From NCBI GenBank assembly GCA_013336525.1, contig JAAXTM010000007.1, positions 36,688 to 100,687 on the forward strand: a stretch of 64,000 nt of DNA, given 5' to 3'. The first letter of the stretch is position 1. Each line of letters begins with the position of its first letter. The position numbers and the translations under genes were made by a program. This DNA comes from Geobacteraceae bacterium. Lineage in GTDB: Bacteria; Desulfobacterota; Desulfuromonadia; Geobacterales; Pseudopelobacteraceae. Positions 1-64,000 of the stretch are shown here, in pieces. The notes below the pieces were generated by a model. It was not told the origin of the DNA and searched no databases. It saw only the letters and a program-made list of their open reading frames with translations.

Positions 1-257
1 ACTATCTGATCATGATGTGCGTGCTGGTGGTCAGTCAGCTTATCGGCAAGATCCCTTACGTGGTGATTATAAACCAGCGTCACGGTGCCAACCGCTTCCT
101 GGTCCTCAGCCCCGCAGCGTTCCTCAACCAGTGACGCGCGAATGAGATCACGAATCGCCTCGGAGCGGTTCATATAACTTTTCTGCTCTATCAGCTGATC
201 AAAATTCTGCAACAGCTTTTCATCAAGCGAAATGCCAAACCTTACCGTCTGTCCCAT
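1..257 (-). CDS. nikR: Nickel-responsive regulator NikR (partial, 3' end outside window)
   Basis: Ribbon-helix-helix repressor that senses Ni(II) and normally controls nickel uptake genes. Only the first 85 residues are inside the window; the gene runs off the left edge. The N-terminal half (about residues 3-45) has the RHH pattern [12 protein letters not shown] followed by [13 protein letters not shown]. The start of the metal-binding ACT-like domain follows, with [13 protein letters not shown] and the His-rich QHAHHD, which align with the nickel-ligand histidines of E. coli NikR. The ATG at 257 has a strong AGGAGG 5 nt upstream. It diverges from cbiQ-cbiO, consistent with control of metal transport, but I saw no convincing NikR operator in the gap. 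Confidence 0.9.
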
Positions 258-596
258 GCCACGCCTCCTGTACCTTAATATCCGCGCGCATCCTAGCCGA
301 TTTTTTATAAAATGTCACGATTTGGGGCATTCCCGGTTTTTCGTGTAATCATTTTTGGATTTGTGCTACAAATTGCGTCTCTTTTCAGTATTAAGAGTAC
401 TAACAAACTTAGAAAGACCGTTGAACCGCCGAACACGCAGATGAACGCCGAGAAGACAAAGCATTATTCAAAAAGACAACCTACCTTTTTGATTAAACCG
501 GTTTTTATTACAAGCCTTCCTCTGCGTGTATCGCTTAGAAGCGCCTACTTCTGGCTGCGTTCATCGGCGGTTAACTAGTCTTAAAGGTGCACCGTC
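258..596. other. Intergenic region with inverted-repeat element
   Basis: This 339-bp gap separates divergent nikR and cbiQ. The only structure I can support is the inverted-repeat element at 420-576, listed separately. An 88-codon open frame on the plus strand runs through the element but has no ribosome binding site, no recognisable domain and an inverted repeat inside it, so I do not call a gene. The SD AAAGGTG before cbiQ lies at 583-589. Confidence 0.6.
420..576. repeat. MITE-like inverted-repeat element
   Basis: The left end reads GTTGAACCGCCGAACACGCA (420-439) followed by GATGAACGCC. The right end, read in reverse complement from about 576, is GTTAACCGCCGATGAACGCA. The two ends are imperfect inverted copies about 150 bp apart, and the interior has no coding signal. 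ACGCAGATGAACGCCGA-type words are familiar as dispersed intergenic repeats in bacterial genomes (general recollection, not checked here). No transposase and no clear target-site duplication are visible. It may be a non-autonomous mobile repeat or a structured RNA. Confidence 0.5.
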
Positions 597-1409
597 ATGG
601 CATCAATATCTGCAGCAGTAATAGATTTAAAACGGCTTGAATTGCTGGCAGACAGCGATTCACCAGTTCACGTTATAGACGCACGTGCCAAAGTGCTTGT
701 GACGTTTGTATTCATCGTAGCTGTTGTTTCGCACAACAGCTACGAACTTGCACGACTGCTCCCATTCTTTATCTTCCCGACCGTCATGATTGCGCTTGCC
801 GGCCTGCCGATGCTCTATCTTGCCAGGAAGATTGCGCTCATCTCCACCTTCGCGTTGATGGTCGGAATCTTCAACCCGGTTTTTGACCGAACAATATTGT
901 ATCAAATTGGCCAGTGGGGAATATCCGGCGGCTGGATATCGCTGCTCTCACTACTCATCCGTTCCATGCTGACTGTCGGGGCGGCATTCATCCTTGTTGG
1001 GACAACCGGTTTTACAGCCGTCTGCCAGGCTCTTGAAAGATTGGGAATGCCACAGCTTTTCGCCATACAGCTGCTCTTCCTGCATCGTTATATTTTCGTC
1101 CTTGCTGATGAAACCGGCAGGTCTTCGCGTGCACGCGAACTTCGTTCGTGCGGCAGAAAAGGGCTCGGAGTGGCCAGCTTCGGCTCGCTGGTGGGTCACC
1201 TGCTGCTGCGAACCTGGCAGAAGGCGGAACGTATTCATATCGCCATGCTGGCACGCGGCTTTGTCGGACGGTTCCATGCACACCGACAATCCAGTTTTGG
1301 CAAGGCCGAACTATATTTTCTCCTGGGCTGGTCTTCTCTCTTTATTGTACTGCGCACGTTTGATGTCACCGGAACTCTCGGAACACTGATTACAGGAATA
1401 TTTAAATGA
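597..1409 (+). CDS. cbiQ: ECF transporter transmembrane (T) component CbiQ/NikQ
   Basis: Integral membrane scaffold of an energy-coupling-factor importer for cobalt or nickel; it couples the ATPase to a substrate-binding S protein. The 270 residues hold several hydrophobic segments, roughly 35-65, 70-105, 120-140 and 240-260. The cytoplasmic coupling motifs typical of CbiQ are visible: RARELRSCGRKG near residue 180 and MLARGFVGR near 220. The start is supported by AAAGGTG 7 nt upstream. The gene overlaps cbiO by 4 bp (ATGA), so the two are translationally coupled. The S components (CbiM/CbiN or NikM) are not in the window. Metal specificity is unclear; the nikR neighbour favours nickel, the nearby metH and cobalamin genes favour cobalt. 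Confidence 0.88.
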   Translation: MASISAAVIDLKRLELLADSDSPVHVIDARAKVLVTFVFIVAVVSHNSYELARLLPFFIFPTVMIALAGLPMLYLARKIALISTFALMVGIFNPVFDRTILYQIGQWGISGGWISLLSLLIRSMLTVGAAFILVGTTGFTAVCQALERLGMPQLFAIQLLFLHRYIFVLADETGRSSRARELRSCGRKGLGVASFGSLVGHLLLRTWQKAERIHIAMLARGFVGRFHAHRQSSFGKAELYFLLGWSSLFIVLRTFDVTGTLGTLITGIFK

Positions 1410-2185
1410 GCCATCACATCGTCGAGGCAAAGAACCTGCAGCATGTATATCCGGATGGCACCGTTGCCATAAAAGATGTTTCCTTTTGCATCACGCATGG
1501 CGAATCAGTAGCCATTATCGGCGCCAACGGAGCGGGCAAGTCAACTCTTCTGCAGCATCTTAACGGCTGCCTTATCGCTACCTCCGGGCAGATCAGGATC
1601 GGAGACACACCGCTCTCCAAGGGCACACTGCCTGACATCCGGCGGACGGTCGGTATGGTTTTTCAATACCCGGATGACCAGCTTTTTATGCCGACAGTAT
1701 TCGAAGATGTTGCCTTTGGGCCACTGAACCTGGGGCTTTCCGGAGATGAAGTTGACCAGAGGGTGGTTGAGGCTCTTGAACGCGTTGGGGCCGGACATCT
1801 GCGTACCAAACCCCCATATAATCTTTCCGGCGGTGAAAAAAAACGGGTTGCCATTGCCACTGTGTTGGCAATGGCGCCTGACATTCTGGTCATGGACGAA
1901 CCGACCAGCGGACTCGATCCTTTCGCACGACGGCAGCTCATTTCTCTCTTACGGGAATTTCAGCATACAAAAATTTTCACCAGCCACGATCTGGACATGG
2001 TTCTGGATCTCTGCCAGCGGACAATTATTCTGCATGAAGGGGTGATAATGGCTGATGGACCAACGGATGAAATATTCCAGAACGAGGAACTGCTGGCAGC
2101 CTGCAGGTTGGAGAAACCTTTTTCTATGCAGGGCTGCCCTGTCTGCAACGGAAAAACAAATACAAAATGTCATGATGCCGGCTAG
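1406..2185 (+). CDS. cbiO: ECF transporter ATPase CbiO/NikO
   Basis: ABC ATPase that powers the metal ECF importer, partner of the preceding CbiQ. All catalytic motifs are intact: Walker A GANGAGKST (about residues 39-47), Q-loop MVFQYPDDQLF, signature LSGGEKKR, Walker B ILVMDEPTSGLD and the switch histidine in FTSHDLD. The length of 259 aa fits the family. The C-terminus carries CPVCNGKTNTKC, an unusual Cys-containing tail that could bind metal (inference). The start overlaps cbiQ by 4 bp. The gene is convergent with the following minus-strand gene, with one base between stop codons and no visible terminator. Confidence 0.9.
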   Translation: MSHHIVEAKNLQHVYPDGTVAIKDVSFCITHGESVAIIGANGAGKSTLLQHLNGCLIATSGQIRIGDTPLSKGTLPDIRRTVGMVFQYPDDQLFMPTVFEDVAFGPLNLGLSGDEVDQRVVEALERVGAGHLRTKPPYNLSGGEKKRVAIATVLAMAPDILVMDEPTSGLDPFARRQLISLLREFQHTKIFTSHDLDMVLDLCQRTIILHEGVIMADGPTDEIFQNEELLAACRLEKPFSMQGCPVCNGKTNTKCHDAG

Positions 2186-2186
2186 T

Positions 2187-2708
2187 TTATTTTTTACCAG
2201 GGCCAAAAAAGGAAAGGATCGCATCGTCCAGATTTACCGCCTTGCTCTTTTCATCTGACGGTGCACTTTTTTGTGTCTTGGGATCTGGACTGTTTTTTGC
2301 CGGTTGTTGGGACAAGTCAAACAGCATTGAAACATCCGATTTTGGCACGGAGACCGGCGCAGGGGTAGACGCTGGCAAATCTTGAACAGGTTCAACTTCC
2401 GGTTCCAGCATAGGTATTTCATAGTTTTCAATCAGCTGCGCTTTGAAGGAGAATGCTTTTTCGTCGAATTCACCCGATTTCAACCGCCGCATCATATCCT
2501 TATGCTGTTCTTTCATCAGTTCTTCTACAACGACTTCAAGGTTATCCATTCTCAGAATATCAGAATAGCTGGTTTTTTTTGAAGTAATGATCACCCCGCC
2601 CCGATACAGCAGCGTAATAATATGCGGATTGGCAACACCACTATCCTCGGTCTGGACGTGGAACACCTCACCTTTGTACGTTACATTATGATTAAATCCG
2701 AGGACCAT
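2187..2708 (-). CDS. Conserved hypothetical protein
   Basis: I do not recognise a named family. The N-terminal part (about residues 1-75) looks like a compact beta-rich domain: MVLGFNHNVTYKGEVFHVQT, then NPHIITLLYRGGVIITSKK. A short helical stretch ending near residue 105 follows, then a low-complexity Pro/Ser/Lys-rich C-terminal tail. I place the start at 2708, where AAAGGTGG precedes the ATG at good spacing. An upstream ATG at 2750 has no ribosome binding site and would add 14 residues. There is no signal peptide or membrane segment. It is followed by metH in the same direction with a 130-bp gap; a link to methionine metabolism is not shown. Confidence 0.65.
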   Translation of the reverse strand: MVLGFNHNVTYKGEVFHVQTEDSGVANPHIITLLYRGGVIITSKKTSYSDILRMDNLEVVVEELMKEQHKDMMRRLKSGEFDEKAFSFKAQLIENYEIPMLEPEVEPVQDLPASTPAPVSVPKSDVSMLFDLSQQPAKNSPDPKTQKSAPSDEKSKAVNLDDAILSFFGPGKK

Positions 2709-2841
2709 AGCGCCACCTTTACCAAACCTTGCTTTTTTCGACGCTATCATATCAATTGAGACAATAGCAATCGGTTACTTTTCAACACAGGACAAGCAGG
2801 ATAGTAGTTATTTTTTACGACAACAATGTATAAAACGGCCC

Positions 2842-5256
2842 CTATTTTGCCAAGAGAATCTTTATTTTTGCAACAGCCTCCATCGCGTCCTTTGCATACA
2901 GATCTGCACCGATACGATCAGCGTATTCCTGTGTAACAACCGCCCCACCCACCATCGTAAATGTTTTGATTCCTGCGCTGCGAAGCTTTTTCAGCACGTT
3001 GTCCATCTCTGACATGGTTGTTGTCATAAGGGCCGATAGACCGACTGCATCAACAGCGTGCTCTCTCGCTTTGGCGATAATAGTCGCAGCTGAAACATTC
3101 TTACCGATGTCAAAAACTTCAAAACCGTGGTTCTCCAGCAGGGTGCAGACAATGTTCTTGCCGATATCGTGGATATCACCTTCAACCGTCGCCATGAGAA
3201 TTTTCCCAAGGCTTTTGAATTTCTCACCATGCATTTCCACTTTCAAGCGCGTAAACCCGATCTGCATGGTATCAGCAGACTGCATTACCTGAGGCAGAAA
3301 AAAGATGTTGCGTTCAAAACGCCTGCCGACCTCTTCCAGACCCGGCATAAAGCCTTTGTTGCTGATTTCCAGCGGTTCGAATCCTTCCGCCAGCGCCTGT
3401 TCTACGAGAGCAACGATACCATCACTGTCACCGCCAATAATCGCCTGCGACAGACGTTCGAGGACGGTAACGGCTGTTCCGGCCTGCGGTGCCTGCTGAA
3501 CGACGGTGTTCTGTTGATCACGATAGGCTTCAATGTAGGCAGCAGCCTGATGATCCCGATTGAGCAGCACCATTGCTGATCGCCATGCTGCCATCATCGG
3601 CTTGTCCTTGGGGTTTATGATGGCGGCATCAAGTCCAGCCTCCATCGCCATGGCGAAGAATGCGGATGAGATCAGAGGGCGTTGCGGCAGTCCAAACGAT
3701 ATGTTGCTGACCCCCAATACGGTAGAAAGTCCCAATTTATTCTTGACGAGACGAATGGCACGCAGCGTCTCAGCCGCCCGCTTCTGTTCGGCACTGACCG
3801 TAAGGGTCAGACAATCGATAATAATGTCGTTATCTGGAATACCGATGCGACGTGCGGCGTTACGAATACGGCGCGCGACAGCAACTCGCCCCTCAGCAGT
3901 TTCAGGGATACCCTTCTTGTCGAGAGCCAGCCCGATTATGGCGGCACCGTATTTTTTTGCCAGCGGCAGAACCCTTTTAAGGCTTTTGGCTTCACCCGAT
4001 ACCGAGTTAATTAACACCTTACCGTCAGCCGCCTTTAATCCTGCTTCCAGTGCGGCCGGGTTTGAAGAGTCAAGCACCAACGGTGCACTGACAGCACCGG
4101 AAACGCAAAACACGGCCCGTTGCATGGCCAACGGCTCATCAATCCCTGGTGCACCGACGTTTACATCAAGGACTGTTGCGCCGGCCTCAACCTGTTCCAT
4201 GGCTTCACGACGGATGTAAGTGACTTTCCCTTCCTGTAATTCCTGCGAATAAAGTTTTTTGCCGGTCGGGTTTATACGTTCACCAATAATGGCCGTGGCT
4301 GTGCCGGCGCCAACCGTAGCCCAGCCAGAGCGACTGGAGAGAAATGTCTTCCCGCTCTTTTGAACATCAGACAGCCAGACGTTCTTCCTGGAACCCAGTG
4401 CCAGTTTCATGGCACGGATATGGGCCGGTGTCGTACCACAACAACCGCCGATAACACGAACCCCCAGGGCGATCATCCGCTCATGATACGCGACCATCTC
4501 ATCCGGTGTACCTGGGAATACAGTACGATCACCAACCAACTGCGGAAGTCCGGCATTAGCCTGCGAGATCAGCGGCAAACCTGTCACCTGACGCATACGG
4601 CAGAGGATGTCGTATATGCCATCTACACCCAAGCCACAGTTTGAGCCGACTATATCAGCACCGGCAGCAGTCAGAGTAATAGCAGCGGCTTCAGGAGGAG
4701 TTCCGAGAACTGAACGCCCATTATCGTCAAAAGTCAGCATGGCGATAATCGGGATTGTGGCGGAGACCTCTCGAATGGCGATAACAGCGGCACGGCACTC
4801 TTTGATGTCAAGAAACGTTTCAAGGGTAATCAGGTCAGCACCGGCAGAAACAAGCGCTTCGGCCTGTTCACGAAAGGCCTCCTTCATCTGATCAAATGAC
4901 ACTTCACCGAGCGGCTCAACAAATTGACCGGTTGGCCCCATCGAAGCGCCGACATAGGCTTTGGAACCAGCCGCTTTTCGGGCAATTCCAACTGCGAGCG
5001 TATTAATCTCGACCAGGCGCTCTTCCAGACCGTAGTGAGCCAGCTTGAATCTGGTCCCGCCAAAGGTGTTCGTAACGATTATATCTGCACCGGCATCGAT
5101 GTAATCACGATGAACCGAAGCGACCACATCCGGCATGGTAAGATTCAGCTCCTCCGGTGACTGCCCCGGCTGTAGCCCACGCTCCTGTAGCATCGTGCCC
5201 ATAGCACCGTCCAGTATCAGTACCTGCTCCTGGATCGCCTCGCGAAATGGTTTCAT
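2842..5256 (-). CDS. metH: Cobalamin-dependent methionine synthase, short form
   Basis: Transfers a methyl group from methyltetrahydrofolate to homocysteine through methylcobalamin. Domains in order: homocysteine-binding barrel (about 1-300) with zinc cysteines in GSNCG and GGCCGTTPAH; pterin-binding barrel (about 320-580) with GERINPTGKK; and a cobalamin module (about 600-804) with cap motif MQSADTMQIGF and B12 motif GDIHDIGKN. At 804 aa it ends after the B12 domain and lacks the C-terminal AdoMet reactivation domain of the E. coli enzyme (about 1,200 aa), so reactivation must use another protein. The start overlaps the gerMN stop as TGATG, giving a murI-gerMN-metH operon. No cobalamin riboswitch is visible upstream. 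Confidence 0.95.
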   Translation of the reverse strand: MKPFREAIQEQVLILDGAMGTMLQERGLQPGQSPEELNLTMPDVVASVHRDYIDAGADIIVTNTFGGTRFKLAHYGLEERLVEINTLAVGIARKAAGSKAYVGASMGPTGQFVEPLGEVSFDQMKEAFREQAEALVSAGADLITLETFLDIKECRAAVIAIREVSATIPIIAMLTFDDNGRSVLGTPPEAAAITLTAAGADIVGSNCGLGVDGIYDILCRMRQVTGLPLISQANAGLPQLVGDRTVFPGTPDEMVAYHERMIALGVRVIGGCCGTTPAHIRAMKLALGSRKNVWLSDVQKSGKTFLSSRSGWATVGAGTATAIIGERINPTGKKLYSQELQEGKVTYIRREAMEQVEAGATVLDVNVGAPGIDEPLAMQRAVFCVSGAVSAPLVLDSSNPAALEAGLKAADGKVLINSVSGEAKSLKRVLPLAKKYGAAIIGLALDKKGIPETAEGRVAVARRIRNAARRIGIPDNDIIIDCLTLTVSAEQKRAAETLRAIRLVKNKLGLSTVLGVSNISFGLPQRPLISSAFFAMAMEAGLDAAIINPKDKPMMAAWRSAMVLLNRDHQAAAYIEAYRDQQNTVVQQAPQAGTAVTVLERLSQAIIGGDSDGIVALVEQALAEGFEPLEISNKGFMPGLEEVGRRFERNIFFLPQVMQSADTMQIGFTRLKVEMHGEKFKSLGKILMATVEGDIHDIGKNIVCTLLENHGFEVFDIGKNVSAATIIAKAREHAVDAVGLSALMTTTMSEMDNVLKKLRSAGIKTFTMVGGAVVTQEYADRIGADLYAKDAMEAVAKIKILLAK

Positions 5257-5876
5257 CAGTGTGCCCCTTTACGTTTGGTTGCCGAGCCGACTGGACTCTT
5301 TACAGGTTCTGCCTGAGGGGACTCCTCCAGAGAATAGTCGGGCTGCAGCGGATCAGACAGATCGAGATGACGGAGGACTGTCTCTTTATTGCCATCAACG
5401 TTTAATTTAACACTTTTTATCTGAGGGAAATTGGCGGCGATCGTATTAACGACAGAATAGACAGCCAGCATTTCGGCGGAACTGCCAGACGGCATCGCAT
5501 CGAAAAAAGTACGATTAAACTCAATTGTAACCTGATCCCCTTCGATAAGGACGGCATCAACAGAAGCTCCCGCCGGTACCGCTTCCTCAAATTCGCCAAC
5601 GGGACCGCTCAGCAACTCATCAAGGATGTTTTCAAGACATGAGTTGCTATCATCACAAGGTTCAATCGATCGTGCTTCCCTCGCCAGCCGTGTACCATCT
5701 GCAGCAAAAAAGAGCGTAACCGTCCGGCAACCTTCTACTTGCTGCTGTGGTGGAGTAACCGGCAATTCATAGCTGGAACGATATTTTTGCCAGATCATGA
5801 TACTAAAAAACAGTATAAAAACCAGAAATGGTATCACTATGCTGATTTTTATCTTTTTTCGCTGGTGAGTAGCCAT
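5256..5876 (-). CDS. GerMN-domain membrane-anchored protein
   Basis: A 206-residue protein with a single N-terminal membrane anchor (about residues 10-29) and an extracytoplasmic GerMN-like domain (about 48-175). Characteristic features are TVTLFFAADGTRLA near the domain start, the cysteine pair in EPCDDSNSCLENILDELLSGP, and MLAVYSVVNTIAANFPQIKSVKLNVDG. GerMN domains were named from Bacillus GerM and occur widely in non-sporulating bacteria next to murI, where a cell-envelope role is assumed. The C-terminal 30 residues are Pro/Glu/Lys-rich. Stop and start codons overlap with murI upstream and metH downstream (TGATG), indicating co-translation. No spore genes are nearby. Confidence 0.8.
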   Translation of the reverse strand: MATHQRKKIKISIVIPFLVFILFFSIMIWQKYRSSYELPVTPPQQQVEGCRTVTLFFAADGTRLAREARSIEPCDDSNSCLENILDELLSGPVGEFEEAVPAGASVDAVLIEGDQVTIEFNRTFFDAMPSGSSAEMLAVYSVVNTIAANFPQIKSVKLNVDGNKETVLRHLDLSDPLQPDYSLEESPQAEPVKSPVGSATKRKGAH

Positions 5877-6694
5877 CAGACGATTACCCCCTCTTCATCA
5901 AGACTGACCTGAAATACGTCTCCAAGCTTCCCGCCAAGAAAACGATTCCCGACCCGGACAAAACCGGCCGGTATGTCGCTTACATAATAACTATGGTTGC
6001 CCTTTTCAGAGGGGGGGCGAAGCAACTTTTTATCCGCCAGAATGGCGGCTACGGTAAGAGCCGTTTCTTCTGCAGAGTCCACCAGAGTGACGTCAGGCCC
6101 CATAACTTCAGCTATCATTGTTTTTAACAGCGGATAGTGAGTGCATCCAAGCACCAGCGTATCAACGGCAGCGTCTTTCAGCTCCTGGAGATAGGTCTCT
6201 GCTGTCAACCGTGCCACCTGGTTGTCTGTCCATCCCTCTTCTGCCAGGGGAACAAAAAGTGGGCAGGCGCGGGTCAGAACCTCGGCATCAGGATTCAGGC
6301 GTTTGATTGCTCTGGTATAGGCGCTGCTGCGAATGGTACCTGAAGTACCGATGACACCGATCCTCCCGGATCGGGTCACCTGTGCCGCCCGGCGCGCCCC
6401 CGGCTCGATAACACCAACTACCGGAATTGATAACGTCCGCTTGAGAGTTGGCAACGCCACCGCCGATGCGGTGTTGCAGGCCACAACCAGCAGCTTTATA
6501 TCCCGCTTGATCAGAAAAGAGGCGATCTCACCGGCATATCGGGTTACCGTTTCGGGGGATTTGCTGCCGTATGGGACACGTGCGGTATCGCCAAAATAGA
6601 GCGTATCCTCCTGGGGAAGCACCTGCATTATCTCGCGCAGGACCGTCAACCCCCCCACACCCGAATCAAATATGCCAATTGACTTCCACGTCAC
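5876..6694 (-). CDS. murI: Glutamate racemase
   Basis: Cytoplasmic cofactor-independent racemase that makes D-glutamate for peptidoglycan. The family signatures are present: GIFDSGVGGLTVL at the N-terminus, the first catalytic cysteine in VVACNTASA (about residue 73), and the second in LVLGCTHYPLL (about residue 184). The length of 272 aa is standard. The start is GTG at 6694, preceded by GAGGTGA 7-8 nt upstream; no ATG start fits better. It is the first gene of the murI-gerMN-metH operon and diverges from glgC. A 10-bp perfect inverted repeat lies about 45 bp upstream. Confidence 0.95.
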   Translation of the reverse strand: MTWKSIGIFDSGVGGLTVLREIMQVLPQEDTLYFGDTARVPYGSKSPETVTRYAGEIASFLIKRDIKLLVVACNTASAVALPTLKRTLSIPVVGVIEPGARRAAQVTRSGRIGVIGTSGTIRSSAYTRAIKRLNPDAEVLTRACPLFVPLAEEGWTDNQVARLTAETYLQELKDAAVDTLVLGCTHYPLLKTMIAEVMGPDVTLVDSAEETALTVAAILADKKLLRPPSEKGNHSYYVSDIPAGFVRVGNRFLGGKLGDVFQVSLDEEGVIV

Positions 6695-6735
6695 AACGAC
6701 GTCACCTCGTGCATTAAAGTACCTTCAAGAATTGT

Positions 6736-6761
6736 GAAGTATATACTTTTTTATATACTTC
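6736..6761. promoter_or_regulatory. Perfect 10-bp inverted repeat between murI and glgC
   Basis: GAAGTATATA (6736-6745) and its exact complement TATATACTTC (6752-6761) are separated by CTTTTT. The element lies in the 217-bp divergent gap between murI and glgC. Its AT-rich symmetric form suggests an operator or a cruciform-prone promoter element. A rho-independent terminator is unlikely, since both flanking genes start here and the stem has little GC. Confidence 0.45.
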
Positions 6762-6911
6762 AGGCAAGCCATTTACAGCAATTTGTACCCAAAAAAACCC
6801 AGTTAACAATTCAAAATGGCTGATTGTTGATATTTACATATTTTTATGTTCAAGATCAGCATAATACGGTAAAGTTGCGCCTGAATTAGTTCCTTTATCA
6901 AGGGGGTGTGT

Positions 6912-8153
6912 ATGTATTCGATGGACAATGTCGGCAGAAACACAATCGCCATGGTCCTGGCTGGCGGAAAAGGGGAACGGCTTAGTCCCCTGACTCTTCG
7001 TCGCGCCAAGCCGAGTGTCGCCTTTGGCGGAAAATACAAAATAATTGATTTTGTATTAAGCAATCTGTTCAACTCCGGCATCAAAAAAGTTTATATCCTG
7101 ACACAATACCGTGCTTATTCACTTAACAAGCATATCCGCGAATCATGGGGGAAGTGGACCGGGCTGGGGGAGTTCTACGTTGCTATTTCTCCTGAGACAA
7201 GCAGCGAAAGTGAAGAGTGGTTCAAGGGAACTGCCGATGCGATCCTCCAGTACCTGAGATTTGTCGAGTCCTCTGATGCCGATTATGTCGCTATCTTTGG
7301 CGGCGACCATATCTACAAAATGGACATTACCCAGATGATTAACGCACACCGCATGAACCGGGCCGACATAACTATCGCAGCTCTGGAGGTGCCGGCAGAA
7401 GAGGCCTGTCGTTTCGGAGTGTTTTCTGTAGATGATGATGCGCGCGTGATCGCCTTCACCGAGAAACCGGATGAACCTGAACCTATACCTGGTCGAAAAA
7501 CCTGTCTCGCGTCCATGGGGAATTACATTTTTTCAACCAAGAAGCTGATCGATGTGCTACTGGAGGGGAAAAAACACCATGAAGATCTTGATTTCGGAAA
7601 GCACGTTATCCCGATGATGCTGGAGAACAGTGATCGGGTTTTTGCTTACAACTTCAACGACAACCAGGTACCAGGCATGAGAGCCGAAGAGCGCGGCTAC
7701 TGGAAGGATGTGGGAACAATAGAATCCTACTACGAAGCCAATATGGATCTCATCAATGTGTCCCCGCAGTTGAATCTGTATAATTACAAATGGCCGATCC
7801 TGACGAATCAGGGGAACCTACCGCCAGCCAAGACGGTATTTGATGACGACGACCGCCGCGGGGCAAATATAGATTCATACGTCTGCGCTGGCTGCATCAC
7901 CAGCGGCAGCACCGTCAGACGCTCCATCCTGGGCCCTCTCTGCAAAGTTAACAGCTATAGCCTGGTAGAAGATTCAATTCTGTTTGAAAACGTCAACGTC
8001 GGGCGAAACGTCAAAATCAAACGGGCGATAATCGACAAGGGAGTTGTAATCACAGACGGATCTACTATCGGCTACGACACGGAGTCTGATCTGCGTAATG
8101 GCTACACCGTTACCGAATCAGGCATTGTTATCGTGCCACGCAAGGACAAATAA
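6912..8153 (+). CDS. glgC: Glucose-1-phosphate adenylyltransferase
   Basis: Makes ADP-glucose from glucose-1-phosphate and ATP, the committed step of bacterial glycogen synthesis. The N-terminal nucleotidyltransferase domain shows VLAGGKGERLSPLT (with RRAKPSVAFGGKY), IFGGDHIYKMD and FTEKPDEP. The C-terminal part (after about residue 290) has the left-handed beta-helix pattern, for example SIGPLCK-like and NVKIKRAIIDKGV repeats. I choose ATG at 6912, which sits 5 nt after AGGGGG; an in-frame GTG at 6906 overlaps that ribosome binding site. The gene stands alone, divergent from murI, and ends at a strong terminator. No other glycogen genes are in the window. Confidence 0.93.
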   Translation: MYSMDNVGRNTIAMVLAGGKGERLSPLTLRRAKPSVAFGGKYKIIDFVLSNLFNSGIKKVYILTQYRAYSLNKHIRESWGKWTGLGEFYVAISPETSSESEEWFKGTADAILQYLRFVESSDADYVAIFGGDHIYKMDITQMINAHRMNRADITIAALEVPAEEACRFGVFSVDDDARVIAFTEKPDEPEPIPGRKTCLASMGNYIFSTKKLIDVLLEGKKHHEDLDFGKHVIPMMLENSDRVFAYNFNDNQVPGMRAEERGYWKDVGTIESYYEANMDLINVSPQLNLYNYKWPILTNQGNLPPAKTVFDDDDRRGANIDSYVCAGCITSGSTVRRSILGPLCKVNSYSLVEDSILFENVNVGRNVKIKRAIIDKGVVITDGSTIGYDTESDLRNGYTVTESGIVIVPRKDK

Positions 8154-8180
8154 CCCAGGACTTTTAAACACAGAAACAGA

Positions 8181-8225
8181 GAGGCACTGAGTTACATAAA
8201 AGCTCAGTGCCTCAATTATTTTTAC
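8181..8225. terminator. Intrinsic terminator between glgC and the cobalamin operon
   Basis: A perfect 11-bp stem GAGGCACTGAG / CTCAGTGCCTC (8181-8191 and 8203-8213) with an 11-nt loop is followed on the plus strand by AATTATTTTTA. It ends glgC and may also serve the convergent minus-strand gene that stops at 8245. Confidence 0.85.
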
Positions 8226-8244
8226 TTCCTAATTATTCCACCAG

Positions 8245-9321
8245 CTATTTCAAGATCCTCCCCAGGCATTCCAATAACCGTTTATTCTCGTCACTGGTCC
8301 GGACCGCAATGCGGAAAAAATATTCCGTCAAACCCATGAAACTGGCACAATCACGGATCAGAATCCGCTGTAACAGAAGCTGTTCTTTGAGTTCAAGAGA
8401 CGTCATTCCCCCCTTTATCTCAACGAGCAGATAATTTGCTGTTGAAGGATATACCTTGAACTGAGGAAACTGCTCCAAACCATCTAAAAGAATGCATCGT
8501 TCCCGCTGAACGTAATCCAGACTCTCTTTATTGTGCTGAGCATCCTGAATAGCCGCCATCCCTGCGGCCAGCGCCAGTGTATTGACACTCCAGGGACCAC
8601 CCATCGCGTCCAGTTGTTCGGCGAGGGAGGGGTTGCTGATCGCATAGCCCAGACGCAGACCGGGAATACCGAAGAATTTTGTCATCGAGCGCAGTACAAC
8701 GGCATTATCGCCCTGAATGACCATCCGTTTGGCAGAAGTTTCCTCGCTAAAATCCATGAACGCTTCATCCAGGACCAGAAAAGTGCCTGATGACTGACAG
8801 AGAGTGTGGATTTGTTCTATGACCCGCTGCGGATAGAGTGTTCCATTGGGGTTTCCCGGATTACAAATAAAGAGCAAATCAACACCAGCGGCCAGAACCG
8901 GCTCCAGTTTGTCCATATCAATGGCAAAACCACTCTCAGGTGTAAGGACAAAATGCTGTACTTCCCAATGATGTTGATGAAGCGCCCTGACATATTCGCT
9001 GAACGAAGGGGAGATAATCAGCGCTTTTCTGCCGGACAGCATGGCTGGTAGATTATAAATCAGCTCGGTGGAGCCGTTTGCAATTGTAAAGTGTGTTGCA
9101 GGAAGATCATGGAATTTTGCCAGCGCCAGCTTCAAATCGCTATGACTGGTATCCGGATAATGAATCAGGCTGTCTACAGAATTAACCAGAGCTTTGCGCA
9201 CGGTTGATGACATGCCAAGCGGGTTTATACTGGCGGAAAAATCAAGGATCTGCTCTGGTGCGACGCCGAGCGTTCGGGCAACAGTGAAAATATTACCGCC
9301 ATGATCATATGAACGGGACAT
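8245..9321 (-). CDS. cobD: Threonine-phosphate decarboxylase CobD-like (PLP aminotransferase fold)
   Basis: Class I/II PLP enzyme related to histidinol-phosphate aminotransferase. In the cobalamin pathway CobD decarboxylates L-threonine phosphate to aminopropanol phosphate, the linker to the nucleotide loop. The N-terminus SYDHGGNIFTVARTLG and DFSASINPLG are typical of CobD rather than HisC. The PLP lysine lies in RSMTKFFGIPGLRLGY (about residue 213). It overlaps the upstream cbiB by 17 bp, and the next gene up is a cobalamin fusion protein, which supports CobD over HisC. The start has GAGAGGA upstream. Substrate assignment rests on context and N-terminal motif, not on a test. Confidence 0.85.
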   Translation of the reverse strand: MSRSYDHGGNIFTVARTLGVAPEQILDFSASINPLGMSSTVRKALVNSVDSLIHYPDTSHSDLKLALAKFHDLPATHFTIANGSTELIYNLPAMLSGRKALIISPSFSEYVRALHQHHWEVQHFVLTPESGFAIDMDKLEPVLAAGVDLLFICNPGNPNGTLYPQRVIEQIHTLCQSSGTFLVLDEAFMDFSEETSAKRMVIQGDNAVVLRSMTKFFGIPGLRLGYAISNPSLAEQLDAMGGPWSVNTLALAAGMAAIQDAQHNKESLDYVQRERCILLDGLEQFPQFKVYPSTANYLLVEIKGGMTSLELKEQLLLQRILIRDCASFMGLTEYFFRIAVRTSDENKRLLECLGRILK

Positions 9322-10288
9322 TGAATCCTCTCAAAAAGAAGGCGGCTAACATGCATCCGGCAGCCATCAGCAGTGTTGATATGTACATCAGCCTGATCAT
9401 ACTGCGATACGCACGCTCATCAAGCGGCTGCAGACTATCACCAATATACTCTTTCCATGACAAATTTCCGCTATAACTGGCAGCCCCTCCCAATTGCACC
9501 CCCAATGCACCGGCTGCAGCCGCTTCCGGGTGCCCGCTGTTGGGTGATGGGTGTTTCAGGCGATCACGGAGCGTTATCCGGGCGGCGGCAGACGCTGAAC
9601 AGCCGGCCAGAGGCGCGGCAAATACCAGCAGCAGGGCAGAAAGCCTTGCCGGAATATAATTAAGCAGGTCATCCATCCGTGCCGAAGCCCACCCCATCTG
9701 CAGATAACGCCGGTTTTTGTAACCAACCATCGAATCCAGCGTACTGACCGCTTTGTAGGCCATCGCAGCGACCGGACCTCCAATCGTCAGCCAGAAAAGC
9801 GGGGCAATAATGCCATCGGAGGTATTTTCGGCAACTGTCTCCACCACGGCTCGCCAGATTTCCGGTTCTTCAAGCTGGTCTGTATCCCGTCCCACAATGT
9901 ACGACAGATAGCGCCTCGCCAGAGGGAGGTCACCTGCCAGCAGTGCAGAAGCAACTCGGTCTGATTCTTGGTGCAGTGATCTGGCGGCCAGACAGGTTGA
10001 AGATACCAAAATGACGGCGATCCACCCAGCAAATGGCAATATAATGGTGAGTGACTGCAGCAGAATCCAGGTTATACCCGCAGAGCAGGTAACAACGATC
10101 AACAGCAGCAGTATTCCTGCCAAACGTTCATTGAGCCAGCCACGTCGTAACCATCGATCCAGCCAGCTTATCAAATGCCCGATAGCAACAACCGGATGAG
10201 GCAGCCAGCGCGGGTCTCCTATCGACAGGTCGAGCAGCAGAGCCGATAAAATGATCAGTGAATCAGGGGGTGTCACTGCCAAGCCCAC
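9305..10288 (-). CDS. cbiB: Adenosylcobinamide-phosphate synthase CbiB
   Basis: Integral membrane enzyme that attaches aminopropanol (phosphate) to adenosylcobyric acid. The family signature LDLSIGDPRWLPHPVVAIG lies at residues about 19-37, followed by several transmembrane helices (for example near 55-85, 205-225 and 300-320) and the conserved NTSDGIIAPLFW and KAVSTLDSMVGYKN segments. Possible starts are GTG at 10288, TTG at 10282 and GTG at 10276; the longest overlaps the upstream gene by 26 bp. The overlap with cobD downstream shows a tight operon. cobD and cbiB act at neighbouring steps. Confidence 0.93.
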   Translation of the reverse strand: MGLAVTPPDSLIILSALLLDLSIGDPRWLPHPVVAIGHLISWLDRWLRRGWLNERLAGILLLLIVVTCSAGITWILLQSLTIILPFAGWIAVILVSSTCLAARSLHQESDRVASALLAGDLPLARRYLSYIVGRDTDQLEEPEIWRAVVETVAENTSDGIIAPLFWLTIGGPVAAMAYKAVSTLDSMVGYKNRRYLQMGWASARMDDLLNYIPARLSALLLVFAAPLAGCSASAAARITLRDRLKHPSPNSGHPEAAAAGALGVQLGGAASYSGNLSWKEYIGDSLQPLDERAYRSMIRLMYISTLLMAAGCMLAAFFLRGFNVPFI

Positions 10289-12599
10289 AAATTGTCATAA
10301 GACGCGGCAGGTCGAGATGTTTTTCAAGCTGATCCGCCAGTTGTTCGAAAGGGTCCTGCTGCAGCTGCTTATCTGTTTCAAACCTGAGCGGCATCCCCTT
10401 TTCAAGTCGAATTCTATTCAGGTAAATTTCGAGGAACATACTGTTTTCGAAAAGGCCGTGCAGATATGTGCCGAAGATCCTGCCATCTGGAGACACCGCA
10501 CCGTCTTCAACTGAAACAGCTGCAGCGCCGCGCCTGAATATGCGCGAGAACGGCTGCAACCCCTTATCGAGCGTTGTCACTCCCATATGAATTTCATAAC
10601 CGGTCATGACTCCGCTACATTCCGGGGCGACGCTCAAGCCTGCTTCATTCAGATACGCCAGTGCCTGGTGAGTCTCTTTTTCCATCAAAAGAACCGTTGT
10701 GGAAGGGAGCATGGCAAGCCCCTGTGCCTCTTTGATAGCAGACTCGACGGCATCTGGATCTAGTACTACGGTCCCTAACATTTGGAAACCACCACATATC
10801 CCGACAATATGTCCCTTAAAGTCACGTATTTCGTCAAAAAAGCCACGTTCCCTCAGGAAGTGCAGATCTGCAATAGTTGATTTACTGCCGGGAAGGATCA
10901 AAACATCCAATCCATGTAGCTGGTCCGGCACCTCGACATAACTGAGGTGAACATCCGGTTCGTTCTGCAGCGGATCGAAATCGGTAAAATTCGAGATTCT
11001 CGGAAGTTTCAGGACACCAACCTGGATTTTTTTCAGCCCGGTCATAACATTGTCAGCCTTGGAACATTGGCCGAGTGCGACACTGTCTTCGGCAGGTAGG
11101 TTTATGTCGGCAAACCAGGGGAGTATTCCCAAAACCGGTACACCTGTGCGCTGCTCGATAAAATCGATGCCAGGCTTCAGAATATCAACATCCCCGCGGA
11201 ATTTATTAATGATGATGCCTTTGATACAGGAGCGCTCTAACGGTTCCAGCAGCTCAATTGTGCCGATTATCTGAGCAAATACTCCGCCTCTGTCGATGTC
11301 TGCCACCAGAATTACCGGGCATCGTGCCATTGAGGCGATCTTGAGGTTAGCGATGTCGCTCTTTTTCAGGTTGATTTCCGAAATGCTTCCAGCCCCCTCA
11401 ATAACAATGAACTCGTAAGCCTGGCGAAGCCGGTCAAAGCTCTCACATATTTTTTTAAAGGCTGTCGGCTTGTAAGCGTCATATTCCGAGATAGACATAT
11501 TACCGACCGGCCTCCCATGCACAACGACCTGACTGCCGACATCAGAATTTGGTTTAAGAAGAACCGGGTTCATATCGGTATGAGGATTAATAAGGCAGGC
11601 CTGAGCCTGCACCGCCTGAGCGCGGCCAATCTCTCCCCCTTCCGGGGTGACATATGAATTTAACGACATGTTTTGGGATTTGAATGGGGCAACGACCATC
11701 CCGCGCTTAACCAGGCAGCGACAGAAGCCGGATGTTACGATAGATTTACCGACGTCAGAGGCTGTGCCGCAAAACATGACAGCCCCCGACTTTATAAGTG
11801 GTTCCTGTTCTGTGATTGATTCTGGCACAGTAGCTGCCGGGCCATATTTGGCCGCATAGCCGCGTGGCGTTACAATACGCCCCTCCGCGTCAATGAAACT
11901 GCTGGCATTACCGATCAGTACGATGCTGGTCATGTCAATTTCATGGTCAAGCAGTTGACCAAGTGTTGTTACGACCACCGTTTGCCCGTCACGACAGGCA
12001 TTGCGAACGATACCGGCCGGAGTATCTGCCGGACGATGAACCAGGAGAATGCTCTGCGCTTCCTGTATCTGTGTTCTACGACTTTTACTGCGGGGGTTGT
12101 ATATGGCGACAACGAAATCTGCCCTTGCAGCAGCTACCAGTCTGGTTTTAATCAGGTCCCACGGAGTCAGCAGATCTGATAACGAAATCACCGCAAAATC
12201 GTGCATCAAGGGGGCACCAAGCAATGCCGCCGCGGCTTGTACAGCAGAAACACCCGGAATTATCTGTACGTCAATGCGAGGCATGTCTGGATTTTGTCTG
12301 GCATCCATCTCCACAAGCTCGAGCACCAGACCGGCCATACCGTAAATCCCGGAATCACCACCCGAGACAAGTGCAACAGATTTTCCGGCGCGCGCAAACC
12401 CGATCGCTTCACGGCAGCGCTGTACCTCCTGCATCATACCGGTTGATATGATCTGCTTCCCCTCAAGAAGGTGTCGAACCAGTTCGACATAATTATCATA
12501 CCCTACAATGACATCGGAAACCGCAATAGCCTGTTTTGCGGCATCGGTCAAGTGACAGGTGGCACCGGGACCGGTGCCGATAATGTAAAGTGGGGCCAT
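10263..12599 (-). CDS. CobJ/CbiH-CobQ/CbiP fusion: precorrin-3B C17-methyltransferase and cobyric acid synthase
   Basis: One 778-codon frame covers two normally separate cobalamin enzymes. Residues about 1-250 are a SAM-dependent corrinoid methyltransferase of the CobJ/CbiH class: YIIGTGPGA, LVSGGDSGIYGMAG, IIPGVSAVQAAAA, AIYNPRSKSR. Residues about 275-760 are cobyric acid synthase, which amidates the corrin ring: P-loop-like FCGTASDVGKS, KSQNMSLNS, DIDRGGVFA, the glutamine amidotransferase cysteine in GICGGFQMLG and the histidine in YLHGLFEN. The start has GAGAGGAA upstream. It precedes cbiB and cobD with overlap. The linker around residue 255-272 shows no frame disturbance, so the fusion looks genuine. 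Confidence 0.9.
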   Translation of the reverse strand: MAPLYIIGTGPGATCHLTDAAKQAIAVSDVIVGYDNYVELVRHLLEGKQIISTGMMQEVQRCREAIGFARAGKSVALVSGGDSGIYGMAGLVLELVEMDARQNPDMPRIDVQIIPGVSAVQAAAALLGAPLMHDFAVISLSDLLTPWDLIKTRLVAAARADFVVAIYNPRSKSRRTQIQEAQSILLVHRPADTPAGIVRNACRDGQTVVVTTLGQLLDHEIDMTSIVLIGNASSFIDAEGRIVTPRGYAAKYGPAATVPESITEQEPLIKSGAVMFCGTASDVGKSIVTSGFCRCLVKRGMVVAPFKSQNMSLNSYVTPEGGEIGRAQAVQAQACLINPHTDMNPVLLKPNSDVGSQVVVHGRPVGNMSISEYDAYKPTAFKKICESFDRLRQAYEFIVIEGAGSISEINLKKSDIANLKIASMARCPVILVADIDRGGVFAQIIGTIELLEPLERSCIKGIIINKFRGDVDILKPGIDFIEQRTGVPVLGILPWFADINLPAEDSVALGQCSKADNVMTGLKKIQVGVLKLPRISNFTDFDPLQNEPDVHLSYVEVPDQLHGLDVLILPGSKSTIADLHFLRERGFFDEIRDFKGHIVGICGGFQMLGTVVLDPDAVESAIKEAQGLAMLPSTTVLLMEKETHQALAYLNEAGLSVAPECSGVMTGYEIHMGVTTLDKGLQPFSRIFRRGAAAVSVEDGAVSPDGRIFGTYLHGLFENSMFLEIYLNRIRLEKGMPLRFETDKQLQQDPFEQLADQLEKHLDLPRLMTICGLGSDTP

Positions 12600-12654
12600 G
12601 AGTTCCTCTCGTGGGAATAGTGGTATTAGTTAAATTGATTGTAAACGGGGATTA

Positions 12655-13479
12655 TCAGACGTTGTATGAAGCGTACAGCTGCTTGACACGCACCAGATAT
12701 TCGCGTGTTTCTCGCGGCAGGTGATCGGGGCGTTTGTCAACATTGCCGGGGCCCCAGTTGTAGGCAGCAAGGGCTGAATCAACGTTGCCGCCATAACGTT
12801 TTAGCATATCTTTCAGAAAACGGGTGCCCCCCATGACATTCTGCTCCGCGTCAAATGAATCGGTCACCCCAAGCGAACGTGCTGTGGCCGGCATAAGCTG
12901 CATTAACCCGCGTGCTCCGGCGTGTGAAACCGCCTGTGGATTGAAGTTACTCTCGGCCTTGATGACCGCCTTTATCAACCCGACATCAACACCATACTTC
13001 CTGGACGCCTTTAAAATAATCGGATCAAGCCAGGCTGTATCTGCAGCTGAAGTGGGAGTTTGAACTTTAGGAGCAACTTTAGGAATAACGCCAGGCACAT
13101 CATCCACAAATTCCTGAAGCTGTGACGGAGCAGTCACCGGAGTCGGCAACGCCTGCTCTCCCCCGGAAGGAAGATTGGTACGGTAGGCTTGAAGAAGAGC
13201 GTTTGCAGAAGAAAACGGTGTCACACCCGAAGGATCGACGCTGTCAGAGGGCGAATCGCCAGCAAGCGTGAGAGAGCTGTGCAGCATCTGCAAAGTTAGC
13301 GATTCCGCTAGTTCACGAGCTTTATCGTTGGTGCCTGGAGCGACAGATTCACCACTGCCAAGTGCTTTGTCAAGTTTTTCGGCAAACCCCCTACCCTGCT
13401 GGACAGCTTCACTGTCAAGTTTTTGTCGAAGCGGGGCTAGCGCATCCAGTAACGAGAGTTTTTCTACGGTTATCGACAT
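12655..13479 (-). CDS. Lytic transglycosylase, SLT domain
   Basis: Peptidoglycan-cleaving enzyme of the soluble lytic transglycosylase family. The catalytic domain is at residues about 155-270: the catalytic glutamate in IKAVIKAESNFNPQA, then AGARGLMQLMPATA and ALAAYNWGPGNVDK. The first 150 residues are Ser/Pro/Ala-rich and low in complexity, and no classical signal peptide is visible. This resembles flagellum-associated transglycosylases that leave by another route (inference). It lies 5 bp downstream of a FleQ-type flagellar regulator, supporting a role in flagellar assembly through the cell wall. Confidence 0.85.
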   Translation of the reverse strand: MSITVEKLSLLDALAPLRQKLDSEAVQQGRGFAEKLDKALGSGESVAPGTNDKARELAESLTLQMLHSSLTLAGDSPSDSVDPSGVTPFSSANALLQAYRTNLPSGGEQALPTPVTAPSQLQEFVDDVPGVIPKVAPKVQTPTSAADTAWLDPIILKASRKYGVDVGLIKAVIKAESNFNPQAVSHAGARGLMQLMPATARSLGVTDSFDAEQNVMGGTRFLKDMLKRYGGNVDSALAAYNWGPGNVDKRPDHLPRETREYLVRVKQLYASYNV

Positions 13480-13483
13480 ATGG

Positions 13484-14887
13484 TCAATCCTCGCTGAAAG
13501 CCAGGTTTTTCTTCTTCAGTTTTTCAATCAGTGTCGTTCTCTTAAGATTAAGTAAAAGAGCCGCTTCTTTTTTATTACCACCAGAACGGGCAAGAGCCTG
13601 CATTATAAGATTATTTTCAAACTCGTCCACTGCAGAATTGAGGCAGATCCCCCCTTCTGGAAGCAGATTGTCTGATGGCAGACCTGGAGATTGAACCGAT
13701 ACCGGGTGAGATATTTTCCCCGAAAGATATTTTTCCGGCAGATCGTCCGGAACAATAAGACCGCTCCCTTTCAGGATAACGAGTCGCTCAACCAGATTTT
13801 CCAGTTCTCTTACATTACCAGGCCATTCATAGTTGCATAAAATTGCTAGCGAGTCGCGTGAAAAGCCTTTAACTGCATGACGTTTGTCAGCGTTGAAACG
13901 TGTCAGAAAAGTATGAATCAGAACAGGTATATCTTCTCTCCGCTCGCGAAGTGGAGGAATGACAATCGGGATAACAGACAATCGGTAATACAGGTCTTCA
14001 CGGAAATCACGGCTAATGACCAACTCTTCAAGATTTTTATTGGTAGCGGCAATAATGCGTACATCGACTTTTTGCGATTTTGACGCTCCAACCGGCTCAA
14101 ATTCCCTATTTTGAAGAACCCGCAACAGCTTTACCTGTAAATTGGCCTTCATATCGCCAATTTCATCGAGAAACAGTGTGCCCCTGTCAGCCATTTCAAA
14201 GCGGCCAATCCGGTTAGCATAGGCTCCGGTAAACGAGCCCTTGACATGACCGAACAACTCACTTTCCAGCAGGTCATCCGGGATAGCCGCACAGTTGACC
14301 GGCACGAAGTTTCTGGCATGCCTGTCACTCAGCTGATGAATAGCCCTTGCTGCAAGTTCTTTGCCGGTTCCGGACTCACCCTGTATCAGTACAGTTGCTT
14401 TTGAGGTCGCAACCTTGGAAATCATTTCAAAAAGTGCGCGCATAGGCGGGCTTGTGCCGATCATTGTTGCAGAGAGGAGCTGAAATTGTGATGATCCGCC
14501 AGCCGAGTTGTCGTACAATTTCATTGACTGGTACTCACGAGCCCGCATGACCAGACTTTCCAGCTCGTCCAGATTGATCGGCTTCGGAATAGTGAAGATG
14601 TCATCACTCGTTTTTTTATGCTCGTCACTGCTTGCTTCACTATACCCAATCAGTACCATTAGCGGGTTTATCATGGAACTGCGCTCTTCAAAATCCGGAG
14701 CGATAGACTGTAGATAAGCTAAATCGGCAATGACTATATCGACATTATTTTTCTGAAGTGTGTCAAAAAAAGAAGTACCAACTTCTGCCACAGTGATGCC
14801 ATACCCCTTATATGTCAAAAAAGCCGACACCAGATCGCGTGATTTTACATCACAGTCTGCTATGAAAATAGTACCATTTTCTTGCAT
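13484..14887 (-). CDS. Sigma-54-dependent response regulator, FleQ/FlrA-type flagellar regulator
   Basis: Receiver-like domain (1-120; acidic pair D11/D13, candidate phosphoacceptor D55, lysine in TIPKPIN), then an AAA+ sigma-54 activation domain (about 145-380) with Walker A GESGTGKE, loop motif GSFTGA (standard GAFTGA) and Walker B GTLFLDEIGDM. The Fis-type helix-turn-helix at the end reads GGNKKEAALLLNLKRTTLIEKLKK, close to FleQ/FlrA. These proteins switch on early flagellar genes with RpoN. Neighbours are a transglycosylase and a chemotaxis cluster. In Geobacter the comparable master regulator is called FgrM, but I cannot confirm orthology. The residues after D55 (LAYLQ) are atypical, so phosphorylation control is uncertain. 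Confidence 0.85.
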   Translation of the reverse strand: MQENGTIFIADCDVKSRDLVSAFLTYKGYGITVAEVGTSFFDTLQKNNVDIVIADLAYLQSIAPDFEERSSMINPLMVLIGYSEASSDEHKKTSDDIFTIPKPINLDELESLVMRAREYQSMKLYDNSAGGSSQFQLLSATMIGTSPPMRALFEMISKVATSKATVLIQGESGTGKELAARAIHQLSDRHARNFVPVNCAAIPDDLLESELFGHVKGSFTGAYANRIGRFEMADRGTLFLDEIGDMKANLQVKLLRVLQNREFEPVGASKSQKVDVRIIAATNKNLEELVISRDFREDLYYRLSVIPIVIPPLRERREDIPVLIHTFLTRFNADKRHAVKGFSRDSLAILCNYEWPGNVRELENLVERLVILKGSGLIVPDDLPEKYLSGKISHPVSVQSPGLPSDNLLPEGGICLNSAVDEFENNLIMQALARSGGNKKEAALLLNLKRTTLIEKLKKKNLAFSED

Positions 14888-15147
14888 AGCTGGCCGTACC
14901 CCCTAATAAATAAGCATCTTTTTGCCATATATACACATCTTAACACAAATGTCAATAAAATGACTCTAGATCGGCTTTATAAAAAGGGCAGGCCGCCCAT
15001 GCTATCATGCTTGATTTTAGACAACTTTTTATTGTATGTGGCTTGATATAGTTTTATATGCATGATAGATTGACAAAAATCACCTAAACTTGGCGATTAT
15101 AAGTAATATTTAGGTTTAACATTCCTTTTGTTCGAGGAGATCTATTG
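14888..15147. other. Divergent intergenic region before cheW with nested inverted repeats
   Basis: This 260-bp AT-rich gap separates the flagellar regulator and cheW. Two inverted repeats are visible: CTATCATGC (15002-15010) with GCATGATAG (15060-15068), perfect over 9 bp and 49 bp apart; and ACCTAAA (15082-15088) with TTTAGGT (15109-15115). A TTGACA hexamer occurs at 15070-15075, but no well-spaced -10 follows. I found no convincing sigma-28 or sigma-54 promoter. GAGGAGATC before cheW is the ribosome binding site. Confidence 0.4.
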
Positions 15148-15642
15148 ATGCAGAATGCACTGGTACCGATAAATGCTGAGGGCACTCATGATGAACTTAT
15201 CCAGCTGGTAAGCTTTAACCTTGACCAGGAAGAGTATGGCGTCGACGTATTAAAGGTTCGCGAAATTATCCGCATGCCGATTGTTACTCGAGTACCTAAC
15301 ACCCCACACTATGTAGAGGGGGTCATCAATCTGCGCGGCAAGGTCGTTCCCATTATCTGTATGAGAAAGAAATTCGGCCTGGCTGAATCAGAGAACGACA
15401 AGCAGACCAGAATCATGGTTATGGATATGGACGGTGAACTGATGGGATTTATTGTTGACGCCGTCTCAGAAGTCATAAGAATATCTGGTAGTGAGATCCA
15501 ACCATCTCCCGCGATGGTAGCTGGCGGCATAGACCAGGAATGTATTGCGGGCGTTATTAACCAAGCCGAGCGCCTGCTTGTTTTACTCAACCTGGAGAAG
15601 ATGTTTTCCCGTGATGAAAAGAATCTGTTCACAGGGATGTAA
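15148..15642 (+). CDS. cheW: Chemotaxis coupling protein CheW
   Basis: Adaptor that links chemoreceptors to CheA. A single CheW domain fills the 164 residues: LVSFNLDQEEYGVDVLKVREIIR, then RVPNTPHYVEGVINLRGKVVPI and VNQAERLLVLLNLEKM. ATG at 15148 is preceded by GAGGAGATC; an adjacent upstream TTG would add one residue. It is the first gene of a cheW-cheA-cheR-HDOD-cheB run. There are no chemoreceptors or cheY in the window, so its receptor partners are elsewhere. Confidence 0.93.
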   Translation: MQNALVPINAEGTHDELIQLVSFNLDQEEYGVDVLKVREIIRMPIVTRVPNTPHYVEGVINLRGKVVPIICMRKKFGLAESENDKQTRIMVMDMDGELMGFIVDAVSEVIRISGSEIQPSPAMVAGGIDQECIAGVINQAERLLVLLNLEKMFSRDEKNLFTGM

Positions 15643-15682
15643 AAGAATCCAATCTCCATTATTTTTTTAGGAGTCGTGCACC

Positions 15683-17488
15683 ATGCCACCAATTGATTGC
15701 GAAGATCAGGAACTGCTTGACGGTTTTCTTGCAGAGACAACCGAGTTACTTGAAAAACTTGACGATGATCTTATTGCTCTTGAGAAGTCTTCCGATGACA
15801 CCGATTTGATGAACCGGATTTTCCGGTCGATTCACACTATCAAGGGTGCCTCAAGCTTCTTGGGATTTGATCTGCTGGTTAAGGTTGCCCATAAAACGGA
15901 AGACGTACTGAACCGCCTCCGCAAAGGCGAGCTGGTTGTAAATCCTGATATAATGGATGTTATTCTGGAAGCAACTGACCTTGTCAAACTCCTGGTAAGT
16001 GACATAAAGGCGGGGGACATACAGGAACGGGAAACAGAAGGGACCATCAACAAATTACTACCATATCTTTTAGATACCGCTGGAGCCAGGCAAACTGCTG
16101 CAACTACATCACCCGCAACACCTTCACCGGCATCAGACGAATCACCAGCTGTTACAGAAACATTGGGGACAACAGCTGATTCGGAACCAGCCCCGACTGC
16201 TGCTGCGGCTCCAGTTCCTGCACCAAAACCGGCCACTGATGCTGCTCCCAAAAAATCACCAGCTCCCCCTAAGCCGGTAGACGGTAAAGGGGATGACCTT
16301 TCCGATAACACCACTGTAAGAGTCGATGTAAAACGTCTGGACGACTTGATGAACCAGGTCGGAGAACTCGTACTTGAGCGAAACCGTATGATCCAGATCA
16401 ACCAGGATTTACAGCAAAGTGATGTGAATCGGGCCGACTTTAATGAGGAATTTGGCAAACTCACCAAACGGATGAGCTTTGTTACCTCTGAATTGCAGAT
16501 GCAGGTTCTTAAAATGCGTATGATACCGGTTGAGAAGGTATTCAAAAAGTTCCCCCGCATAGTACGCAGCATGTCCCGTGACTTGGGTAAAGAAGTTGAA
16601 TTACAGATTATCGGTGAAGAAACTGAACTGGATAGATCGGTAGTTGACGAAATCGGTGATCCACTAATTCACTTGATTCGCAACGCCATGGATCACGGGC
16701 TTGAAACCCCTGACGAGCGCCTGGCTGCCGGAAAACCACGCGGCGGTACCCTCGTATTGGCCGCCGTACACGAGGGTAATCAGATTATCATCAGTATAAA
16801 GGATGACGGCAACGGCATAGATCCGGAGCGCGTTGGGCGTAAAGCAATTGAAAAAGGGCTTATTACTGAAGATCAGTTTGCTGCCATGGGGCAGCGGGAG
16901 GTCTTTGACCTGCTTTTCCTGCCAGGTTTTTCTACCAAGGATAAAGCTACTGACCTTTCAGGACGTGGTGTTGGCATGGATGTCGTCAAGACCAACATCA
17001 AAAAGCTGAATGGACTAATTGAAATAAAGAGCACCAAAGGGGTCGGTTCCGAATTTATTCTTCGACTGCCACTTACGCTGGCTATTATCCAGTCACTGCT
17101 GGTTGAAGTTGAGGGAGAAATCTACTCCGTTCCCCTCTCATCGGTTCTGGAAACAATCCGGGTTGATCAGCGCCAGTTCCACCTGGTTGGTGGTCAGGAA
17201 GTTTTGAAACTGCGAGACATCGTTTTGCCGCTGATCCGGCTGCAGAAAGTTTTCAACGTACAGCAACGCGGTGAAGTAGATGATTTTTGCTATGTCGTGG
17301 TTGTCGGTGCTGCAGAGAAGAGAATGGGTTTAGTCGTTACCCGTTTGGTTGGGCAGCAGGAGGTAGCCATCAAGTCGCTCGGCAACTACCTTGCTAATAT
17401 CCCCGGCATTGCCGGTTCCACCATTCTGGGTGATGGACGGGTTGCCCTTATCATTGATCCGGTTGCAATGTCAGAGGTCTGCGAATAA
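15683..17488 (+). CDS. cheA: Chemotaxis histidine kinase CheA
   Basis: Central kinase of chemotaxis. Domains in order: P1 HPt (1-115) with the phosphorylated histidine in IFRSIHTIKGASSF (about residue 53); a long Ala/Pro-rich linker (about 130-205) where a P2 CheY-binding domain would be; P3 dimerisation (about 215-285) with VGELVLERNRM; P4 HATPase (about 290-460) with LIRNAMDHG, DDGNGIDP and GRGVGMDVV; and P5 CheW-like (465-600). At 601 aa it is shorter than E. coli CheA because P2 is missing. The ribosome binding site TTAGGAG precedes the start. It follows cheW by 40 bp and precedes cheR. Confidence 0.95.
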   Translation: MPPIDCEDQELLDGFLAETTELLEKLDDDLIALEKSSDDTDLMNRIFRSIHTIKGASSFLGFDLLVKVAHKTEDVLNRLRKGELVVNPDIMDVILEATDLVKLLVSDIKAGDIQERETEGTINKLLPYLLDTAGARQTAATTSPATPSPASDESPAVTETLGTTADSEPAPTAAAAPVPAPKPATDAAPKKSPAPPKPVDGKGDDLSDNTTVRVDVKRLDDLMNQVGELVLERNRMIQINQDLQQSDVNRADFNEEFGKLTKRMSFVTSELQMQVLKMRMIPVEKVFKKFPRIVRSMSRDLGKEVELQIIGEETELDRSVVDEIGDPLIHLIRNAMDHGLETPDERLAAGKPRGGTLVLAAVHEGNQIIISIKDDGNGIDPERVGRKAIEKGLITEDQFAAMGQREVFDLLFLPGFSTKDKATDLSGRGVGMDVVKTNIKKLNGLIEIKSTKGVGSEFILRLPLTLAIIQSLLVEVEGEIYSVPLSSVLETIRVDQRQFHLVGGQEVLKLRDIVLPLIRLQKVFNVQQRGEVDDFCYVVVVGAAEKRMGLVVTRLVGQQEVAIKSLGNYLANIPGIAGSTILGDGRVALIIDPVAMSEVCE

Positions 17489-17552
17489 CATGTAAACCGC
17501 TGAATATATCAATGATTGCCTTAACAATGTAATAACGCCCAAGGAGTAAAAA

Positions 17553-18380
17553 GTGGCTATAAACGACAAAGATTTTGAACAGCTCCGTGATTTTATTTAC
17601 AACATCTGCGGAATGTATTTCCACGCCACCAAGAAGTATTTTTTGGAAAGTCGCCTTACGCGCCGCATGGAGGCGACCGGCACTAAGGCCTATCAGGACT
17701 ATTACCTGCTGCTTAAGTCACCGCGCGGTTCAGAAGAATTAAAGTTTTTAATGGATGAAATTACCACAAATGAAACATATTTTTTCCGCAATGTCCCTCA
17801 GCTAGCGGCCCTTGAAAACAAGCTGCTGCCAGAAATTGTTGAAGCTAAAAACAAAATGGGATTCCGGAAACTGCGGATCTGGAGCGCCGCTTCATCCTCT
17901 GGGGAAGAAGCCTATACAATGGCGATGATCCTTCTTGAAAAACGGGCAACACTTCTTAAAGACTGGATCATTGAAATAGTCGGCACTGACATCAATGAAA
18001 CTGTTATTGCTCAGGCAAAGGAAGGGATTTACAACGCCTATTCGGTTCGGAACATCCCTGAAGCGTATAAACGCAAATATATTCGTGAGGACAATGGTAA
18101 ATTTATCCTGTCTCCTGAAGTTAAAAAGTTCGTTACCTTCAACAAGCTCAACCTGTATGAAGACTCTAAGATGATTTTTATGAAGAGCTTTGATTTCATC
18201 TTCTGCGCCAATGTCCTGATCTATTTTGACACCGCTTCAAAATCAAAAGTTGTTCAGCACTTTTACAATAACCTGCAGCCTTACGGTTATTTCTTTGTCG
18301 GCCAGTCGGAATCACTACATGGCGTCAACGACAAATTCAAGACGGTTCACTTCCCCGGTGGTTTTGGCTACAAAAAATAG
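17553..18380 (+). CDS. cheR: Chemotaxis methyltransferase CheR
   Basis: SAM-dependent enzyme that methylates glutamates on chemoreceptors. The N-terminal helical domain (1-80) has FLESRLTRRM; the catalytic domain shows EITTNETYFFRN, the SAM site IWSAASSSGEEAYTMAM, EIVGTDINETVIAQAKEG and FIFCANVLIYFD. The length of 275 aa is normal. GTG start at 17553, preceded by AAGGAG with 6-nt spacing. It lies 19 bp before the HDOD gene in the same operon and works opposite cheB downstream. Confidence 0.95.
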   Translation: MAINDKDFEQLRDFIYNICGMYFHATKKYFLESRLTRRMEATGTKAYQDYYLLLKSPRGSEELKFLMDEITTNETYFFRNVPQLAALENKLLPEIVEAKNKMGFRKLRIWSAASSSGEEAYTMAMILLEKRATLLKDWIIEIVGTDINETVIAQAKEGIYNAYSVRNIPEAYKRKYIREDNGKFILSPEVKKFVTFNKLNLYEDSKMIFMKSFDFIFCANVLIYFDTASKSKVVQHFYNNLQPYGYFFVGQSESLHGVNDKFKTVHFPGGFGYKK

Positions 18381-18398
18381 TCAGAGAGGTTTTATTGT

Positions 18399-19292
18399 AT
18401 GGATAAAAATCAGATGTTGGAGCGGGCCGAGATATTGGTTGGGGCTGTTGATGATCTTCCCACCATTCCGATTGTGGCAACCAAAGTGTTGCTTCTGCTT
18501 GACAACCCTGATGTCAGCGTCGAAGAGGTAGCTGATTTAATGTTGTCAGATCAGGTTATGACCGCGCGGGTCATGAAACTGATCAACTCGCCTGTCTACA
18601 AACCAACACAGGAAATCACTTCCCTGAAAAGAGCTCTGGTATACCTCGGGTTGCGTCATGTTCGCGAACTGGCGTTAACAACCTCTGTTATCAGTGCGTT
18701 TGACGGAACAACGGGAGCACTTGAGCTTAATGCGTTCTGGGAGCACTCCTTCGGGGTCGGCATGGTATCTAAGATTATCGCCCAGAAGATCGGCTATCAA
18801 GACTTGGAAAAAGCTTATATTGCCGGAATCATTCATGATCTAGGCGAAGTTTTTTTAAGCAACTTCCTTCGTGAACCATTTTTAGAAGTGCTGGACTATA
18901 TCAAAGCCCACCCGGTAAAACTTGTCGATGCGGAAGCTGAACTGCTCGGCACGACCCACTGTGAAATAGGTCTCAGTATGGCGCGTAAGTGGAATTTCCC
19001 TGACGCCTACTGTGATGTGATAGCCTATCACCACAACCCGGGCGAGGCCACCGTAGACCCTATCCTGTGCGCTATCGTAAACCTGGCAGATCTGTTCTGC
19101 ACGGTTCGTGAATTGAACTACGGCGGCCGTGAATGGATCAGCTTCAACTTGAGTGATGAGGAAGCATGGACTATCCTGAAAAAGGAATCCCCGGCATTCG
19201 CAGAGATGGATGTAGAACGTTTCTGTTACGAGCTGGATGATGCCGTTCCTGATGTTAAAGAACTGGTTTCATCCATATTTTCATCAACCTGA
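18399..19292 (+). CDS. HDOD-domain signalling protein
   Basis: A 297-residue protein that is mostly one HDOD domain (about 20-215): DDLPTIPIVATKVLLLLDNPD, VMTARVMKLINSPVY, and a partly HD-like IAGIIHDLGEV. HDOD proteins belong to the HD superfamily but usually lack the full catalytic set and act in signalling; the biochemical role is unknown. It lies between cheR and cheB, so a role in the chemotaxis output or adaptation system is likely (inference from position). The ribosome binding site is AGAGAGG. Confidence 0.85.
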   Translation: MDKNQMLERAEILVGAVDDLPTIPIVATKVLLLLDNPDVSVEEVADLMLSDQVMTARVMKLINSPVYKPTQEITSLKRALVYLGLRHVRELALTTSVISAFDGTTGALELNAFWEHSFGVGMVSKIIAQKIGYQDLEKAYIAGIIHDLGEVFLSNFLREPFLEVLDYIKAHPVKLVDAEAELLGTTHCEIGLSMARKWNFPDAYCDVIAYHHNPGEATVDPILCAIVNLADLFCTVRELNYGGREWISFNLSDEEAWTILKKESPAFAEMDVERFCYELDDAVPDVKELVSSIFSST

Positions 19293-19369
19293 TCTAAAGA
19301 AGCAGAATAAACATGAAAGAATCAATAGCACCTTAGTTGGTCGCTACTTAACTAAAAGGCGAAACCCTG

Positions 19370-20458
19370 ATGATAATACCGCAGCAAACAAAGACCAGAA
19401 TTCTGATCGTTGATGACTCATCTTTCATGCGAATGGCCATCCGCAGCGTTCTATCTAAAGATCCATCATTTGATATCGTCGGAACAGCTGCAGATGGAAT
19501 GGAAGGTGTAGAAAAAGCAATCGCTCTCAAACCTGATCTCATCACAATGGATGTCGAGATGCCGCGCATGGACGGTATCGCTGCCCTGAAGCAGATCATG
19601 GCCAAGGCGCCGACAAAAATCATTATGGTTTCAACTTTGACGAATGAAGGTGCCAAGTCGACATTTGAAGCACTTGATGCCGGAGCAATCGATTATATTC
19701 CAAAAAATGTTACCGACTCGTCAGATGCCCAGAATATTTTCAAACAGGAGCTGATTCGCAAGATCAAAGAGGCAATTGCATCGCGCATACATCGTATGCC
19801 AAGCGGAGCATCAACATCATTGCGTCCTGCGGCCCCTGCTATCCCGGCGCCACAAAGGCCGACATCGTCAAAGTTCCTTGGTAAAAAGATTCAGTACGTC
19901 GGCATAGGTGCTTCAACCGGCGGGCCGGTTGCCCTGCAGGAAGTCCTCTCACGTATTCCGGTTAATTTTCCCTACGGCATCATTGTTGGCATCCACATGC
20001 CAAAAGCGTTTACCGGACCTTATGCGGACCGACTCAATGCCAAATGCTCAATGACCATCCGCGAAGCTGTTGACGGTGACATCCTTAAACCTGGACTCGC
20101 ACTGATAGCGCCGGGAGGCATGCATACAACTCTGGTTCGTCATGGAAGTAACATCGTAGTACGAACTCAGCCCACCAGTGCATATCCACAATACGTCTAC
20201 ATTCCTTCGGTCGACCTGATGATGTCAAGTATGGCCGAAGCAACCGGCGGATCAATGCTGGGTGTCATTTTGACCGGAATGGGCAGCGATGGATTCAAGG
20301 GAATGCAGTTGCTCAAACAGAAGGGCGGAGTTACTATTGCACAGGATGAAGCTACCTCGACCATTTACGGCATGCCGAAAGCCTGTGTTGACGGCGGTGT
20401 AGCTGATGAAGTGCTGCCGCTGGGACAGATAGGTTTTGAAATATCCAAGTTTATGTAA
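19370..20458 (+). CDS. cheB: Chemotaxis response regulator methylesterase CheB
   Basis: Demethylates and deamidates chemoreceptors. The receiver domain (1-125) has acidic residues in IVDDSSFM and phosphoacceptor Asp in LITMDVEMPRMDG. A Pro/Ala-rich linker (145-170) follows. The CheB esterase domain (175-360) carries the catalytic triad: Ser in GIGASTGGPVAL, His in VGIHMPKAF and Asp in TGMGSDGFKG. The length of 362 aa is normal. It is the last gene of the chemotaxis run, 77 bp after the HDOD gene. Confidence 0.95.
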   Translation: MIIPQQTKTRILIVDDSSFMRMAIRSVLSKDPSFDIVGTAADGMEGVEKAIALKPDLITMDVEMPRMDGIAALKQIMAKAPTKIIMVSTLTNEGAKSTFEALDAGAIDYIPKNVTDSSDAQNIFKQELIRKIKEAIASRIHRMPSGASTSLRPAAPAIPAPQRPTSSKFLGKKIQYVGIGASTGGPVALQEVLSRIPVNFPYGIIVGIHMPKAFTGPYADRLNAKCSMTIREAVDGDILKPGLALIAPGGMHTTLVRHGSNIVVRTQPTSAYPQYVYIPSVDLMMSSMAEATGGSMLGVILTGMGSDGFKGMQLLKQKGGVTIAQDEATSTIYGMPKACVDGGVADEVLPLGQIGFEISKFM

Positions 20459-20490
20459 ACAGCTGGGATTAATATCTATAGAGTACAGCA

Positions 20491-20515
20491 AAGGGCGTCC
20501 GGCAAGGTCGCCCTT
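20491..20515. terminator. Hairpin downstream of cheB, possible terminator
   Basis: AAGGGCG (20491-20497) pairs with CGCCCTT (20509-20515) around an 11-nt loop, in the gap between convergent cheB and the small gene at 20522. Neither strand has a good T-tract, so termination efficiency is uncertain. Confidence 0.4.
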
Positions 20516-20521
20516 CCGCGT

Positions 20522-20734
20522 TTAGCGTACGGCGTACACAACGAGACCTGTTTCTGACACTTCAACCCGGCAGTTTGAAAACCCTCGGCGCTTGAGGCGG
20601 AACATGATGAGCGGGGCGACCAGAGGGTGAACACCGGACAAAGTTTGCGGGAAATGGGTGTATGACATACCCATAAGCACGCTTACTGTCTCCCTAAGAT
20701 TGATTGAATGTTTTTGTTTCACTGATTTATTCAT
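20522..20734 (-). CDS. Small hypothetical protein
   Basis: A 70-codon frame, 13 bp downstream of prfC on the same strand, so it could be the second gene of that operon. The product is basic and without signal peptide or membrane helix: an N-terminal LRETVSVLMGMSYTHFPQTL segment, then PLVAPLIMFRLKRRGFSN and CRVEVSETGLVVYAV. I do not recognise the family. The ribosome binding site is weak (AACTAAG), so the start is uncertain. The sequence is not low-complexity, and no competing frame looks real. Confidence 0.45.
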   Translation of the reverse strand: MNKSVKQKHSINLRETVSVLMGMSYTHFPQTLSGVHPLVAPLIMFRLKRRGFSNCRVEVSETGLVVYAVR

Positions 20735-20747
20735 ACACTTAGTTAGC

Positions 20748-22331
20748 TTAACTGTGCTCGCTAGTTTCGTGAAACTCCAACATCTTCCAGCTTTCAGTGG
20801 TATTATCCAAGCGCCATTGACTGCCAGCCATGTAGGTCAACTTGCCTTCGCCATCAATATAGACGTGCATGGCCTCTTTCTTCTCAAAATCTTCGATACT
20901 TTTCTTATCGCCTGTTACCCAGCGAGCCGTGACGTAACTGACCGGCTCAAAGGCTACTTTAACACTATATTCGTGTTCCAGACGATGCATTACCACATCA
21001 AACTGTAGCAGACCGACCGCCCCAATAACCCAGTCCGACCCCATCAACGGTTTGAATACCTGAGTTGCCCCCTCTTCGGCCAATTGCACCAACCCCTTTT
21101 CGAGAGCCTTTGACTTCATCGGGTTCAGAAGCCTCACTTTGCGAAAGTGTTCAGGGGCAAAGCTGGGGATTCCGGTAAATTTGAGGTCCTCACCAATGGT
21201 GAAGGTATCGCCGATTTTGATAGTGCCGTGGTTATGAATGCCTATGATATCACCTGGCCAGGCTTCTTCCACATTTGTGCGATCCTGGGCCATAAATATT
21301 GTTGCGTTTGCAATCTGGACATCACGTCCGAGACGGACATGACGAACCTTCATACCACGAGTAAACTTTCCGGAACAAATCCGGAAGAACGCGATCCGGT
21401 CACGGTGAGCAGGGTCCATATTTGCCTGGATCTTGAAGGTAAAACCGCTAAAGGGCTCTTCGTATGGAGAGACAGTGCGAGTGGATGTTTCGCGCGGCAA
21501 CGGGTGCGGCGCATACTGGACAAAAGCATCCAGTAACTGCTGAACACCAAAGGTATTGATGGCACTGCCAAAAAAAACCGGTGTCTGACGCCCGGCCAGG
21601 TACGCAGACATATCGAAGGGATGAGCAGCACCCTCCAGCAGCTCTATGTCGTTCCTCAACTCTTCAACCTGACTCCCCAGCAGCTCATCCAGGCGTGGAT
21701 CATCCAGACCATTGACCGTTATAATTTCTCCGGTACCGTTATCCGCCTCAGCGTCGAAAAAAATAAGCTCTTTGGTGTACAGATGATAGGTGCCTCTGAA
21801 CCGCTTGCCCATACCGATTGGCCACGTAATCGGAGCCGTCTGCATATGAAGGTTTTTTTCAATATCATCAAGAAGGTCGAGTGGTTCCTGCCCTTCACGA
21901 TCAAGCTTATTCATAAAAGTCATAATCGGGGTGTGGCGAAGACGGCAGACCTCCAGCAGTTTTTTGGTCTGACTCTCAACACCTTTAACCGAGTCTATCA
22001 CCATAAGCACAGAGTCTACTGCCGTCAAAACACGATAAGTGTCTTCAGAAAAATCGTTGTGACCAGGAGTATCAAGCAAATTGATTTCGCATTCGTCGTA
22101 GGTAAACTTCATAACTGATGAAGTAACTGAAATGCCCCTCTGTTTTTCTAACTCCATCCAGTCTGATGTTGCATGACGGGCACTCTTTCTGGCACGCACC
22201 TCACCAGCCTGCTGAATCGCACCTCCAAATAGCAGCAATTTTTCAGTGATGGTTGTTTTGCCTGCGTCAGGGTGACTAATGATGGCAAAAGTACGTCGTT
22301 TCTCAACTTCCTTCTGGTTGAACAGTTCCAC
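20748..22331 (-). CDS. prfC: Peptide chain release factor 3
   Basis: Translational GTPase that recycles RF1 and RF2 after termination. The G domain shows [24 protein letters not shown] (G1), RGISVTSS (G2), [14 protein letters not shown] (G3) and [10 protein letters not shown] (G4), with the RF3-specific insert [17 protein letters not shown]. The length of 527 aa is typical. The ribosome binding site AAGGAGTTAC lies before ATG 22331. RF1 and RF2 genes are not in the window. Confidence 0.96.
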
Positions 22332-22453
22332 GGGATGTAACTCCTTTTGTTACAATATAAAATTTCGTGATAGCACTTATCTCAGTTTATGCGGAATAGG
22401 CAAGAGAAAGGCGGGGCAAGCCCGCCTGAAATCAAAAGAATGAACTTTATTGA

Positions 22454-22900
22454 TTATGAGCGGAACACTAGTCGGTCAAGGCACCACCTGCCACCACCAG
22501 CTATCATCAGATAAAGGGCTATACCCAACAGAGCGATATTGTACTCGACCCCCTGCCCGCGACCGGCAACGCAATTAATGTTAAGAAAAAAACCGTGGGC
22601 CCAGTGAACCTTATAGATGGCTACAAGCATGACCACTGAAATGCCGGCAGCCGAGAGACGCGTCAGAAAACCGGAGAGAACTCCAAAACCACCGCCAAAT
22701 TCAGCAATAATTGCCAACAGTGTAAAAATAGGTGGAATCCCGATTTTTATTTCAAACAACTTAAAAGTTCCTGTCAATCCCTGGCCACCAAAAAGGCCCA
22801 ACAACTTTTGAGAACCGTGAGCCATGAAAATGAGCCCGAGCGGGATACGGAGCATCATTGGAGCAATCAAATCAGTTGCGTCAAAACTTCCCTTAGCCAT
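22454..22900 (-). CDS. DoxX-family membrane protein
   Basis: A 148-residue membrane protein with about four hydrophobic segments. DoxX-family features are RIPLGLIFMAHGSQKLLGLFGGQGL, then FGGGFGVLSGFLTRLSAAG and HWAHGFFLN. DoxX-like proteins are small redox-associated membrane proteins with poorly defined function. I place the start at 22900, where GGAGG lies 7 nt upstream; extending to 22981 would overlap the well-supported lipoprotein gene at 22957-23133. No functional partner is evident nearby. Confidence 0.85.
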   Translation of the reverse strand: MAKGSFDATDLIAPMMLRIPLGLIFMAHGSQKLLGLFGGQGLTGTFKLFEIKIGIPPIFTLLAIIAEFGGGFGVLSGFLTRLSAAGISVVMLVAIYKVHWAHGFFLNINCVAGRGQGVEYNIALLGIALYLMIAGGGRWCLDRLVFRS

Positions 22901-22956
22901 GCTAGACCTCCACCTTCTCCCTATGCAGCAATCTATAATTACGAACTGATAACATT

Positions 22957-23133
22957 TTATCTCAATCGCTTTGCAACACACATAACATCGTATGGATTGC
23001 CTCTATAATCACGAAGATAAGTATAATTCATCCCCGCAGCCGTACAAGCATCGATTTTGTTTTTCAGCTCTTCTTCGTTTACTTTTGTACAACCGGTCAA
23101 AAAAGTGAGCAAAAGAAAAAGTGTAATCCTCAT
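22957..23133 (-). CDS. Small secreted lipoprotein (58 aa)
   Basis: A short gene with all the signals: ribosome binding site GAGGAGG, ATG at 23133, a lipoprotein signal peptide MRITLFLLLTFLTGC with lipobox cysteine at residue 15, and a compact mature part ending at TAA. The mature region, beginning CTKVNEEELKNKIDACTAAG and then MNYTYLRDYRGNPYDVMCVA, contains two more cysteines that could form a disulfide. I do not recognise the family. It lies 56 bp upstream of the DoxX gene on the same strand and may be co-transcribed with it. Confidence 0.7.
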   Translation of the reverse strand: MRITLFLLLTFLTGCTKVNEEELKNKIDACTAAGMNYTYLRDYRGNPYDVMCVAKRLR

Positions 23134-23549
23134 CTGTCCTCCTCAAAGATGTTCTTAAACCTAGTGTTTTAGATACACATCAAACAAAGAGATGAAAACA
23201 GCATGGCCCAACGAGGTACTTAATGAAGGGGAAAAGCTTATTTAAAGAACCATTTCAGTCAAAGCAACTGTCAGTTGACCCATTAAATACAGCTTGGCAT
23301 AATCCCATAAGAAGCTCAATTATACAATTGATTTAATATACCATTGCCATATATTTTCACTGCGAACCAGACAGAGAAGTGAATAATTTTAGTTCAATCC
23401 GCCCTTGCAAAAACAACTAAAAGCAACTCAACAGCAATCACCTAAGGAGTCTTCAAATGTTTAATAATGAATCAAATAAATTGACATTAATATTGGCAGT
23501 TTGTTATATTTAACGGTCTTTTAGTTGGAGCTGCAGACGGGGTGGGCAG
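23134..23549. other. Intergenic region before the LysR gene
   Basis: A 416-bp AT-rich gap between the divergent lipoprotein and LysR genes. The only feature I support is the sigma-70-like promoter at 23481-23510. A tiny 18-codon frame at 23457-23513 has AAGGAG upstream but overlaps that promoter, so I do not call it. Confidence 0.5.
23481..23510 (+). promoter_or_regulatory. Sigma-70-type promoter of the LysR gene
   Basis: TTGACA (23481-23486) and TATATT (23505-23510) are 18 bp apart; shifting one base gives TTATAT at 17 bp. The predicted transcript would start near 23517, about 33 nt before the GTG start at 23550. Confidence 0.5.
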
Positions 23550-24458
23550 GTGGAAACACGTTACCTAAAGACATTCAAAGTAGTGCTGGATATGGGGAGC
23601 TTTTCTCTTGCCGCTAAAGAGCTTTGCATAACTCAGTCGGCAGTATCCCAGCGTATAAAAGTTCTTGAGAGTCACTATGGATGTCAACTGATAGACCGTT
23701 CTGCCGTTGTTCTTAAGCCAACTCCTCCCGGAGTGAAGGTTCTCGCCAGGGCAAACATGATATTGACTGCTGTCCGTGACATTGAAGAAGCTGTAAACAA
23801 TTTAGGAAAAAAGTCCGAATTTATAATAGGATTTACGCCGACATTCGGTTTTGTTTTCTTGCCGAATGTTTTGGATTTATTCCTGGGCAGGAACTCTCCT
23901 GAAATAAATATCAGATTCATATCTCAACAACCAGAACAATTAATCCAGGAACTTATAGAAAAAAAACTCGATGTTATTGTTATTGAGCACTGCAATGAAA
24001 TAACTAATGACAATATTGCGATCTTTCCTCTGCCAAAGGATGAGATGGTTATGATTTCATCACCATCACTAGGGATTACAGCCGGGGAAACCAGGCTGGA
24101 AGTTTTTTTTAAACAGAGACTCATATCACGAGGAGAAGTATGCAGCTCACGCCATCTTCTCAATAACAACTTAAGCAGGACCGGAAATTCTGTAAAAAAT
24201 TTCAGGGGCATGATTACCCACGACCACATCAAGTGCTTAATACAATCAACCATGCAGGGGCAAGGTGTCGCCTTTGTATCCAGATCTCTCGTCAATGACC
24301 ACATTTCTAAGGGAGATCTCTGTGAACACATTATTCCTGAGTTTAGCAACACACGTTCACGCACATTAGCCTGCAATCAGAGCCGGGTTAACGACCCTTT
24401 AATCAAAGATTTTGTTGAATCCGTCTTTCAGACTTTTAACCTGAAGTCACCTTTTTAA
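23550..24458 (+). CDS. LysR-family transcriptional regulator
   Basis: The N-terminal winged helix-turn-helix (1-60) is typical: YLKTFKVVLDMGSFSLAAKE, then LCITQSAVSQRIKVLE. The effector-binding domain (90-290) follows the LysR pattern. The start is GTG at 23550 with a modest ribosome binding site. The target is unknown. LysR proteins often control a divergent neighbour, which here is the small lipoprotein/DoxX pair, but 416 bp separate them. It precedes the tRNA-Sec-like sequence and selB; a link to selenium metabolism is not shown. Confidence 0.88.
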   Translation: METRYLKTFKVVLDMGSFSLAAKELCITQSAVSQRIKVLESHYGCQLIDRSAVVLKPTPPGVKVLARANMILTAVRDIEEAVNNLGKKSEFIIGFTPTFGFVFLPNVLDLFLGRNSPEINIRFISQQPEQLIQELIEKKLDVIVIEHCNEITNDNIAIFPLPKDEMVMISSPSLGITAGETRLEVFFKQRLISRGEVCSSRHLLNNNLSRTGNSVKNFRGMITHDHIKCLIQSTMQGQGVAFVSRSLVNDHISKGDLCEHIIPEFSNTRSRTLACNQSRVNDPLIKDFVESVFQTFNLKSPF

Positions 24459-24511
24459 ACTCCTCAAAGTTGTGTTATCATCTAAACCTGTTTAGCACAT
24501 AGACCTGCTGT

Positions 24512-24606
24512 GGAAGGACCTCCGTCGCTGGCGGGCGACCTAGTCTTCAAAACCAGAGGGGTGGACGAGAAATTTCACGATTTTTTTCAATTCCCATGTG
24601 CTTCAG
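24512..24606 (+). pseudogene. Degenerate tRNA-Sec-like (selC-like) sequence
   Basis: The 5' half matches a bacterial selenocysteine tRNA: acceptor strand GGAAGGAC, a strong D stem GTCGC/GCGAC, and an anticodon arm CTAGT-CTTCAAA-ACCAG with UCA anticodon and one mismatch. The 3' half is poor. A possible 3' acceptor GTGCTTCA pairs at 6 of 8 positions and the total length is right at about 95 nt. However, the TTCAATTC T-loop has no paired stem, the long variable arm cannot be folded well, and the end reads GCTA rather than GCCA. It lies 131 bp before selB, where selC is often found. I read it as a decayed or highly divergent selC; a functional copy is probably elsewhere. Confidence 0.55.
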
Positions 24607-24737
24607 CTATTTTAATACTATTGTCAGTTCCCTGGCATGGAGGTATGCGTGATATATTGTAACAAACATGAAGTTCTTCCGAAACAATACGGACATTGCT
24701 CCGGTGTCAATCCCAGCACATACAAAGCATATCAATC

Positions 24738-26651
24738 ATGAAAAATCTCATTCTTGGTACAGCCGGACATATTGACCACGGCAAAACGTCGCTGGTAAGA
24801 GCCCTTACCGGAATAGACACAGACAGACTAAAGGAAGAAAAGGCGCGTGGAATCACCATTGAACTGGGTTTTGCGCATCTGGAACTTCCAGGAGACATCA
24901 GATTCGGCATAATCGATGTTCCTGGGCATGAAAAATTCGTACGTTCCATGGTGGCAGGCGTAGGCGGCATGGATATTGTTATGCTGGTCATCGCTGCTGA
25001 CGAAGGAATCATGCCACAAACGCGGGAACATATGGACATCCTGCGGTTGCTTGGAGTCAAAAACGGCCTGATAGCTTTAACCAAGCGAGACATGGTCGAA
25101 CCGGAATGGCTGGATCTGGTAACCGAAGAAGTGCGTGACTACGTGTCCGGCAGCTTTCTGGAAAATGCCCCGATCGTGCCAGTTTCATCACGAACCGGAG
25201 AAGGTCTTGAAGAACTGAAGGCGGTCCTGTCCGATCTGGCAAACAAAGTAGCCGAAAAGCGAAGCGAGGGGCATTTTCGGCTGCCGGTAGACCGGGTTTT
25301 CACAATGACCGGCTTCGGGACTGTGGTCACCGGAACTCTTCTCTCTGGCGAGATAACCGTGGGAGAGGAGGTAGAAGTACTCCCATCGGGCAGATTAGGC
25401 AGGGTCCGCGGTATTCAAGCCCATGGAAGCAAAGTTGAGAAGGGACTGGCAGGCCAGCGCCTCGCGGTAAACTTACAGGGGGTAGACCTGGACGAGGTAC
25501 ACCGGGGAGACGTTGTTGCCCCGCGTAATATTTTCCAGACAACCCGTGTTGTGGATGTCCGCCTCGATCATCTTTCCACAGCACCTCGTGAATTGAAACA
25601 CCGCGCCAGTGTAAACCTTCATTCGGCCACCTATGAGGTTCAAGCAAAGGTTCTTCTGCTGGACCGTAATACAATCGAACCTGGTGAAAGCACCTACGTA
25701 CAGTTACGACTAAGTGAACCGGTACTGCTCAATTCCGGCGACAGCTACATCCTGAGGATCGCCTCACCCGCCACCACGATTGGCGGTGGCATCGTGCTGG
25801 ACCCCTTCCCTCCTCGCCGCAGGCGCCGGAGCGAAGAGGCAGTAATGCTGCTAGAGTCTCTGGAAAGTCAGGAGCATCAACGAGTCTGCAGCCTGATAAT
25901 CGGCCAGAGCAAACTGTCCGGAATTTCATTTGAAGACATCATCCTGCGCTCAGGAGTCTCTCGCAAGGCCGCAGAGGCGGCACTTTTAATACTTCTTGGT
26001 ACCGGCGACATAATTCAGATGATTCGCGAACCGCGCATTTTTATCGCCAGGGATGCCTTCGATACGCTAAAATGTGGCCTAACTGAAGGGGTAAGTGCCT
26101 TTTTGGCAGAGAACCCTCTTAAACATGGAATAGGAAAAGAAGAACTTAAAACACGGCTGCCAAAGCGGAGTGACCAGAGATTCTTCACTCCTCTTCTCTC
26201 GGCGCTGGAACGAGAAGGAATATTGATTCCTGAGCGTGATATCGTCAAACTGGCAGGTCATGTCATGCGTTCAACCGCTTCGGCAGAGGACCTGACATCA
26301 GCCTTTAGCGCCTTTTTACGCGAAAAGGCACTTGAACCTCCCACTGTAAAAGAGTTCATGGAGCGATTCCATTACGACGAGAAGTCCGTACGCGACAATA
26401 TTGCCATACTGATCAGAAATGGAGAGGCGGTGAGGATATCCAGTGATTTATTCTACGCCAGTGAAGTCCTGGACGCACTGCGGGAAAAGTTGATCCACCA
26501 TCTTCGGGAAAATGAAGGAATAACTCCGCCTGAATACCGTGAACTGACGGGACTGTCGCGCAAATTCCTGATTCCGCTGTTGGAACATTTCGACAGTGAG
26601 AAGATTACAATCCGGGTTGGAGACAAACGAGTACTACGTAAACGACTGTAG
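24738..26651 (+). CDS. selB: Selenocysteine-specific elongation factor SelB
   Basis: GTPase that brings Sec-tRNA to UGA codons marked by a SECIS hairpin. The N-terminal EF-Tu-like domain has [38 protein letters not shown] and the SelB-type TKRDMV. Beta-barrel domains follow, then C-terminal winged helices (about 370-637) that bind SECIS RNA. I choose ATG at 24738 ([10 protein letters not shown]), matching the family N-terminus; an earlier in-frame ATG adds 14 unrelated residues. At 637 aa it is full length and undamaged. Its presence supports reading the UGA codons at 33955 and 40098 as selenocysteine. Confidence 0.95.
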
Positions 26652-26699
26652 AACGGCCAAAAACGGCTCACCAATAAACTGACAGCAGTTAATGGGTAT

Positions 26700-27527
26700 T
26701 TAATATCCAGACGAGCCACTCATGCTCGTGTGGCACCGCTTGCAGTCATTCATCGGAAAAGCCACACGCATATGGCAGGCGCCGCAATAATTCCCGTAAA
26801 GACTGTTCTTCATGGAAAAAGACACCGTTCCCTCCCTCTTTATCTTGAATATGTCAGGATGGCAGCTTGAGCAGTCCAGTTCAGCAAAATGATCCTCATG
26901 GGAAAAAGTGACGTCACTGCGTGGAGATGTTGTGCCCAGCTTCAGCGGTTCTTTAAGTTTGTCCGGGAACTGTATTGTTAAACGCTCTGTACGGATTGTA
27001 TTGGCAGGCGTGATCTGCCCCTCAACCAGTGCCTTGGCCCAATCTATGCCGTTTCCGAAAGAGGCCTGGGGGAGATTCTCGGCAAATTTTCCAAAGCGTT
27101 CCTCCAAGGCATGGGTGTCCTTCATATGACATTTAACGCATTTGGCTGGGTCTTTGTCCAGCACGCTAAATGCGGTTTTTCCATCGTGACAGACCCCGCA
27201 GTATTTACCTGACAGATACTGCGTTCGGGTAATCCCGGTGTCACCCGAACGCATACCAAATTCCAGCTCAAGATGACAAACACGACAGGTATATTTTGTA
27301 CGATGATTCCAGTGAGGAAAAACAACCGGCGGCATTCCCGCTTTTTTGCTTTTGCGGCGCATGACAACATTGCCATATTTCCAAAACGGACCATTAGGCG
27401 GTATCACTTTAAGGACTTTACCTAACTCTTCCCGATCATCAGTCTCCCCGTACCCAGGTCCACTCATAAGCAACACAGACATAATGATCAGCGGCAATTT
27501 GGCTATAAATCTGATTATCATGCGCAC
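26700..27527 (-). CDS. Hexaheme c-type cytochrome (c7-like repeats)
   Basis: Exported cytochrome with an N-terminal hydrophobic signal (about 5-27) and six CXXCH heme motifs: CRVCH, CGVCH, CVKCH, CSSCH, CGACH, CKRCH. The hemes fall in two triads of the c7/c3 kind, separated by about 85 residues without hemes. It is clearly paralogous to the protein at 27898-28701: both have AGMPPVVFPHW-like text before heme 1, F(S/A)ENLPQ-like segments in the middle, and VAFPMNDCKRCH-type endings. It probably carries electrons in the periplasm. It lies downstream of the paralog and a small secreted protein on the same strand. Confidence 0.9.
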   Translation of the reverse strand: MRMIIRFIAKLPLIIMSVLLMSGPGYGETDDREELGKVLKVIPPNGPFWKYGNVVMRRKSKKAGMPPVVFPHWNHRTKYTCRVCHLELEFGMRSGDTGITRTQYLSGKYCGVCHDGKTAFSVLDKDPAKCVKCHMKDTHALEERFGKFAENLPQASFGNGIDWAKALVEGQITPANTIRTERLTIQFPDKLKEPLKLGTTSPRSDVTFSHEDHFAELDCSSCHPDIFKIKREGTVSFSMKNSLYGNYCGACHMRVAFPMNDCKRCHTSMSGSSGY

Positions 27528-27577
27528 CCCACTGTATTAAAAACCGGACCCGGGAACAGCCCGTCCAGTGCCACAGA

Positions 27578-27889
27578 TCATTTCTGCTTTTGTTCCTGAG
27601 CTTTAGATTCCAGAACGAAAATGTACAAGTTTTTGCACAGTTGCAGTCTTTTCAAAAAGACTTTTCGAACTGTTTCATCCTCTTTTTCTATAGTTTTCTG
27701 CAAAACATCGCACCGCTCCACAAGCTTTTTAAGCTCGGGTATCGAAAGCGACATAGCATCATTGGATTGTGCACAAGAGGCGTCAAAGTCTGCTCTCCAG
27801 GCATCTTCTCCATAGGCAGTCTGCAGAGAGATAAACAGGCTCAAGCATCCAACCATGAACACGAGTTTTAATCTTCTCACAATTCCCAT
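27578..27889 (-). CDS. Small secreted hypothetical protein
   Basis: A 103-residue product from ATG 27889, which has GGGGTGAAG upstream; an earlier start would overlap the preceding cytochrome gene. A signal peptide (about 1-26) ends near TAYGED. The mature part is helical and charged, with three cysteines, and no heme motif. I do not recognise it. Its place between two paralogous hexaheme cytochromes in one operon suggests an accessory role (inference only). Confidence 0.7.
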   Translation of the reverse strand: MGIVRRLKLVFMVGCLSLFISLQTAYGEDAWRADFDASCAQSNDAMSLSIPELKKLVERCDVLQKTIEKEDETVRKVFLKRLQLCKNLYIFVLESKAQEQKQK

Positions 27890-27897
27890 GATTAACT

Positions 27898-28701
27898 TCA
27901 CCCCTGGGGCGGCCTTGTATGACAACGCTGACAATCAGTTTGCGGAAAAGCTACCTTCTCGTGACATACACCGCAATACTTACTGTCAAATATTTCAGTC
28001 ATGGAATATTTGGAAGTCCCCTTTTTAACACCGACAAAAATATCCGGGTGACAGAGTTCGCAACCGTTCCATACCGTATGCTTCTTATGAGAAAAAATGA
28101 TGTCCGGCATCCCTTCAACTTTAGCTTTAATCGCAAAATCCTGATTAACTTTCAGATTTACTTTTTTAGAGGAAACCTTTTCCAGATAATCAACCGGCTT
28201 GATCAAGCCTTTTTCCTCAGCCAGTTCCCAGTTAATCTTGTTTCCAAACCTTTCGCCCGGCATTTGCTCCGAAAACCGGTAGAACTCATCTTCCTTGGCG
28301 GCGCTTCTTTCTCGCGTATGACATTTCGCGCAGGTTTTATACTCTTCACGGCTGTATTCTTTGGCACATGATTCGAATATTTTTTTATTATTATGTACCA
28401 TCCTGCCGTTATGGCATGTACCGCAGAAATAACCTTTCATATTATCAGCAGAGCGGATCTTGGTAGATCCGGCGGTCATACCAAATCCGATATCAACATG
28501 GCAAAGCCTGCAGGTATAGTTTTGCCGATGTACCCAATGATCAAACATTACCGGCGGCATTCCCGCCTGCTGGGAATAATTATTAATGGTAACGCTGCCA
28601 AATTCATACGGAAGAGGTTTTTTCTTCTTCATCCCGCCCTGTGCCCATGCAATGCCGACAGCAACCAGTAAAATCGGTACAACAAAAAGTAGTTTTCTCA
28701 T
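27898..28701 (-). CDS. Hexaheme c-type cytochrome (c7-like repeats)
   Basis: A 267-residue exported cytochrome with signal peptide MRKLLFVVPILLVAVGIAWA and six CXXCH motifs: CRLCH, CGTCH, CAKCH, CELCH, CGVCH, CQRCH. Like its paralog at 26700-27527, it has two heme triads split by a heme-free middle segment. GAGGATACACA precedes the ATG. It follows the peptidyl-prolyl isomerase gene, with a hairpin in between. Likely a periplasmic electron carrier; its redox partner is not identified by sequence. Confidence 0.92.
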   Translation of the reverse strand: MRKLLFVVPILLVAVGIAWAQGGMKKKKPLPYEFGSVTINNYSQQAGMPPVMFDHWVHRQNYTCRLCHVDIGFGMTAGSTKIRSADNMKGYFCGTCHNGRMVHNNKKIFESCAKEYSREEYKTCAKCHTRERSAAKEDEFYRFSEQMPGERFGNKINWELAEEKGLIKPVDYLEKVSSKKVNLKVNQDFAIKAKVEGMPDIIFSHKKHTVWNGCELCHPDIFVGVKKGTSKYSMTEIFDSKYCGVCHEKVAFPQTDCQRCHTRPPQG

Positions 28702-28751
28702 TGTGTATCCTCTTTTAGCTTTATTTTAGCCATGCTCCCATGAGAATGACA

Positions 28752-28774
28752 ACCCCACCATCAAATAGTGGGGT
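28752..28774. other. Hairpin between isomerase and cytochrome genes
   Basis: ACCCCAC (28752-28758) pairs perfectly with GTGGGGT (28768-28774) around a 9-nt loop. On the minus strand it lies between the isomerase stop and the cytochrome start. The T-tract is poor, so it may be a weak terminator or an RNA-processing site. Confidence 0.4.
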
Positions 28775-28805
28775 GTCTTAACCTGCAGAAGATTCATGAT
28801 TGTGG

Positions 28806-29816
28806 CTACAACATCTCAATTTTAGCGTCCTGTCGGGCCTTACCGACAAAATCACCAATAGCAGCATTTATCTTTTGAGCCTTGATATATTCTTCAATCT
28901 TTTTATTGACTGCGGACAGAGGGGTCGTCTCCGCTTTTGTCCGATCCGTCAGCTTGATTATGTGGAAGCCGAATTGCGTTTCTACTACGCCGCTCAAGCC
29001 TCCAACTTCAAGAGCAAAAGCAGCCTGCTCAAATTGTGGGACCATTTTCCCCTTGGTAAAATAACCCAGGTCGCCCCCCTGCTTGCTACTGGGGCATGAC
29101 GAATTTTCCTTAGCCAGCGTCACAAAATTTGCACCATTAACCAACTCCTTGTGCAGTTTTTCAGCCCTTTCACGAGCTTTATTTTTATCATCGGCCCCGG
29201 CTTTACTGTCAACACTCACCAATATATGGCTTGCCCGCAACTGCTCGGGCTTAACAAAGTTGGTAGGATTCTGATCGTAAAACGTTTTGATCTCTCCTTC
29301 GCTGACCGTCACTTTGGAAGCAATGTTCGTATTAACAAAATTTGCAATAACCAGATCGCGACGGGTATAGTCACGTAACATTTTTTCATCCATGCCGATA
29401 TTCTGGAGTTCTTTGGCATAAGCATTCGCATCAGCGAACCCGCCTTTAATTTTTTCAAATCTATCAGCAGACTGTTTGTCGAGGTCCTTTACTTCAAGCT
29501 TCTGACCGGCCTGAAAAAGCAGCTCTGAGCTAATCAACTGATTAAGGGCCTGTTTTTCAAATTCTTTTTTAAGGTGTGGGGGGATCTCCGCGCCCGGTTG
29601 TTTTGCCATTAATATTTTTTCAGCACGTTTGAGTTCACCAAGAGTAATCTCTGTACCATTTACCCTGGCAACCGCTTTTTTCAGTTCAGGTGAAGTAAAT
29701 TCAGTGGATTGTGGTGGCGGCGTAACATTCGATGGACCAACCGAACATGCTGAAACTAACAGCGCAAGCATCGATACAGCAATCACAGGTTTCAGCAACA
29801 GATTTAAATGACTCAT
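28806..29816 (-). CDS. Peptidyl-prolyl cis-trans isomerase lipoprotein, parvulin/SurA type
   Basis: Exported lipoprotein: signal peptide ending in the lipobox LVSAC, then a Pro/Thr-rich linker. A SurA-like N-terminal helical region (about 45-180) is followed by a rotamase domain (about 190-300) with LRASHILVSVDSKAG, GDLGYFTKGKMVPQFEQAAF and TQFGFHIIKLTD. It should assist folding of exported proteins. In the same direction as the hexaheme cytochrome operon just downstream, it may help mature those cytochromes (inference). Confidence 0.9.
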   Translation of the reverse strand: MSHLNLLLKPVIAVSMLALLVSACSVGPSNVTPPPQSTEFTSPELKKAVARVNGTEITLGELKRAEKILMAKQPGAEIPPHLKKEFEKQALNQLISSELLFQAGQKLEVKDLDKQSADRFEKIKGGFADANAYAKELQNIGMDEKMLRDYTRRDLVIANFVNTNIASKVTVSEGEIKTFYDQNPTNFVKPEQLRASHILVSVDSKAGADDKNKARERAEKLHKELVNGANFVTLAKENSSCPSSKQGGDLGYFTKGKMVPQFEQAAFALEVGGLSGVVETQFGFHIIKLTDRTKAETTPLSAVNKKIEEYIKAQKINAAIGDFVGKARQDAKIEML

Positions 29817-30001
29817 TACCAGATTTCCTCCATAGATATTGTTGATATTATAGGACTTTGATAACTTTTTATTGTTCCTATTTTATTCTTAATTTTGTAT
29901 AACAGAATTTATTATTATTTAGTATTTATTTTTATATTTAGTTGCAACCAGTTATAGTATTTGATGACTGGAATTATAAAACTGAACTGGAGGATCATCG
30001 A

Positions 30002-30421
30002 ATGAAAAAAACAAGTTTACTGGCAGCTCTGTTTATCATGACAGCATCATCGGCAATGGCACAACAGTGGAAACATCTGGGTAACGACGAAGTATCCACC
30101 AGCTATTTTTATAATCCTAAAACATTTTCGGTTTCGGCGGACTCTATCATCAGCACCTGGACCAAAGTTGAATACAACGTAGACCGTGCTGCCATGGCAA
30201 AAGAAAAAGTATCACCAGACATGTACAAAGGGACAAAGGCAGTAGCTGCATATGAAGAGTTTGACTGCGTTAAGAAGAAAAAACGTACAATAACCGGCAT
30301 GTCTATTGAAAAAATTAAAAAAGTCGATCTTGATAAAACAGATTGGATAGAAGTAGCAAAAGGCAGCGTTGACGAAAAACTACTGGGCCTGATATGTCTG
30401 GAAAAAAAACCCAGTAAGTAG
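30002..30421 (+). CDS. Secreted protein, surface-adhesin E-like
   Basis: A 139-residue exported protein. ATG at 30002 has GGAGGATCATCGA upstream; the signal peptide MKKTSLLAALFIMTASSAMA is clear. The mature part, starting QQWKHLGNDEVSTSYFYNPK and followed by SIISTWTKVEY and the cysteines in EEFDCVKKK and LICLEKK, resembles the adhesin-E-like family of small secreted beta proteins. Function in environmental bacteria is unknown. It is alone, convergent with the large cytochrome gene, and shares a terminator with it. Confidence 0.7.
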   Translation: MKKTSLLAALFIMTASSAMAQQWKHLGNDEVSTSYFYNPKTFSVSADSIISTWTKVEYNVDRAAMAKEKVSPDMYKGTKAVAAYEEFDCVKKKKRTITGMSIEKIKKVDLDKTDWIEVAKGSVDEKLLGLICLEKKPSK

Positions 30422-30511
30422 ATTGCAGCTACACGTATTATTCAGTAACAATTGTTATTACAACCTGATGATGTTCTTGCCGCATACAAAATGATAAAGC
30501 TACCAGAAAAG

Positions 30512-30541
30512 ATTGCCCGGAGGGAAAACCCTCCGGGCAAT
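30512..30541. terminator. Bidirectional terminator between secreted protein and selenocytochrome 1
   Basis: A 13-bp perfect stem ATTGCCCGGAGGG / CCCTCCGGGCAAT (30512-30524, 30529-30541) with an AAAA loop. T-rich sequence follows on both strands (TTCATTTCATT and CTTTTC). It ends the minus-strand cytochrome gene (stop at 30571) and the plus-strand gene. Confidence 0.85.
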
Positions 30542-30570
30542 TTCATTTCATTGTTTCATCTCAGGCCTGA

Positions 30571-33500
30571 TTAGTTAGCGCCGTTAACAGTTATTGTCTG
30601 CTTGAACAAGGCTAACTGTGCTCCAGTGCTGCTGTATACGTAGACCTGAACCAGCTTGCTGCCGGCGGTAGAATACGTATGTGCTCTTGTAGCAGTAACT
30701 AAACCGTTAATAGTCACGGTTTCGGACTTGCCGTCGCCCCAATAGATTTTCAAGGATTTATTAGGTGTTGGCAGAGTTGACATTGTAAGAACTCCGCTAA
30801 GTGATCCGGCAGCGTCAGCCCAGGCAATCGGGCCTGCAACAGGAGCTGCAACAGCAGTCACACTTGCTGTTGTAGTTGATACTTTGCCTTCTTCATCAGT
30901 AACCTGCAGGGCGATTGTCTTGGCCCCTTCGGTTGCGAAGCTCACGCTGGATGTTTTTCCGGCAGCAATGACAGTCCCATCGCTGGAGGTCCAAGCGTAA
31001 GTTGCTAAACCGACATTTCCAAGCTGTGCATCAGCAGCTGCAAGCGGCTGAGCAGCAGCTGTGTAGACCTGAACTCCAGGAGTCTGTGGATCTACATCGG
31101 TGAATACTGAAGTAATGCTGGCAGTCGGATCCACACCAATACCGGATCCAGCTGCTGTGATACCTGTGGTCAGATAGGTCTTGAATGCTGCCCGTGTACC
31201 GTGGTCAACACCCTTGACGTCTACAAAACTCACACCTGAAGCATCAGGGTACAGTGATTCCGCACGGTCAAGCTCGGTAACACGCTTGAAAGTACCAGCT
31301 GCGTTAGGAGTAAAAACGCCACCTGCCCATGTGCCAAGCTCTTCGAACTTGACTTCTACAGCTCCGCCAGCCTTGGTTGAAACTTCAGCAGCGGTATCAA
31401 TATCATGCTCTGCACCTACGACTTCCATCATCTCTGCAGGAGCCTGCATAAATGTAAGGCCTGCAGCTTTAGCAGCTTTTGCATTGATCGCGGTACCAAG
31501 CATATTGAAGGTGCCGTCAAACATTGGCACTTTTGCAGTAGCAGCAGGTGCATGGCAGTCGGTGCAGCTCTTGCCCAGAACAAACTTGTCGATCGGACGG
31601 ATGCCGTGGGTCAGTTTGTAAGGACCTGCTACGAAGCCAAGCTCGGTACCGGCCCATGATTTACCATCGACCGCACCTTTGATACCTTCACGCCATGCTT
31701 TGTATGCAGTAATTTCTTCAGGTGTGGAGAACATGGCGTTGCCGCCATAAACACCAACATACTTCCACTGGCCGGTAAATGCACCAGTTGCGTCAAATGC
31801 ACTGGCAAAACCAGTTGCACTCATATCGGCACCGAAACCAACAGGGATAGGAGCGAACCCGGAAGGGCCGAAGTTCATGCCGGCTTTCATGTCGCGGGAG
31901 ATCCATGGATCATAGTTGGTTGATGGGGAAACTTCCGGAGTACCGGCATGAATGCTTGGTGCACGTCCAGCTACGCCGTCGCCGTTGGCATCAACTGCGC
32001 CATCAACGTTGTTCCAGATTTGTGCTGTGATCAGGTTGACGGCATACATCTTACGACGCCACTCTGGATTTGCAACACCGTTTAACGTTTTGAAATCACT
32101 TCCGCCCTTCTGCCAGGTGTAGAGAGGAGTCCATGGCTCAAGGTTGTTGCCAACTGGAGCGCCCATTGACATTGGATCAGTGAACATACCCATCATGCCG
32201 CGTTCTTTTTTGAATCCGAGCATGTTGGGGTAGCGGTTACCTGAGGTGCAGTCGAGGAGACGAACAACCATCTGCTCACGTGTCAGGTGACAAACCGTAC
32301 AGTCGATAACATCAAGGTGGCTGCCGACAAAGTTCTCTTCGGCAGTACCGGCTGCATTCATGCGGACGGACTTGGTTATGTTTGCCAACAGACCGCTGTT
32401 CTGGTGAGCTACATCAGCACGAGGCGCACCGAATGTATCAATGACAACGCCGTCATTGTTCTTGCCGGTAACGTGGCAATTACTGCAATGTTTAACTGTG
32501 TTCTGGCTGTTGACGGTAGTTTTGAAGGCAGGGTTTGCTTCAACTCCACCAGCACTGTCATAACCACGGCCTGGATCGCAGGTACTCTTGCCATCAAATA
32601 TGATGTTGCCGTTAACGTCATACTGGTCAACTTTGGTGGTTTTTGTGTTCATATGGCAGCCGGAACAGTCCAGCGACAGGTGAACATCATAGCCCGTTGC
32701 CCACATATCTCCACGCTTGAACCATTCAGCACGTGGGAACGGCACGGTACTCTTCTTGAGGACGTTTTGGTCCTGATGCCCCATTGCGTCAAGAGTGGCC
32801 TGATAGTAGATCGGGCCAGAGCCAGCAGGGTTACCGCCACCCATGAAGTAGTTTTTCATGCCTGGCATTGCTGTAGAGAAGTTGTCGAATGCAACCTGGT
32901 TGAATTCGGTTCTGCCCATGGCGGATGGCCAACCGGCAGGAATTGTGGTTGTAAAGCCCGGTGTGGTGCTGCCGATACCGGTCTGGGTCATATACAGTGT
33001 CGGTGAAACTCCGTATGGACCTACTGTCATATCCCATGTCATACCAAACGGTGCGTTGAAGTCAAAGGCCGGCATGGTCAGACCGGTAAATGATTTCGTA
33101 AATTTGCCGTTGTAGATCATAGGTGCTGAGGAGAGGAAGTCTCTCATCATATCCGGGATATCTTTAAGATCCGACGGGGTGTGGCAGTTGCGGCAGTTCT
33201 GGCTTGGCGGATCATATTTCATCTTGGAGAGGCCAAGACTTGATATGGATACGACGTTGCTGCTGTCTTTCTCCAGAAGGCCGGTTGTAAAATCATATGC
33301 TTCGGTAAACATGTTCATGAAGCCTGCACCGAAAGATGCTGTGGCATTAAGTGCGCCACTGTAGGTCATAACTGAAGCCATCAGATTGCTATAACCGTCA
33401 AAATGGCACATGAGGCAGTCAAACTCTTTTACGTTCGGCATCATAACCTGTCCGGCAACAACAGGCATGGCGGAGCCGTCAGGTAAAGTCATGCTCATCG

Positions 33501-34332
33501 GCTGTCCCCAGCCACCAGGAGCGGTCAAAGGTGTTGTACCGTTCCAGATTGGATAAGACCATGGAGCAGGCTCAACCGTATGAGCAGGCATACCGGTCAT
33601 TGGATCATAACGATCGAAGATTGTCATGGTGTAAGGGGTAATACCATCAACAAATGGGCTCATCTGGCTCATACGTTTGCCGGTACGATCCTTCTCGACA
33701 AAACCGCCGCCCGGATGACAGGAACCGCAGGTGCTTGAAAGCTCCCAGGCTGAATAGTCCATCTTGGTAAGACGGGGTTGAGTTAATGGATCCGTACCAT
33801 TGTAGAAACTGGGGGAACCCATAAGCATAGTTGCAAGATTGCTGAGGGTTTGTGCAGTTGGTTTGCCGTCTGAGCCGAGAACATAAGCTCCATAACTAAT
33901 GTAGTTGCCGCTGCTGTCTTTCATGTAGTTCGCCACCTGGCGAAGCGAGGGGCTTCACCATTTGCCGACCATGGCCGTTGCTTGTGTCCATGGTTTGCTT
34001 TTGTTTGGATCGAACTTGCCGGTTGCAGTGTCAGGGAACTCATTACGTCCCTGAGCAGAGTGGAATGAATGATCGGAAATTTTGTCGTACGTACTGTTAG
34101 GACCGTGGCACGCTGCAGTACCGCAGGTTGCCTTCGGGCTGTACGGCATACCCTTGCCGGCTGCATCAACCTGAACAGGCACTGGAGCACCACCGGCCAT
34201 CTGCATGCCGATCTCCTCATACGTATAAAGCGTGACAGGTGGGTGAGCGGCAAAAGAAATGCCCGCTGACAGGACCAGGCTGGCAGCAGCTGTCGCTGTC
34301 AGGAAGCCTGGTATAACTCTTGGCTTTTTCAT
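30571..34332 (-). CDS. Octaheme c-type cytochrome with in-frame UGA (selenocysteine), PKD-like tail
   Basis: I read one 1,253-residue gene through a TGA at 33955-33957 (residue 126). Upstream are a strong ribosome binding site AAGGAGA, a signal peptide ending near SFAA, a non-standard heme motif CGTAACH (CX4CH, residues 70-76) and HSFHSAQGRNEF. Downstream the frame continues without a break and carries CGSCH, CLMCH, CRNCH, CSGCH, CSNCH, CTVCH and CTDCH, making eight heme sites. Two beta-rich PKD-like domains fill about the last 200 residues. Starting after the TGA would use a GTG with no ribosome binding site and no signal peptide. A SECIS-like hairpin follows the TGA. The paralog at 37137-40487 has the same arrangement. 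Substrate unknown; probably an extracellular or periplasmic redox protein. Confidence 0.85.
33929..33957 (-). other. UGA selenocysteine codon and bacterial SECIS-like hairpin, cytochrome 1
   Basis: Reading the minus strand: TGA (33957-33955), a 10-nt spacer, TTCGCC, loop AGGT, GGCGAA (33934-33929). The 6-bp stem is perfect, and the loop starts 17 nt after the UGA with G at its second position. This meets the published bacterial SECIS pattern as I recall it (small loop 16-37 nt downstream, a G among the first two loop bases). The E. coli fdhF loop also starts AGGU. Confidence 0.8.
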
Positions 34333-34410
34333 TAATTAATCTCCTTTTTTGTGATCATTTGTTTTTCGACACTAAAACAGAGTTGCTACGGTAATGCTGT
34401 TGAAGCTGTC

Positions 34411-34437
34411 CAATTCTTGTATGGGGGTACAGAATTG
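34411..34437 (-). promoter_or_regulatory. Leader hairpin with CCCCCA loop, selenocytochrome 1
   Basis: In the mRNA sense the stem is CAATTCT-GTA and TAC-A-AGAATTG, with one bulged A, enclosing a CCCCCA loop. It lies 79-105 nt before the start codon, inside the transcript predicted from the sigma-54 promoter. Selenocytochrome 2 has a hairpin with the same loop sequence, and about 20-30 nt nearer the start both leaders contain AGCAACTCT. Confidence 0.5.
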
Positions 34438-34467
34438 AACAATAATGAAGAGAGCTGATTACTTTTT

Positions 34468-34483
34468 AGCAATTTCAGGACCA
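34468..34483 (-). promoter_or_regulatory. Sigma-54-type promoter of selenocytochrome 1
   Basis: Minus strand TGGTCCTGAAATTGCT: GG-N10-GC spacing is exact and the -12 element TTGCT is perfect; the -24 box TGGTCC has two differences from TGGCAC. The -12 GC ends 137 bp before the ATG, the same distance as the promoters of selenocytochrome 2 (136) and the tetraheme gene (137). Confidence 0.6.
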
Positions 34484-34638
34484 AGTTTTTCTCACTGTAT
34501 TCAAATTCTGTAAATTAATAGACAAAATACAAATAAAACTCCATATAGTGTCAAGCAACTTACTGTTTATACGTGCTATTTTTATTTAGCATTCGAAGTA
34601 TTTTTTTACACTTCTAACGGCACAACACCACCATTTTC

Positions 34639-34752
34639 TGGGTATTTACACCCAGCAACTAGTTATATCTAAGGGGAATCCGGGGTGGGGGGAATTATAT
34701 TGCTATTGTGGGACATGACGACATCGTACATACAGGTGGGGGATATCACCCA
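34639..34752. promoter_or_regulatory. Two palindromic upstream activator sites
   Basis: TGGGTATTTACACCCA (34639-34654; perfect 6-bp arms if the flanking C and G are included) and TGGGGGATATCACCCA (34737-34752). They lie about 190 and 290 bp upstream of the predicted start of cytochrome 1 transcription, as expected for a sigma-54 enhancer-binding protein. They could instead serve the divergent kinase gene. Confidence 0.55.
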
Positions 34753-34940
34753 TATATGCAAAATTGAATACATAGTAACGGTTTCACCGGCATAAAATAA
34801 CTCTTGCATTTTCAGTAAAAATACATTCTAACTATTTGAGTTTCTACACGATTCTTCCCCAGCACACTAATACATACTCTATAAACTAGAACAATAATGC
34901 CATCGCATCCAGCACGTTGGATGACTTACAAGGAACCAAG

Positions 34941-36329
34941 ATGAGCTCTAATTTATTTGCCAGTATTGTCGACAGCCTTTCCAACGGTATCTATGTCCTA
35001 CAGGATAACCGCGCCGTCTATCTTAACCAGCGCTTCGGCGAGATCTTTGGCTATGAGTCCCTGGAACCGTTACTCATGTGCGATATGTATGAAACGGTTT
35101 ATCCGGACCGATTGACTGTCGATTTTTTTCGTGGAGTTCACGACCAGATGCTAGCCAACGGCCAGACAAAAGCTGCCTGGGGGCAGGCTTCAGCAAAGTG
35201 CGACGGCACACCCATCTGGTTGGATGTGGAAGCGCAGACAGTCATGTTGAATGGTCGACCGGCCATCATGGGGATGTTTCATGACTTTACCGAGTGCAAA
35301 CTTATCGGTGAGGCGATGTTCGTGTCCCAGGAAACGCTCCGTCTGCTGCTGGACGCTATGGAGGATCGGGTTTACGTGGTGACCGATGACCTGAAGATTG
35401 TTTACGCCAACCAGAAAATGATGGCAACCCTTTGCGGCGATATAAATACAGAGCTGTGCCACAAGGTCTGCCGGGGACTTGATTCAATATGCGTGGACTG
35501 CTCGGCCGAAGAGGTGTTCAATTCCAACAAGCCGATGTACAAAGAGTTTTATAATGAGATTACCCATAAATGGTACTCGGTCATTGAGCTTGCTATCCGT
35601 ATGCCGGGAATCAACCGACCGGCCAAACTGGCAGTGGCCCGGGACATTACCGATCGCAAGGAGTCTGAAGAGCGGATCCGTGCACTTTCACACCGTCTCC
35701 TCAATGTACATGAGGATGAAAGAAAACGCCTGTCACGCGAACTTCATGACGACCTCGGGCAGCGTCTGAACGCCGTCAAAATCGGAGTCGACACGCTGGC
35801 CGAAGACCTGGAAAATTTCCCTCCTGAAATTTATAACCACGTGAGCAACCTTTCCAAGGTACTGCAATCTTCCATTGAGTCGGTCAGAAGCATCTGCTCA
35901 GGTTTGCGCCCGGCTTCCCTTGAAATGACTGGTTTGGTGGAGGCAATAAAAAAAGACTGTGCCAATCTTACCGAACTCCATGGCCTCAAGATAGACTTGA
36001 AATCGACCGGGATGAAAAAGATAAACCTCGACAGTGATGCAGAAATCAATCTTTACCGTGTTTTTCAGGAATCTCTTAACAATATAGTAAAACATGCCAA
36101 AGCAAGCGAGGTCAGAATCAGCCTTATAGCATCACATCCCATTATCAGAATGAGGATTGAGGACAATGGCAAGGGTTTTGACATCCTGGAACGCAAGGCA
36201 AAAAATGATAACAGGCTCGGCCTGGTAGGCATTGCAGAGCGGGTAGATCTTATGGGGGGGACTTTCAAGATGGCCTCTCGACCTGGCGAGGGGACACGCA
36301 TTGTTGTTGAGATCCCATATTCCAGTTGA
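34941..36329 (+). CDS. Cytoplasmic PAS histidine kinase, NarL-type (HisKA_3)
   Basis: A 462-residue kinase without membrane segments. A first PAS domain (about 5-120) and a second (about 135-245) precede the HisKA_3 domain with the phosphorylated His in LSRELHDDLGQRLNAVK, then an HATPase domain with ENDNGKGF-like DNGKGFDI and GEGTRIVVEIP. The second PAS contains CHKVCRGLDSICVDC, a four-cysteine pattern (CX3CX6CX2C) that could hold an Fe-S cluster or sense redox state (inference). ATG 34941 follows AAGGA. The cognate regulator is 42 bp downstream. The pair sits between the two selenocytochromes. Confidence 0.88.
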   Translation: MSSNLFASIVDSLSNGIYVLQDNRAVYLNQRFGEIFGYESLEPLLMCDMYETVYPDRLTVDFFRGVHDQMLANGQTKAAWGQASAKCDGTPIWLDVEAQTVMLNGRPAIMGMFHDFTECKLIGEAMFVSQETLRLLLDAMEDRVYVVTDDLKIVYANQKMMATLCGDINTELCHKVCRGLDSICVDCSAEEVFNSNKPMYKEFYNEITHKWYSVIELAIRMPGINRPAKLAVARDITDRKESEERIRALSHRLLNVHEDERKRLSRELHDDLGQRLNAVKIGVDTLAEDLENFPPEIYNHVSNLSKVLQSSIESVRSICSGLRPASLEMTGLVEAIKKDCANLTELHGLKIDLKSTGMKKINLDSDAEINLYRVFQESLNNIVKHAKASEVRISLIASHPIIRMRIEDNGKGFDILERKAKNDNRLGLVGIAERVDLMGGTFKMASRPGEGTRIVVEIPYSS

Positions 36330-36371
36330 AACGTGCCAAATTACAAAATCTTTTAACTCAAGGACACTATC

Positions 36372-37043
36372 ATGAACAAAAAACAAGTACTAATAGTTGA
36401 CGATCACCCACTGTTTCGTGATGGGCTAAAAAGCCTGGTGGAAAGGAGCGCCAACTACCAGACCGTTGGCGAAGCGGGAAGCGGCGCTGAGGCGATGAAA
36501 CTTGTTCTGGAACTTAAGCCGGACTTGATCACCATGGATGTATCTCTGCCGGATATGAGCGGCATCGATGTGGTTCGGGATATTTTGAAGGTTGTTCCGT
36601 CGGCCCAGATTCTCATGCTCAGCATGTATCCGAAGCTGGATTATGTCTCCGAAGCATTCAAAGCCGGCGCACGGGGCTATGTAGTCAAGGAAGCCACAAG
36701 TGCACGCCTGATTCAGGCTTTAGACACCCTCTGCAGGGGTGAATTCTTTGTTGATGGCCAAGTTTCCCAGGACATCGTGGCAAAACTTATGGCAGGTTCG
36801 GCAAACGAAGCAGTAATCCAGGATGAACTTTACGGACTGCTTACCGCTCGCGAACAGCAGGTACTGAGAATGGTCGCCGAAGGAATGACCTCCCGGGAGA
36901 TTGCCACAAAAGTAAACCTTACCATCAAGACCGTTGAGAACCACAGAGCCAACCTGATGAAAAAACTGAACGTTCACAGCAAAATGGAACTTGTTAAATA
37001 TGCCGCCAAATTGGGGCTGATCGATCTTGACAACTGGCGTTAA
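36372..37043 (+). CDS. NarL/FixJ-family response regulator
   Basis: The receiver domain (1-120) has the acidic pair in IVDDHPLF, phosphoacceptor Asp in LITMDVSLPDMSG and the lysine in YVVKEATSA. The C-terminal LuxR-type HTH (about 150-215) reads LLTAREQQVLRMVAEG, then TSREIATKVNLTIKTVENHR. The gene follows the HisKA_3 kinase and completes a two-component system. Likely targets are the flanking selenocytochrome genes, but no NarL-type heptamers stand out. It is convergent with selenocytochrome 2 and shares its terminator region. Confidence 0.92.
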   Translation: MNKKQVLIVDDHPLFRDGLKSLVERSANYQTVGEAGSGAEAMKLVLELKPDLITMDVSLPDMSGIDVVRDILKVVPSAQILMLSMYPKLDYVSEAFKAGARGYVVKEATSARLIQALDTLCRGEFFVDGQVSQDIVAKLMAGSANEAVIQDELYGLLTAREQQVLRMVAEGMTSREIATKVNLTIKTVENHRANLMKKLNVHSKMELVKYAAKLGLIDLDNWR

Positions 37044-37080
37044 CACCTGCAGCGGTTTCGTTTCATCAAAGTAAAAAAAG

Positions 37081-37111
37081 TAGAGCCATGGGGAAAATCC
37101 CCATGGCTCTA
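37081..37111. terminator. Terminator between response regulator and selenocytochrome 2
   Basis: A 14-bp perfect stem TAGAGCCATGGGGA / TCCCCATGGCTCTA (37081-37111) with a loop of about 3 nt. On the minus strand it is followed by CTTTTTTTAC, a good T-tract, so it mainly ends selenocytochrome 2. It may also stop the plus-strand regulator transcript. Confidence 0.85.
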
Positions 37112-37136
37112 TTGCATTGCATTGTTTCAGGCAGTT

Positions 37137-40100
37137 CTAGTTAGCGCCGTCAACAGCGATGGTCTGCGTGAACAAAGCTAATTGAACTCCAGTGCTGCTG
37201 TATACGTAAACCTTAACCAGCTTGCTGCCGGCGGTGGCATACGTATGTGCTCTTGTAACAGTGGCCAAACCGTCTGGATTCGCTACTGACTGAGTAGTCA
37301 CGGTTTCGGACTTGCCGTCACCCCAATAGATTTTTAAGGATTTATTAGGTGTTGGCAGAGTTGACAGTGTAGCAATTCCACCAAGTGATCCGGCAGCGTC
37401 AGCCCAGGCAATCGGGCCTGCAACAGGAGCAACAACTGCATACACACTTGTTGTTGCCTCAGACACTTTACCTTCTTCGTCAGTAACCCTCAGGGTGATT
37501 GTCTTGAGCCCTGCGGTTGTGAAGGTCACGCTGGATGTTTGTCCGGCAGCAATGGCAGTCCCATCGCTGGAGGTCCAGGCGTAAGTAGAGAAACCACCAG
37601 CCTGTGCAGCAGCTGCTGTAAGCGGCTGAGCAGCAGTTGTGTTGACCTGAACACCGGCAGTCCCTGGATCTACATCGGTGAATACAGAAGTGATGCTGGC
37701 AACCGGATCAACGTTGATACCGGCGCTAGCTTCGGTGATGCCGTTCAGATAAGCAACCCACTCTGGACGTCCGGCATAACTTCCGCCGAGAACACCCAGC
37801 TGTGGTGCATTAACGTATGCTTTACCGCCCAGACCAAATGGTCCGAAGTCGGTTGCAACAGCATCAATCTTGACTTCGAAACCGGCTTGTGGGTTGATAG
37901 AAATGTTGGTTGCACCGGCATCAGTGATGGTGAAACCAAAGTTGTTGGCGTTAGTAGCGAACACGCCCATGGAGGTAATGACCTGAGCAATCGTGGTGCA
38001 CTCAGCATTCATGGCCCAGGTGCGGTTCGTCACGGTACCGGTTGCAGTTTCCTTCACATTAAGTTTCAGGATGTGACCTTTAGTTGATGTACCGGTTTCT
38101 TGGTTGGAGTTTGTTATGCCTGCTGCAGTTCCGCCAACAATCGGTAACGTCGTAAAGGTAGTCAGAGCAGGTGCCTGATCCTTGAAGATCGGTTCATAAA
38201 TAACTTCACTGCGGTCGATGTTTCTGAGTGTGCCGCCAGCAGGATTGAACAGCGTGAAAGCGACAGAACGCTTGCCATGCTTGTCAACTACGTTTGGATG
38301 GCCTTCGGATCCGTCCATCTTGCCGTTAACTTTGGTGAATGTGGCAAGCTGGTTAGCTGCAAATGTCCAGTCCATTCTACCGGTAGGATTGGTAACGGCA
38401 TCCTTAACAACTGGATACGCACCCTGGTAGAATTTAGAAGTGGCGCTATGGCAGTCAGTACAGCCATTCTTGCCCCAGGCAACATCAGCCGGGGAGATGT
38501 TGTGAGTGCCCTTGAAAGGCACAGTCAACATGGAGATACGTGGTGCAAAGTTAGGAGTTCCTGCAACTGGTTTGAGCGGAACTGCAACGCCGGTAAGCGC
38601 TGCGATGTTAGCAGAAATCAGGTTTTGACGATCAGTGATCTCAGTTGGAGTGATAACGCCATCGGCTCCCAGTGCTTTCAACATGCCGTTATCAAGGTTG
38701 ATTTTGCTTACATGTGCTGGCAGAAGTGCATCCATACCACCTGCACGTAAATCCTGGTTGGCGTCATAGTTAAAATCGTTCATATCGCGCCAGAAGAATG
38801 ATGTCAGCAGGTTGGCGGAATACAGCTTGCCACCCAGCCAGTGAAGGGCCTGACCGTTTTCCATGTCTTTTGATACAGCTGGATCGTCATGCAGTGCTAC
38901 ACGACCCTGCAGGTCAGTACCGGTACCGTCAACAAAAGCGCCACCGGTGATGCCGGCCTTGTTCTTGGTGTGACAGGCGGTGCAGTCCATGATATCGAGG
39001 TGACTCTTGCTGGCAACACCGTTCTTTACACCGGCAGCCTGCAGCAGTTTTGCAGTGAGTCCGGCATTCTGGTGGGCTATATCAGCGCGCGGTGCGCCAT
39101 AGGTGTCCCACGTAGGTGTAGTGGCAGGTGAGTGGCAATCTTCACAGGTCTTGAAGGCGACTTTGTCAAGCGGATTCCACATGGCATCGAATGGCGAAGT
39201 GCCACCTTTAGCCGGGTCACACTGGCCAAGCAACTTATCAGCTGCAGCGGCACTTACGATACCGGTTGTGCCAACTACGGCACCGGTTTTGCGCTCATGA
39301 CAGGACATGCAGCCGAAACCGAAGTGAACATCATTTGCAGATTTCCACATTTCACCACGTTTTTTCCAGTCAACCTGATACTCTTCCATATGGCAGGAAG
39401 CACAGTTTGCGGATTTAGGTGTAGCAACGATCTTCTGAGCAACATTGACGTCGAGGGTCAGTGCACCGAGAACGGGTACTACTTTAGTAGCGTCATATGC
39501 TACGGCAGTACCGCTGGTTGGTGTACCGAGTCCGGCACCGGCAGCGCGTGAGGAATCGAAGTTACCGACACGAATAGCATCCCGACGTTTATCCCATTCG
39601 TAACCATCGAGATGGCACATGAGGCAGTCCATCTCCAGGGCGCCGGTCTGGGCATAATCATTGGTCTTGGCTGCATAGGTAGGACCTACGTAGGTTGGGC
39701 TGGCAGGGTTGAGATCACGAGCAACGCCATGGTGGTCAGTTGCTTCGAAACCGAGTCCGTCAAGGCCGAAGATATCAATAAAGGTGTTGAATGTGTTTAC
39801 TGAGGCGCCGAAATTAGCGTCGCGGTAATCCGTACGGTTGGCCGGATTGTACTGGAAAGGCTTGGTTGCATCTACTGCAGAGTTGTAATACTGGTTAAAG
39901 CCGCCGCCAACATGGCACTCGGCACAGTCACGCATAACACCAGCCATTGAGTTATCTACTTTTTTAGTAAAGCCTGCAGCAAAGTCAAACGGTGTAAAAC
40001 TTGTGAATGCGTTATCTGTTGATTTTGCTGTTGCTGGATCATACGTTGCACCCATTCCGTCTGTGTAAGTTCTCGCCAACTGGCGAGCAGAAGGTGGTCA

Positions 40101-40487
40101 CCAAGATCCAAAGTGGCCGGGGCTCTGTACCCAGCTTTTGCCGGGGGCAGCAGCGCCGGTCCTGAAGGCATCGCCTGAATCGGGGTTATAGGGGTTGAAG
40201 CCGCGGAACTCGTTGGAACCGGTCTGAGCGTGATAGTTGTGACGCTCGATTTCACTGTAGCTGCTCAGCAACTTGGTGGTACCGCCATTGTTTGTGCCGT
40301 TGTGGCAGGCGGAGCAGGTGGCTTGCATACTGAAGGCGTTATTTACTGTGGCAGGCGTAATTGGTGTACCGGCTCTGTCGCGCAGCACCATGCCAGTGTG
40401 CTGCGTAGCGGCAAAAGCCGTTCCGCACGCCAGTCCGACAGCCAGTGAGGCCAACAGGACAGACTTTTTCTGGATTCGTTTACTCAT
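37137..40487 (-). CDS. Octaheme c-type cytochrome with in-frame UGA (selenocysteine), PKD-like tail
   Basis: One 1,116-residue gene read through TGA at 40098-40100 (residue 130). Before it: ribosome binding site AAAAGGAGAA, a signal peptide ending near GTAFAA, heme motif CSACH (58-62) and ERHNYHAQTGSNEF. After it: CAECH, CLMCH, CASCH, CMSCH, CEDCH, CTACH and CTDCH, for eight hemes, then PKD-like domains nearly identical to those of the paralog. The Sec site reads HFGSW-U-PPSARQLA; the paralog reads MVGKW-U-SPSLRQVA. An open-frame caller would start at TTG 40079, without signal peptide or ribosome binding site. The partner, substrate and cell location (periplasm, surface or secreted) are not determined. 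Confidence 0.85.
40072..40100 (-). other. UGA selenocysteine codon and bacterial SECIS-like hairpin, cytochrome 2
   Basis: Minus strand: TGA (40100-40098), a 10-nt spacer, CTCGCC, loop AGTT, GGCGAG (40077-40072). The spacer, stem length and loop size equal those in cytochrome 1, while the stem sequence differs at one base pair (TTCGCC/GGCGAA against CTCGCC/GGCGAG), with pairing kept. The loop has G at its second position followed by U. Confidence 0.8.
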
Positions 40488-40546
40488 CCCTTTGTTCTCC
40501 TTTTCCTCAATTTGATGATCATTTTTTAGTTTGCAAGAGTTGCTTC

Positions 40547-40562
40547 GCCCATGGGGGTGGGC
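40547..40562 (-). promoter_or_regulatory. Leader hairpin with CCCCCA loop, selenocytochrome 2
   Basis: In the mRNA sense GCCCA-CCCCCA-TGGGC: a 5-bp GC-rich stem with the same CCCCCA loop as the leader of selenocytochrome 1. It lies 60-75 nt before the start codon. AGCAACTCT and AATGATCA occur nearer the start in both leaders. Confidence 0.5.
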
Positions 40563-40621
40563 AGTGAAGATATGCTTGCAAGCAGCAGGCTGTGAAAGAG
40601 AGCCTTTGTGTAATTATATTT

Positions 40622-40637
40622 AGCACGGAATGTGCCA
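40622..40637 (-). promoter_or_regulatory. Sigma-54-type promoter of selenocytochrome 2
   Basis: Minus strand TGGCACATTCCGTGCT: the -24 box TGGCAC is perfect, GG-N10-GC spacing is exact, and the -12 GTGCT differs once from TTGCT. The -12 GC ends 136 bp before the ATG at 40487. Confidence 0.7.
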
Positions 40638-40743
40638 TGTTTTCAGGACGGGGAAATTATTTACGCAAAGTCTTTCAGGGATTGGATTCGAGAGTTTTTT
40701 TCGGTGAGTGGTACTGGTAGGTATTAACACGTTATTACAGAAG

Positions 40744-40814
40744 TGGGTGATACTGCCCATCAAAACCTGAGCCATATCACCCACACACCCCCAAAAACTA
40801 GGGCATTATACCTA
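40744..40814. promoter_or_regulatory. Cluster of palindromic upstream activator sites
   Basis: TGGGTGATACTGCCCA (40744-40759) is the best match to the inferred TGGGTnATnnnnACCCA site. TGAGCCATATCACCCA (40768-40783) keeps the right half. TAGGGCATTATACCTA (40799-40814) keeps only the dyad form and is doubtful. They lie about 140-195 bp upstream of the predicted transcription start. Confidence 0.5.
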
Positions 40815-40851
40815 GCCAGTAAAAACCTGAGCTAATTACTCAGACCAGGAC

Positions 40852-42486
40852 TCAATAATACTTCGTCCCGGAATGGCAGCTGACTGTGCAGCTTTTGCCG
40901 ACTGAGCTGTATGCCCCGCCGCTGGTAACAAAACGAATATCAAAATTTATCAGATGGGCATTGGCGGTAATGCTAGCACCACGGACCTGTGGCACTCCAT
41001 GAGGATCATGGCAGACCGAACAGGGTACTTTGTTATTTACAACGTGGCTCTGATGGGGAGGAAAGGCTGAGATCACCGGATCAAGCAGTATATTCTGGTC
41101 ATGACAGCGGAAACAAAGGGCATAATTGGCCTCACTGTAGTCAAGTGGATAAGTGTCGTCCTCGTACCGATCGATCAGAATATGTTTGTTATTTGAACCG
41201 TGGGGACCCTTGGCCTGCAGAGTGTCATCGTTATTATGGCAATCGGTGCAATAAATCATACTGCTTGTACTGAACTGCGTGCGCAGACTCGGTACGTTAG
41301 TCCCTTTGCCGATGGCAACAACCGGGTGAAACGAGGGATTTAACGGGTCGAAATCAAGACGTGTATCGAGCTCCTGGATCTGTCTGAGAACGGTCTGAGG
41401 AGCGTAGAAACTGTTTCCGGAATGACAGCGGAAACAAACCTCATACTCATTCGCAGCGTCGGTAGAAAGCACTACTCCGGCACTCGATACACCTTTTACA
41501 CCGGTAAGTGAACCGGGCACTACAGGAGCTGTGGCCAAGGTTGCCAAGGCTTTGTGAGGGTTGTGACAATCATTGCATTCGACATGCTTCTGGGCTGACA
41601 GCGGGTCCTCCTTAGGGTCATGGACCCCTGTGGTACCCTCCATGGGGTGGCTGTAAAATTTGCTGGCGGCGCTCTGTATATCTTTGGCCCCTCCTGATGA
41701 GGAATGGCACTGATAGCAGTTAGCCTCCTCAGCGGCAAACTTCAGCAGACGTGCACGTCCACCGGCATTGTGGCTGACATGGCAGTGAGTACATCCAGCA
41801 GCCACTGCGGGGTCTGTGGCATGAATCGATGCGTTCCATCCGTTTATGTTGTGACACGTCTTACAGAGAGCGGAAGCGGCGTTATCCATAACCAGAAATT
41901 TGCCATACGGATCGGTATGCGGGTTATGGCAGGCGGTACACTGGAGCATGCCCCCTTCCTCAAGTCTGACCTTCGCAGGAAGGGAACTTGGAAGGCTCAG
42001 CTGACCATTCAACATTGCAAGTTCTTCACTATAGGCGAATGATATTGGGTGGTCATTACTCAGATCTGTTTTCAGATTAGCGGAACTGCTGTCAGGCATG
42101 GTGGTAACACCACCCTCCATGGGTATGACATCTGAAGTCCCATAGAAGGCGCCCAGGGCAATAGTCCCGTCATGGCAGCTGAGACAGAGGCGCGCGGAAC
42201 CGCTTGGCTGTCCGGGCTTTGCCACTAATGTCGTGGACTCATACAGATCATAGACAGCAGTGCTCGTAGGGCGGCTCCAGAGCGGCGTAAGGGGGTTGGC
42301 ATGATGCGGGGTATGGCAGAAGATGCAGACACGCTCTTCATTGGTGGCCTTGATAGACCCCGGCCCGGACATGGACAGGTTATGTTTGCTGTTCAGGATA
42401 CCTGCAGCGAAAGCCCATCCGGAGGCAGCGACCAGCATGGTCAAAGATGCGATCAGTGTTGCAGCAGGCCTTGGAATGTTCAACAT
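40852..42486 (-). CDS. Dodecaheme c-type cytochrome
   Basis: A 544-residue exported cytochrome. The start is ATG 42486 with AGAAGGAG upstream; an upstream TTG at 42525 has none. The signal peptide ends near GWAFA, followed by GILNSKHNLS, a motif also seen (GIVGSKHDM) in the tetraheme protein of this operon. Eleven CXXCH motifs plus a final CTVSCH (CX3CH) give up to twelve hemes. CIFCHTPHHAN and CLSCHDGTIALGA are shared in style with the tetraheme protein. It is the last gene of the porin-cytochrome operon and is probably the surface-exposed, or secreted, electron acceptor of the conduit (inference). Some Geobacter dodecaheme outer-surface cytochromes have similar neighbours, from memory. Confidence 0.9.
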   Translation of the reverse strand: MLNIPRPAATLIASLTMLVAASGWAFAAGILNSKHNLSMSGPGSIKATNEERVCIFCHTPHHANPLTPLWSRPTSTAVYDLYESTTLVAKPGQPSGSARLCLSCHDGTIALGAFYGTSDVIPMEGGVTTMPDSSSANLKTDLSNDHPISFAYSEELAMLNGQLSLPSSLPAKVRLEEGGMLQCTACHNPHTDPYGKFLVMDNAASALCKTCHNINGWNASIHATDPAVAAGCTHCHVSHNAGGRARLLKFAAEEANCYQCHSSSGGAKDIQSAASKFYSHPMEGTTGVHDPKEDPLSAQKHVECNDCHNPHKALATLATAPVVPGSLTGVKGVSSAGVVLSTDAANEYEVCFRCHSGNSFYAPQTVLRQIQELDTRLDFDPLNPSFHPVVAIGKGTNVPSLRTQFSTSSMIYCTDCHNNDDTLQAKGPHGSNNKHILIDRYEDDTYPLDYSEANYALCFRCHDQNILLDPVISAFPPHQSHVVNNKVPCSVCHDPHGVPQVRGASITANAHLINFDIRFVTSGGAYSSVGKSCTVSCHSGTKYY

Positions 42487-42543
42487 CGCTGTTCTCCTTC
42501 TTACGTTTACTTGGCCTTTCAACAATCAGGAACTGTTTGCACG

Positions 42544-43611
42544 TTATTTTCCAGTCATTTCCGGAAGGTATTGGAAGATCTGGATCCTGTTGTTGTAAGT
42601 ATCGGCGACATAGATCATATCATCGCGGATGAAAATCCCTGACGGCATCCAGAGCTCGCCATTTCCGCTCCCCCTGTTGCCGTAACTGAGCAGGAACTGA
42701 CCATCTTCATCGAATATCTGTATGACATCGAAGAGTGCATCGCTGATATGCATGTGCCCTTCGCTGTCAATGGAGATCCCCTTTGGCTTGGCAAAGTTGC
42801 CTGACGAATCCCCATGTTTACCGAAGCTCTTCATATAGGCGCCCTTGCCGGAAAAGGTCTGAACACGAACATTAAGGGCATCGGTCACGAAGATCCGCCC
42901 CAGTCCGTCAACCGCCAAATCGGTTGGGTGATTGAACTGCCCGGCATTTTCGCCGGCAGTTCCAAAGCGAAAGGACTCTTCACCATCCGTGGTGAAGGCC
43001 ACCACCTGCCCCGCAAGGGTATCGCTGACATAGACAAGTTCGGTCATGGGGCTGTAGACGATGCCGGTTGGACGCTGTAAACCTGAGATGAATGGCATCA
43101 CTTTAAGGTCGTCAGGGCTGAAGCGATAAATTTTCCCTGCAGCAGAGTCGGTCACATAGACCCTTCCATCCGCATCCCCAGTCACTCCGACGGGAGATTT
43201 AAATCCACTTTCCCCACTCCCTCTCACCAGTTCATACCGACCTGAGGCGGGGTCGATAAAATGAACGACCTGCCCTCCGGTGTCGGCAATAATAATCCTT
43301 TTTTTCAGATCGACGTGAATACCGTAAGGACGTACGATCCGCACCTGAGTCTCACCAAAGACAGCGTCGGCAAATTTCCTCCAAAACCCTTTGCGGATAC
43401 CGGCATCAGCTGGGGTGACAATGGACTTTACCCAGGAGATACGGGCCTCCATAGGTGGCGGTGGCCAGACGATCTTATCAAGCGTGACCATCTGATGCGA
43501 TTCGGGGGTAACGGCACATCCGGCAGCCCCCAGCATTAAAATAGATGCCAACAGCCACGCTAACAGGACTAAAAGCGGCCGCCCCGGACAAGGAGACATT
43601 TCACGTTTCAT
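42544..43611 (-). CDS. NHL-repeat lipoprotein
   Basis: A 355-residue lipoprotein: signal peptide ending in lipobox LGAAGC, then an NHL-type beta-propeller (about 70-350). Repeats are visible as GRVYVTDSAAGKIYRFS, GRIFVTDALNVRVQTFS, GHMHISDALFDVIQIFD and DMIYVADTYNNRIQIFQ. NHL propellers serve as protein-binding scaffolds. The start overlaps the stop of the beta-barrel gene (TAATG), so the two are translationally coupled. A second NHL protein is three genes upstream. Both recur with outer-surface cytochromes in Geobacter-like genomes, so a role in assembling or anchoring the electron conduit is plausible. Confidence 0.9.
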   Translation of the reverse strand: MKREMSPCPGRPLLVLLAWLLASILMLGAAGCAVTPESHQMVTLDKIVWPPPPMEARISWVKSIVTPADAGIRKGFWRKFADAVFGETQVRIVRPYGIHVDLKKRIIIADTGGQVVHFIDPASGRYELVRGSGESGFKSPVGVTGDADGRVYVTDSAAGKIYRFSPDDLKVMPFISGLQRPTGIVYSPMTELVYVSDTLAGQVVAFTTDGEESFRFGTAGENAGQFNHPTDLAVDGLGRIFVTDALNVRVQTFSGKGAYMKSFGKHGDSSGNFAKPKGISIDSEGHMHISDALFDVIQIFDEDGQFLLSYGNRGSGNGELWMPSGIFIRDDMIYVADTYNNRIQIFQYLPEMTGK

Positions 43612-45656
43612 TAAAAAGACCTCCGGGCGTTAATGGTAAGTGACTGGTTACGAGAGGAGCCTGATGAGGAAAAACTCCAGTTTGAATTAGAATCCAGTGT
43701 GATATCTGTTCTGCCATATTTAGCAGCAAGGGCAAGCGCAAGGCTGAATTTATTACTGCTGTAGGAACTGGTCAGCAGGTTAACATAACCAAGCGTCAGT
43801 GTACCCTTGACAGTCTTGACAAACGAACGATTGTAAGCGGTAGAAAATTTGAAGACATTGTCCCAGCTCTGGGAGCCGGCTGAGCTACTGCTCGCATCTT
43901 TGTACCATGAATAACGATCCTCTGCCTTGGATAGAAGCGATGCGTTATTCACCTTCATGGAATGCGTCCAGGTGGTATCAACCCTCCGGATGTCCTGATA
44001 TACACTCTTTTCGGCGATATAATTAACAGATAAGGTATGGGGGGTGAGCTTACTCTTCAGACCGGCTTCAAAACGTGTGGTCCCGCCGATGGTTGAACTG
44101 GGGTCGACACCGGAAATGATTTGAATGTCACTCCAGCTGTAGCTGCTATGCAGGACATGCTTATCCCCTAAAAGGCTGAGACGCCCGCCAATCAAATGCC
44201 CGAAGGTGGAATATGCTATTTTAGGACTCAGTTTGTAGGAGTATTTCAGATAGAGGACCGGAACACCAGGATCCTCTGTAATATGAATTAGCGTTGTAGT
44301 ACCGGGGATAACCGTGTAATTGGTTAAGGTTTTTATCCACTCAGTGGTATATCCCGCGTCCAGATAGAATTTTATACTGTCAATATCGATATTAGGTTGC
44401 CCCAGAGTAATAATCTGGGGGGCTGAAAAAGGCGATTGAATAGTTACCTGCTCATCTACGTTCTGGTTTATCTCTGTTCGCGAACGGTCCTGAAACGAGT
44501 AAATGTACCCGTATGTAAGCCCGACCTGGCCGTCTTTTGGCAGCTTTTTTATATAGTTGGCGCCGGCATTCCAGGAGGTGTTGACATCAGTACCATCTTT
44601 GTAGTTCGCTTTTGTGTAAGAACCACCGGCATACGTCTGCAGACTCTTGAGATAACTATGAGTGAGCGCACCGTTGACATTCTGCCTGTTGCTGCTGTTA
44701 CTCACACTCTGGCTGTTGTTCATGTTATACCCGAGCCGGCTGTTTAGGGATTTACCGATCTGCCAGCCAAGCGCAGAGGCAAGATTTGACTGCAATCCCG
44801 GATAGCTGCCACTCTGTTCGCTATATACATATTTTGTGTCGAGCCGACGACTCAGTCCGCGAAAATTATCCCAGGACAGAGAATTCGATGCTTCAGCAGT
44901 TACTATTTTTCTGTTGTCTGTTATCCCGGTTCCAAGCAAGGTCTGCTCGGCTGTGGCCTGGCTCAGATTTATCGAGGTCGAGCTAAGATTGCCGCTATTG
45001 TGATATAAGGAAACCGATGCTGACGTGGAGCTCTGCCTGGTGTCATTATCGAGGCCGGAGGACGTTGACTCGTTATTCACATACGAAAAGGTCAGCGGCA
45101 AGTACCTGTTTTGTATGCCGGAGGAGACACTCTGACTCTCTGAGTCGACATTGTACGCACGGCTGAAGGGCGGCCGTATCGTCATTGTAGATGACTGAAC
45201 GTTGAAATTGACCGGATACGGTTTGCGATTAAGAATGACACCACTGACGCTGTAGGTGATATTGTTATGGCTGCTTGAGGAATTTCCCTGACTGGTGCTG
45301 CTGGCCAACTCCTGATTGGAAGTCAGGCTAAGTTTCACATCTCCACGAAGAAGACGGGGGTGCAGAATGGAATACCCTGCCATGAGGGAATACGATTCGT
45401 TGAAACCGTGGTTGCTCGAGCTGTACTTTCCTGTCTCGTAATCATTCAGGCTGTCCTGAAAGTTATAGCCGACGGCTACAAACTGGTTAAGGCCCTCCAG
45501 GTTTAGCAGGGTAAATTGGGCCGGGGCCGCCAGAGCAGGTGAACAGAGTAGAGTAAAGACAACAGTTGCCAGAAAACATATCAGTAAACAGTGTCCCTGC
45601 TTCATGATCGCTGCCGTGCATCGCATTGTAGTGTTGTTGCTCGTGACTGGTATCAT
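43611..45656 (-). CDS. Outer-membrane beta-barrel (porin of cytochrome conduit)
   Basis: A 681-residue outer-membrane protein. A signal peptide (LLICFLATVVFTLLCSPALA) precedes a long series of amphipathic beta strands rich in Ser, Asn, Thr and Tyr, ending in LTINARRSF with the C-terminal aromatic residue typical of barrels. I see no heme motif. The start is uncertain: ATG 45656 has GGAG at long spacing; ATG 45605 fits the signal peptide better. Flanked by a pentaheme lipoprotein and an NHL lipoprotein, it matches the porin in porin-cytochrome conduits (MtrB/OmbB-like in role, not proven homologous). Confidence 0.85.
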   Translation of the reverse strand: MIPVTSNNTTMRCTAAIMKQGHCLLICFLATVVFTLLCSPALAAPAQFTLLNLEGLNQFVAVGYNFQDSLNDYETGKYSSSNHGFNESYSLMAGYSILHPRLLRGDVKLSLTSNQELASSTSQGNSSSSHNNITYSVSGVILNRKPYPVNFNVQSSTMTIRPPFSRAYNVDSESQSVSSGIQNRYLPLTFSYVNNESTSSGLDNDTRQSSTSASVSLYHNSGNLSSTSINLSQATAEQTLLGTGITDNRKIVTAEASNSLSWDNFRGLSRRLDTKYVYSEQSGSYPGLQSNLASALGWQIGKSLNSRLGYNMNNSQSVSNSSNRQNVNGALTHSYLKSLQTYAGGSYTKANYKDGTDVNTSWNAGANYIKKLPKDGQVGLTYGYIYSFQDRSRTEINQNVDEQVTIQSPFSAPQIITLGQPNIDIDSIKFYLDAGYTTEWIKTLTNYTVIPGTTTLIHITEDPGVPVLYLKYSYKLSPKIAYSTFGHLIGGRLSLLGDKHVLHSSYSWSDIQIISGVDPSSTIGGTTRFEAGLKSKLTPHTLSVNYIAEKSVYQDIRRVDTTWTHSMKVNNASLLSKAEDRYSWYKDASSSSAGSQSWDNVFKFSTAYNRSFVKTVKGTLTLGYVNLLTSSYSSNKFSLALALAAKYGRTDITLDSNSNWSFSSSGSSRNQSLTINARRSF

Positions 45657-45695
45657 GAAACAGTCGGTCTCCAGCAGTGATTTTAATTAACAGGA

Positions 45696-46307
45696 CTACT
45701 TTAGAAAAAAGTACGTATTCCCGGCATGAGGATCGTGGCAGCTTTCACAGGTTAAACCTTTCTCCACAAACTGATCATGCATGCGCGCCGCCTTGCGGCG
45801 CTCAACATGGCACTTGGTGCAGAGAGACTCTTTGCTGACATTGAGCAGCGCGGGGTAGATCGAGTCATGGGGGAGATGGCAGGCCACGCAGTCGCCGACC
45901 GCAGCGGGGCCATGCTGAAACGGTTTGTCAAGGATATCCTTGTGACAGACGAAGCAGAGCTCTTCCTTTGGCTTGATTAACAGAGCATCTTTCTGCCCTC
46001 CGTCTGCTCCCTTGCTCTCATTGTGGCAATCATTACAGCGCTTCTCTTCGTATGGAACATGTACTGATCCTTTGGCCTGCTCAGAAAGCGAAGAGTCCGG
46101 AGCTGTCTTGTTAAGACAGGCGATCTTGGCCCTCTCCTCATGTTCCCGGCAAAGTTCTTCAACGGGAGGGAGGGCCGGGTAGCCATCAAGGACGGAAGTC
46201 ACCACCTTATGCCTGGTCACAGGATCACAGCCTGAAGCGGTCAAGAGCAGACACCCCAAAAGAACGAGATAAAAATATGGGTTCATACGCAGATAAATTA
46301 TTTTCAC
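45696..46307 (-). CDS. Pentaheme c-type cytochrome lipoprotein
   Basis: A 203-residue lipoprotein cytochrome. The signal peptide ends in LLLTASGC. Five CXXCH motifs, CNDCH, CFVCH, CVACH, CTKCH and CESCH, lie in the second half (about 90-200), after a heme-free segment with two further cysteines. GTG start at 46307 with GGGGGG upstream; ATG 46286 is an alternative. It precedes the beta-barrel gene by 39 bp. Likely the periplasmic-side cytochrome that delivers electrons into the barrel (inference from conduit architecture). Confidence 0.9.
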   Translation of the reverse strand: MKIIYLRMNPYFYLVLLGCLLLTASGCDPVTRHKVVTSVLDGYPALPPVEELCREHEERAKIACLNKTAPDSSLSEQAKGSVHVPYEEKRCNDCHNESKGADGGQKDALLIKPKEELCFVCHKDILDKPFQHGPAAVGDCVACHLPHDSIYPALLNVSKESLCTKCHVERRKAARMHDQFVEKGLTCESCHDPHAGNTYFFLK

Positions 46308-46326
46308 AGTTAGTATGCCCCCCAGA

Positions 46327-47586
46327 CTACTTTACCGGCGACGCGCCAGGGCCGGGAGTTCCGCTATCCGGTGCCTGATCAATGCCTTTCTCCGCTTTTT
46401 CCTTTTCCTCCTGAGCCTTTAGCCGTTTCTCCCTGGCCTCTTCTGCCCTTTTAGCCTGCTCTGCGAGGGTTTTCTTAACATCAGCTTCATAGTCGACCCC
46501 CTGCATTTTGCCGACCCCATAGATGCTGATCATGTGGTCTCCAACCTGACTTACCACGAAGAGCACCTTCTCCAGAATAAAACCGGGCGCGGCCAGTTTC
46601 TGGTAATAGTCAAGGTTATCAGTGGAAACGGCAATGCCGGCCGGGATATTAAGGGAACCAGGTGTACCAGGGGCACCGAAGAACATCATGATCCGAAAAT
46701 TTTCATCAAAAATCTGTACATGCTGCGCGGCGGCATCCACTACATAGACGAAACCTTCATTGTCCACGGCAATCCCACGGGGGCGACCGAACTGGCCGAC
46801 GGTAGTCCCCAGCTTGCCGTACCCCATCAGGAAGTTGCCGTCCCGGTCAAACTTGACGATTCGTCCATTGCCGAAATTGGAGGCGAACAGCGCCCCCTTA
46901 CCGTCAGTGGCCATATTGGTGGGTCCCAGGAGACGCCTGAGAGGATCGTCACCACTGCCGAAGGATTTCAGGAATTCACCCGTATTGATATCGAAGACAA
47001 GAATCTGGCTGCTGCTGCTGTCAAGAATATAAACGTACATTTCATCAACGCGTACATCGACAGGCTTCATGTCCTTGCCGGTACCAAAACTGCGGAGATA
47101 ACTGCCGTCTGGGGCATATTTTAGCACCTCGAGCCGCGAGGTATCGGTGACATAAATATTACCTTTTCCGTCGCTGGCAACATTTATCGGTTTTTTCAGC
47201 CGACCGGCATTGATATTGCCCGGGAGGCGGGTCATTTTTTTGCCGGGGAGATCAATAATCAGAACATCTGCCTGAACGGTATCGCAGACGTAGATTTTGC
47301 CGTTACCAACGGCGATTCCATACGGCTTGACAATAGGGACGAAATCGTCGCCACTGCTGCCGCCAACACTGACAAGCGAAAGTGACTTACTCCCTGAAAC
47401 ATCATTGGAGTCCTTGATGGACTTCAGAAACTGGATGCGAGGCAAATCCGGGGTTGGGGGCCAGAAAACCTGCTTAACTTTGGATTGCCCGGCACAAGCT
47501 GTCAATCCGAGTGACAGCAGCAGTATCGCAATGTACCTCATGCCTTTCCCCAAAACAGCTTGACGAACCAAACATCTGTTTCCCAT
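46327..47586 (-). CDS. NHL-repeat lipoprotein with coiled-coil tail
   Basis: A 419-residue lipoprotein (lipobox LGLTAC) with an NHL beta-propeller (about 85-350): GKIYVCDTVQADVLIID, GNIYVTDTSRLEVLKYA, GALFASNFGNGRIVKFD and GFVYVVDAAAQHVQIFD. The C-terminal about 50 residues are a charged helix rich in Lys/Glu/Ala, likely a coiled coil. GAGGAGG precedes ATG 47586; a second ATG at 47541 also has GGGGAAAGG and would give a more standard signal peptide. It begins the part of the operon after the internal terminator. Related in plan to the NHL protein at 42544-43611. Confidence 0.9.
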   Translation of the reverse strand: MGNRCLVRQAVLGKGMRYIAILLLSLGLTACAGQSKVKQVFWPPTPDLPRIQFLKSIKDSNDVSGSKSLSLVSVGGSSGDDFVPIVKPYGIAVGNGKIYVCDTVQADVLIIDLPGKKMTRLPGNINAGRLKKPINVASDGKGNIYVTDTSRLEVLKYAPDGSYLRSFGTGKDMKPVDVRVDEMYVYILDSSSSQILVFDINTGEFLKSFGSGDDPLRRLLGPTNMATDGKGALFASNFGNGRIVKFDRDGNFLMGYGKLGTTVGQFGRPRGIAVDNEGFVYVVDAAAQHVQIFDENFRIMMFFGAPGTPGSLNIPAGIAVSTDNLDYYQKLAAPGFILEKVLFVVSQVGDHMISIYGVGKMQGVDYEADVKKTLAEQAKRAEEAREKRLKAQEEKEKAEKGIDQAPDSGTPGPGASPVK

Positions 47587-47700
47587 GCAATCCTCCTCGT
47601 TTCCAAAATATACCGGCCGCTCCGTCTCACGGAAACCACCGCCCTGAACACCATGAGCGTACTTTTATAACTATAAAACAATGAAAATGAAAGAATAAAA

Positions 47701-47726
47701 AAGGGCCGCCGAAATACGGCGACCCT
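47701..47726 (-). terminator. Internal terminator after the tetraheme gene
   Basis: On the minus strand a stem AGGGTCGCCG/CGGCGGCCCT (one mismatch) with a 5-nt loop is followed by TTTTTTATTC. It lies 24 bp after the tetraheme stop and before the NHL gene. No second promoter is evident before the NHL gene, so partial readthrough would make the tetraheme transcript the most abundant of the operon. Confidence 0.75.
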
Positions 47727-47749
47727 TCGAGTGACAGACTACAGCTTAA

Positions 47750-48559
47750 TTAGCTGTTTTTGTCATGGCAGGAGAGGCAAAGTGCCGAGTTAGCTTGTGG
47801 AGCAAGGAGGAAATAGCCACGACCGGAAGCAGGTGCAGTATTTTTGACGTCCTTGCCGTTGTGAACATCGTGACAGGAAGCACAGGTCATGATTTGCATA
47901 CCATTAATGTCAGTCAAAACATCACTGATTTTCTTTGTTGAAGTGGCGAATGTGCTGCTAGGAAGCTTCAATTCGTATCTGGTTAATTGACCCTGCATGT
48001 CTTCATAGTCAAAACCGACAGGGTGGTCATTCATAAGACCAAATGATTTACCAACAGCAAAGCTTCCGCTGCCGAAGTAGTTCATATTGTCGTCACCTCT
48101 GGTAAGGGCAGCCGTTCCGGTCTGACCATAATAGGCGTCGGCAGCAATGGATCCGTCGTGGCAGGTCATGCAGAGACGTGATGGGCCGGCCATAGCATCG
48201 TAGAATTTACCTTCATTTGCAGGGTCGAAAGTAGCGCTTGCATACTGAGCATAGCTACCGTTCTGTGTAGTACGGCTCCAGAGTGGTGCGTAGATGTCGT
48301 AAGTAACATCATTGAGTGGATCAGCATCAACCTGCACAGTAACCTGCTCCAAAGCGCCATTAGCATGGTGAGGTGTGTGACAGTAGGCGCATGTACGAAG
48401 ATCTGTGTCTACTTTACCACCATTGGCACCCAGCCAAACATTCATGTCATGCTTTGAACCGACAATACCGCCACCGTTTGAACCGGCAGCTGCATAAGCC
48501 ATTGTGTATCCTGCGGCGATACTTGCTACTGCAACAAGAGTAATGATCTGTTTTTTCAT
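47750..48559 (-). CDS. Tetraheme c-type cytochrome, possible nanowire (OmcE-like) subunit
   Basis: A 269-residue secreted cytochrome: signal peptide MKKQIITLVAVASIAAGYTM, then GIVGSKHDMNVW, and four motifs CAYCH, CMTCH, CASCH, CLSCH. The ribosome binding site is AAAGGAGA. Spacing of the first two hemes (about 65 residues) and text such as CAYCHTPHHAN, CMTCHDGSIAADA and NDHPVGFDYEDM resemble tetraheme secreted cytochromes like OmcE, some of which polymerise into extracellular wires; that link is from memory and needs structure comparison. First gene of a six-gene operon, driven by the best sigma-54-type promoter in the window and followed by a terminator, as suits a highly expressed subunit. 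Confidence 0.85.
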   Translation of the reverse strand: MKKQIITLVAVASIAAGYTMAYAAAGSNGGGIVGSKHDMNVWLGANGGKVDTDLRTCAYCHTPHHANGALEQVTVQVDADPLNDVTYDIYAPLWSRTTQNGSYAQYASATFDPANEGKFYDAMAGPSRLCMTCHDGSIAADAYYGQTGTAALTRGDDNMNYFGSGSFAVGKSFGLMNDHPVGFDYEDMQGQLTRYELKLPSSTFATSTKKISDVLTDINGMQIMTCASCHDVHNGKDVKNTAPASGRGYFLLAPQANSALCLSCHDKNS

Positions 48560-48635
48560 TTTGGTATGTCTCCTTTAGATTTTTTTTTGGATAAGTGCGT
48601 TGCCCTCTTTCTCTGCACACCGCTAACTTTCCGGA

Positions 48636-48661
48636 GTAATCACTTCCCCCAAAGCAATCAC
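48636..48661 (-). promoter_or_regulatory. Leader hairpin with TGGGGG loop, tetraheme operon
   Basis: In the mRNA sense GTGATTGCTT-TGGGGG-AAGTGATTAC: a fully paired 10-bp stem (three G-U pairs) around TGGGGG, 77-102 nt before the start. The loop is the exact complement of the CCCCCA loops in both selenocytochrome leaders. Confidence 0.5.
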
Positions 48662-48694
48662 CCTTACAAACAAACGTCCTTTGCATTACATAAC

Positions 48695-48710
48695 AGCAAG
48701 TAGGATGCCA
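48695..48710 (-). promoter_or_regulatory. Sigma-54-type promoter of the tetraheme/porin operon
   Basis: Minus strand TGGCATCCTACTTGCT: -24 TGGCA, exact GG-N10-GC spacing and a perfect -12 TTGCT. The -12 GC ends 137 bp before the ATG at 48559. Confidence 0.75.
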
Positions 48711-48805
48711 TTTTTAACTATTTTCTAAAAGAAATGTAACTAGCTTAATTTATTGGTATATTCAGTTGTTCTCACAAGTGCGCCATGCACCACCTGACAA
48801 CCATG

Positions 48806-48865
48806 ATGGCTATTTCACCCAATGTACGGGTATTCTGCGCTGTGTCATATGCCCCATTACACCCA
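48806..48865. promoter_or_regulatory. Upstream activator half-sites of the tetraheme operon
   Basis: ATGGCTATTTCACCCA (48806-48821) and TGCCCCATTACACCCA (48850-48865) keep the ACCCA half of the palindrome but have weak left halves; CGGGTATT at 48827-48834 is an isolated left half. They lie about 130-175 bp upstream of the predicted start. Confidence 0.4.
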
Positions 48866-48882
48866 CATTTTCTGCCACAAAT

Positions 48883-48912
48883 AAAAATAGCGCCCAAAGA
48901 GGCGCTATTTTT
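48883..48912. terminator. Bidirectional terminator
   Basis: A perfect 12-bp stem AAAAATAGCGCC / GGCGCTATTTTT (48883-48894, 48901-48912) around CAAAGA, with T-rich tails on both strands. It separates the 15-heme gene from the tetraheme control region. Confidence 0.8.
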
Positions 48913-48959
48913 AAAAGTCATGAACAGCTCTGGCATTATTTATTCTGATTAGCACTCTA

Positions 48960-49000
48960 TTCCCCTCACTCTGGCCATCACCCTCAGGGAGAGGGGATGT
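48960..49000. repeat. Intergenic repeat-like hairpin
   Basis: CCCCTC ... GAGGGG arms enclose CTCTGGCCATCACCCTCAGG. Sequences of the form CCCTCACCCT...GGGAGAGGGG are common dispersed intergenic repeats in proteobacteria (general recollection). Only one copy is in the window. Confidence 0.4.
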
Positions 49001-49036
49001 TTTAAGGCATATGGCTGAAGATTGACACGAATCAGG

Positions 49037-50389
49037 TTATTTATTGAGAGGAAAGGCCATGTCTACCGGCTTGGCCCGATCATAACTGTAGCGACGGTGG
49101 CATCCCGGCGCGCAACTCCCGCCTGTTGAGGTAAGCTGGAGGCGGCTCTGTACACGCCACTCGCCGAATTTAGTCCCTTCGGCGCTGATGAGCTTTGTAC
49201 CGTTTGAGGCATGTGTTTCGTGACAGGCTTTACAGTTACGTCCCTTACTGTTGTTGACATGTACAAAGTGAAGATTCCTGCTACCATTGCGAAACTTTGT
49301 ATAGATGGTGGTTTCGGCAAAATTGACAATATTCTTGTCGTGGCATTTCAGGCAAAAACTGTAGCTGCCCTCTTTGAACGGCACATAAAATTCGCTGGGA
49401 TAGTTACCGGTCAGAATACGGGGAAAGTTCGACCCGTGAGGTGCATGGCAGCCACTGCAAAGCCCCTTTTTGATCGGGCCATGAACATGTTTTTTCCCCT
49501 CCAGATCTTTTTTTACGTTGGCAAGAGGCGGATTTCCAAGCTTATCATTGTTGTGGCAGCTGAGGCAGGTACTTTTTTCATCATCAGTTGACATCAGGCC
49601 CTTTGCTTTGGAAAAGTGAGCCGAATGACAGCTGGCGCACAGCCTACCCTCATTAACCGGTTTGTGAGGAACCTTGGCATTTTTGATCTTCTTTGCGGTT
49701 TCCTTGTGGCATTCTGTGCAGAGATCCGGCATCCCCTTTTTCAGCATATTGGGCCATAATGAGCTGTGAGGGTTGTGGCAGGATGTGCATGGTTCTTTCT
49801 TCACGGGAGGGTGGATAATTGACGCAGCTTGCATCTTTGCGGCGAAATCGGAATGACATGAAAGACATAATTCACGTGAAGCCCCCTTTAAAAGAGACTT
49901 CACATCTGATTGATGAGGATCGTGACAGACGTTACAACTGCCGGTTGCCACCGGGCCGTGAACAAACTTTTGACTGAAAGGAGCGCTGTCATGGCAGCCA
50001 AAGCAAAGCCCGGACCGGTCTTCACTGTCATCCAGGAGAAAGCGTCCGCTGGCACCGTGAGGATTATGACAAGCTATGCAGTCCCCATCCTTGAATGGAG
50101 GATGCTCCTGCTTCTTTTTCACAAATTTATTGTGACACGTTTTGCAGAGATCAGCAGGCTTGGCGGTAAACCCAAAACTTTTTCCACCCTTGAGAGGATG
50201 TTCCTTAACAGTTTGCTGGTGACAGGAAAAACAGTTTCCATCCTTAAGGGGTTGATGAGAGTTTTTAAAAGCGGTGATAGCGGTATGGCAGGTTATGGTT
50301 GAACATGTTTCCGCATATAATGACGTGTAAGTACCAAGCAAAAAGACAATGGCAAAAGATATGACCCAAGTTTTCATGGCAACACACAT
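49037..50389 (-). CDS. Multiheme c-type cytochrome with up to 15 hemes
   Basis: A 450-residue exported cytochrome. ATG at 50389 has CGGAG upstream; earlier and later starts do not. The signal peptide ends near TSLYAE. Thirteen CXXCH motifs are preceded by CSTITCH (CX4CH) and followed by CAPGCH (CX3CH), so up to 15 hemes, one per 30 residues. Repeats such as HPPFKDGDCIACHNPHGASG and VHGPVATGSCNVCHDPHQS show doubled-motif modules (CXXCH-xPH). No lipobox. Just upstream of the tetraheme operon on the same strand but separated by a terminator. Likely a periplasmic or surface electron carrier of the same system. Confidence 0.9.
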   Translation of the reverse strand: MCVAMKTWVISFAIVFLLGTYTSLYAETCSTITCHTAITAFKNSHQPLKDGNCFSCHQQTVKEHPLKGGKSFGFTAKPADLCKTCHNKFVKKKQEHPPFKDGDCIACHNPHGASGRFLLDDSEDRSGLCFGCHDSAPFSQKFVHGPVATGSCNVCHDPHQSDVKSLLKGASRELCLSCHSDFAAKMQAASIIHPPVKKEPCTSCHNPHSSLWPNMLKKGMPDLCTECHKETAKKIKNAKVPHKPVNEGRLCASCHSAHFSKAKGLMSTDDEKSTCLSCHNNDKLGNPPLANVKKDLEGKKHVHGPIKKGLCSGCHAPHGSNFPRILTGNYPSEFYVPFKEGSYSFCLKCHDKNIVNFAETTIYTKFRNGSRNLHFVHVNNSKGRNCKACHETHASNGTKLISAEGTKFGEWRVQSRLQLTSTGGSCAPGCHRRYSYDRAKPVDMAFPLNK

Positions 50390-50659
50390 GGACAAAACTC
50401 CGTAAGAGCGCAATGACAGTGACTACTGCTATAACCGCCCATCAGTTGACTTTTTTCAGGTATGCCGACGAAGTTACAGGTCATGAGATCCACTGATATT
50501 TGTTCCCTTTCGTCAAAAACTCATAACTATCAAACCGTGAAGAATAACTCGTATTAAATCAAAACAAAACCTGTTTTAATGTAATACTTTGCTTTTGGTA
50601 TTTCAGTCAACACGTTATTAAAGGATGACCAGCACTTATAATATCTCGCGAGTATATCT
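50390..50659. other. Intergenic region before the 15-heme gene
   Basis: 270 bp between the Sel1-repeat gene and the 15-heme cytochrome. I found no GG-N10-GC promoter, terminator or other feature that I can support. Confidence 0.4.
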
Positions 50660-51148
50660 CTACTTCGGCGCAAACTCTTTTAATATTTTTTTGGCCTCAC
50701 GATAGTCCTGCTCCGCAGCCATGCGAAACCACTTTTCTGCTTCTACCCGATCCTCTTTTCCACCAAGCCCATGAAGATACATCATCCCCAGATCGTATTG
50801 TGCGTTCGCAAAACCACTGTCGGCTGATTTTTGAAAAAGCTCGCGTGCTTTATTGTAGTTTACTTCGACACCTTCGCCACGCACGTACATGAACGCCAGA
50901 TTCCACAGACCAATCGGATGGTTTTGCTCGGCCGACTTCTGATACCATTTGAACGCTTCCAGTTTGTTCATTTCAATACCAACGCCGGAGGAATACATAA
51001 CGCCAAGCTTCGATTGAGCGTCGGCATTGCCCTCTTCCGCCATTTGCTTGAGTTTGGGAATATCCAAGCCGTCAAATCCCCATGCCGGCACAACGACCAG
51101 AGTAAGTAAAATAAAATAAAAACAGATAGCGGCATTCAAAGTTTTCAT
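50660..51148 (-). CDS. Sel1-repeat secreted protein
   Basis: A 162-residue exported protein with signal peptide (about 1-24, ending VVPAWG) and about three Sel1/TPR-like repeats: AEEGNADAQSKLGVMYSSG, then AEQNHPIGLWNLAFMYVRG and ADSGFANAQYDLGMMYLHG. Sel1 repeats form alpha-solenoids for protein binding. Between a terminator of the sigma-54 regulator and the cytochrome region; a periplasmic scaffold role is possible but not shown. Confidence 0.88.
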   Translation of the reverse strand: MKTLNAAICFYFILLTLVVVPAWGFDGLDIPKLKQMAEEGNADAQSKLGVMYSSGVGIEMNKLEAFKWYQKSAEQNHPIGLWNLAFMYVRGEGVEVNYNKARELFQKSADSGFANAQYDLGMMYLHGLGGKEDRVEAEKWFRMAAEQDYREAKKILKEFAPK

Positions 51149-51232
51149 TTTCTACACCCTTGTATCCTTATTTTATTACCAACAGCTCTAACTTTATAAC
51201 ATGGTAAATCAGCCTTAATCTATAAAAAAAAA

Positions 51233-51252
51233 CGCCTCTTTACAGAGGCGTT
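51233..51252 (-). terminator. Terminator of the sigma-54 regulator gene
   Basis: Minus strand ACGCCTCT-GTAA-AGAGGCGT, a perfect 8-bp stem followed by TTTTTTTTATAG. It lies 110 bp after the regulator stop at 51362. Confidence 0.85.
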
Positions 51253-51361
51253 AATATCGTAAATTCATCAGTCTTGTTGAATAGTAACTGAATAAGGTTT
51301 TTTTTCAAAAAACTGTAAAATGATTTACTTATGACGGTTCACAGACTGGCATGTTACAATA

Positions 51362-52876
51362 TCAACAACTGGCCCACTTGAAGATAGTATACCCTTCAGG
51401 TTTTGACTTTAATGGAGCCGCAATTTTCTGTTCGCTGTCGATATCTTGATACATGAATTCGGAAATACCATATTTTTTCATCCGGTAACGAAGAGTGTCA
51501 CGGCTCATTTTAAGAATTTTTGCAGCCTTTGACTGGTTACCGCTGGCACTCTCCAAGGCAAGTCCAATCAGCTGTTTTTCTACTTCCTCAAAAGAGATCC
51601 CTTCGGGAGGCAACTGGAACCCTGCAAAACGGTGCCCTTTATCTGCCGCCAATGAGGCATCTGAAGGCTGCGCTTCAGGTTCAGGTGCAGGGGCGTGGTG
51701 AGTTTTTTTGGCTTCCTCGCACAAATGGAAGTGCATCAGCACGCTGCCTTTTTCAAGCATCATCGCACGTTCAATAACATTACGGAGTTCGCGGACATTC
51801 CCCGGCCAGGAATAAGCAAGCAGCTTTTCCAAAGCCTCACTCGATGCCTTTTTTATCCTTCTGCCATATTCAGCATTCAGGCGCTCGATGAAATACTGTA
51901 CCATAGCCGGGATATCCTCAAGCCGATTCCGCAGAGCAGGAACACAGATATTTATCATGTTAAGCCGATAATACAGGTCTCCTCTGAAACGGCCATTCGC
52001 AACCATTTTAAGAAGATCCTGATTTGTTGCGGCAATGATGCGCACATCAGTTTCCACGTCAGCATCGCCTCCAAGGCGGCGAAACCTTTTGGTCTCCAGG
52101 ATATTGAGAAGTTTGGTCTGCATAGCAAGAGGCATGTCCCCGATTTCATCAAGGAAAACAGTCCCCCCATTGGCTTGTTCAAAAATACCTTTCTGTTTTC
52201 TGCCAGCGTCGGTATATGCACCCCTGTCATGGCCGAACAGTTCGTTTTCGATGAGACTTTCCGGAATAGCTGCGCAATTCACCGCAATAAATGGTGCACT
52301 TGCGCGTGCGCTGTACTGGTGAATCGCCTGCGCTACCAATCCCTTACCGGTGCCACTTTCTCCGGTAACCAGAACCGTTCTCGCGTCAGTTGATGCACAT
52401 GCGTAAACCAACTTGGATATTTCTACCATCTTGGGAGAATTGCCGATCATCTGGTCTTGTGTTGATACATTTCTACGCACCGTAGGGGTTGATTCAACTT
52501 CATCAATTTGCTTTTCTTTTAAGCACTTGGCAACAGCAAGCACAATAACATCCATCTCAAACGGCTTACCAAAAAAGTTAACAGCGCCTAGCTTGAAAGC
52601 GTTAACGGCTGAATCTGCCATTATATTTGCCGTAATGATTATTACCGGTAGAGTGTCATCAGATTCCCTCATCTTAACGAGCAATTCAAGCCCGTATATA
52701 TCGGGAAGATGGAGATCAAGTATTGCCAGATCAGGCTTGAAAACTGAAAATTTCTCGAGGGCTTCTTTCCCGGAAGCAGCTGTCTCAACAACATACCCCA
52801 CCCTTCCCAGCTGCAGGGCCAGCATAGAAGAAATAAGATGTTCATCGTCTGCAATGAGAATTTTGGCTTTACTCAA
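51362..52876 (-). CDS. Sigma-54-dependent response regulator (NtrC family)
   Basis: Receiver (1-118) with DDEH acidic pair at 10-12, phosphoacceptor D54 in AILDLHLPD and lysine in FFGKPF. AAA+ domain (about 145-375): Walker A GESGTGKG (172-179), sigma-54 contact loop GAYTDA (219-224), a variant of GAFTGA, and Walker B GTVFLDEIGDMP. Fis-type HTH near 445-470: SGNQSKAAKILKMSRDTLRYR. It activates RpoN promoters from distant palindromic sites. It is the best candidate to control the sigma-54-type promoters at the cytochrome operons, and the heme-motif kinase three genes upstream is a candidate partner. Confidence 0.93.
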   Translation of the reverse strand: MSKAKILIADDEHLISSMLALQLGRVGYVVETAASGKEALEKFSVFKPDLAILDLHLPDIYGLELLVKMRESDDTLPVIIITANIMADSAVNAFKLGAVNFFGKPFEMDVIVLAVAKCLKEKQIDEVESTPTVRRNVSTQDQMIGNSPKMVEISKLVYACASTDARTVLVTGESGTGKGLVAQAIHQYSARASAPFIAVNCAAIPESLIENELFGHDRGAYTDAGRKQKGIFEQANGGTVFLDEIGDMPLAMQTKLLNILETKRFRRLGGDADVETDVRIIAATNQDLLKMVANGRFRGDLYYRLNMINICVPALRNRLEDIPAMVQYFIERLNAEYGRRIKKASSEALEKLLAYSWPGNVRELRNVIERAMMLEKGSVLMHFHLCEEAKKTHHAPAPEPEAQPSDASLAADKGHRFAGFQLPPEGISFEEVEKQLIGLALESASGNQSKAAKILKMSRDTLRYRMKKYGISEFMYQDIDSEQKIAAPLKSKPEGYTIFKWASC

Positions 52877-53225
52877 GACCGGCCTCCTAATTTAATGAGT
52901 CTAACAGGTTCCTAGTGCTTGGCACACAATCAAAAAAAATATTTACCCTATACCACAAACTGAAATTTCATGCCTTTATCTCTGATCGTAATAATAGGAG
53001 ATCTAATTTAAAAGGTAAACTGAATAGTTTTAATAGTCTTATTCACATCCCTAATGATGTGATTGTGCAATTAAGATTGGAGCGTAAGAATTAACCGGCG
53101 CCTGATTACAACTAAAAGCAGACTGTTCCTTGCCATAATAATTAAGACAAGGAACAGTGAACTGCAGCATGATCGCTCTCGTTAAGTAATGATATTTTTT
53201 GAATACTCAACAGTAGCATTTTAGC
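52877..53225. other. Intergenic region before the sigma-54 regulator
   Basis: 349 bp. It holds TCACATCCCTAATGATGTGA (53043-53062), a 7-bp inverted repeat that could be an operator, and the terminator at 53123-53157. Otherwise AT-rich with no feature that I can support. Confidence 0.45.
53123..53157 (-). terminator. Terminator of the NrfJ-like gene
   Basis: CTGTTCCTTG (53123-53132) and CAAGGAACAG (53148-53157) form a perfect 10-bp stem with a 15-nt loop. On the minus strand it is followed by TCTGCTTTTAG, a modest T-tract, 69 bp after the stop. Confidence 0.65.
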
Positions 53226-53972
53226 CTATTTTATATTTGCCTGCTCCACAATAACATTGTATTTATAGCCGGAACCGAAATCCCTGTTTTTGGAGAGAGT
53301 ACCGGAAACAGTTATAATGCTTCCTACTTCAGGATTTTCCTTCATAGTTACAACAAGATTGTTATTATTCATGTCGGGGCTGCCGGTACCATCCTGTAAA
53401 TGAGCCCAGGTCATGCCCATAATCCCGTTTGAAACTTTCATTACTTTGCCTCTGACTTCGACAATCTTTTTGTCAAGTTCCGTGCTTTTTGCATAACAAT
53501 CAGCAACGGTCTGAGCATCTTTACCCTTTGTCGCCTGAATAGCTAACTTTTCATCAGAGGTTGGCGCAACCACTTTTTTGCTTTCAGTTATTTTATTCTT
53601 GAGTGGTTCAGCGGCGGTGTCCCCCTTTGTTCCACCGCAAAATTTAATTGTCGGGAAGGTACGGTTGAGGGCCTTGCTGTGAAAATCAACCATGGGCATA
53701 CAGCCTATGAAAGACAACTCCTGACCTACTTTGACTGATGTGATTGTAGAAGCAACCCAGTCCGTCATATTATTTTTTTTCAAATTTGTATACGTGTAGC
53801 CGCCCGCATTCATTGTTTCCACAACTACGCCTGACGCACCTGAAGGGTCATTGCTTTCGCTCATTCCCCCAGCTGCTAAAGCGCCAGTCACGTTATTATC
53901 TGCTTTACATACTCCATTAACCGGGACTATAAACAGTGAGCCAAGAGCCAAGCTGATTATTACAGATTTCAT
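53226..53972 (-). CDS. Secreted OB-fold protein, NrfJ-like
   Basis: A 248-residue exported protein. ATG 53972 has AAAGGAGA upstream; the signal peptide ends near NGVCKA. Two similar modules are visible: SGVVVETMNAGGYTYTNLKK with WVASTITSVKVGQELSFIGC and NRTFPTIKFCGG (about 50-135), and EVRGKVMKVSNGIMGMTWAHLQDGT with VGSIITVSGTLSKN (about 170-245). The first resembles the NrfJ-related family, the second a general bacterial OB fold. Function unknown; relatives occur near cytochromes in Geobacter-like genomes (from memory). Confidence 0.75.
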   Translation of the reverse strand: MKSVIISLALGSLFIVPVNGVCKADNNVTGALAAGGMSESNDPSGASGVVVETMNAGGYTYTNLKKNNMTDWVASTITSVKVGQELSFIGCMPMVDFHSKALNRTFPTIKFCGGTKGDTAAEPLKNKITESKKVVAPTSDEKLAIQATKGKDAQTVADCYAKSTELDKKIVEVRGKVMKVSNGIMGMTWAHLQDGTGSPDMNNNNLVVTMKENPEVGSIITVSGTLSKNRDFGSGYKYNVIVEQANIK

Positions 53973-54117
53973 TTTATCTCCTTTTTTTGTAAACAATGCC
54001 GTTTAAAAAAATATTGAAATTGTCTTGTAACATTTTTACTTGTAAATATGCAAGCATGGATACTTCGCTCTGTACCTGAACACAGTAAAGACTAACCGTT
54101 CTTTTTTTGACTGTCGA

Positions 54118-54795
54118 TTACTTCCCAAGGCGGAATAAAAACGATGGGGCCTTGATTCTTAATGGGGCCCTGAACATTCCAAGTTCATATGTGGATGGCA
54201 AGGGGGGGAGAGGTGAAGACTTTTTTATAATTTCCAGCAGAAGCCGATCAGCCTCGGGTAAGCCGGTCCCCTGCTTGATCTGTATCGAAACTATAGTTCC
54301 ATCCCGTTGGAGCAGTACATCAAATATACCATCCTGACGAATCGGTTCCTTGAGTTGCACCGCCTGACTCCACCACTCCCTGTTGATTTTTTCAACCATT
54401 TCGAAATAATACCCCCGGACATCATCCTTCAGAGTCCTGCCATCGGCAAGACCACTAAAATATCCATGCGTCATCCCCAATCCCAGTGGTATCGACAAAA
54501 TGTCACCCTCTTTTGAATTGACCGATGCTTCCGAAGACTGATCTGGCGGCTGTTCCTGCACCTGTTCAACTGATTCCTGTTCAGCTGTCGGAGTTAATGG
54601 TGTTTTATCAGAAGAAGAGCCTAAAGATGGGGGTGCAATAGATTGATTCGGCGAGCTGGGCGATGGCCCAAGTAGAACTTCCTGAACAATAAATTTCGGG
54701 GCCTTGCCTACACCAGTAACAACACCGCCGGCAACAATGAAAACCAGTGCCGCACCGATGTGCAAGGCAAGGGAGAGTAAAAGGGAGTACCCCAT
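54118..54795 (-). CDS. TonB-like C-terminal domain protein
   Basis: A membrane anchor (about 8-30, SLLLSLALHIGAALVFIVAGG) is followed by a Pro/Ser/Gln-rich linker and a TonB-like C-terminal domain (about 150-225): INREWWSQAVQ, GIFDVLLQRDGTIVSIQI and ADRLLLEIIKKSSPLPPLP. ATG 54795 has AAGGAAGAG upstream; an upstream TTG at 54876 would add 27 residues without a ribosome binding site. It may transmit energy to an outer-membrane receptor, but no ExbB/ExbD or receptor gene is in the window, so the role is open. Confidence 0.75.
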   Translation of the reverse strand: MGYSLLLSLALHIGAALVFIVAGGVVTGVGKAPKFIVQEVLLGPSPSSPNQSIAPPSLGSSSDKTPLTPTAEQESVEQVQEQPPDQSSEASVNSKEGDILSIPLGLGMTHGYFSGLADGRTLKDDVRGYYFEMVEKINREWWSQAVQLKEPIRQDGIFDVLLQRDGTIVSIQIKQGTGLPEADRLLLEIIKKSSPLPPLPSTYELGMFRAPLRIKAPSFLFRLGK

Positions 54796-55003
54796 TAATC
54801 TCTTCCTTACATCATAAACGCTACCTGTAGTTTTGATGTCTACCACTGGTGGAAACCGCACATAATATTCCAGCAACGCCTGAGGGAGTCTAACGTAGTA
54901 ATGGCATGTCCGGACGGATCCAGACTGAGCTTAAGTTGATTGCTTATCTGTCTAGACAACAGTCAGGACCTTAGCCTATTATCCAGAAGCAGCTTGTTTC
55001 CTT

Positions 55004-56497
55004 TCATATGCTGTCCTCGCTTGTTTCACAGTTGCCAAGCTTACAGGTCGGCAGCTCCACCGTAAAAACAGTCCCTGAAGAATCACTGACAACACTGATA
55101 TTGCCATTGTGAAGTCGCACGAGTTTTAAGCATATCGTGAGTCCAAGGCCGGTACCATGAGTTTTTGTAGTAAAAAATGGATTAAAAATACTGTCAAGTA
55201 TCTTCTGAGGAATACCAGGCCCGGAATCTGAAAAATCTATCCTGGCAAATTCATTGCCATCATGATAGGACCGGGAAGTCCTGACCAGCAGAATTCCACC
55301 AGCAGCATCCATGGACTGAAAAGCGTTCAGGAGGAGATTTAAAAAAACCTGCTGAATCTGCTTTTTATCCACATAAACCGGAGGCAGGCCACCTTCCAGC
55401 TCGAGCCGCTGTTCAATGTTGGTTCCATTTTGGTTTAAGGAAGCAAATCTGATTGTTTGGTCCAGGAGACTTTCAACATCTACGCAGGCAAGCTCCGGCA
55501 AAGAGGGTTTCCCCAAAAAGAGGAGATCATTGGTTGTTTTGTCAAGACGCTGAACCTGTTCAAGAACCTCTCCCAGAATCGACTTGCGCAAATCATCCGA
55601 CAGCGCTTCATTTTTTACGACACCTATAGCTGCATAAATTCCTGCCAATGGGTTCTTGATCTCATGGGCTATTCCTGCCGCCATCTCACCAATTGATGAC
55701 AATCGGTCTGCACGTTCAAGTTGTTCAAAATGAAGCTGTTCCAGTTCCATTCGAGTTAAATTAAGACGGTCAACCATCGAGTTAAAACTGTTAATTAACA
55801 AACCTATTTCGTCTTTACGTTCATATTCAATTCGTACGTTAAGATTACCCTGCTCAATTATTGACATGGTGCTTATCATTTTATTAAGCGGTTTTTTAAC
55901 CAAAATCAAAAGGATCAACGAAATCATTATCGACAGGAAGACAGTTATTATGATCGAGGAAAAGATAAAATTGCGCGAGGAATCAAAAATTTGTTTTTTT
56001 GTATAATTCAGTGAATAATTTACTCTCAGCAGAGCTATTACTTTAGCTTTGTGTCCATGGCAGGAATGACAGATATCATCATTGTAGATGGGTTTCACCA
56101 TTGAAAGCACTTCACCGTCTGTCGAATGGCTGAATATGGCATATTTGTCACTGCTATTGGAGAGCTGGCAAATACCCATATTAACTTTACTACCGACGTT
56201 GGAGGGGTTTGAAGAGTGGAGAATAATCCCATGCATATCAATTATATTCACATTTATTAACTGATTATGATGCCCTAACAGTTCTACTATTGTTTTGACA
56301 TTGTGTGAACTGCCATACCGCATGTTATTCAAGATGCTTCTTTCAACCGTACTCATCAATATTTCGGTATTTTCTCTGGCAGTTTTAATTAAAATACTCT
56401 GCTGGCGATTCACATTAAAGTATGTGTAGATGAATACACCACCAATAAGCAGTGTGATCATGGCAATAATTACACGAGTAATCAAACTATTGAACAT
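55004..56497 (-). CDS. Sensor histidine kinase with c-type heme motif in its periplasmic domain
   Basis: A 497-residue membrane kinase: TM1 (about 8-28), periplasmic sensor (29-180), TM2 (about 181-203), HAMP (205-255), HisKA with the phosphorylated His in GIAHEIKNPLAG (about 275) and HATPase with NLLLNAFQSM, DSGPGIP and GTGLGLTICLK. The sensor contains CHSCH (143-147) in IYNDDICHSCHGHKAKVIAL, so it probably carries one covalent c heme, as described for heme-containing sensor domains in Geobacter chemoreceptors. It could read periplasmic redox state. Upstream in the same direction as the sigma-54 regulator, two genes in between. Confidence 0.9.
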   Translation of the reverse strand: MFNSLITRVIIAMITLLIGGVFIYTYFNVNRQQSILIKTARENTEILMSTVERSILNNMRYGSSHNVKTIVELLGHHNQLINVNIIDMHGIILHSSNPSNVGSKVNMGICQLSNSSDKYAIFSHSTDGEVLSMVKPIYNDDICHSCHGHKAKVIALLRVNYSLNYTKKQIFDSSRNFIFSSIIITVFLSIMISLILLILVKKPLNKMISTMSIIEQGNLNVRIEYERKDEIGLLINSFNSMVDRLNLTRMELEQLHFEQLERADRLSSIGEMAAGIAHEIKNPLAGIYAAIGVVKNEALSDDLRKSILGEVLEQVQRLDKTTNDLLFLGKPSLPELACVDVESLLDQTIRFASLNQNGTNIEQRLELEGGLPPVYVDKKQIQQVFLNLLLNAFQSMDAAGGILLVRTSRSYHDGNEFARIDFSDSGPGIPQKILDSIFNPFFTTKTHGTGLGLTICLKLVRLHNGNISVVSDSSGTVFTVELPTCKLGNCETSEDSI

Positions 56498-56627
56498 TTA
56501 CAGAATCCTAGGTGTTTCCGGTTTCTTCCGGTTAGTTTTTTACGCTTTGTTTCTCATGTTAACGACCTGGCTTAGATTATCTAATGTTACCGTTTGTATG
56601 GAAGGATAATATCGAATCATCAGTTGC

Positions 56628-56775
56628 TTTTATCCCAATGGGGAACCAGCAGTTGAGTCTGTTGAATGGCCGATTATACACCTGGTTGGCTAAAATTGCG
56701 CGGTTTTTATTCCAATGGGAGATCAACAGTGAAGCTGCTGAATGGTCGATGACACACTTGGTCAGCTAAAAATGC
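56628..56775. repeat. Two-copy tandem repeat at the 3' end of the GGDEF/EAL gene
   Basis: Two imperfect copies with a period of 76-77 bp: both contain TTTTAT(C/T)CCAATGGG, AGC/CAACAGT-like text, (G/C)TGAATGG and CTGGTTGGCTAAAA or TTGGTCAGCTAAAA followed by TGCG. The right copy covers the last about 20 codons of the GGDEF/EAL gene (stop at 56707); the left copy lies outside it. It looks like an old local duplication. Confidence 0.6.
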
Positions 56776-58935
56776 GTTGTTACAGAGCAGATATTCGGCC
56801 TCAGAAGCAGTTACCGGCATATTGAAGAGGTAACCCTGCATCTCGTCACACCCAAGACTGCGAAGGGTTTCCATTTGATACTTTGTTTCAATACCTTCAG
56901 CAATTAAATGCAATCCAAAGCCGCGAGCTATGTCAACTATGGCCTGGATAATCGGCGATACATTACGCCCTTCAACCAGATCGCGAACAAATGCCTGATC
57001 GATCTTCAGGGTAGAAATGGGGAAGAGGCGAAGATAGTTAAGTGATGAATATCCTGTTCCAAAGTCATCAATCGAGATACGGACGCCTCTTTGACGTAGA
57101 ACGCTCATCTTGCTGACTATACTGGCGGTCTCTCGCAGAAAGATATTTTCTGTGATTTCTATTTCAAGAACGTCGGTTGGAAGCTGATGTCTGGCTATAT
57201 GGGCAGAGATACGCTCAACCATGTCATCATTATCAAATTCCTGAGGAGAAACATTGATTGACATCCGAACATTCTGCAATCCCATTTTGCGCCAGTGAGC
57301 CAGTTGCCGACAAGCTTCGGCAAGCACCCAGTCGGTAATCTGACTGATTAAACCGGCCTCCTCGGCCACATCAATAAAATCGCACGGCATCAATAGCCCG
57401 CGCTCAGGATGCTGCCAACGGATCAGCGCTTCCATTCCTATTATTCTGGCCGCATTTGCACTGATTTGAGGCTGGTAATAAAGCTTTAACTCTGAATTTT
57501 GCAAGGCTTGACGCAAATCGTTTTCCAGGCAGATCCGTTTGTGACCGCTGATGTTCATATCCTGAGAGAAAAAACGGTAGCCGTTTTTTCCATTGGCTTT
57601 GACCTTGTACATTGCAATATCTGCATGCTTTAAAAGGGTATCTACACAGTCACCATCGCAGGGTGAAACAGCAATCCCAATGCTGGCAGTGATATAGATT
57701 TCCTGGTCAGCGACCGCAAAGGGTTTTTTAAACTCGCTCAGAATCTTTTCAGCAATTACTGCAGCACTTTCAACATGCAAGAGGTCAGGCAACAATACGG
57801 TAAACTCGTCCCCCCCTTTGCGTGCCAGTGTGTCGACAGCCCGCATGCAATTACGCAGACGTTGAGCAACACTTTTCAATAACTCATCACCCTTTGAATG
57901 CCCATAGTTATCATTTACCCGTTTGAAGCGATCAAGATCGATAAACATGATGCCAACCAGCTTATTATAACGCTTCGAATGGGTAACTGCCATTTCAAGG
58001 CGGTCAGAGAACAGCCGTTGGTTAGGTAAGTGGGTGAGCTGATCGTGAAAGGCCTGAAACGCGATGGTTTCTTCAGCTATCTTACGTTCCGTAATGTCTC
58101 GTGCAACACCATAGGTACCCATAAAATCAGGTGCCGACGAATTTGCACCCGTGCAATCATAAACGCCTGTGGCACTCATTATCGCGACAATATGCTGAAA
58201 TATGAGGCCTTGATCGCGCTCATTCTTGCATTTCAGGCGCACCTCAAGGTTAAATGTCGCACGATCATCCCGTCTTCTTTCAGTAAAAGCGTAGAGAGCC
58301 TTTTCGACATCATCATCATGGACGATGGTGCTGTAATGTTTGCCTATCAGTTCCTCACGGGAGTAGCCAAGCAGCAGTTCGAACCGCTTGTTGACAAACA
58401 CAAAAAGGCCAGAGTGGCCAAGTGTGTAAATCAGATCCGGAGAGTTTTCTACTAAAAATCGATGCAGGCGCTCTGACTGTCCAAGACGAGCAGTCATCAA
58501 GGCATTACTGTGTTCAAGGTGGTGGCGGTAGAGTGCATTTTTTACCTTGAGTTGGACATCGCCCAGTTCACTAGGTTTACGAATGAATTCTACAGCGCCG
58601 TTACGCAGGGCAAGAATTGCAGAGTTGAAGTTGGTGTCACCACTGACAAAAATGACAGAAGATGAAATCTTGTTTTGAGAGATCCACTCCATTACTTCCA
58701 ATCCGGAAACGTCCGGAAGGTTAATATCAAGCAGCACAAGGTCTACTTTTCTGGCCTTGAGTGTTGCAATTGCATCAACGCCAGTAGCGCATTCGAGTAA
58801 TTCACGTCCAGGCTCATCCAACAGGAGTTTCAAGCTCAAACGCATGCGAGGCTCATCATCAACGATCAGGATACTCTGAGATCGGCCAGACAAATCAGGT
58901 GTTTCATACATATGTGGTTGAGTCACTTTATTCAT
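56707..58935 (-). CDS. Response regulator with PAS, GGDEF and EAL domains
   Basis: A 742-residue cytoplasmic protein. Receiver (1-135) with phosphoacceptor in LVLLDINLPDVSG; PAS (about 155-285); GGDEF (about 300-460) with intact RKGGDEFTVLLP and upstream FIDLDRFKRVND; EAL (about 480-730) with GMEALIRWQHPE, ITENIFLRE and IDDFGTGYSSL. Both c-di-GMP synthesis and hydrolysis motifs look intact, so net activity cannot be told. The start overlaps the stop of the HDOD-kinase by 4 bp (ATGA), so that kinase is the likely phosphodonor. Confidence 0.95.
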   Translation of the reverse strand: MNKVTQPHMYETPDLSGRSQSILIVDDEPRMRLSLKLLLDEPGRELLECATGVDAIATLKARKVDLVLLDINLPDVSGLEVMEWISQNKISSSVIFVSGDTNFNSAILALRNGAVEFIRKPSELGDVQLKVKNALYRHHLEHSNALMTARLGQSERLHRFLVENSPDLIYTLGHSGLFVFVNKRFELLLGYSREELIGKHYSTIVHDDDVEKALYAFTERRRDDRATFNLEVRLKCKNERDQGLIFQHIVAIMSATGVYDCTGANSSAPDFMGTYGVARDITERKIAEETIAFQAFHDQLTHLPNQRLFSDRLEMAVTHSKRYNKLVGIMFIDLDRFKRVNDNYGHSKGDELLKSVAQRLRNCMRAVDTLARKGGDEFTVLLPDLLHVESAAVIAEKILSEFKKPFAVADQEIYITASIGIAVSPCDGDCVDTLLKHADIAMYKVKANGKNGYRFFSQDMNISGHKRICLENDLRQALQNSELKLYYQPQISANAARIIGMEALIRWQHPERGLLMPCDFIDVAEEAGLISQITDWVLAEACRQLAHWRKMGLQNVRMSINVSPQEFDNDDMVERISAHIARHQLPTDVLEIEITENIFLRETASIVSKMSVLRQRGVRISIDDFGTGYSSLNYLRLFPISTLKIDQAFVRDLVEGRNVSPIIQAIVDIARGFGLHLIAEGIETKYQMETLRSLGCDEMQGYLFNMPVTASEAEYLLCNNAFLADQVCHRPFSSFTVDLPLE

Positions 58936-61112
58936 GGCTGCACATTCCCTGTTTTCGGCAACAGAACTGAAAACCTCGTTCCCCTTCCTGTTTTGCTCTG
59001 ACAGGAAATTCGCCCTCCAAGCTTCTCTACCAGTACTGCAACAATAGACAGTCCGAGGCCGGAATGACCAGAACGCCTTATGTCGGGGGGGAGTGGCTGA
59101 AACAGGTGCTGCATGACTTCCGAAGGCAATCCGGGTCCGGTGTCGCTGAGGCGGATCTCAATATATGAATGCCCATCCATATTAACGTTATCGTGCGTGG
59201 AGATGATAAAATATCCTCCAGCTTCAATAGCATCGGACGCATTATTCCAAAGGTTAAAGAGAATCTGTTTGATGTTATCCTTGTCACACGCAACATCTGA
59301 AAGTTCAGGATCCAGCTCTTTCTCAATTATGATACCTTGGCTGGCGAATAGTGAGTCGCCGTAGAGAGCGACCATGCTCTCAATCACATTATTAACATCT
59401 ACGTTGCCCACTTCAGACGTTTCATCCGAAAGATTGCTCATCCGCCGGATTATTTGCGTGACGCGATCAATTTCCTCACCGAGGATGTTAACTTCATCCA
59501 GTATGTCATGATCCGGAAGTCTCTTGCGCACAACTTCAAGATAGTTCTTTATTATGCCAAGGGGGTTACCCGCTTCATGAATAACCTTACGAGCCTGAAG
59601 TTCAAAACTATTAGTCAGCTTTTCTGCCTGCTGCTGTTCACGTCCCTGTATCTCACGCAAATCTTCGAGACTTGTTGCTGCCATATTGGCAAAACTCGTA
59701 ATCAATGGCAGACGTTTTTTGAGCCGGCCATAGTGTGAAGTACTTATACCGCAAACCATGACACCGATAATACGTGTGCGGCCTTTTAACGGAATATACA
59801 GCAAACCCTCACTCCCTAGAATACGGTTAATTTGTATATCGGCAAGTGAACCTGCGATTGGGCTTTTTTGTTCAAAGGTATTAGAACATGGCATTTTCCC
59901 GAGAGCCACACCAGACGCCAGACTATGGTCTGAATCAAGCAGGATTTTGATCTTCTGCAGTAAAACAGGCTGACCACTGATATTAACGCCTGAAAGTGCA
60001 GCTTCTTCCGGCTGGACCATGAAGAATACAAACTGCCCCGGACCAAACAGAATCGATGCCGATTCACGAATGGAAAGCAGTATTTCCGCCTCACTTTGTG
60101 ACGAAGCAAAACCCCGCTGCAGAGGCTGCAGCATTGCCATATTATGTACCATTTCAACCATTTGGAAATAGGCTGTGTCATTATTTTTCAGGGGTGGCCG
60201 CAAAATTTCTAGGGGGATCGTTGTTGTATATGGAAGTGTCTTGGCGTCGACTGTTTCTGAAATACCCAAAGCTGTTGCAAACTGGGAAACCCGCGTAGAA
60301 CAATCCTGGTAAAGAGTGAGAAGATTTGAGACATTAACTCCCAACATTGAATTTACTGTTGTAAAATCGACATCTTGTCCTTGTTGTAGAGGACCTGATG
60401 CTGAGTGATGATGGCAAATTTTGTGGGCGGACCATATTATTTGACTTAACGTATCGGCAGCTGTGATCTCATCCGCTGCGTTATGGTGAAACAGAATTGA
60501 ATCGGCCATGAAGGACGAAAGATTCCACTGATCGACTAACCATGCCCCTACTGCAGAATGGTTAGTGCCGAGCTCCATCTTTTCACTATCCCGCAGGACC
60601 AACTCGTCTGAACTTGCTGCCAGCAGCAACCCATAGCGATTCCTTAACCCGCCCAGCAGCAGCAATTGACCTATATCATGCAGAAGACCTGCAAGATAGG
60701 CTTCATCGACATCCGGATATTGGCTTTCAACTGCAATAGAACGAGCCACTTCAGCAACCCGTAATGAATGACCCCAAAAACCGGTAAAATCATAATCCTG
60801 ACTGTCGAACTCCGGTGGGAAAACATTTTGAACGACAAGACATGCTGCGAGAGTCCGGGCAAGGCTGGTCCCAATGTTCGCCAGACTGCTGACCAGATCC
60901 TTTGATTCTCCTCTACCTCTCAGCGCTGGTGAATTGGCAACAGTTAGCACCCGCGCACTCAAAGCCGGATCCATACTTACAAGCGTTGCCAATTCAGCAA
61001 TAGAGGTATTTTCATCTTCAACCAATTGTAAAAAACGCAATAAAGTTTGCGGAATGGTAGGAAGATGAATCGCCTCAATTGAGTCGAGAATGTCCTCTGG
61101 TATGCGCAACAA
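58932..61112 (-). CDS. HDOD-GAF histidine kinase
   Basis: A 726-residue protein with an N-terminal HDOD domain (about 15-220: IPQTLLRFLQLVEDE, LSARVLTVANSP, LAGLLHDIGQLLLLGG), a GAF-like region (about 310-480), and a C-terminal kinase: His in ARKVIHEAGNPLGIIKNYLE, HATPase LFNLWNNASDAIE, DTGPGLPSE and GHSGLGLSIVAVLVEKLGG. No membrane segment. It overlaps the GGDEF/EAL response regulator by 4 bp, forming a likely two-protein signalling pair. The start ATG 61112 has only a weak ribosome binding site. Confidence 0.9.
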   Translation of the reverse strand: MLRIPEDILDSIEAIHLPTIPQTLLRFLQLVEDENTSIAELATLVSMDPALSARVLTVANSPALRGRGESKDLVSSLANIGTSLARTLAACLVVQNVFPPEFDSQDYDFTGFWGHSLRVAEVARSIAVESQYPDVDEAYLAGLLHDIGQLLLLGGLRNRYGLLLAASSDELVLRDSEKMELGTNHSAVGAWLVDQWNLSSFMADSILFHHNAADEITAADTLSQIIWSAHKICHHHSASGPLQQGQDVDFTTVNSMLGVNVSNLLTLYQDCSTRVSQFATALGISETVDAKTLPYTTTIPLEILRPPLKNNDTAYFQMVEMVHNMAMLQPLQRGFASSQSEAEILLSIRESASILFGPGQFVFFMVQPEEAALSGVNISGQPVLLQKIKILLDSDHSLASGVALGKMPCSNTFEQKSPIAGSLADIQINRILGSEGLLYIPLKGRTRIIGVMVCGISTSHYGRLKKRLPLITSFANMAATSLEDLREIQGREQQQAEKLTNSFELQARKVIHEAGNPLGIIKNYLEVVRKRLPDHDILDEVNILGEEIDRVTQIIRRMSNLSDETSEVGNVDVNNVIESMVALYGDSLFASQGIIIEKELDPELSDVACDKDNIKQILFNLWNNASDAIEAGGYFIISTHDNVNMDGHSYIEIRLSDTGPGLPSEVMQHLFQPLPPDIRRSGHSGLGLSIVAVLVEKLGGRISCQSKTGRGTRFSVLLPKTGNVQP

Positions 61113-61283
61113 GCATTTCTCTCCCGCGATTTGTTAACTAACACCATTATAAGCCGCAAGTAATATTACAATTAAACAAAGCAATAAAAGAATATTAAGA
61201 CACAATCACGTTATTTTTGAGACATATCATTTAAACGAGTACATCGTCAACGAATATATCAGATTACAAGATGCAGCATTTTT

Positions 61284-61301
61284 AGTGGGTTATTTCCCAC
61301 T
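61284..61301. promoter_or_regulatory. Palindrome upstream of the subtilase promoter
   Basis: AGTGGGTTATTTCCCACT: perfect 6-bp arms with a 6-bp spacer. The TGGGTTAT left half matches the cytochrome upstream sites, but the arms are 2 bp closer together. A further TGGGT follows at 61306. It lies about 190 bp upstream of the predicted sigma-54 start. Confidence 0.45.
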
Positions 61302-61454
61302 GTAATGGGTGGAATATTGAGTCATACGACCCAAAGAATAAAAAAACAATCTGCAAGTTTCACTTAAAAGATGGTGCATTTTATTTAATTAATTCTTTCA
61401 TTGCACTAGCAGCAGGGGGAGTCGCATAAATTTTCATATTTACCAATGCAAAGT

Positions 61455-61470
61455 TGGAGCCATTTTTGCT
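61455..61470 (+). promoter_or_regulatory. Sigma-54-type promoter of the subtilase gene
   Basis: TGGAGCCATTTTTGCT: exact GG-N10-GC spacing and a perfect -12 TTGCT; the -24 box TGGAGC differs from TGGCAC at two positions. Confidence 0.5.
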
Positions 61471-61776
61471 TAAATCTATGCAATGTATTCAAGCCAATCG
61501 GTTCCGTTCCTCTTTTCTGTGGCAGCCGGCCTTGATTTATTTTCCGGAGAGGATCATGCCACAGTGCCTAAAACAAAAACTAAAGTCTCTTTTCCTGCAA
61601 TCAGACATGCTTATTCCTTGTCACCGATTCATATATTACAAAGCGTCCTGTAAGCTGAGCCGCTGCCTGCCCTCTTCGTTTCTTCTGTGGCGAATGGCGG
61701 TGTATAGGTGCGTACATGTGCCATAAAACAAACAGCTACTATGTATTTAAATGATATGTAAACATTGGAGGGCGTC

Positions 61777-64000
61777 ATGAAGAAAAACAGATTTATTGCT
61801 ATGTTATTGGCTGTAACAATGATGGTTATCGGCACACTTTCCAGCGCATCAGCCGCTGAACAAGCCGAAACAATGTCCCTGGTTGTCAAGCTAATCAACG
61901 GCCTTACCGCTGTTGAGCAGACAGCGGTGATTGACCGCAACGGCGGTATCGAGACGTCATCAATACCGGCCTTGCGGCTGCATGTGATCGCTGTACCGGC
62001 AACCAACTTCTCCCTCACCCTTGAAAATTACCAGACAGATAGCCAGGTTGAAAGTGTCGAACTTAATAAGACACGTAAGGCTGAAGGCATCCCTGGTGAC
62101 TTAAGTTACGGGGTCCAGTGGGCATTGTCAAAAATCGGCTGGGAATCGGCCTTCGGTACGATCACCCCAACTGGATCTGCAAAATTAGCCATTCTTGATA
62201 CGGGTGTTGATGCTTCGCATCCGGACCTGAACAGTAATATCATTCCAGGCACATCCATTCTCAACGGTACAAACGGCCTTAGCGACCCTAACGGTCACGG
62301 GACATCACTGGCCGGCATCGTCGCTGCTCTGACCGATAACGGGGAAGGCATAGCAGGTATCAGTTATGCCGGTGTGCATATTATGCCGGTGACTGTCCTG
62401 GGCGCAAACGGTGTTGGTCAGGACAGCGACATCATCGCAGGCATCATCTGGGCTGCTGACAATGGCGCAGACGTTATTCTCATGGGGTTCAGTAACCCGG
62501 ATTTCAGCCAAAACCTTCAGGATGCTATTGATTATGCCTGGTCAAAAGGTGCGGTAATGGTTGCCGCAGCTGGCAACGATGGTATGAGCACCCCCACTTT
62601 CCCGGCAGGACACCGGGGTGTTGTTGGTGTCTCGGCCACTGACCCAAATGATGCACTCTATGTTGGCAGTAATTATGGCCAGCAGGTTTTTCTTGCTGCC
62701 CCTGGAACTGATATCTATACAACCGGTCTTGACAACTCCTATGATTACATCAGCGGCACTTCGGCTTCATCGGCAATTGTTGCGGGAGTAGCCGCCTTCA
62801 TGAAAGCAGTTGATCCCGCACTGACCAACGGGGTTATTGTCGGGCGTCTGGCCCGCTCAGCTGATGCCGTTGGTACGGTGGATGACCCAAACAACCCGAC
62901 AATGTTCGGTAACGGAAGGGTCAACATGGCAAGCGCCTTGGTTAATGATATTACCGATGAGGTCCAACCGACCGGTGCGGCGCCTGTTGGAGTGGGCGGA
63001 CCGTTCGTGGGTCCTTATACGGCGGCGTGCAGCATCCCAAGGACCATTGTATCAATTTCCAGCAGCCCCCAGCAATCTGCATTGACAAGTGGAATAGCAA
63101 AATCTACCACTTACAATATTACTGTAAAGGCTGGAGAGGGCTCATCCAATACAGCTACGTTAACTGTAATGGGGCTGCCAACAGGCGCAACAGCTTTGTT
63201 CGCAGCCAAGCCATTAAAATTAAACAACAAAACGGTCTATACATCAATGACTGTCACTACTGCTGCCTCCACCCTTGCGGGTAACTTTCCATTAACCATT
63301 GAGAATAGTAGCAACGATGTTACCGGGCACGCAACACTTGTCATTGGGAATGCAGCTGCTACCTTAACATTGGGTGACCTGACCCAGACTTACGACGGCA
63401 CGCCTAAAGCGGCGACTGTTACTACTTCACCGGCAGGTCTTATCGGTGTCGCTGTTACCTATGACGGCTCAGCTGTTGCACCGTCAGCTATCGGCAGCTA
63501 TGCCGTTGTGGCAACCCTGACCAATGACAATTATCAGGCAGCAAATGCCACCGGCACACTGGTGATCGGCAAAGGTACTGCTACATTGACATTGGGCGGT
63601 TTAAACCAGGAGTACAACACTACTCCTAAAGCGGTTACTGTTACTACTTCGCCGGCAGGTCTTACCGGTGTAGCTGTTACCTATGACGGTTCAGCTGTTG
63701 CACCGACCAACCCAGGCAGCTATGCCGTTGTGGCAACCCTGACCAATGACAATTATCAGGCAGCCGATGCCACCGGCACACTGGTGATCGGCAAGGGTAC
63801 TGCTATATTGACATTGGGCGGTTTAAACCAGGAGTACAACACTACTCCTAAAGCGGTTACTGTTACTACTTCACCGGCAGGTCTTACCGGTGTAGCTGTT
63901 ACCTATGACGGTTCAGCTGTTGCACCGACCAACCCAGGCAGCTATGCCGTTGTGGCAACCCTGACCAATGACAATTATCAGGCAGCCGATGCCACCGGCA
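61777..64000 (+). CDS. Secreted subtilisin-like (S8) protease with MBG-like repeats (partial)
   Basis: Open to the right edge, at least 741 codons. ATG 61777 follows GGAGGGCGTC. The signal peptide (about 1-27, ending SSASA) precedes an inhibitor-like propeptide (about 28-105). The S8 domain has an intact catalytic triad: D141 in ILDTGVDASHPDL, H174 in NGHGTSLAGIV and S329 in SGTSASSAIVAG. A PKD/CARDB-like linker (about 425-525) follows, then tandem MBG-like repeats of 75 residues (TLTLGGLNQEYN, AVTVTTSPAGLTG, YDGSAVAPTNPGSYAVVATL). It shares the sigma-54 and palindrome pattern with the cytochrome operons. It may process secreted cytochromes, as the protease OzpA is reported to do for OmcZ (analogy only). 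Confidence 0.9.
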   Translation, partial: MKKNRFIAMLLAVTMMVIGTLSSASAAEQAETMSLVVKLINGLTAVEQTAVIDRNGGIETSSIPALRLHVIAVPATNFSLTLENYQTDSQVESVELNKTRKAEGIPGDLSYGVQWALSKIGWESAFGTITPTGSAKLAILDTGVDASHPDLNSNIIPGTSILNGTNGLSDPNGHGTSLAGIVAALTDNGEGIAGISYAGVHIMPVTVLGANGVGQDSDIIAGIIWAADNGADVILMGFSNPDFSQNLQDAIDYAWSKGAVMVAAAGNDGMSTPTFPAGHRGVVGVSATDPNDALYVGSNYGQQVFLAAPGTDIYTTGLDNSYDYISGTSASSAIVAGVAAFMKAVDPALTNGVIVGRLARSADAVGTVDDPNNPTMFGNGRVNMASALVNDITDEVQPTGAAPVGVGGPFVGPYTAACSIPRTIVSISSSPQQSALTSGIAKSTTYNITVKAGEGSSNTATLTVMGLPTGATALFAAKPLKLNNKTVYTSMTVTTAASTLAGNFPLTIENSSNDVTGHATLVIGNAAATLTLGDLTQTYDGTPKAATVTTSPAGLIGVAVTYDGSAVAPSAIGSYAVVATLTNDNYQAANATGTLVIGKGTATLTLGGLNQEYNTTPKAVTVTTSPAGLTGVAVTYDGSAVAPTNPGSYAVVATLTNDNYQAADATGTLVIGKGTAILTLGGLNQEYNTTPKAVTVTTSPAGLTGVAVTYDGSAVAPTNPGSYAVVATLTNDNYQAADATG
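63361..64000 (+). repeat. 225-bp tandem repeats in the subtilase gene
   Basis: Units begin near 63361, 63586 and 63811 (period exactly 225 bp, 75 codons). The second and third units are nearly identical in DNA, the first is more diverged, so the array has expanded recently or is being homogenised. It continues past the window edge. Confidence 0.85.

Follow-up and report, generated by a model that had tools for sequence, protein, structure and literature searches.

In a Geobacteraceae bacterium, a gene for a large multiheme cytochrome is interrupted by a TGA codon in an otherwise open reading frame, which raises the question of whether this codon ends one protein and precedes another, reflects an error or the decay of the gene, or is read as an amino acid, and what such a residue would do in the protein. 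The window in which the gene lies, meaning the whole stretch of DNA that was analysed, comprises 64,000 nucleotides (contig JAAXTM010000007.1, positions 36,688 to 100,687). The reading favoured here, which we consider probable, is that the gene encodes an octaheme cytochrome c in which UGA is likely translated as selenocysteine, probably under the direction of a hairpin, and that the protein is a predicted outer-surface reductase, akin to octaheme tetrathionate reductase (OTR), whose catalytic pocket is predicted to contain the selenocysteine. Selenocysteine, a rare residue, is a sign of chemistry for which cysteine is poorly suited.

Two octaheme cytochrome genes with an in-frame UGA

The gene, referred to here as type A (37137..40487, minus strand), encodes 1,116 residues when UGA is read through, ends at a TAG stop codon and contains Pfam cytochrome and PKD domains, the latter at residues 947-1014 (37446..37649, minus strand). 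An earlier note on this DNA had described a single interruption of the frame, and re-reading found exactly one internal TGA, at 40098..40100 (minus strand; predicted selenocysteine 130), before the terminal TAG. The codon was also said to follow the signal peptide and the first heme, which agrees with a signal peptide recognised by inspection and a first heme motif at residue 58. There are eight CXXCH motifs in type A, one before and seven after the UGA. The sole heme motif before the UGA is CSACH (residues 58-62; 40302..40316, minus strand), and motifs 2-8 are at residues 188, 288, 362, 393, 448, 502 and 676 (38448..39926, minus strand).

The second octaheme cytochrome, type B (30571..34332, minus strand), has 1,253 residues with UGA read through, a first heme of the CX4CH form (CGTAACH) and an in-frame UGA at 33955..33957 (minus strand; predicted selenocysteine 126). 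The protein text around the UGA is conserved between the two genes (GKW-U-SPSLRQVA versus GSW-U-PPSARQLA), just as the earlier note had it. When all six frames of the window were searched for TGA codons with more than 60 open codons before them and more than 300 after them, the two codons found were those of types A and B; the same test returned no TAA and one TAG.

Conservation of the UGA in homologues

Searching 147 relatives with the read-through protein gave matches in 34, and among those 34 the matches that cover residue 130 have one TGA each, except for four matches of a third paralogue, which have none. A profile of the site region matched 45 of the 277 genomes of the class and 83 of 395 genomes in a sample of the phylum, some of these matches not covering the site. 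Scanning of named genomes returned 33 loci, including loci in Geomonas paludis, G. oryzae, G. propionica, Geotalea toluenoxydans and Malonomonas rubra, as well as in Desulfuromonas, Desulfuromusa, Desulfocapsa and Desulfobulbaceae MAGs. No relative was found in viral contigs.

Merging seven repeats that are identical over 105 nt around the site reduced 141 sites (118 with UGA) to 134 distinct ones, which have UGA in 111 cases, Cys in 10, Ser in seven, Leu in two, and Asp, Met, Phe and Gln in one each; these counts are not a census because the loci were found with profiles built from UGA copies. The DNA of the fetched loci has five TGT and five TGC codons for Cys at the site and seven codons for Ser. 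The public protein P0014, which has Cys or a U written as C, was left out of the 134 and is not counted as a DNA-proven Cys. The UGA copies belong to several paralogue types, namely A, B and others in Geomonas and more distant groups. The third paralogue type has Ser in Geobacterales and Cys in other lineages, and the copy of this type in the same genome as types A and B (type C; L073:8515, plus strand) has Ser at the site and no hairpin there.

A protein alignment (A4) was made from the 127 of 141 sites with at least 480 residues downstream plus P0014, giving 128 rows, of which 124 are distinct and four are repeats. In a FastTree tree of these 128 copies, rooted at the midpoint and including P0014, parsimony assigns U to the root and needs 10 changes, including the one at P0014. 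The pattern W-U-x-P...R-Q is kept across paralogues with about 23-32% identity. The aromatic residue before the site is conserved (Trp in 120 of 128 rows), and all 128 rows share one His located between heme 1 and the site. The column of type A residue 125, five residues before the selenocysteine, is occupied by His in 60 of the 128 rows and by Met in 48; both residues commonly ligate heme, and the position was considered as that of a possible ligand. A selenocysteine that itself ligates a heme was a further idea.

Codon counts and selection argue against a stop. A tight motif downstream of the site occurs with 95 TGA, no TAA and no TAG codons, and a looser version with 117 TGA and one TAG, the TAG copy lying in stop-rich non-coding sequence. 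Two features by which bacterial selenoproteins are recognised are seen here: homologues share a UGA rather than another stop, and other homologues have Cys (or Ser) at the same position. The earlier note had proposed that selection be estimated before and after the UGA. In comparisons of the window genes with four orthologues each, dN/dS was mostly 0.05-0.34 on both sides, indicating purifying selection, with several dS values saturated or not computable; for some short type B segments it reached 0.38-0.57. In 8/8 ortholog comparisons, synonymous differences are rarer across the 12 codons of the hairpin than across the 88 codons that follow. The earlier note's claim that purifying selection acts on both the selenocysteine codon and the hairpin is supported, most of the tests it proposed having turned out in its favour.

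That sequencing errors or a decaying gene account for the UGA is next to impossible. One fragmented pair of copies fits such an origin, in the Geotalea toluenoxydans record (L064 and L121), where both cytochromes are broken downstream of the UGA through decay or assembly errors. The homologues refute it for the family, since the same UGA is present in 111 of the 134 distinct sites, across many genera and assemblies, and dN/dS is below 1 before as well as after the UGA in the computable comparisons. The earlier note had also argued that two sequencing errors would not produce this pattern.

Public gene models

It appears that the UGA truncates many public gene models, because just three of the 88 public proteins matched by the type A query span the site as judged by its motif (P0014, whose Cys may be a U written as C, and the Ser-containing P0088 and P0089), 37 of the 88 start with the [LMV]-[ASP]-x pattern of the hairpin codon (a pattern only, of which a few cases may be chance), and none of 90 sites has a Shine-Dalgarno-like match, using six short patterns, between the UGA and the hairpin codon. 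As drawn, these models imply that UGA is a stop codon and that two proteins are made, a 129-residue monoheme cytochrome and a separately started heptaheme cytochrome. The 37 proteins that appear to start at the Leu or Val codon of the hairpin would agree with this arrangement, which is nonetheless extremely unlikely given the lack of Shine-Dalgarno-like matches. Moreover, the downstream protein would be without a signal peptide, the frame continues across the site uninterrupted in homologues with Cys or Ser, and the codons from the UGA to the supposed start are conserved. Read as selenocysteine, the codon instead marks a site that the public models lose.

The hairpin behind the UGA

A G early in the loop is expected of bacterial SECIS elements, and a hairpin of this kind lies directly behind the UGA in both genes. 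The SECIS-type hairpin of type A (40072..40087, minus strand) has a 6-bp stem (CTCGCC/GGCGAG) and the loop AGTT and starts 10 nt behind the UGA; that of type B (33929..33944, minus strand) has the stem TTCGCC/GGCGAA, the loop AGGT and a spacer of 10 nt. The earlier note was right that spacer, stem and loop are equal in length (10 nt, 6 bp and 4 nt), though the loops differ in sequence, and also right in describing a compensatory change of the outer pair, which is T-A in type B versus C-G in type A. At its gathering score no Rfam family matched the window, and no tRNA was found there.

Among 86 regular UGA sites, all six pairs are formed in 70, and the loop is AGTT in 51, AGGT in 32, AGTC in two and AGAT in one. 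The covariance analysis that had been suggested was done on an alignment (A3) that leaves out four type D and three 'RQFA' UGA sequences, whose geometry differs. In its 64 distinct sequences, 96.6% of cells are paired versus 85.9% in shuffles (0/500 shuffles as high), changes on both sides affect 48 cells versus 14.2 in shuffles, and the covariation score is 0.323 versus 0.115. With the partner shifted by one to three columns, 29-70% were paired. Two other measures, the number of pairs with double changes and that of further pair types, were not above the shuffles (94 and 357 of 500 as high). Among the double changes, C-G has become A-U in Geomonas diazotrophica and in a Desulfuromonas MAG; in the type B genes of two MAGs it has become G-C, together with a change from Ala to Pro. 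The earlier note had named a lack of conserved frame or stem pairing among homologues as what would speak against its proposal, and the homologues keep both across the UGA.

By a looser measure, all 111 UGA sites have a stem with at least 5 pairs and 101 have at least 6; for 400 windows elsewhere in the same genes the numbers are 203 and 113. At least 5 pairs are also found in 6/10 Cys copies, which is about the background rate, in 1/7 Ser copies and in the Asp copy, which retains the hairpin. When synonymous codons were shuffled with the protein unchanged, the UGA sites proved more stable than the shuffles (mean z -1.76, 76 distinct, 38 of them singly at the 5% level), which is not so for control windows (-0.26, 328 windows), Ser paralogues (+0.42, five) or the Cys copy L120 (-0.16); the Asp copy gave -1.46.

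Two groups of UGA copies have other geometries. In type D (L152-L155, Geomonas-genus), another protein stretch follows the UGA (PPSSDSSQLARK), and the hairpin has a 6-7-bp stem, the loop AGTT and a spacer longer by 5-6 nt. The RQFA copies (L134, L136 and L137) have 2-3 inner pairs, a 3-nt loop, one unpaired base and 5-6 outer pairs, and these outer pairs vary between copies yet still pair.

It could be argued that the UGA and the hairpin form a selenium-sensing switch that limits the long protein at selenium shortage, the residue itself mattering little. The UGA is indeed early in type A, at residue 130 of 1,116, and Ser copies exist. Such a switch is very unlikely, as the non-UGA sites mostly have Cys or Ser (17/23), which is expected if the residue has a chemical role, and UGA copies occur throughout the phylum sample.

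Selenocysteine machinery

The genome that carries types A and B has the full machinery for selenocysteine, another feature by which a bacterial selenoprotein is recognised: selA, selB, selD and tRNA-Sec (71.9 bits) are all present. The gene for the selenocysteine-specific elongation factor, selB, is in the window itself (24696..26651, plus strand), 3.9 kb from the type B gene, and seven more of the 52 fetched loci that were compared have selB in the same stretch. The presence of selB alone is not telling because 236 of the 277 genomes of the class have a selB over the cut-off. Loci L069 and L071 are from genomes (G117 and G126) in which a pair of selB genes scores over the cut-off, one lying inside the cytochrome cluster. 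In the genome of types A and B, selA is adjoined by a gene (L074:7994-9577, minus strand) for the radical SAM maturase SbtM (TIGR04082, 696.7 bits), which is described as a maturase for thio(seleno)oxazole modification.

The earlier note had also proposed looking for exchanges of selenocysteine for Cys in species lacking selB. Cys replaces selenocysteine in 10 copies, six of which (L120, L197, L202, L203, L205 and L209) are in genomes that also have a UGA copy. For L199 and L200, which share one genome, another match with one TGA is listed, and for L204 and L206 none is listed. Loss of selB was considered as the origin of the Cys in L120, since a SelB match is absent from its 1.7-Mb MAG, and was set aside; this MAG is no test of selB loss because the UGA copy L129 is in the same MAG.

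Gene neighbourhood

Two regulatory genes lie on the plus strand between the two cytochrome genes, a sensor histidine kinase with PAS and HisKA_3 domains (34917..36329) and a LuxR/NarL-type response regulator (36372..37043). The other neighbours are on the minus strand. Downstream of type B are a SurA-like PPIC-type prolyl isomerase (28806..29816) and two c7-type cytochromes (27898..28701 and 26700..27527). Upstream of type A are a multiheme cytochrome with paired CXXCH motifs (40852..42525), an NHL-repeat protein (42544..43611), a 681-residue protein with a signal peptide and a C-terminal Phe (43611..45656), a multiheme cytochrome adjoining it (45696..46307) and a second NHL-repeat protein (46327..47586). 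The 681-residue protein resembles a beta-barrel porin by inspection and has no Pfam or NCBIfam match. With cytochromes on both sides of this barrel-like protein, the layout may be that of a porin-cytochrome conduit, in which genes for an outer-membrane barrel and for periplasmic and outer-surface multiheme cytochromes stand together. Among the 52 loci, the cytochrome at 40852-42525 recurs around types A and B in 27, the NHL-repeat protein at 42544-43611 in 26 and the barrel-like protein in 12. The recurrence of cytochromes, NHL proteins and a barrel-like protein suggests that the upstream genes encode a conduit through the outer membrane; both the conduit and the surface location are read from the neighbourhood and from inspection.

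Proposed role of the selenocysteine

Comparison with OTR offers a place for the residue in the protein. An AlphaFold model of the heme domain built with 128 sequences was good, and its only clear match among solved structures was OTR (PDB 1SP3), in a VIA-align listing of one chain that leaves room for other folds; the Foldseek TM-scores were low, 0.24 by query and 0.38 by target. A full-length model of type A from 20 sequences was not used (pLDDT 58.1, about 40 at the site). Profile homology to OTR extends over hemes 4-8, so that computed model and profile together argue for an OTR-like fold. Asp373 and Lys376 of type A (39360..39371, minus strand) align with Asp149 and Lys152 of a tetrathionate reductase homologue (Asp150 and Lys153 in 1SP3 numbering). 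Lys376 thus aligns with the heme-ligating lysine of OTR, and it is present in 114/128 rows, a statement about alignment and not ligation. Ten of the 128 rows, from one subfamily, are not aligned at the lysine, and no lysine was assigned to them; where the site itself is Leu, Phe or Gln, the lysine is absent in 4/4 rows. The rows without it are confined to two small clades. The lysine does not need selenium because the seven Ser copies and the Asp copy retain it.

Tetrathionate reductase homologues have an invariant non-heme Cys between hemes 1 and 2 (NNFC, 12/12); in 1SP3 this position, Cys64, presumably lines the active site. In the family described here, the conserved residue of this interval is the selenocysteine. 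From the order of features and the shared fold, Sec130 would take the place of this Cys. At the profile level the equivalence of Sec130 and the Cys is one of order, because the N-terminal part (hemes 1-2) did not align significantly with tetrathionate reductase in hhalign (Prob 8.6%); in forced global runs the site was not placed and hemes 1-3 were misaligned. Next to a lysine-ligated catalytic heme, the selenol might act as a nucleophile or as a relay for electrons and protons in a reductive reaction, and the electrons would arrive through the porin-cytochrome conduit that appears to be encoded just upstream. Our guess is that the substrate is an inorganic oxyanion of sulfur, selenium or nitrogen.

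Alternatively, UGA may encode a selenocysteine with a structural role, or one that simply relays electrons or binds metal, at a distance from any catalytic heme, in a protein that only carries electrons; many extracellular multiheme cytochromes are pure conduits. Copies whose site holds Ser, Asp, Leu, Met, Phe or Gln and the non-significant N-terminal equivalence to the reductase are compatible with such a carrier, and a precedent is MmcA, an OTR relative that conducts electrons without the lysine-ligated heme (PMC11024163). We regard this alternative as unlikely, if deserving of some weight: Lys376 is present in 114/128 rows and missing from all four with Leu, Phe or Gln, and the W-U-x-P...R-Q pattern persists across divergent paralogues.

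A catalytic selenocysteine leads to a broader proposal, which is tentative and falls somewhat short of being probable. The proteins would form a large family of octaheme reductases, selenium-dependent and for the most part unannotated, at work outside the cells of Desulfobacterota. In this family selenocysteine would replace the active-site Cys of OTR beside the lysine-ligated heme to give a selenol-heme catalytic site, selB being kept in the cluster in some lineages. Whatever its function, the predicted selenocysteine is found in a family of exported octaheme cytochromes that recurs, in multiple copies, among groups whose extracellular respiration is well known. Were the active-site reading true, it would provide a testable selenium-heme catalytic site and would explain why the function of these cytochromes goes unnoticed when media contain no selenium or the host's machinery does not match.

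Comparison with known systems

The literature searched has no other mention of type A or B selenoproteins, although the Haft 2023/2025 papers on new selenoproteins may describe them. Entries in a 2026 review (PMC13188914) include ExtKL, a barrel protein of the GSU2204 type and, in one table line, WP_331457571.1, an octaheme cytochrome of TIGR04315 that is annotated in GenBank and given no motif. The name of the last, a 'Tetrathionate reductase family octaheme c-type cytochrome' selenoprotein, suggests a selenocysteine in the same wider family. Unlike types A and B it is filed under TIGR04315, and, compared here by its description, it may or may not share their selenocysteine site. MmcA of Methanosarcina is used in extracellular electron transfer; it is without heme 2 and the Lys ligand, and the passages on it consulted in PMC11024163 mention no selenocysteine.

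ExtKL (GSU2937-2936) is a Geobacter selenocysteine cytochrome c predicted in 2007 (PMC1914089) and discussed in PMC5877670. Like types A and B, ExtKL (NF040886) is a multiheme cytochrome of Geobacterales with an in-frame UGA. Its five hemes are all N-terminal in a model of 423 positions, whereas types A and B have one heme before the UGA and seven after it. NF040886 did not match types A or B at an E value of 0.001, and the best score in their genome was 24 bits against a cut-off of 250. Multiheme selenocysteine cytochromes were thus already known by prediction, and types A and B fall outside the ExtKL model and have a different heme layout.

The closest known system is OTR of Shewanella oneidensis (SO4144, PDB 1SP3, TIGR04315), which has eight hemes, as do types A and B. 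Its lysine is the ligand of the catalytic heme 2 (PMC11024163). Type A scores 31.4 bits with TIGR04315 and type B gives no score, the curated cut-off being 375; a TIGR04315 protein above that cut-off, with no internal stops, is also encoded in their genome. Types A and B differ from OTR in the UGA at the site, long insertions, a C-terminal PKD domain and lengths of 1,116 and 1,253 residues versus about 440, while the heme-ligating Lys of OTR and the nearby Asp are aligned and mostly conserved in their family.
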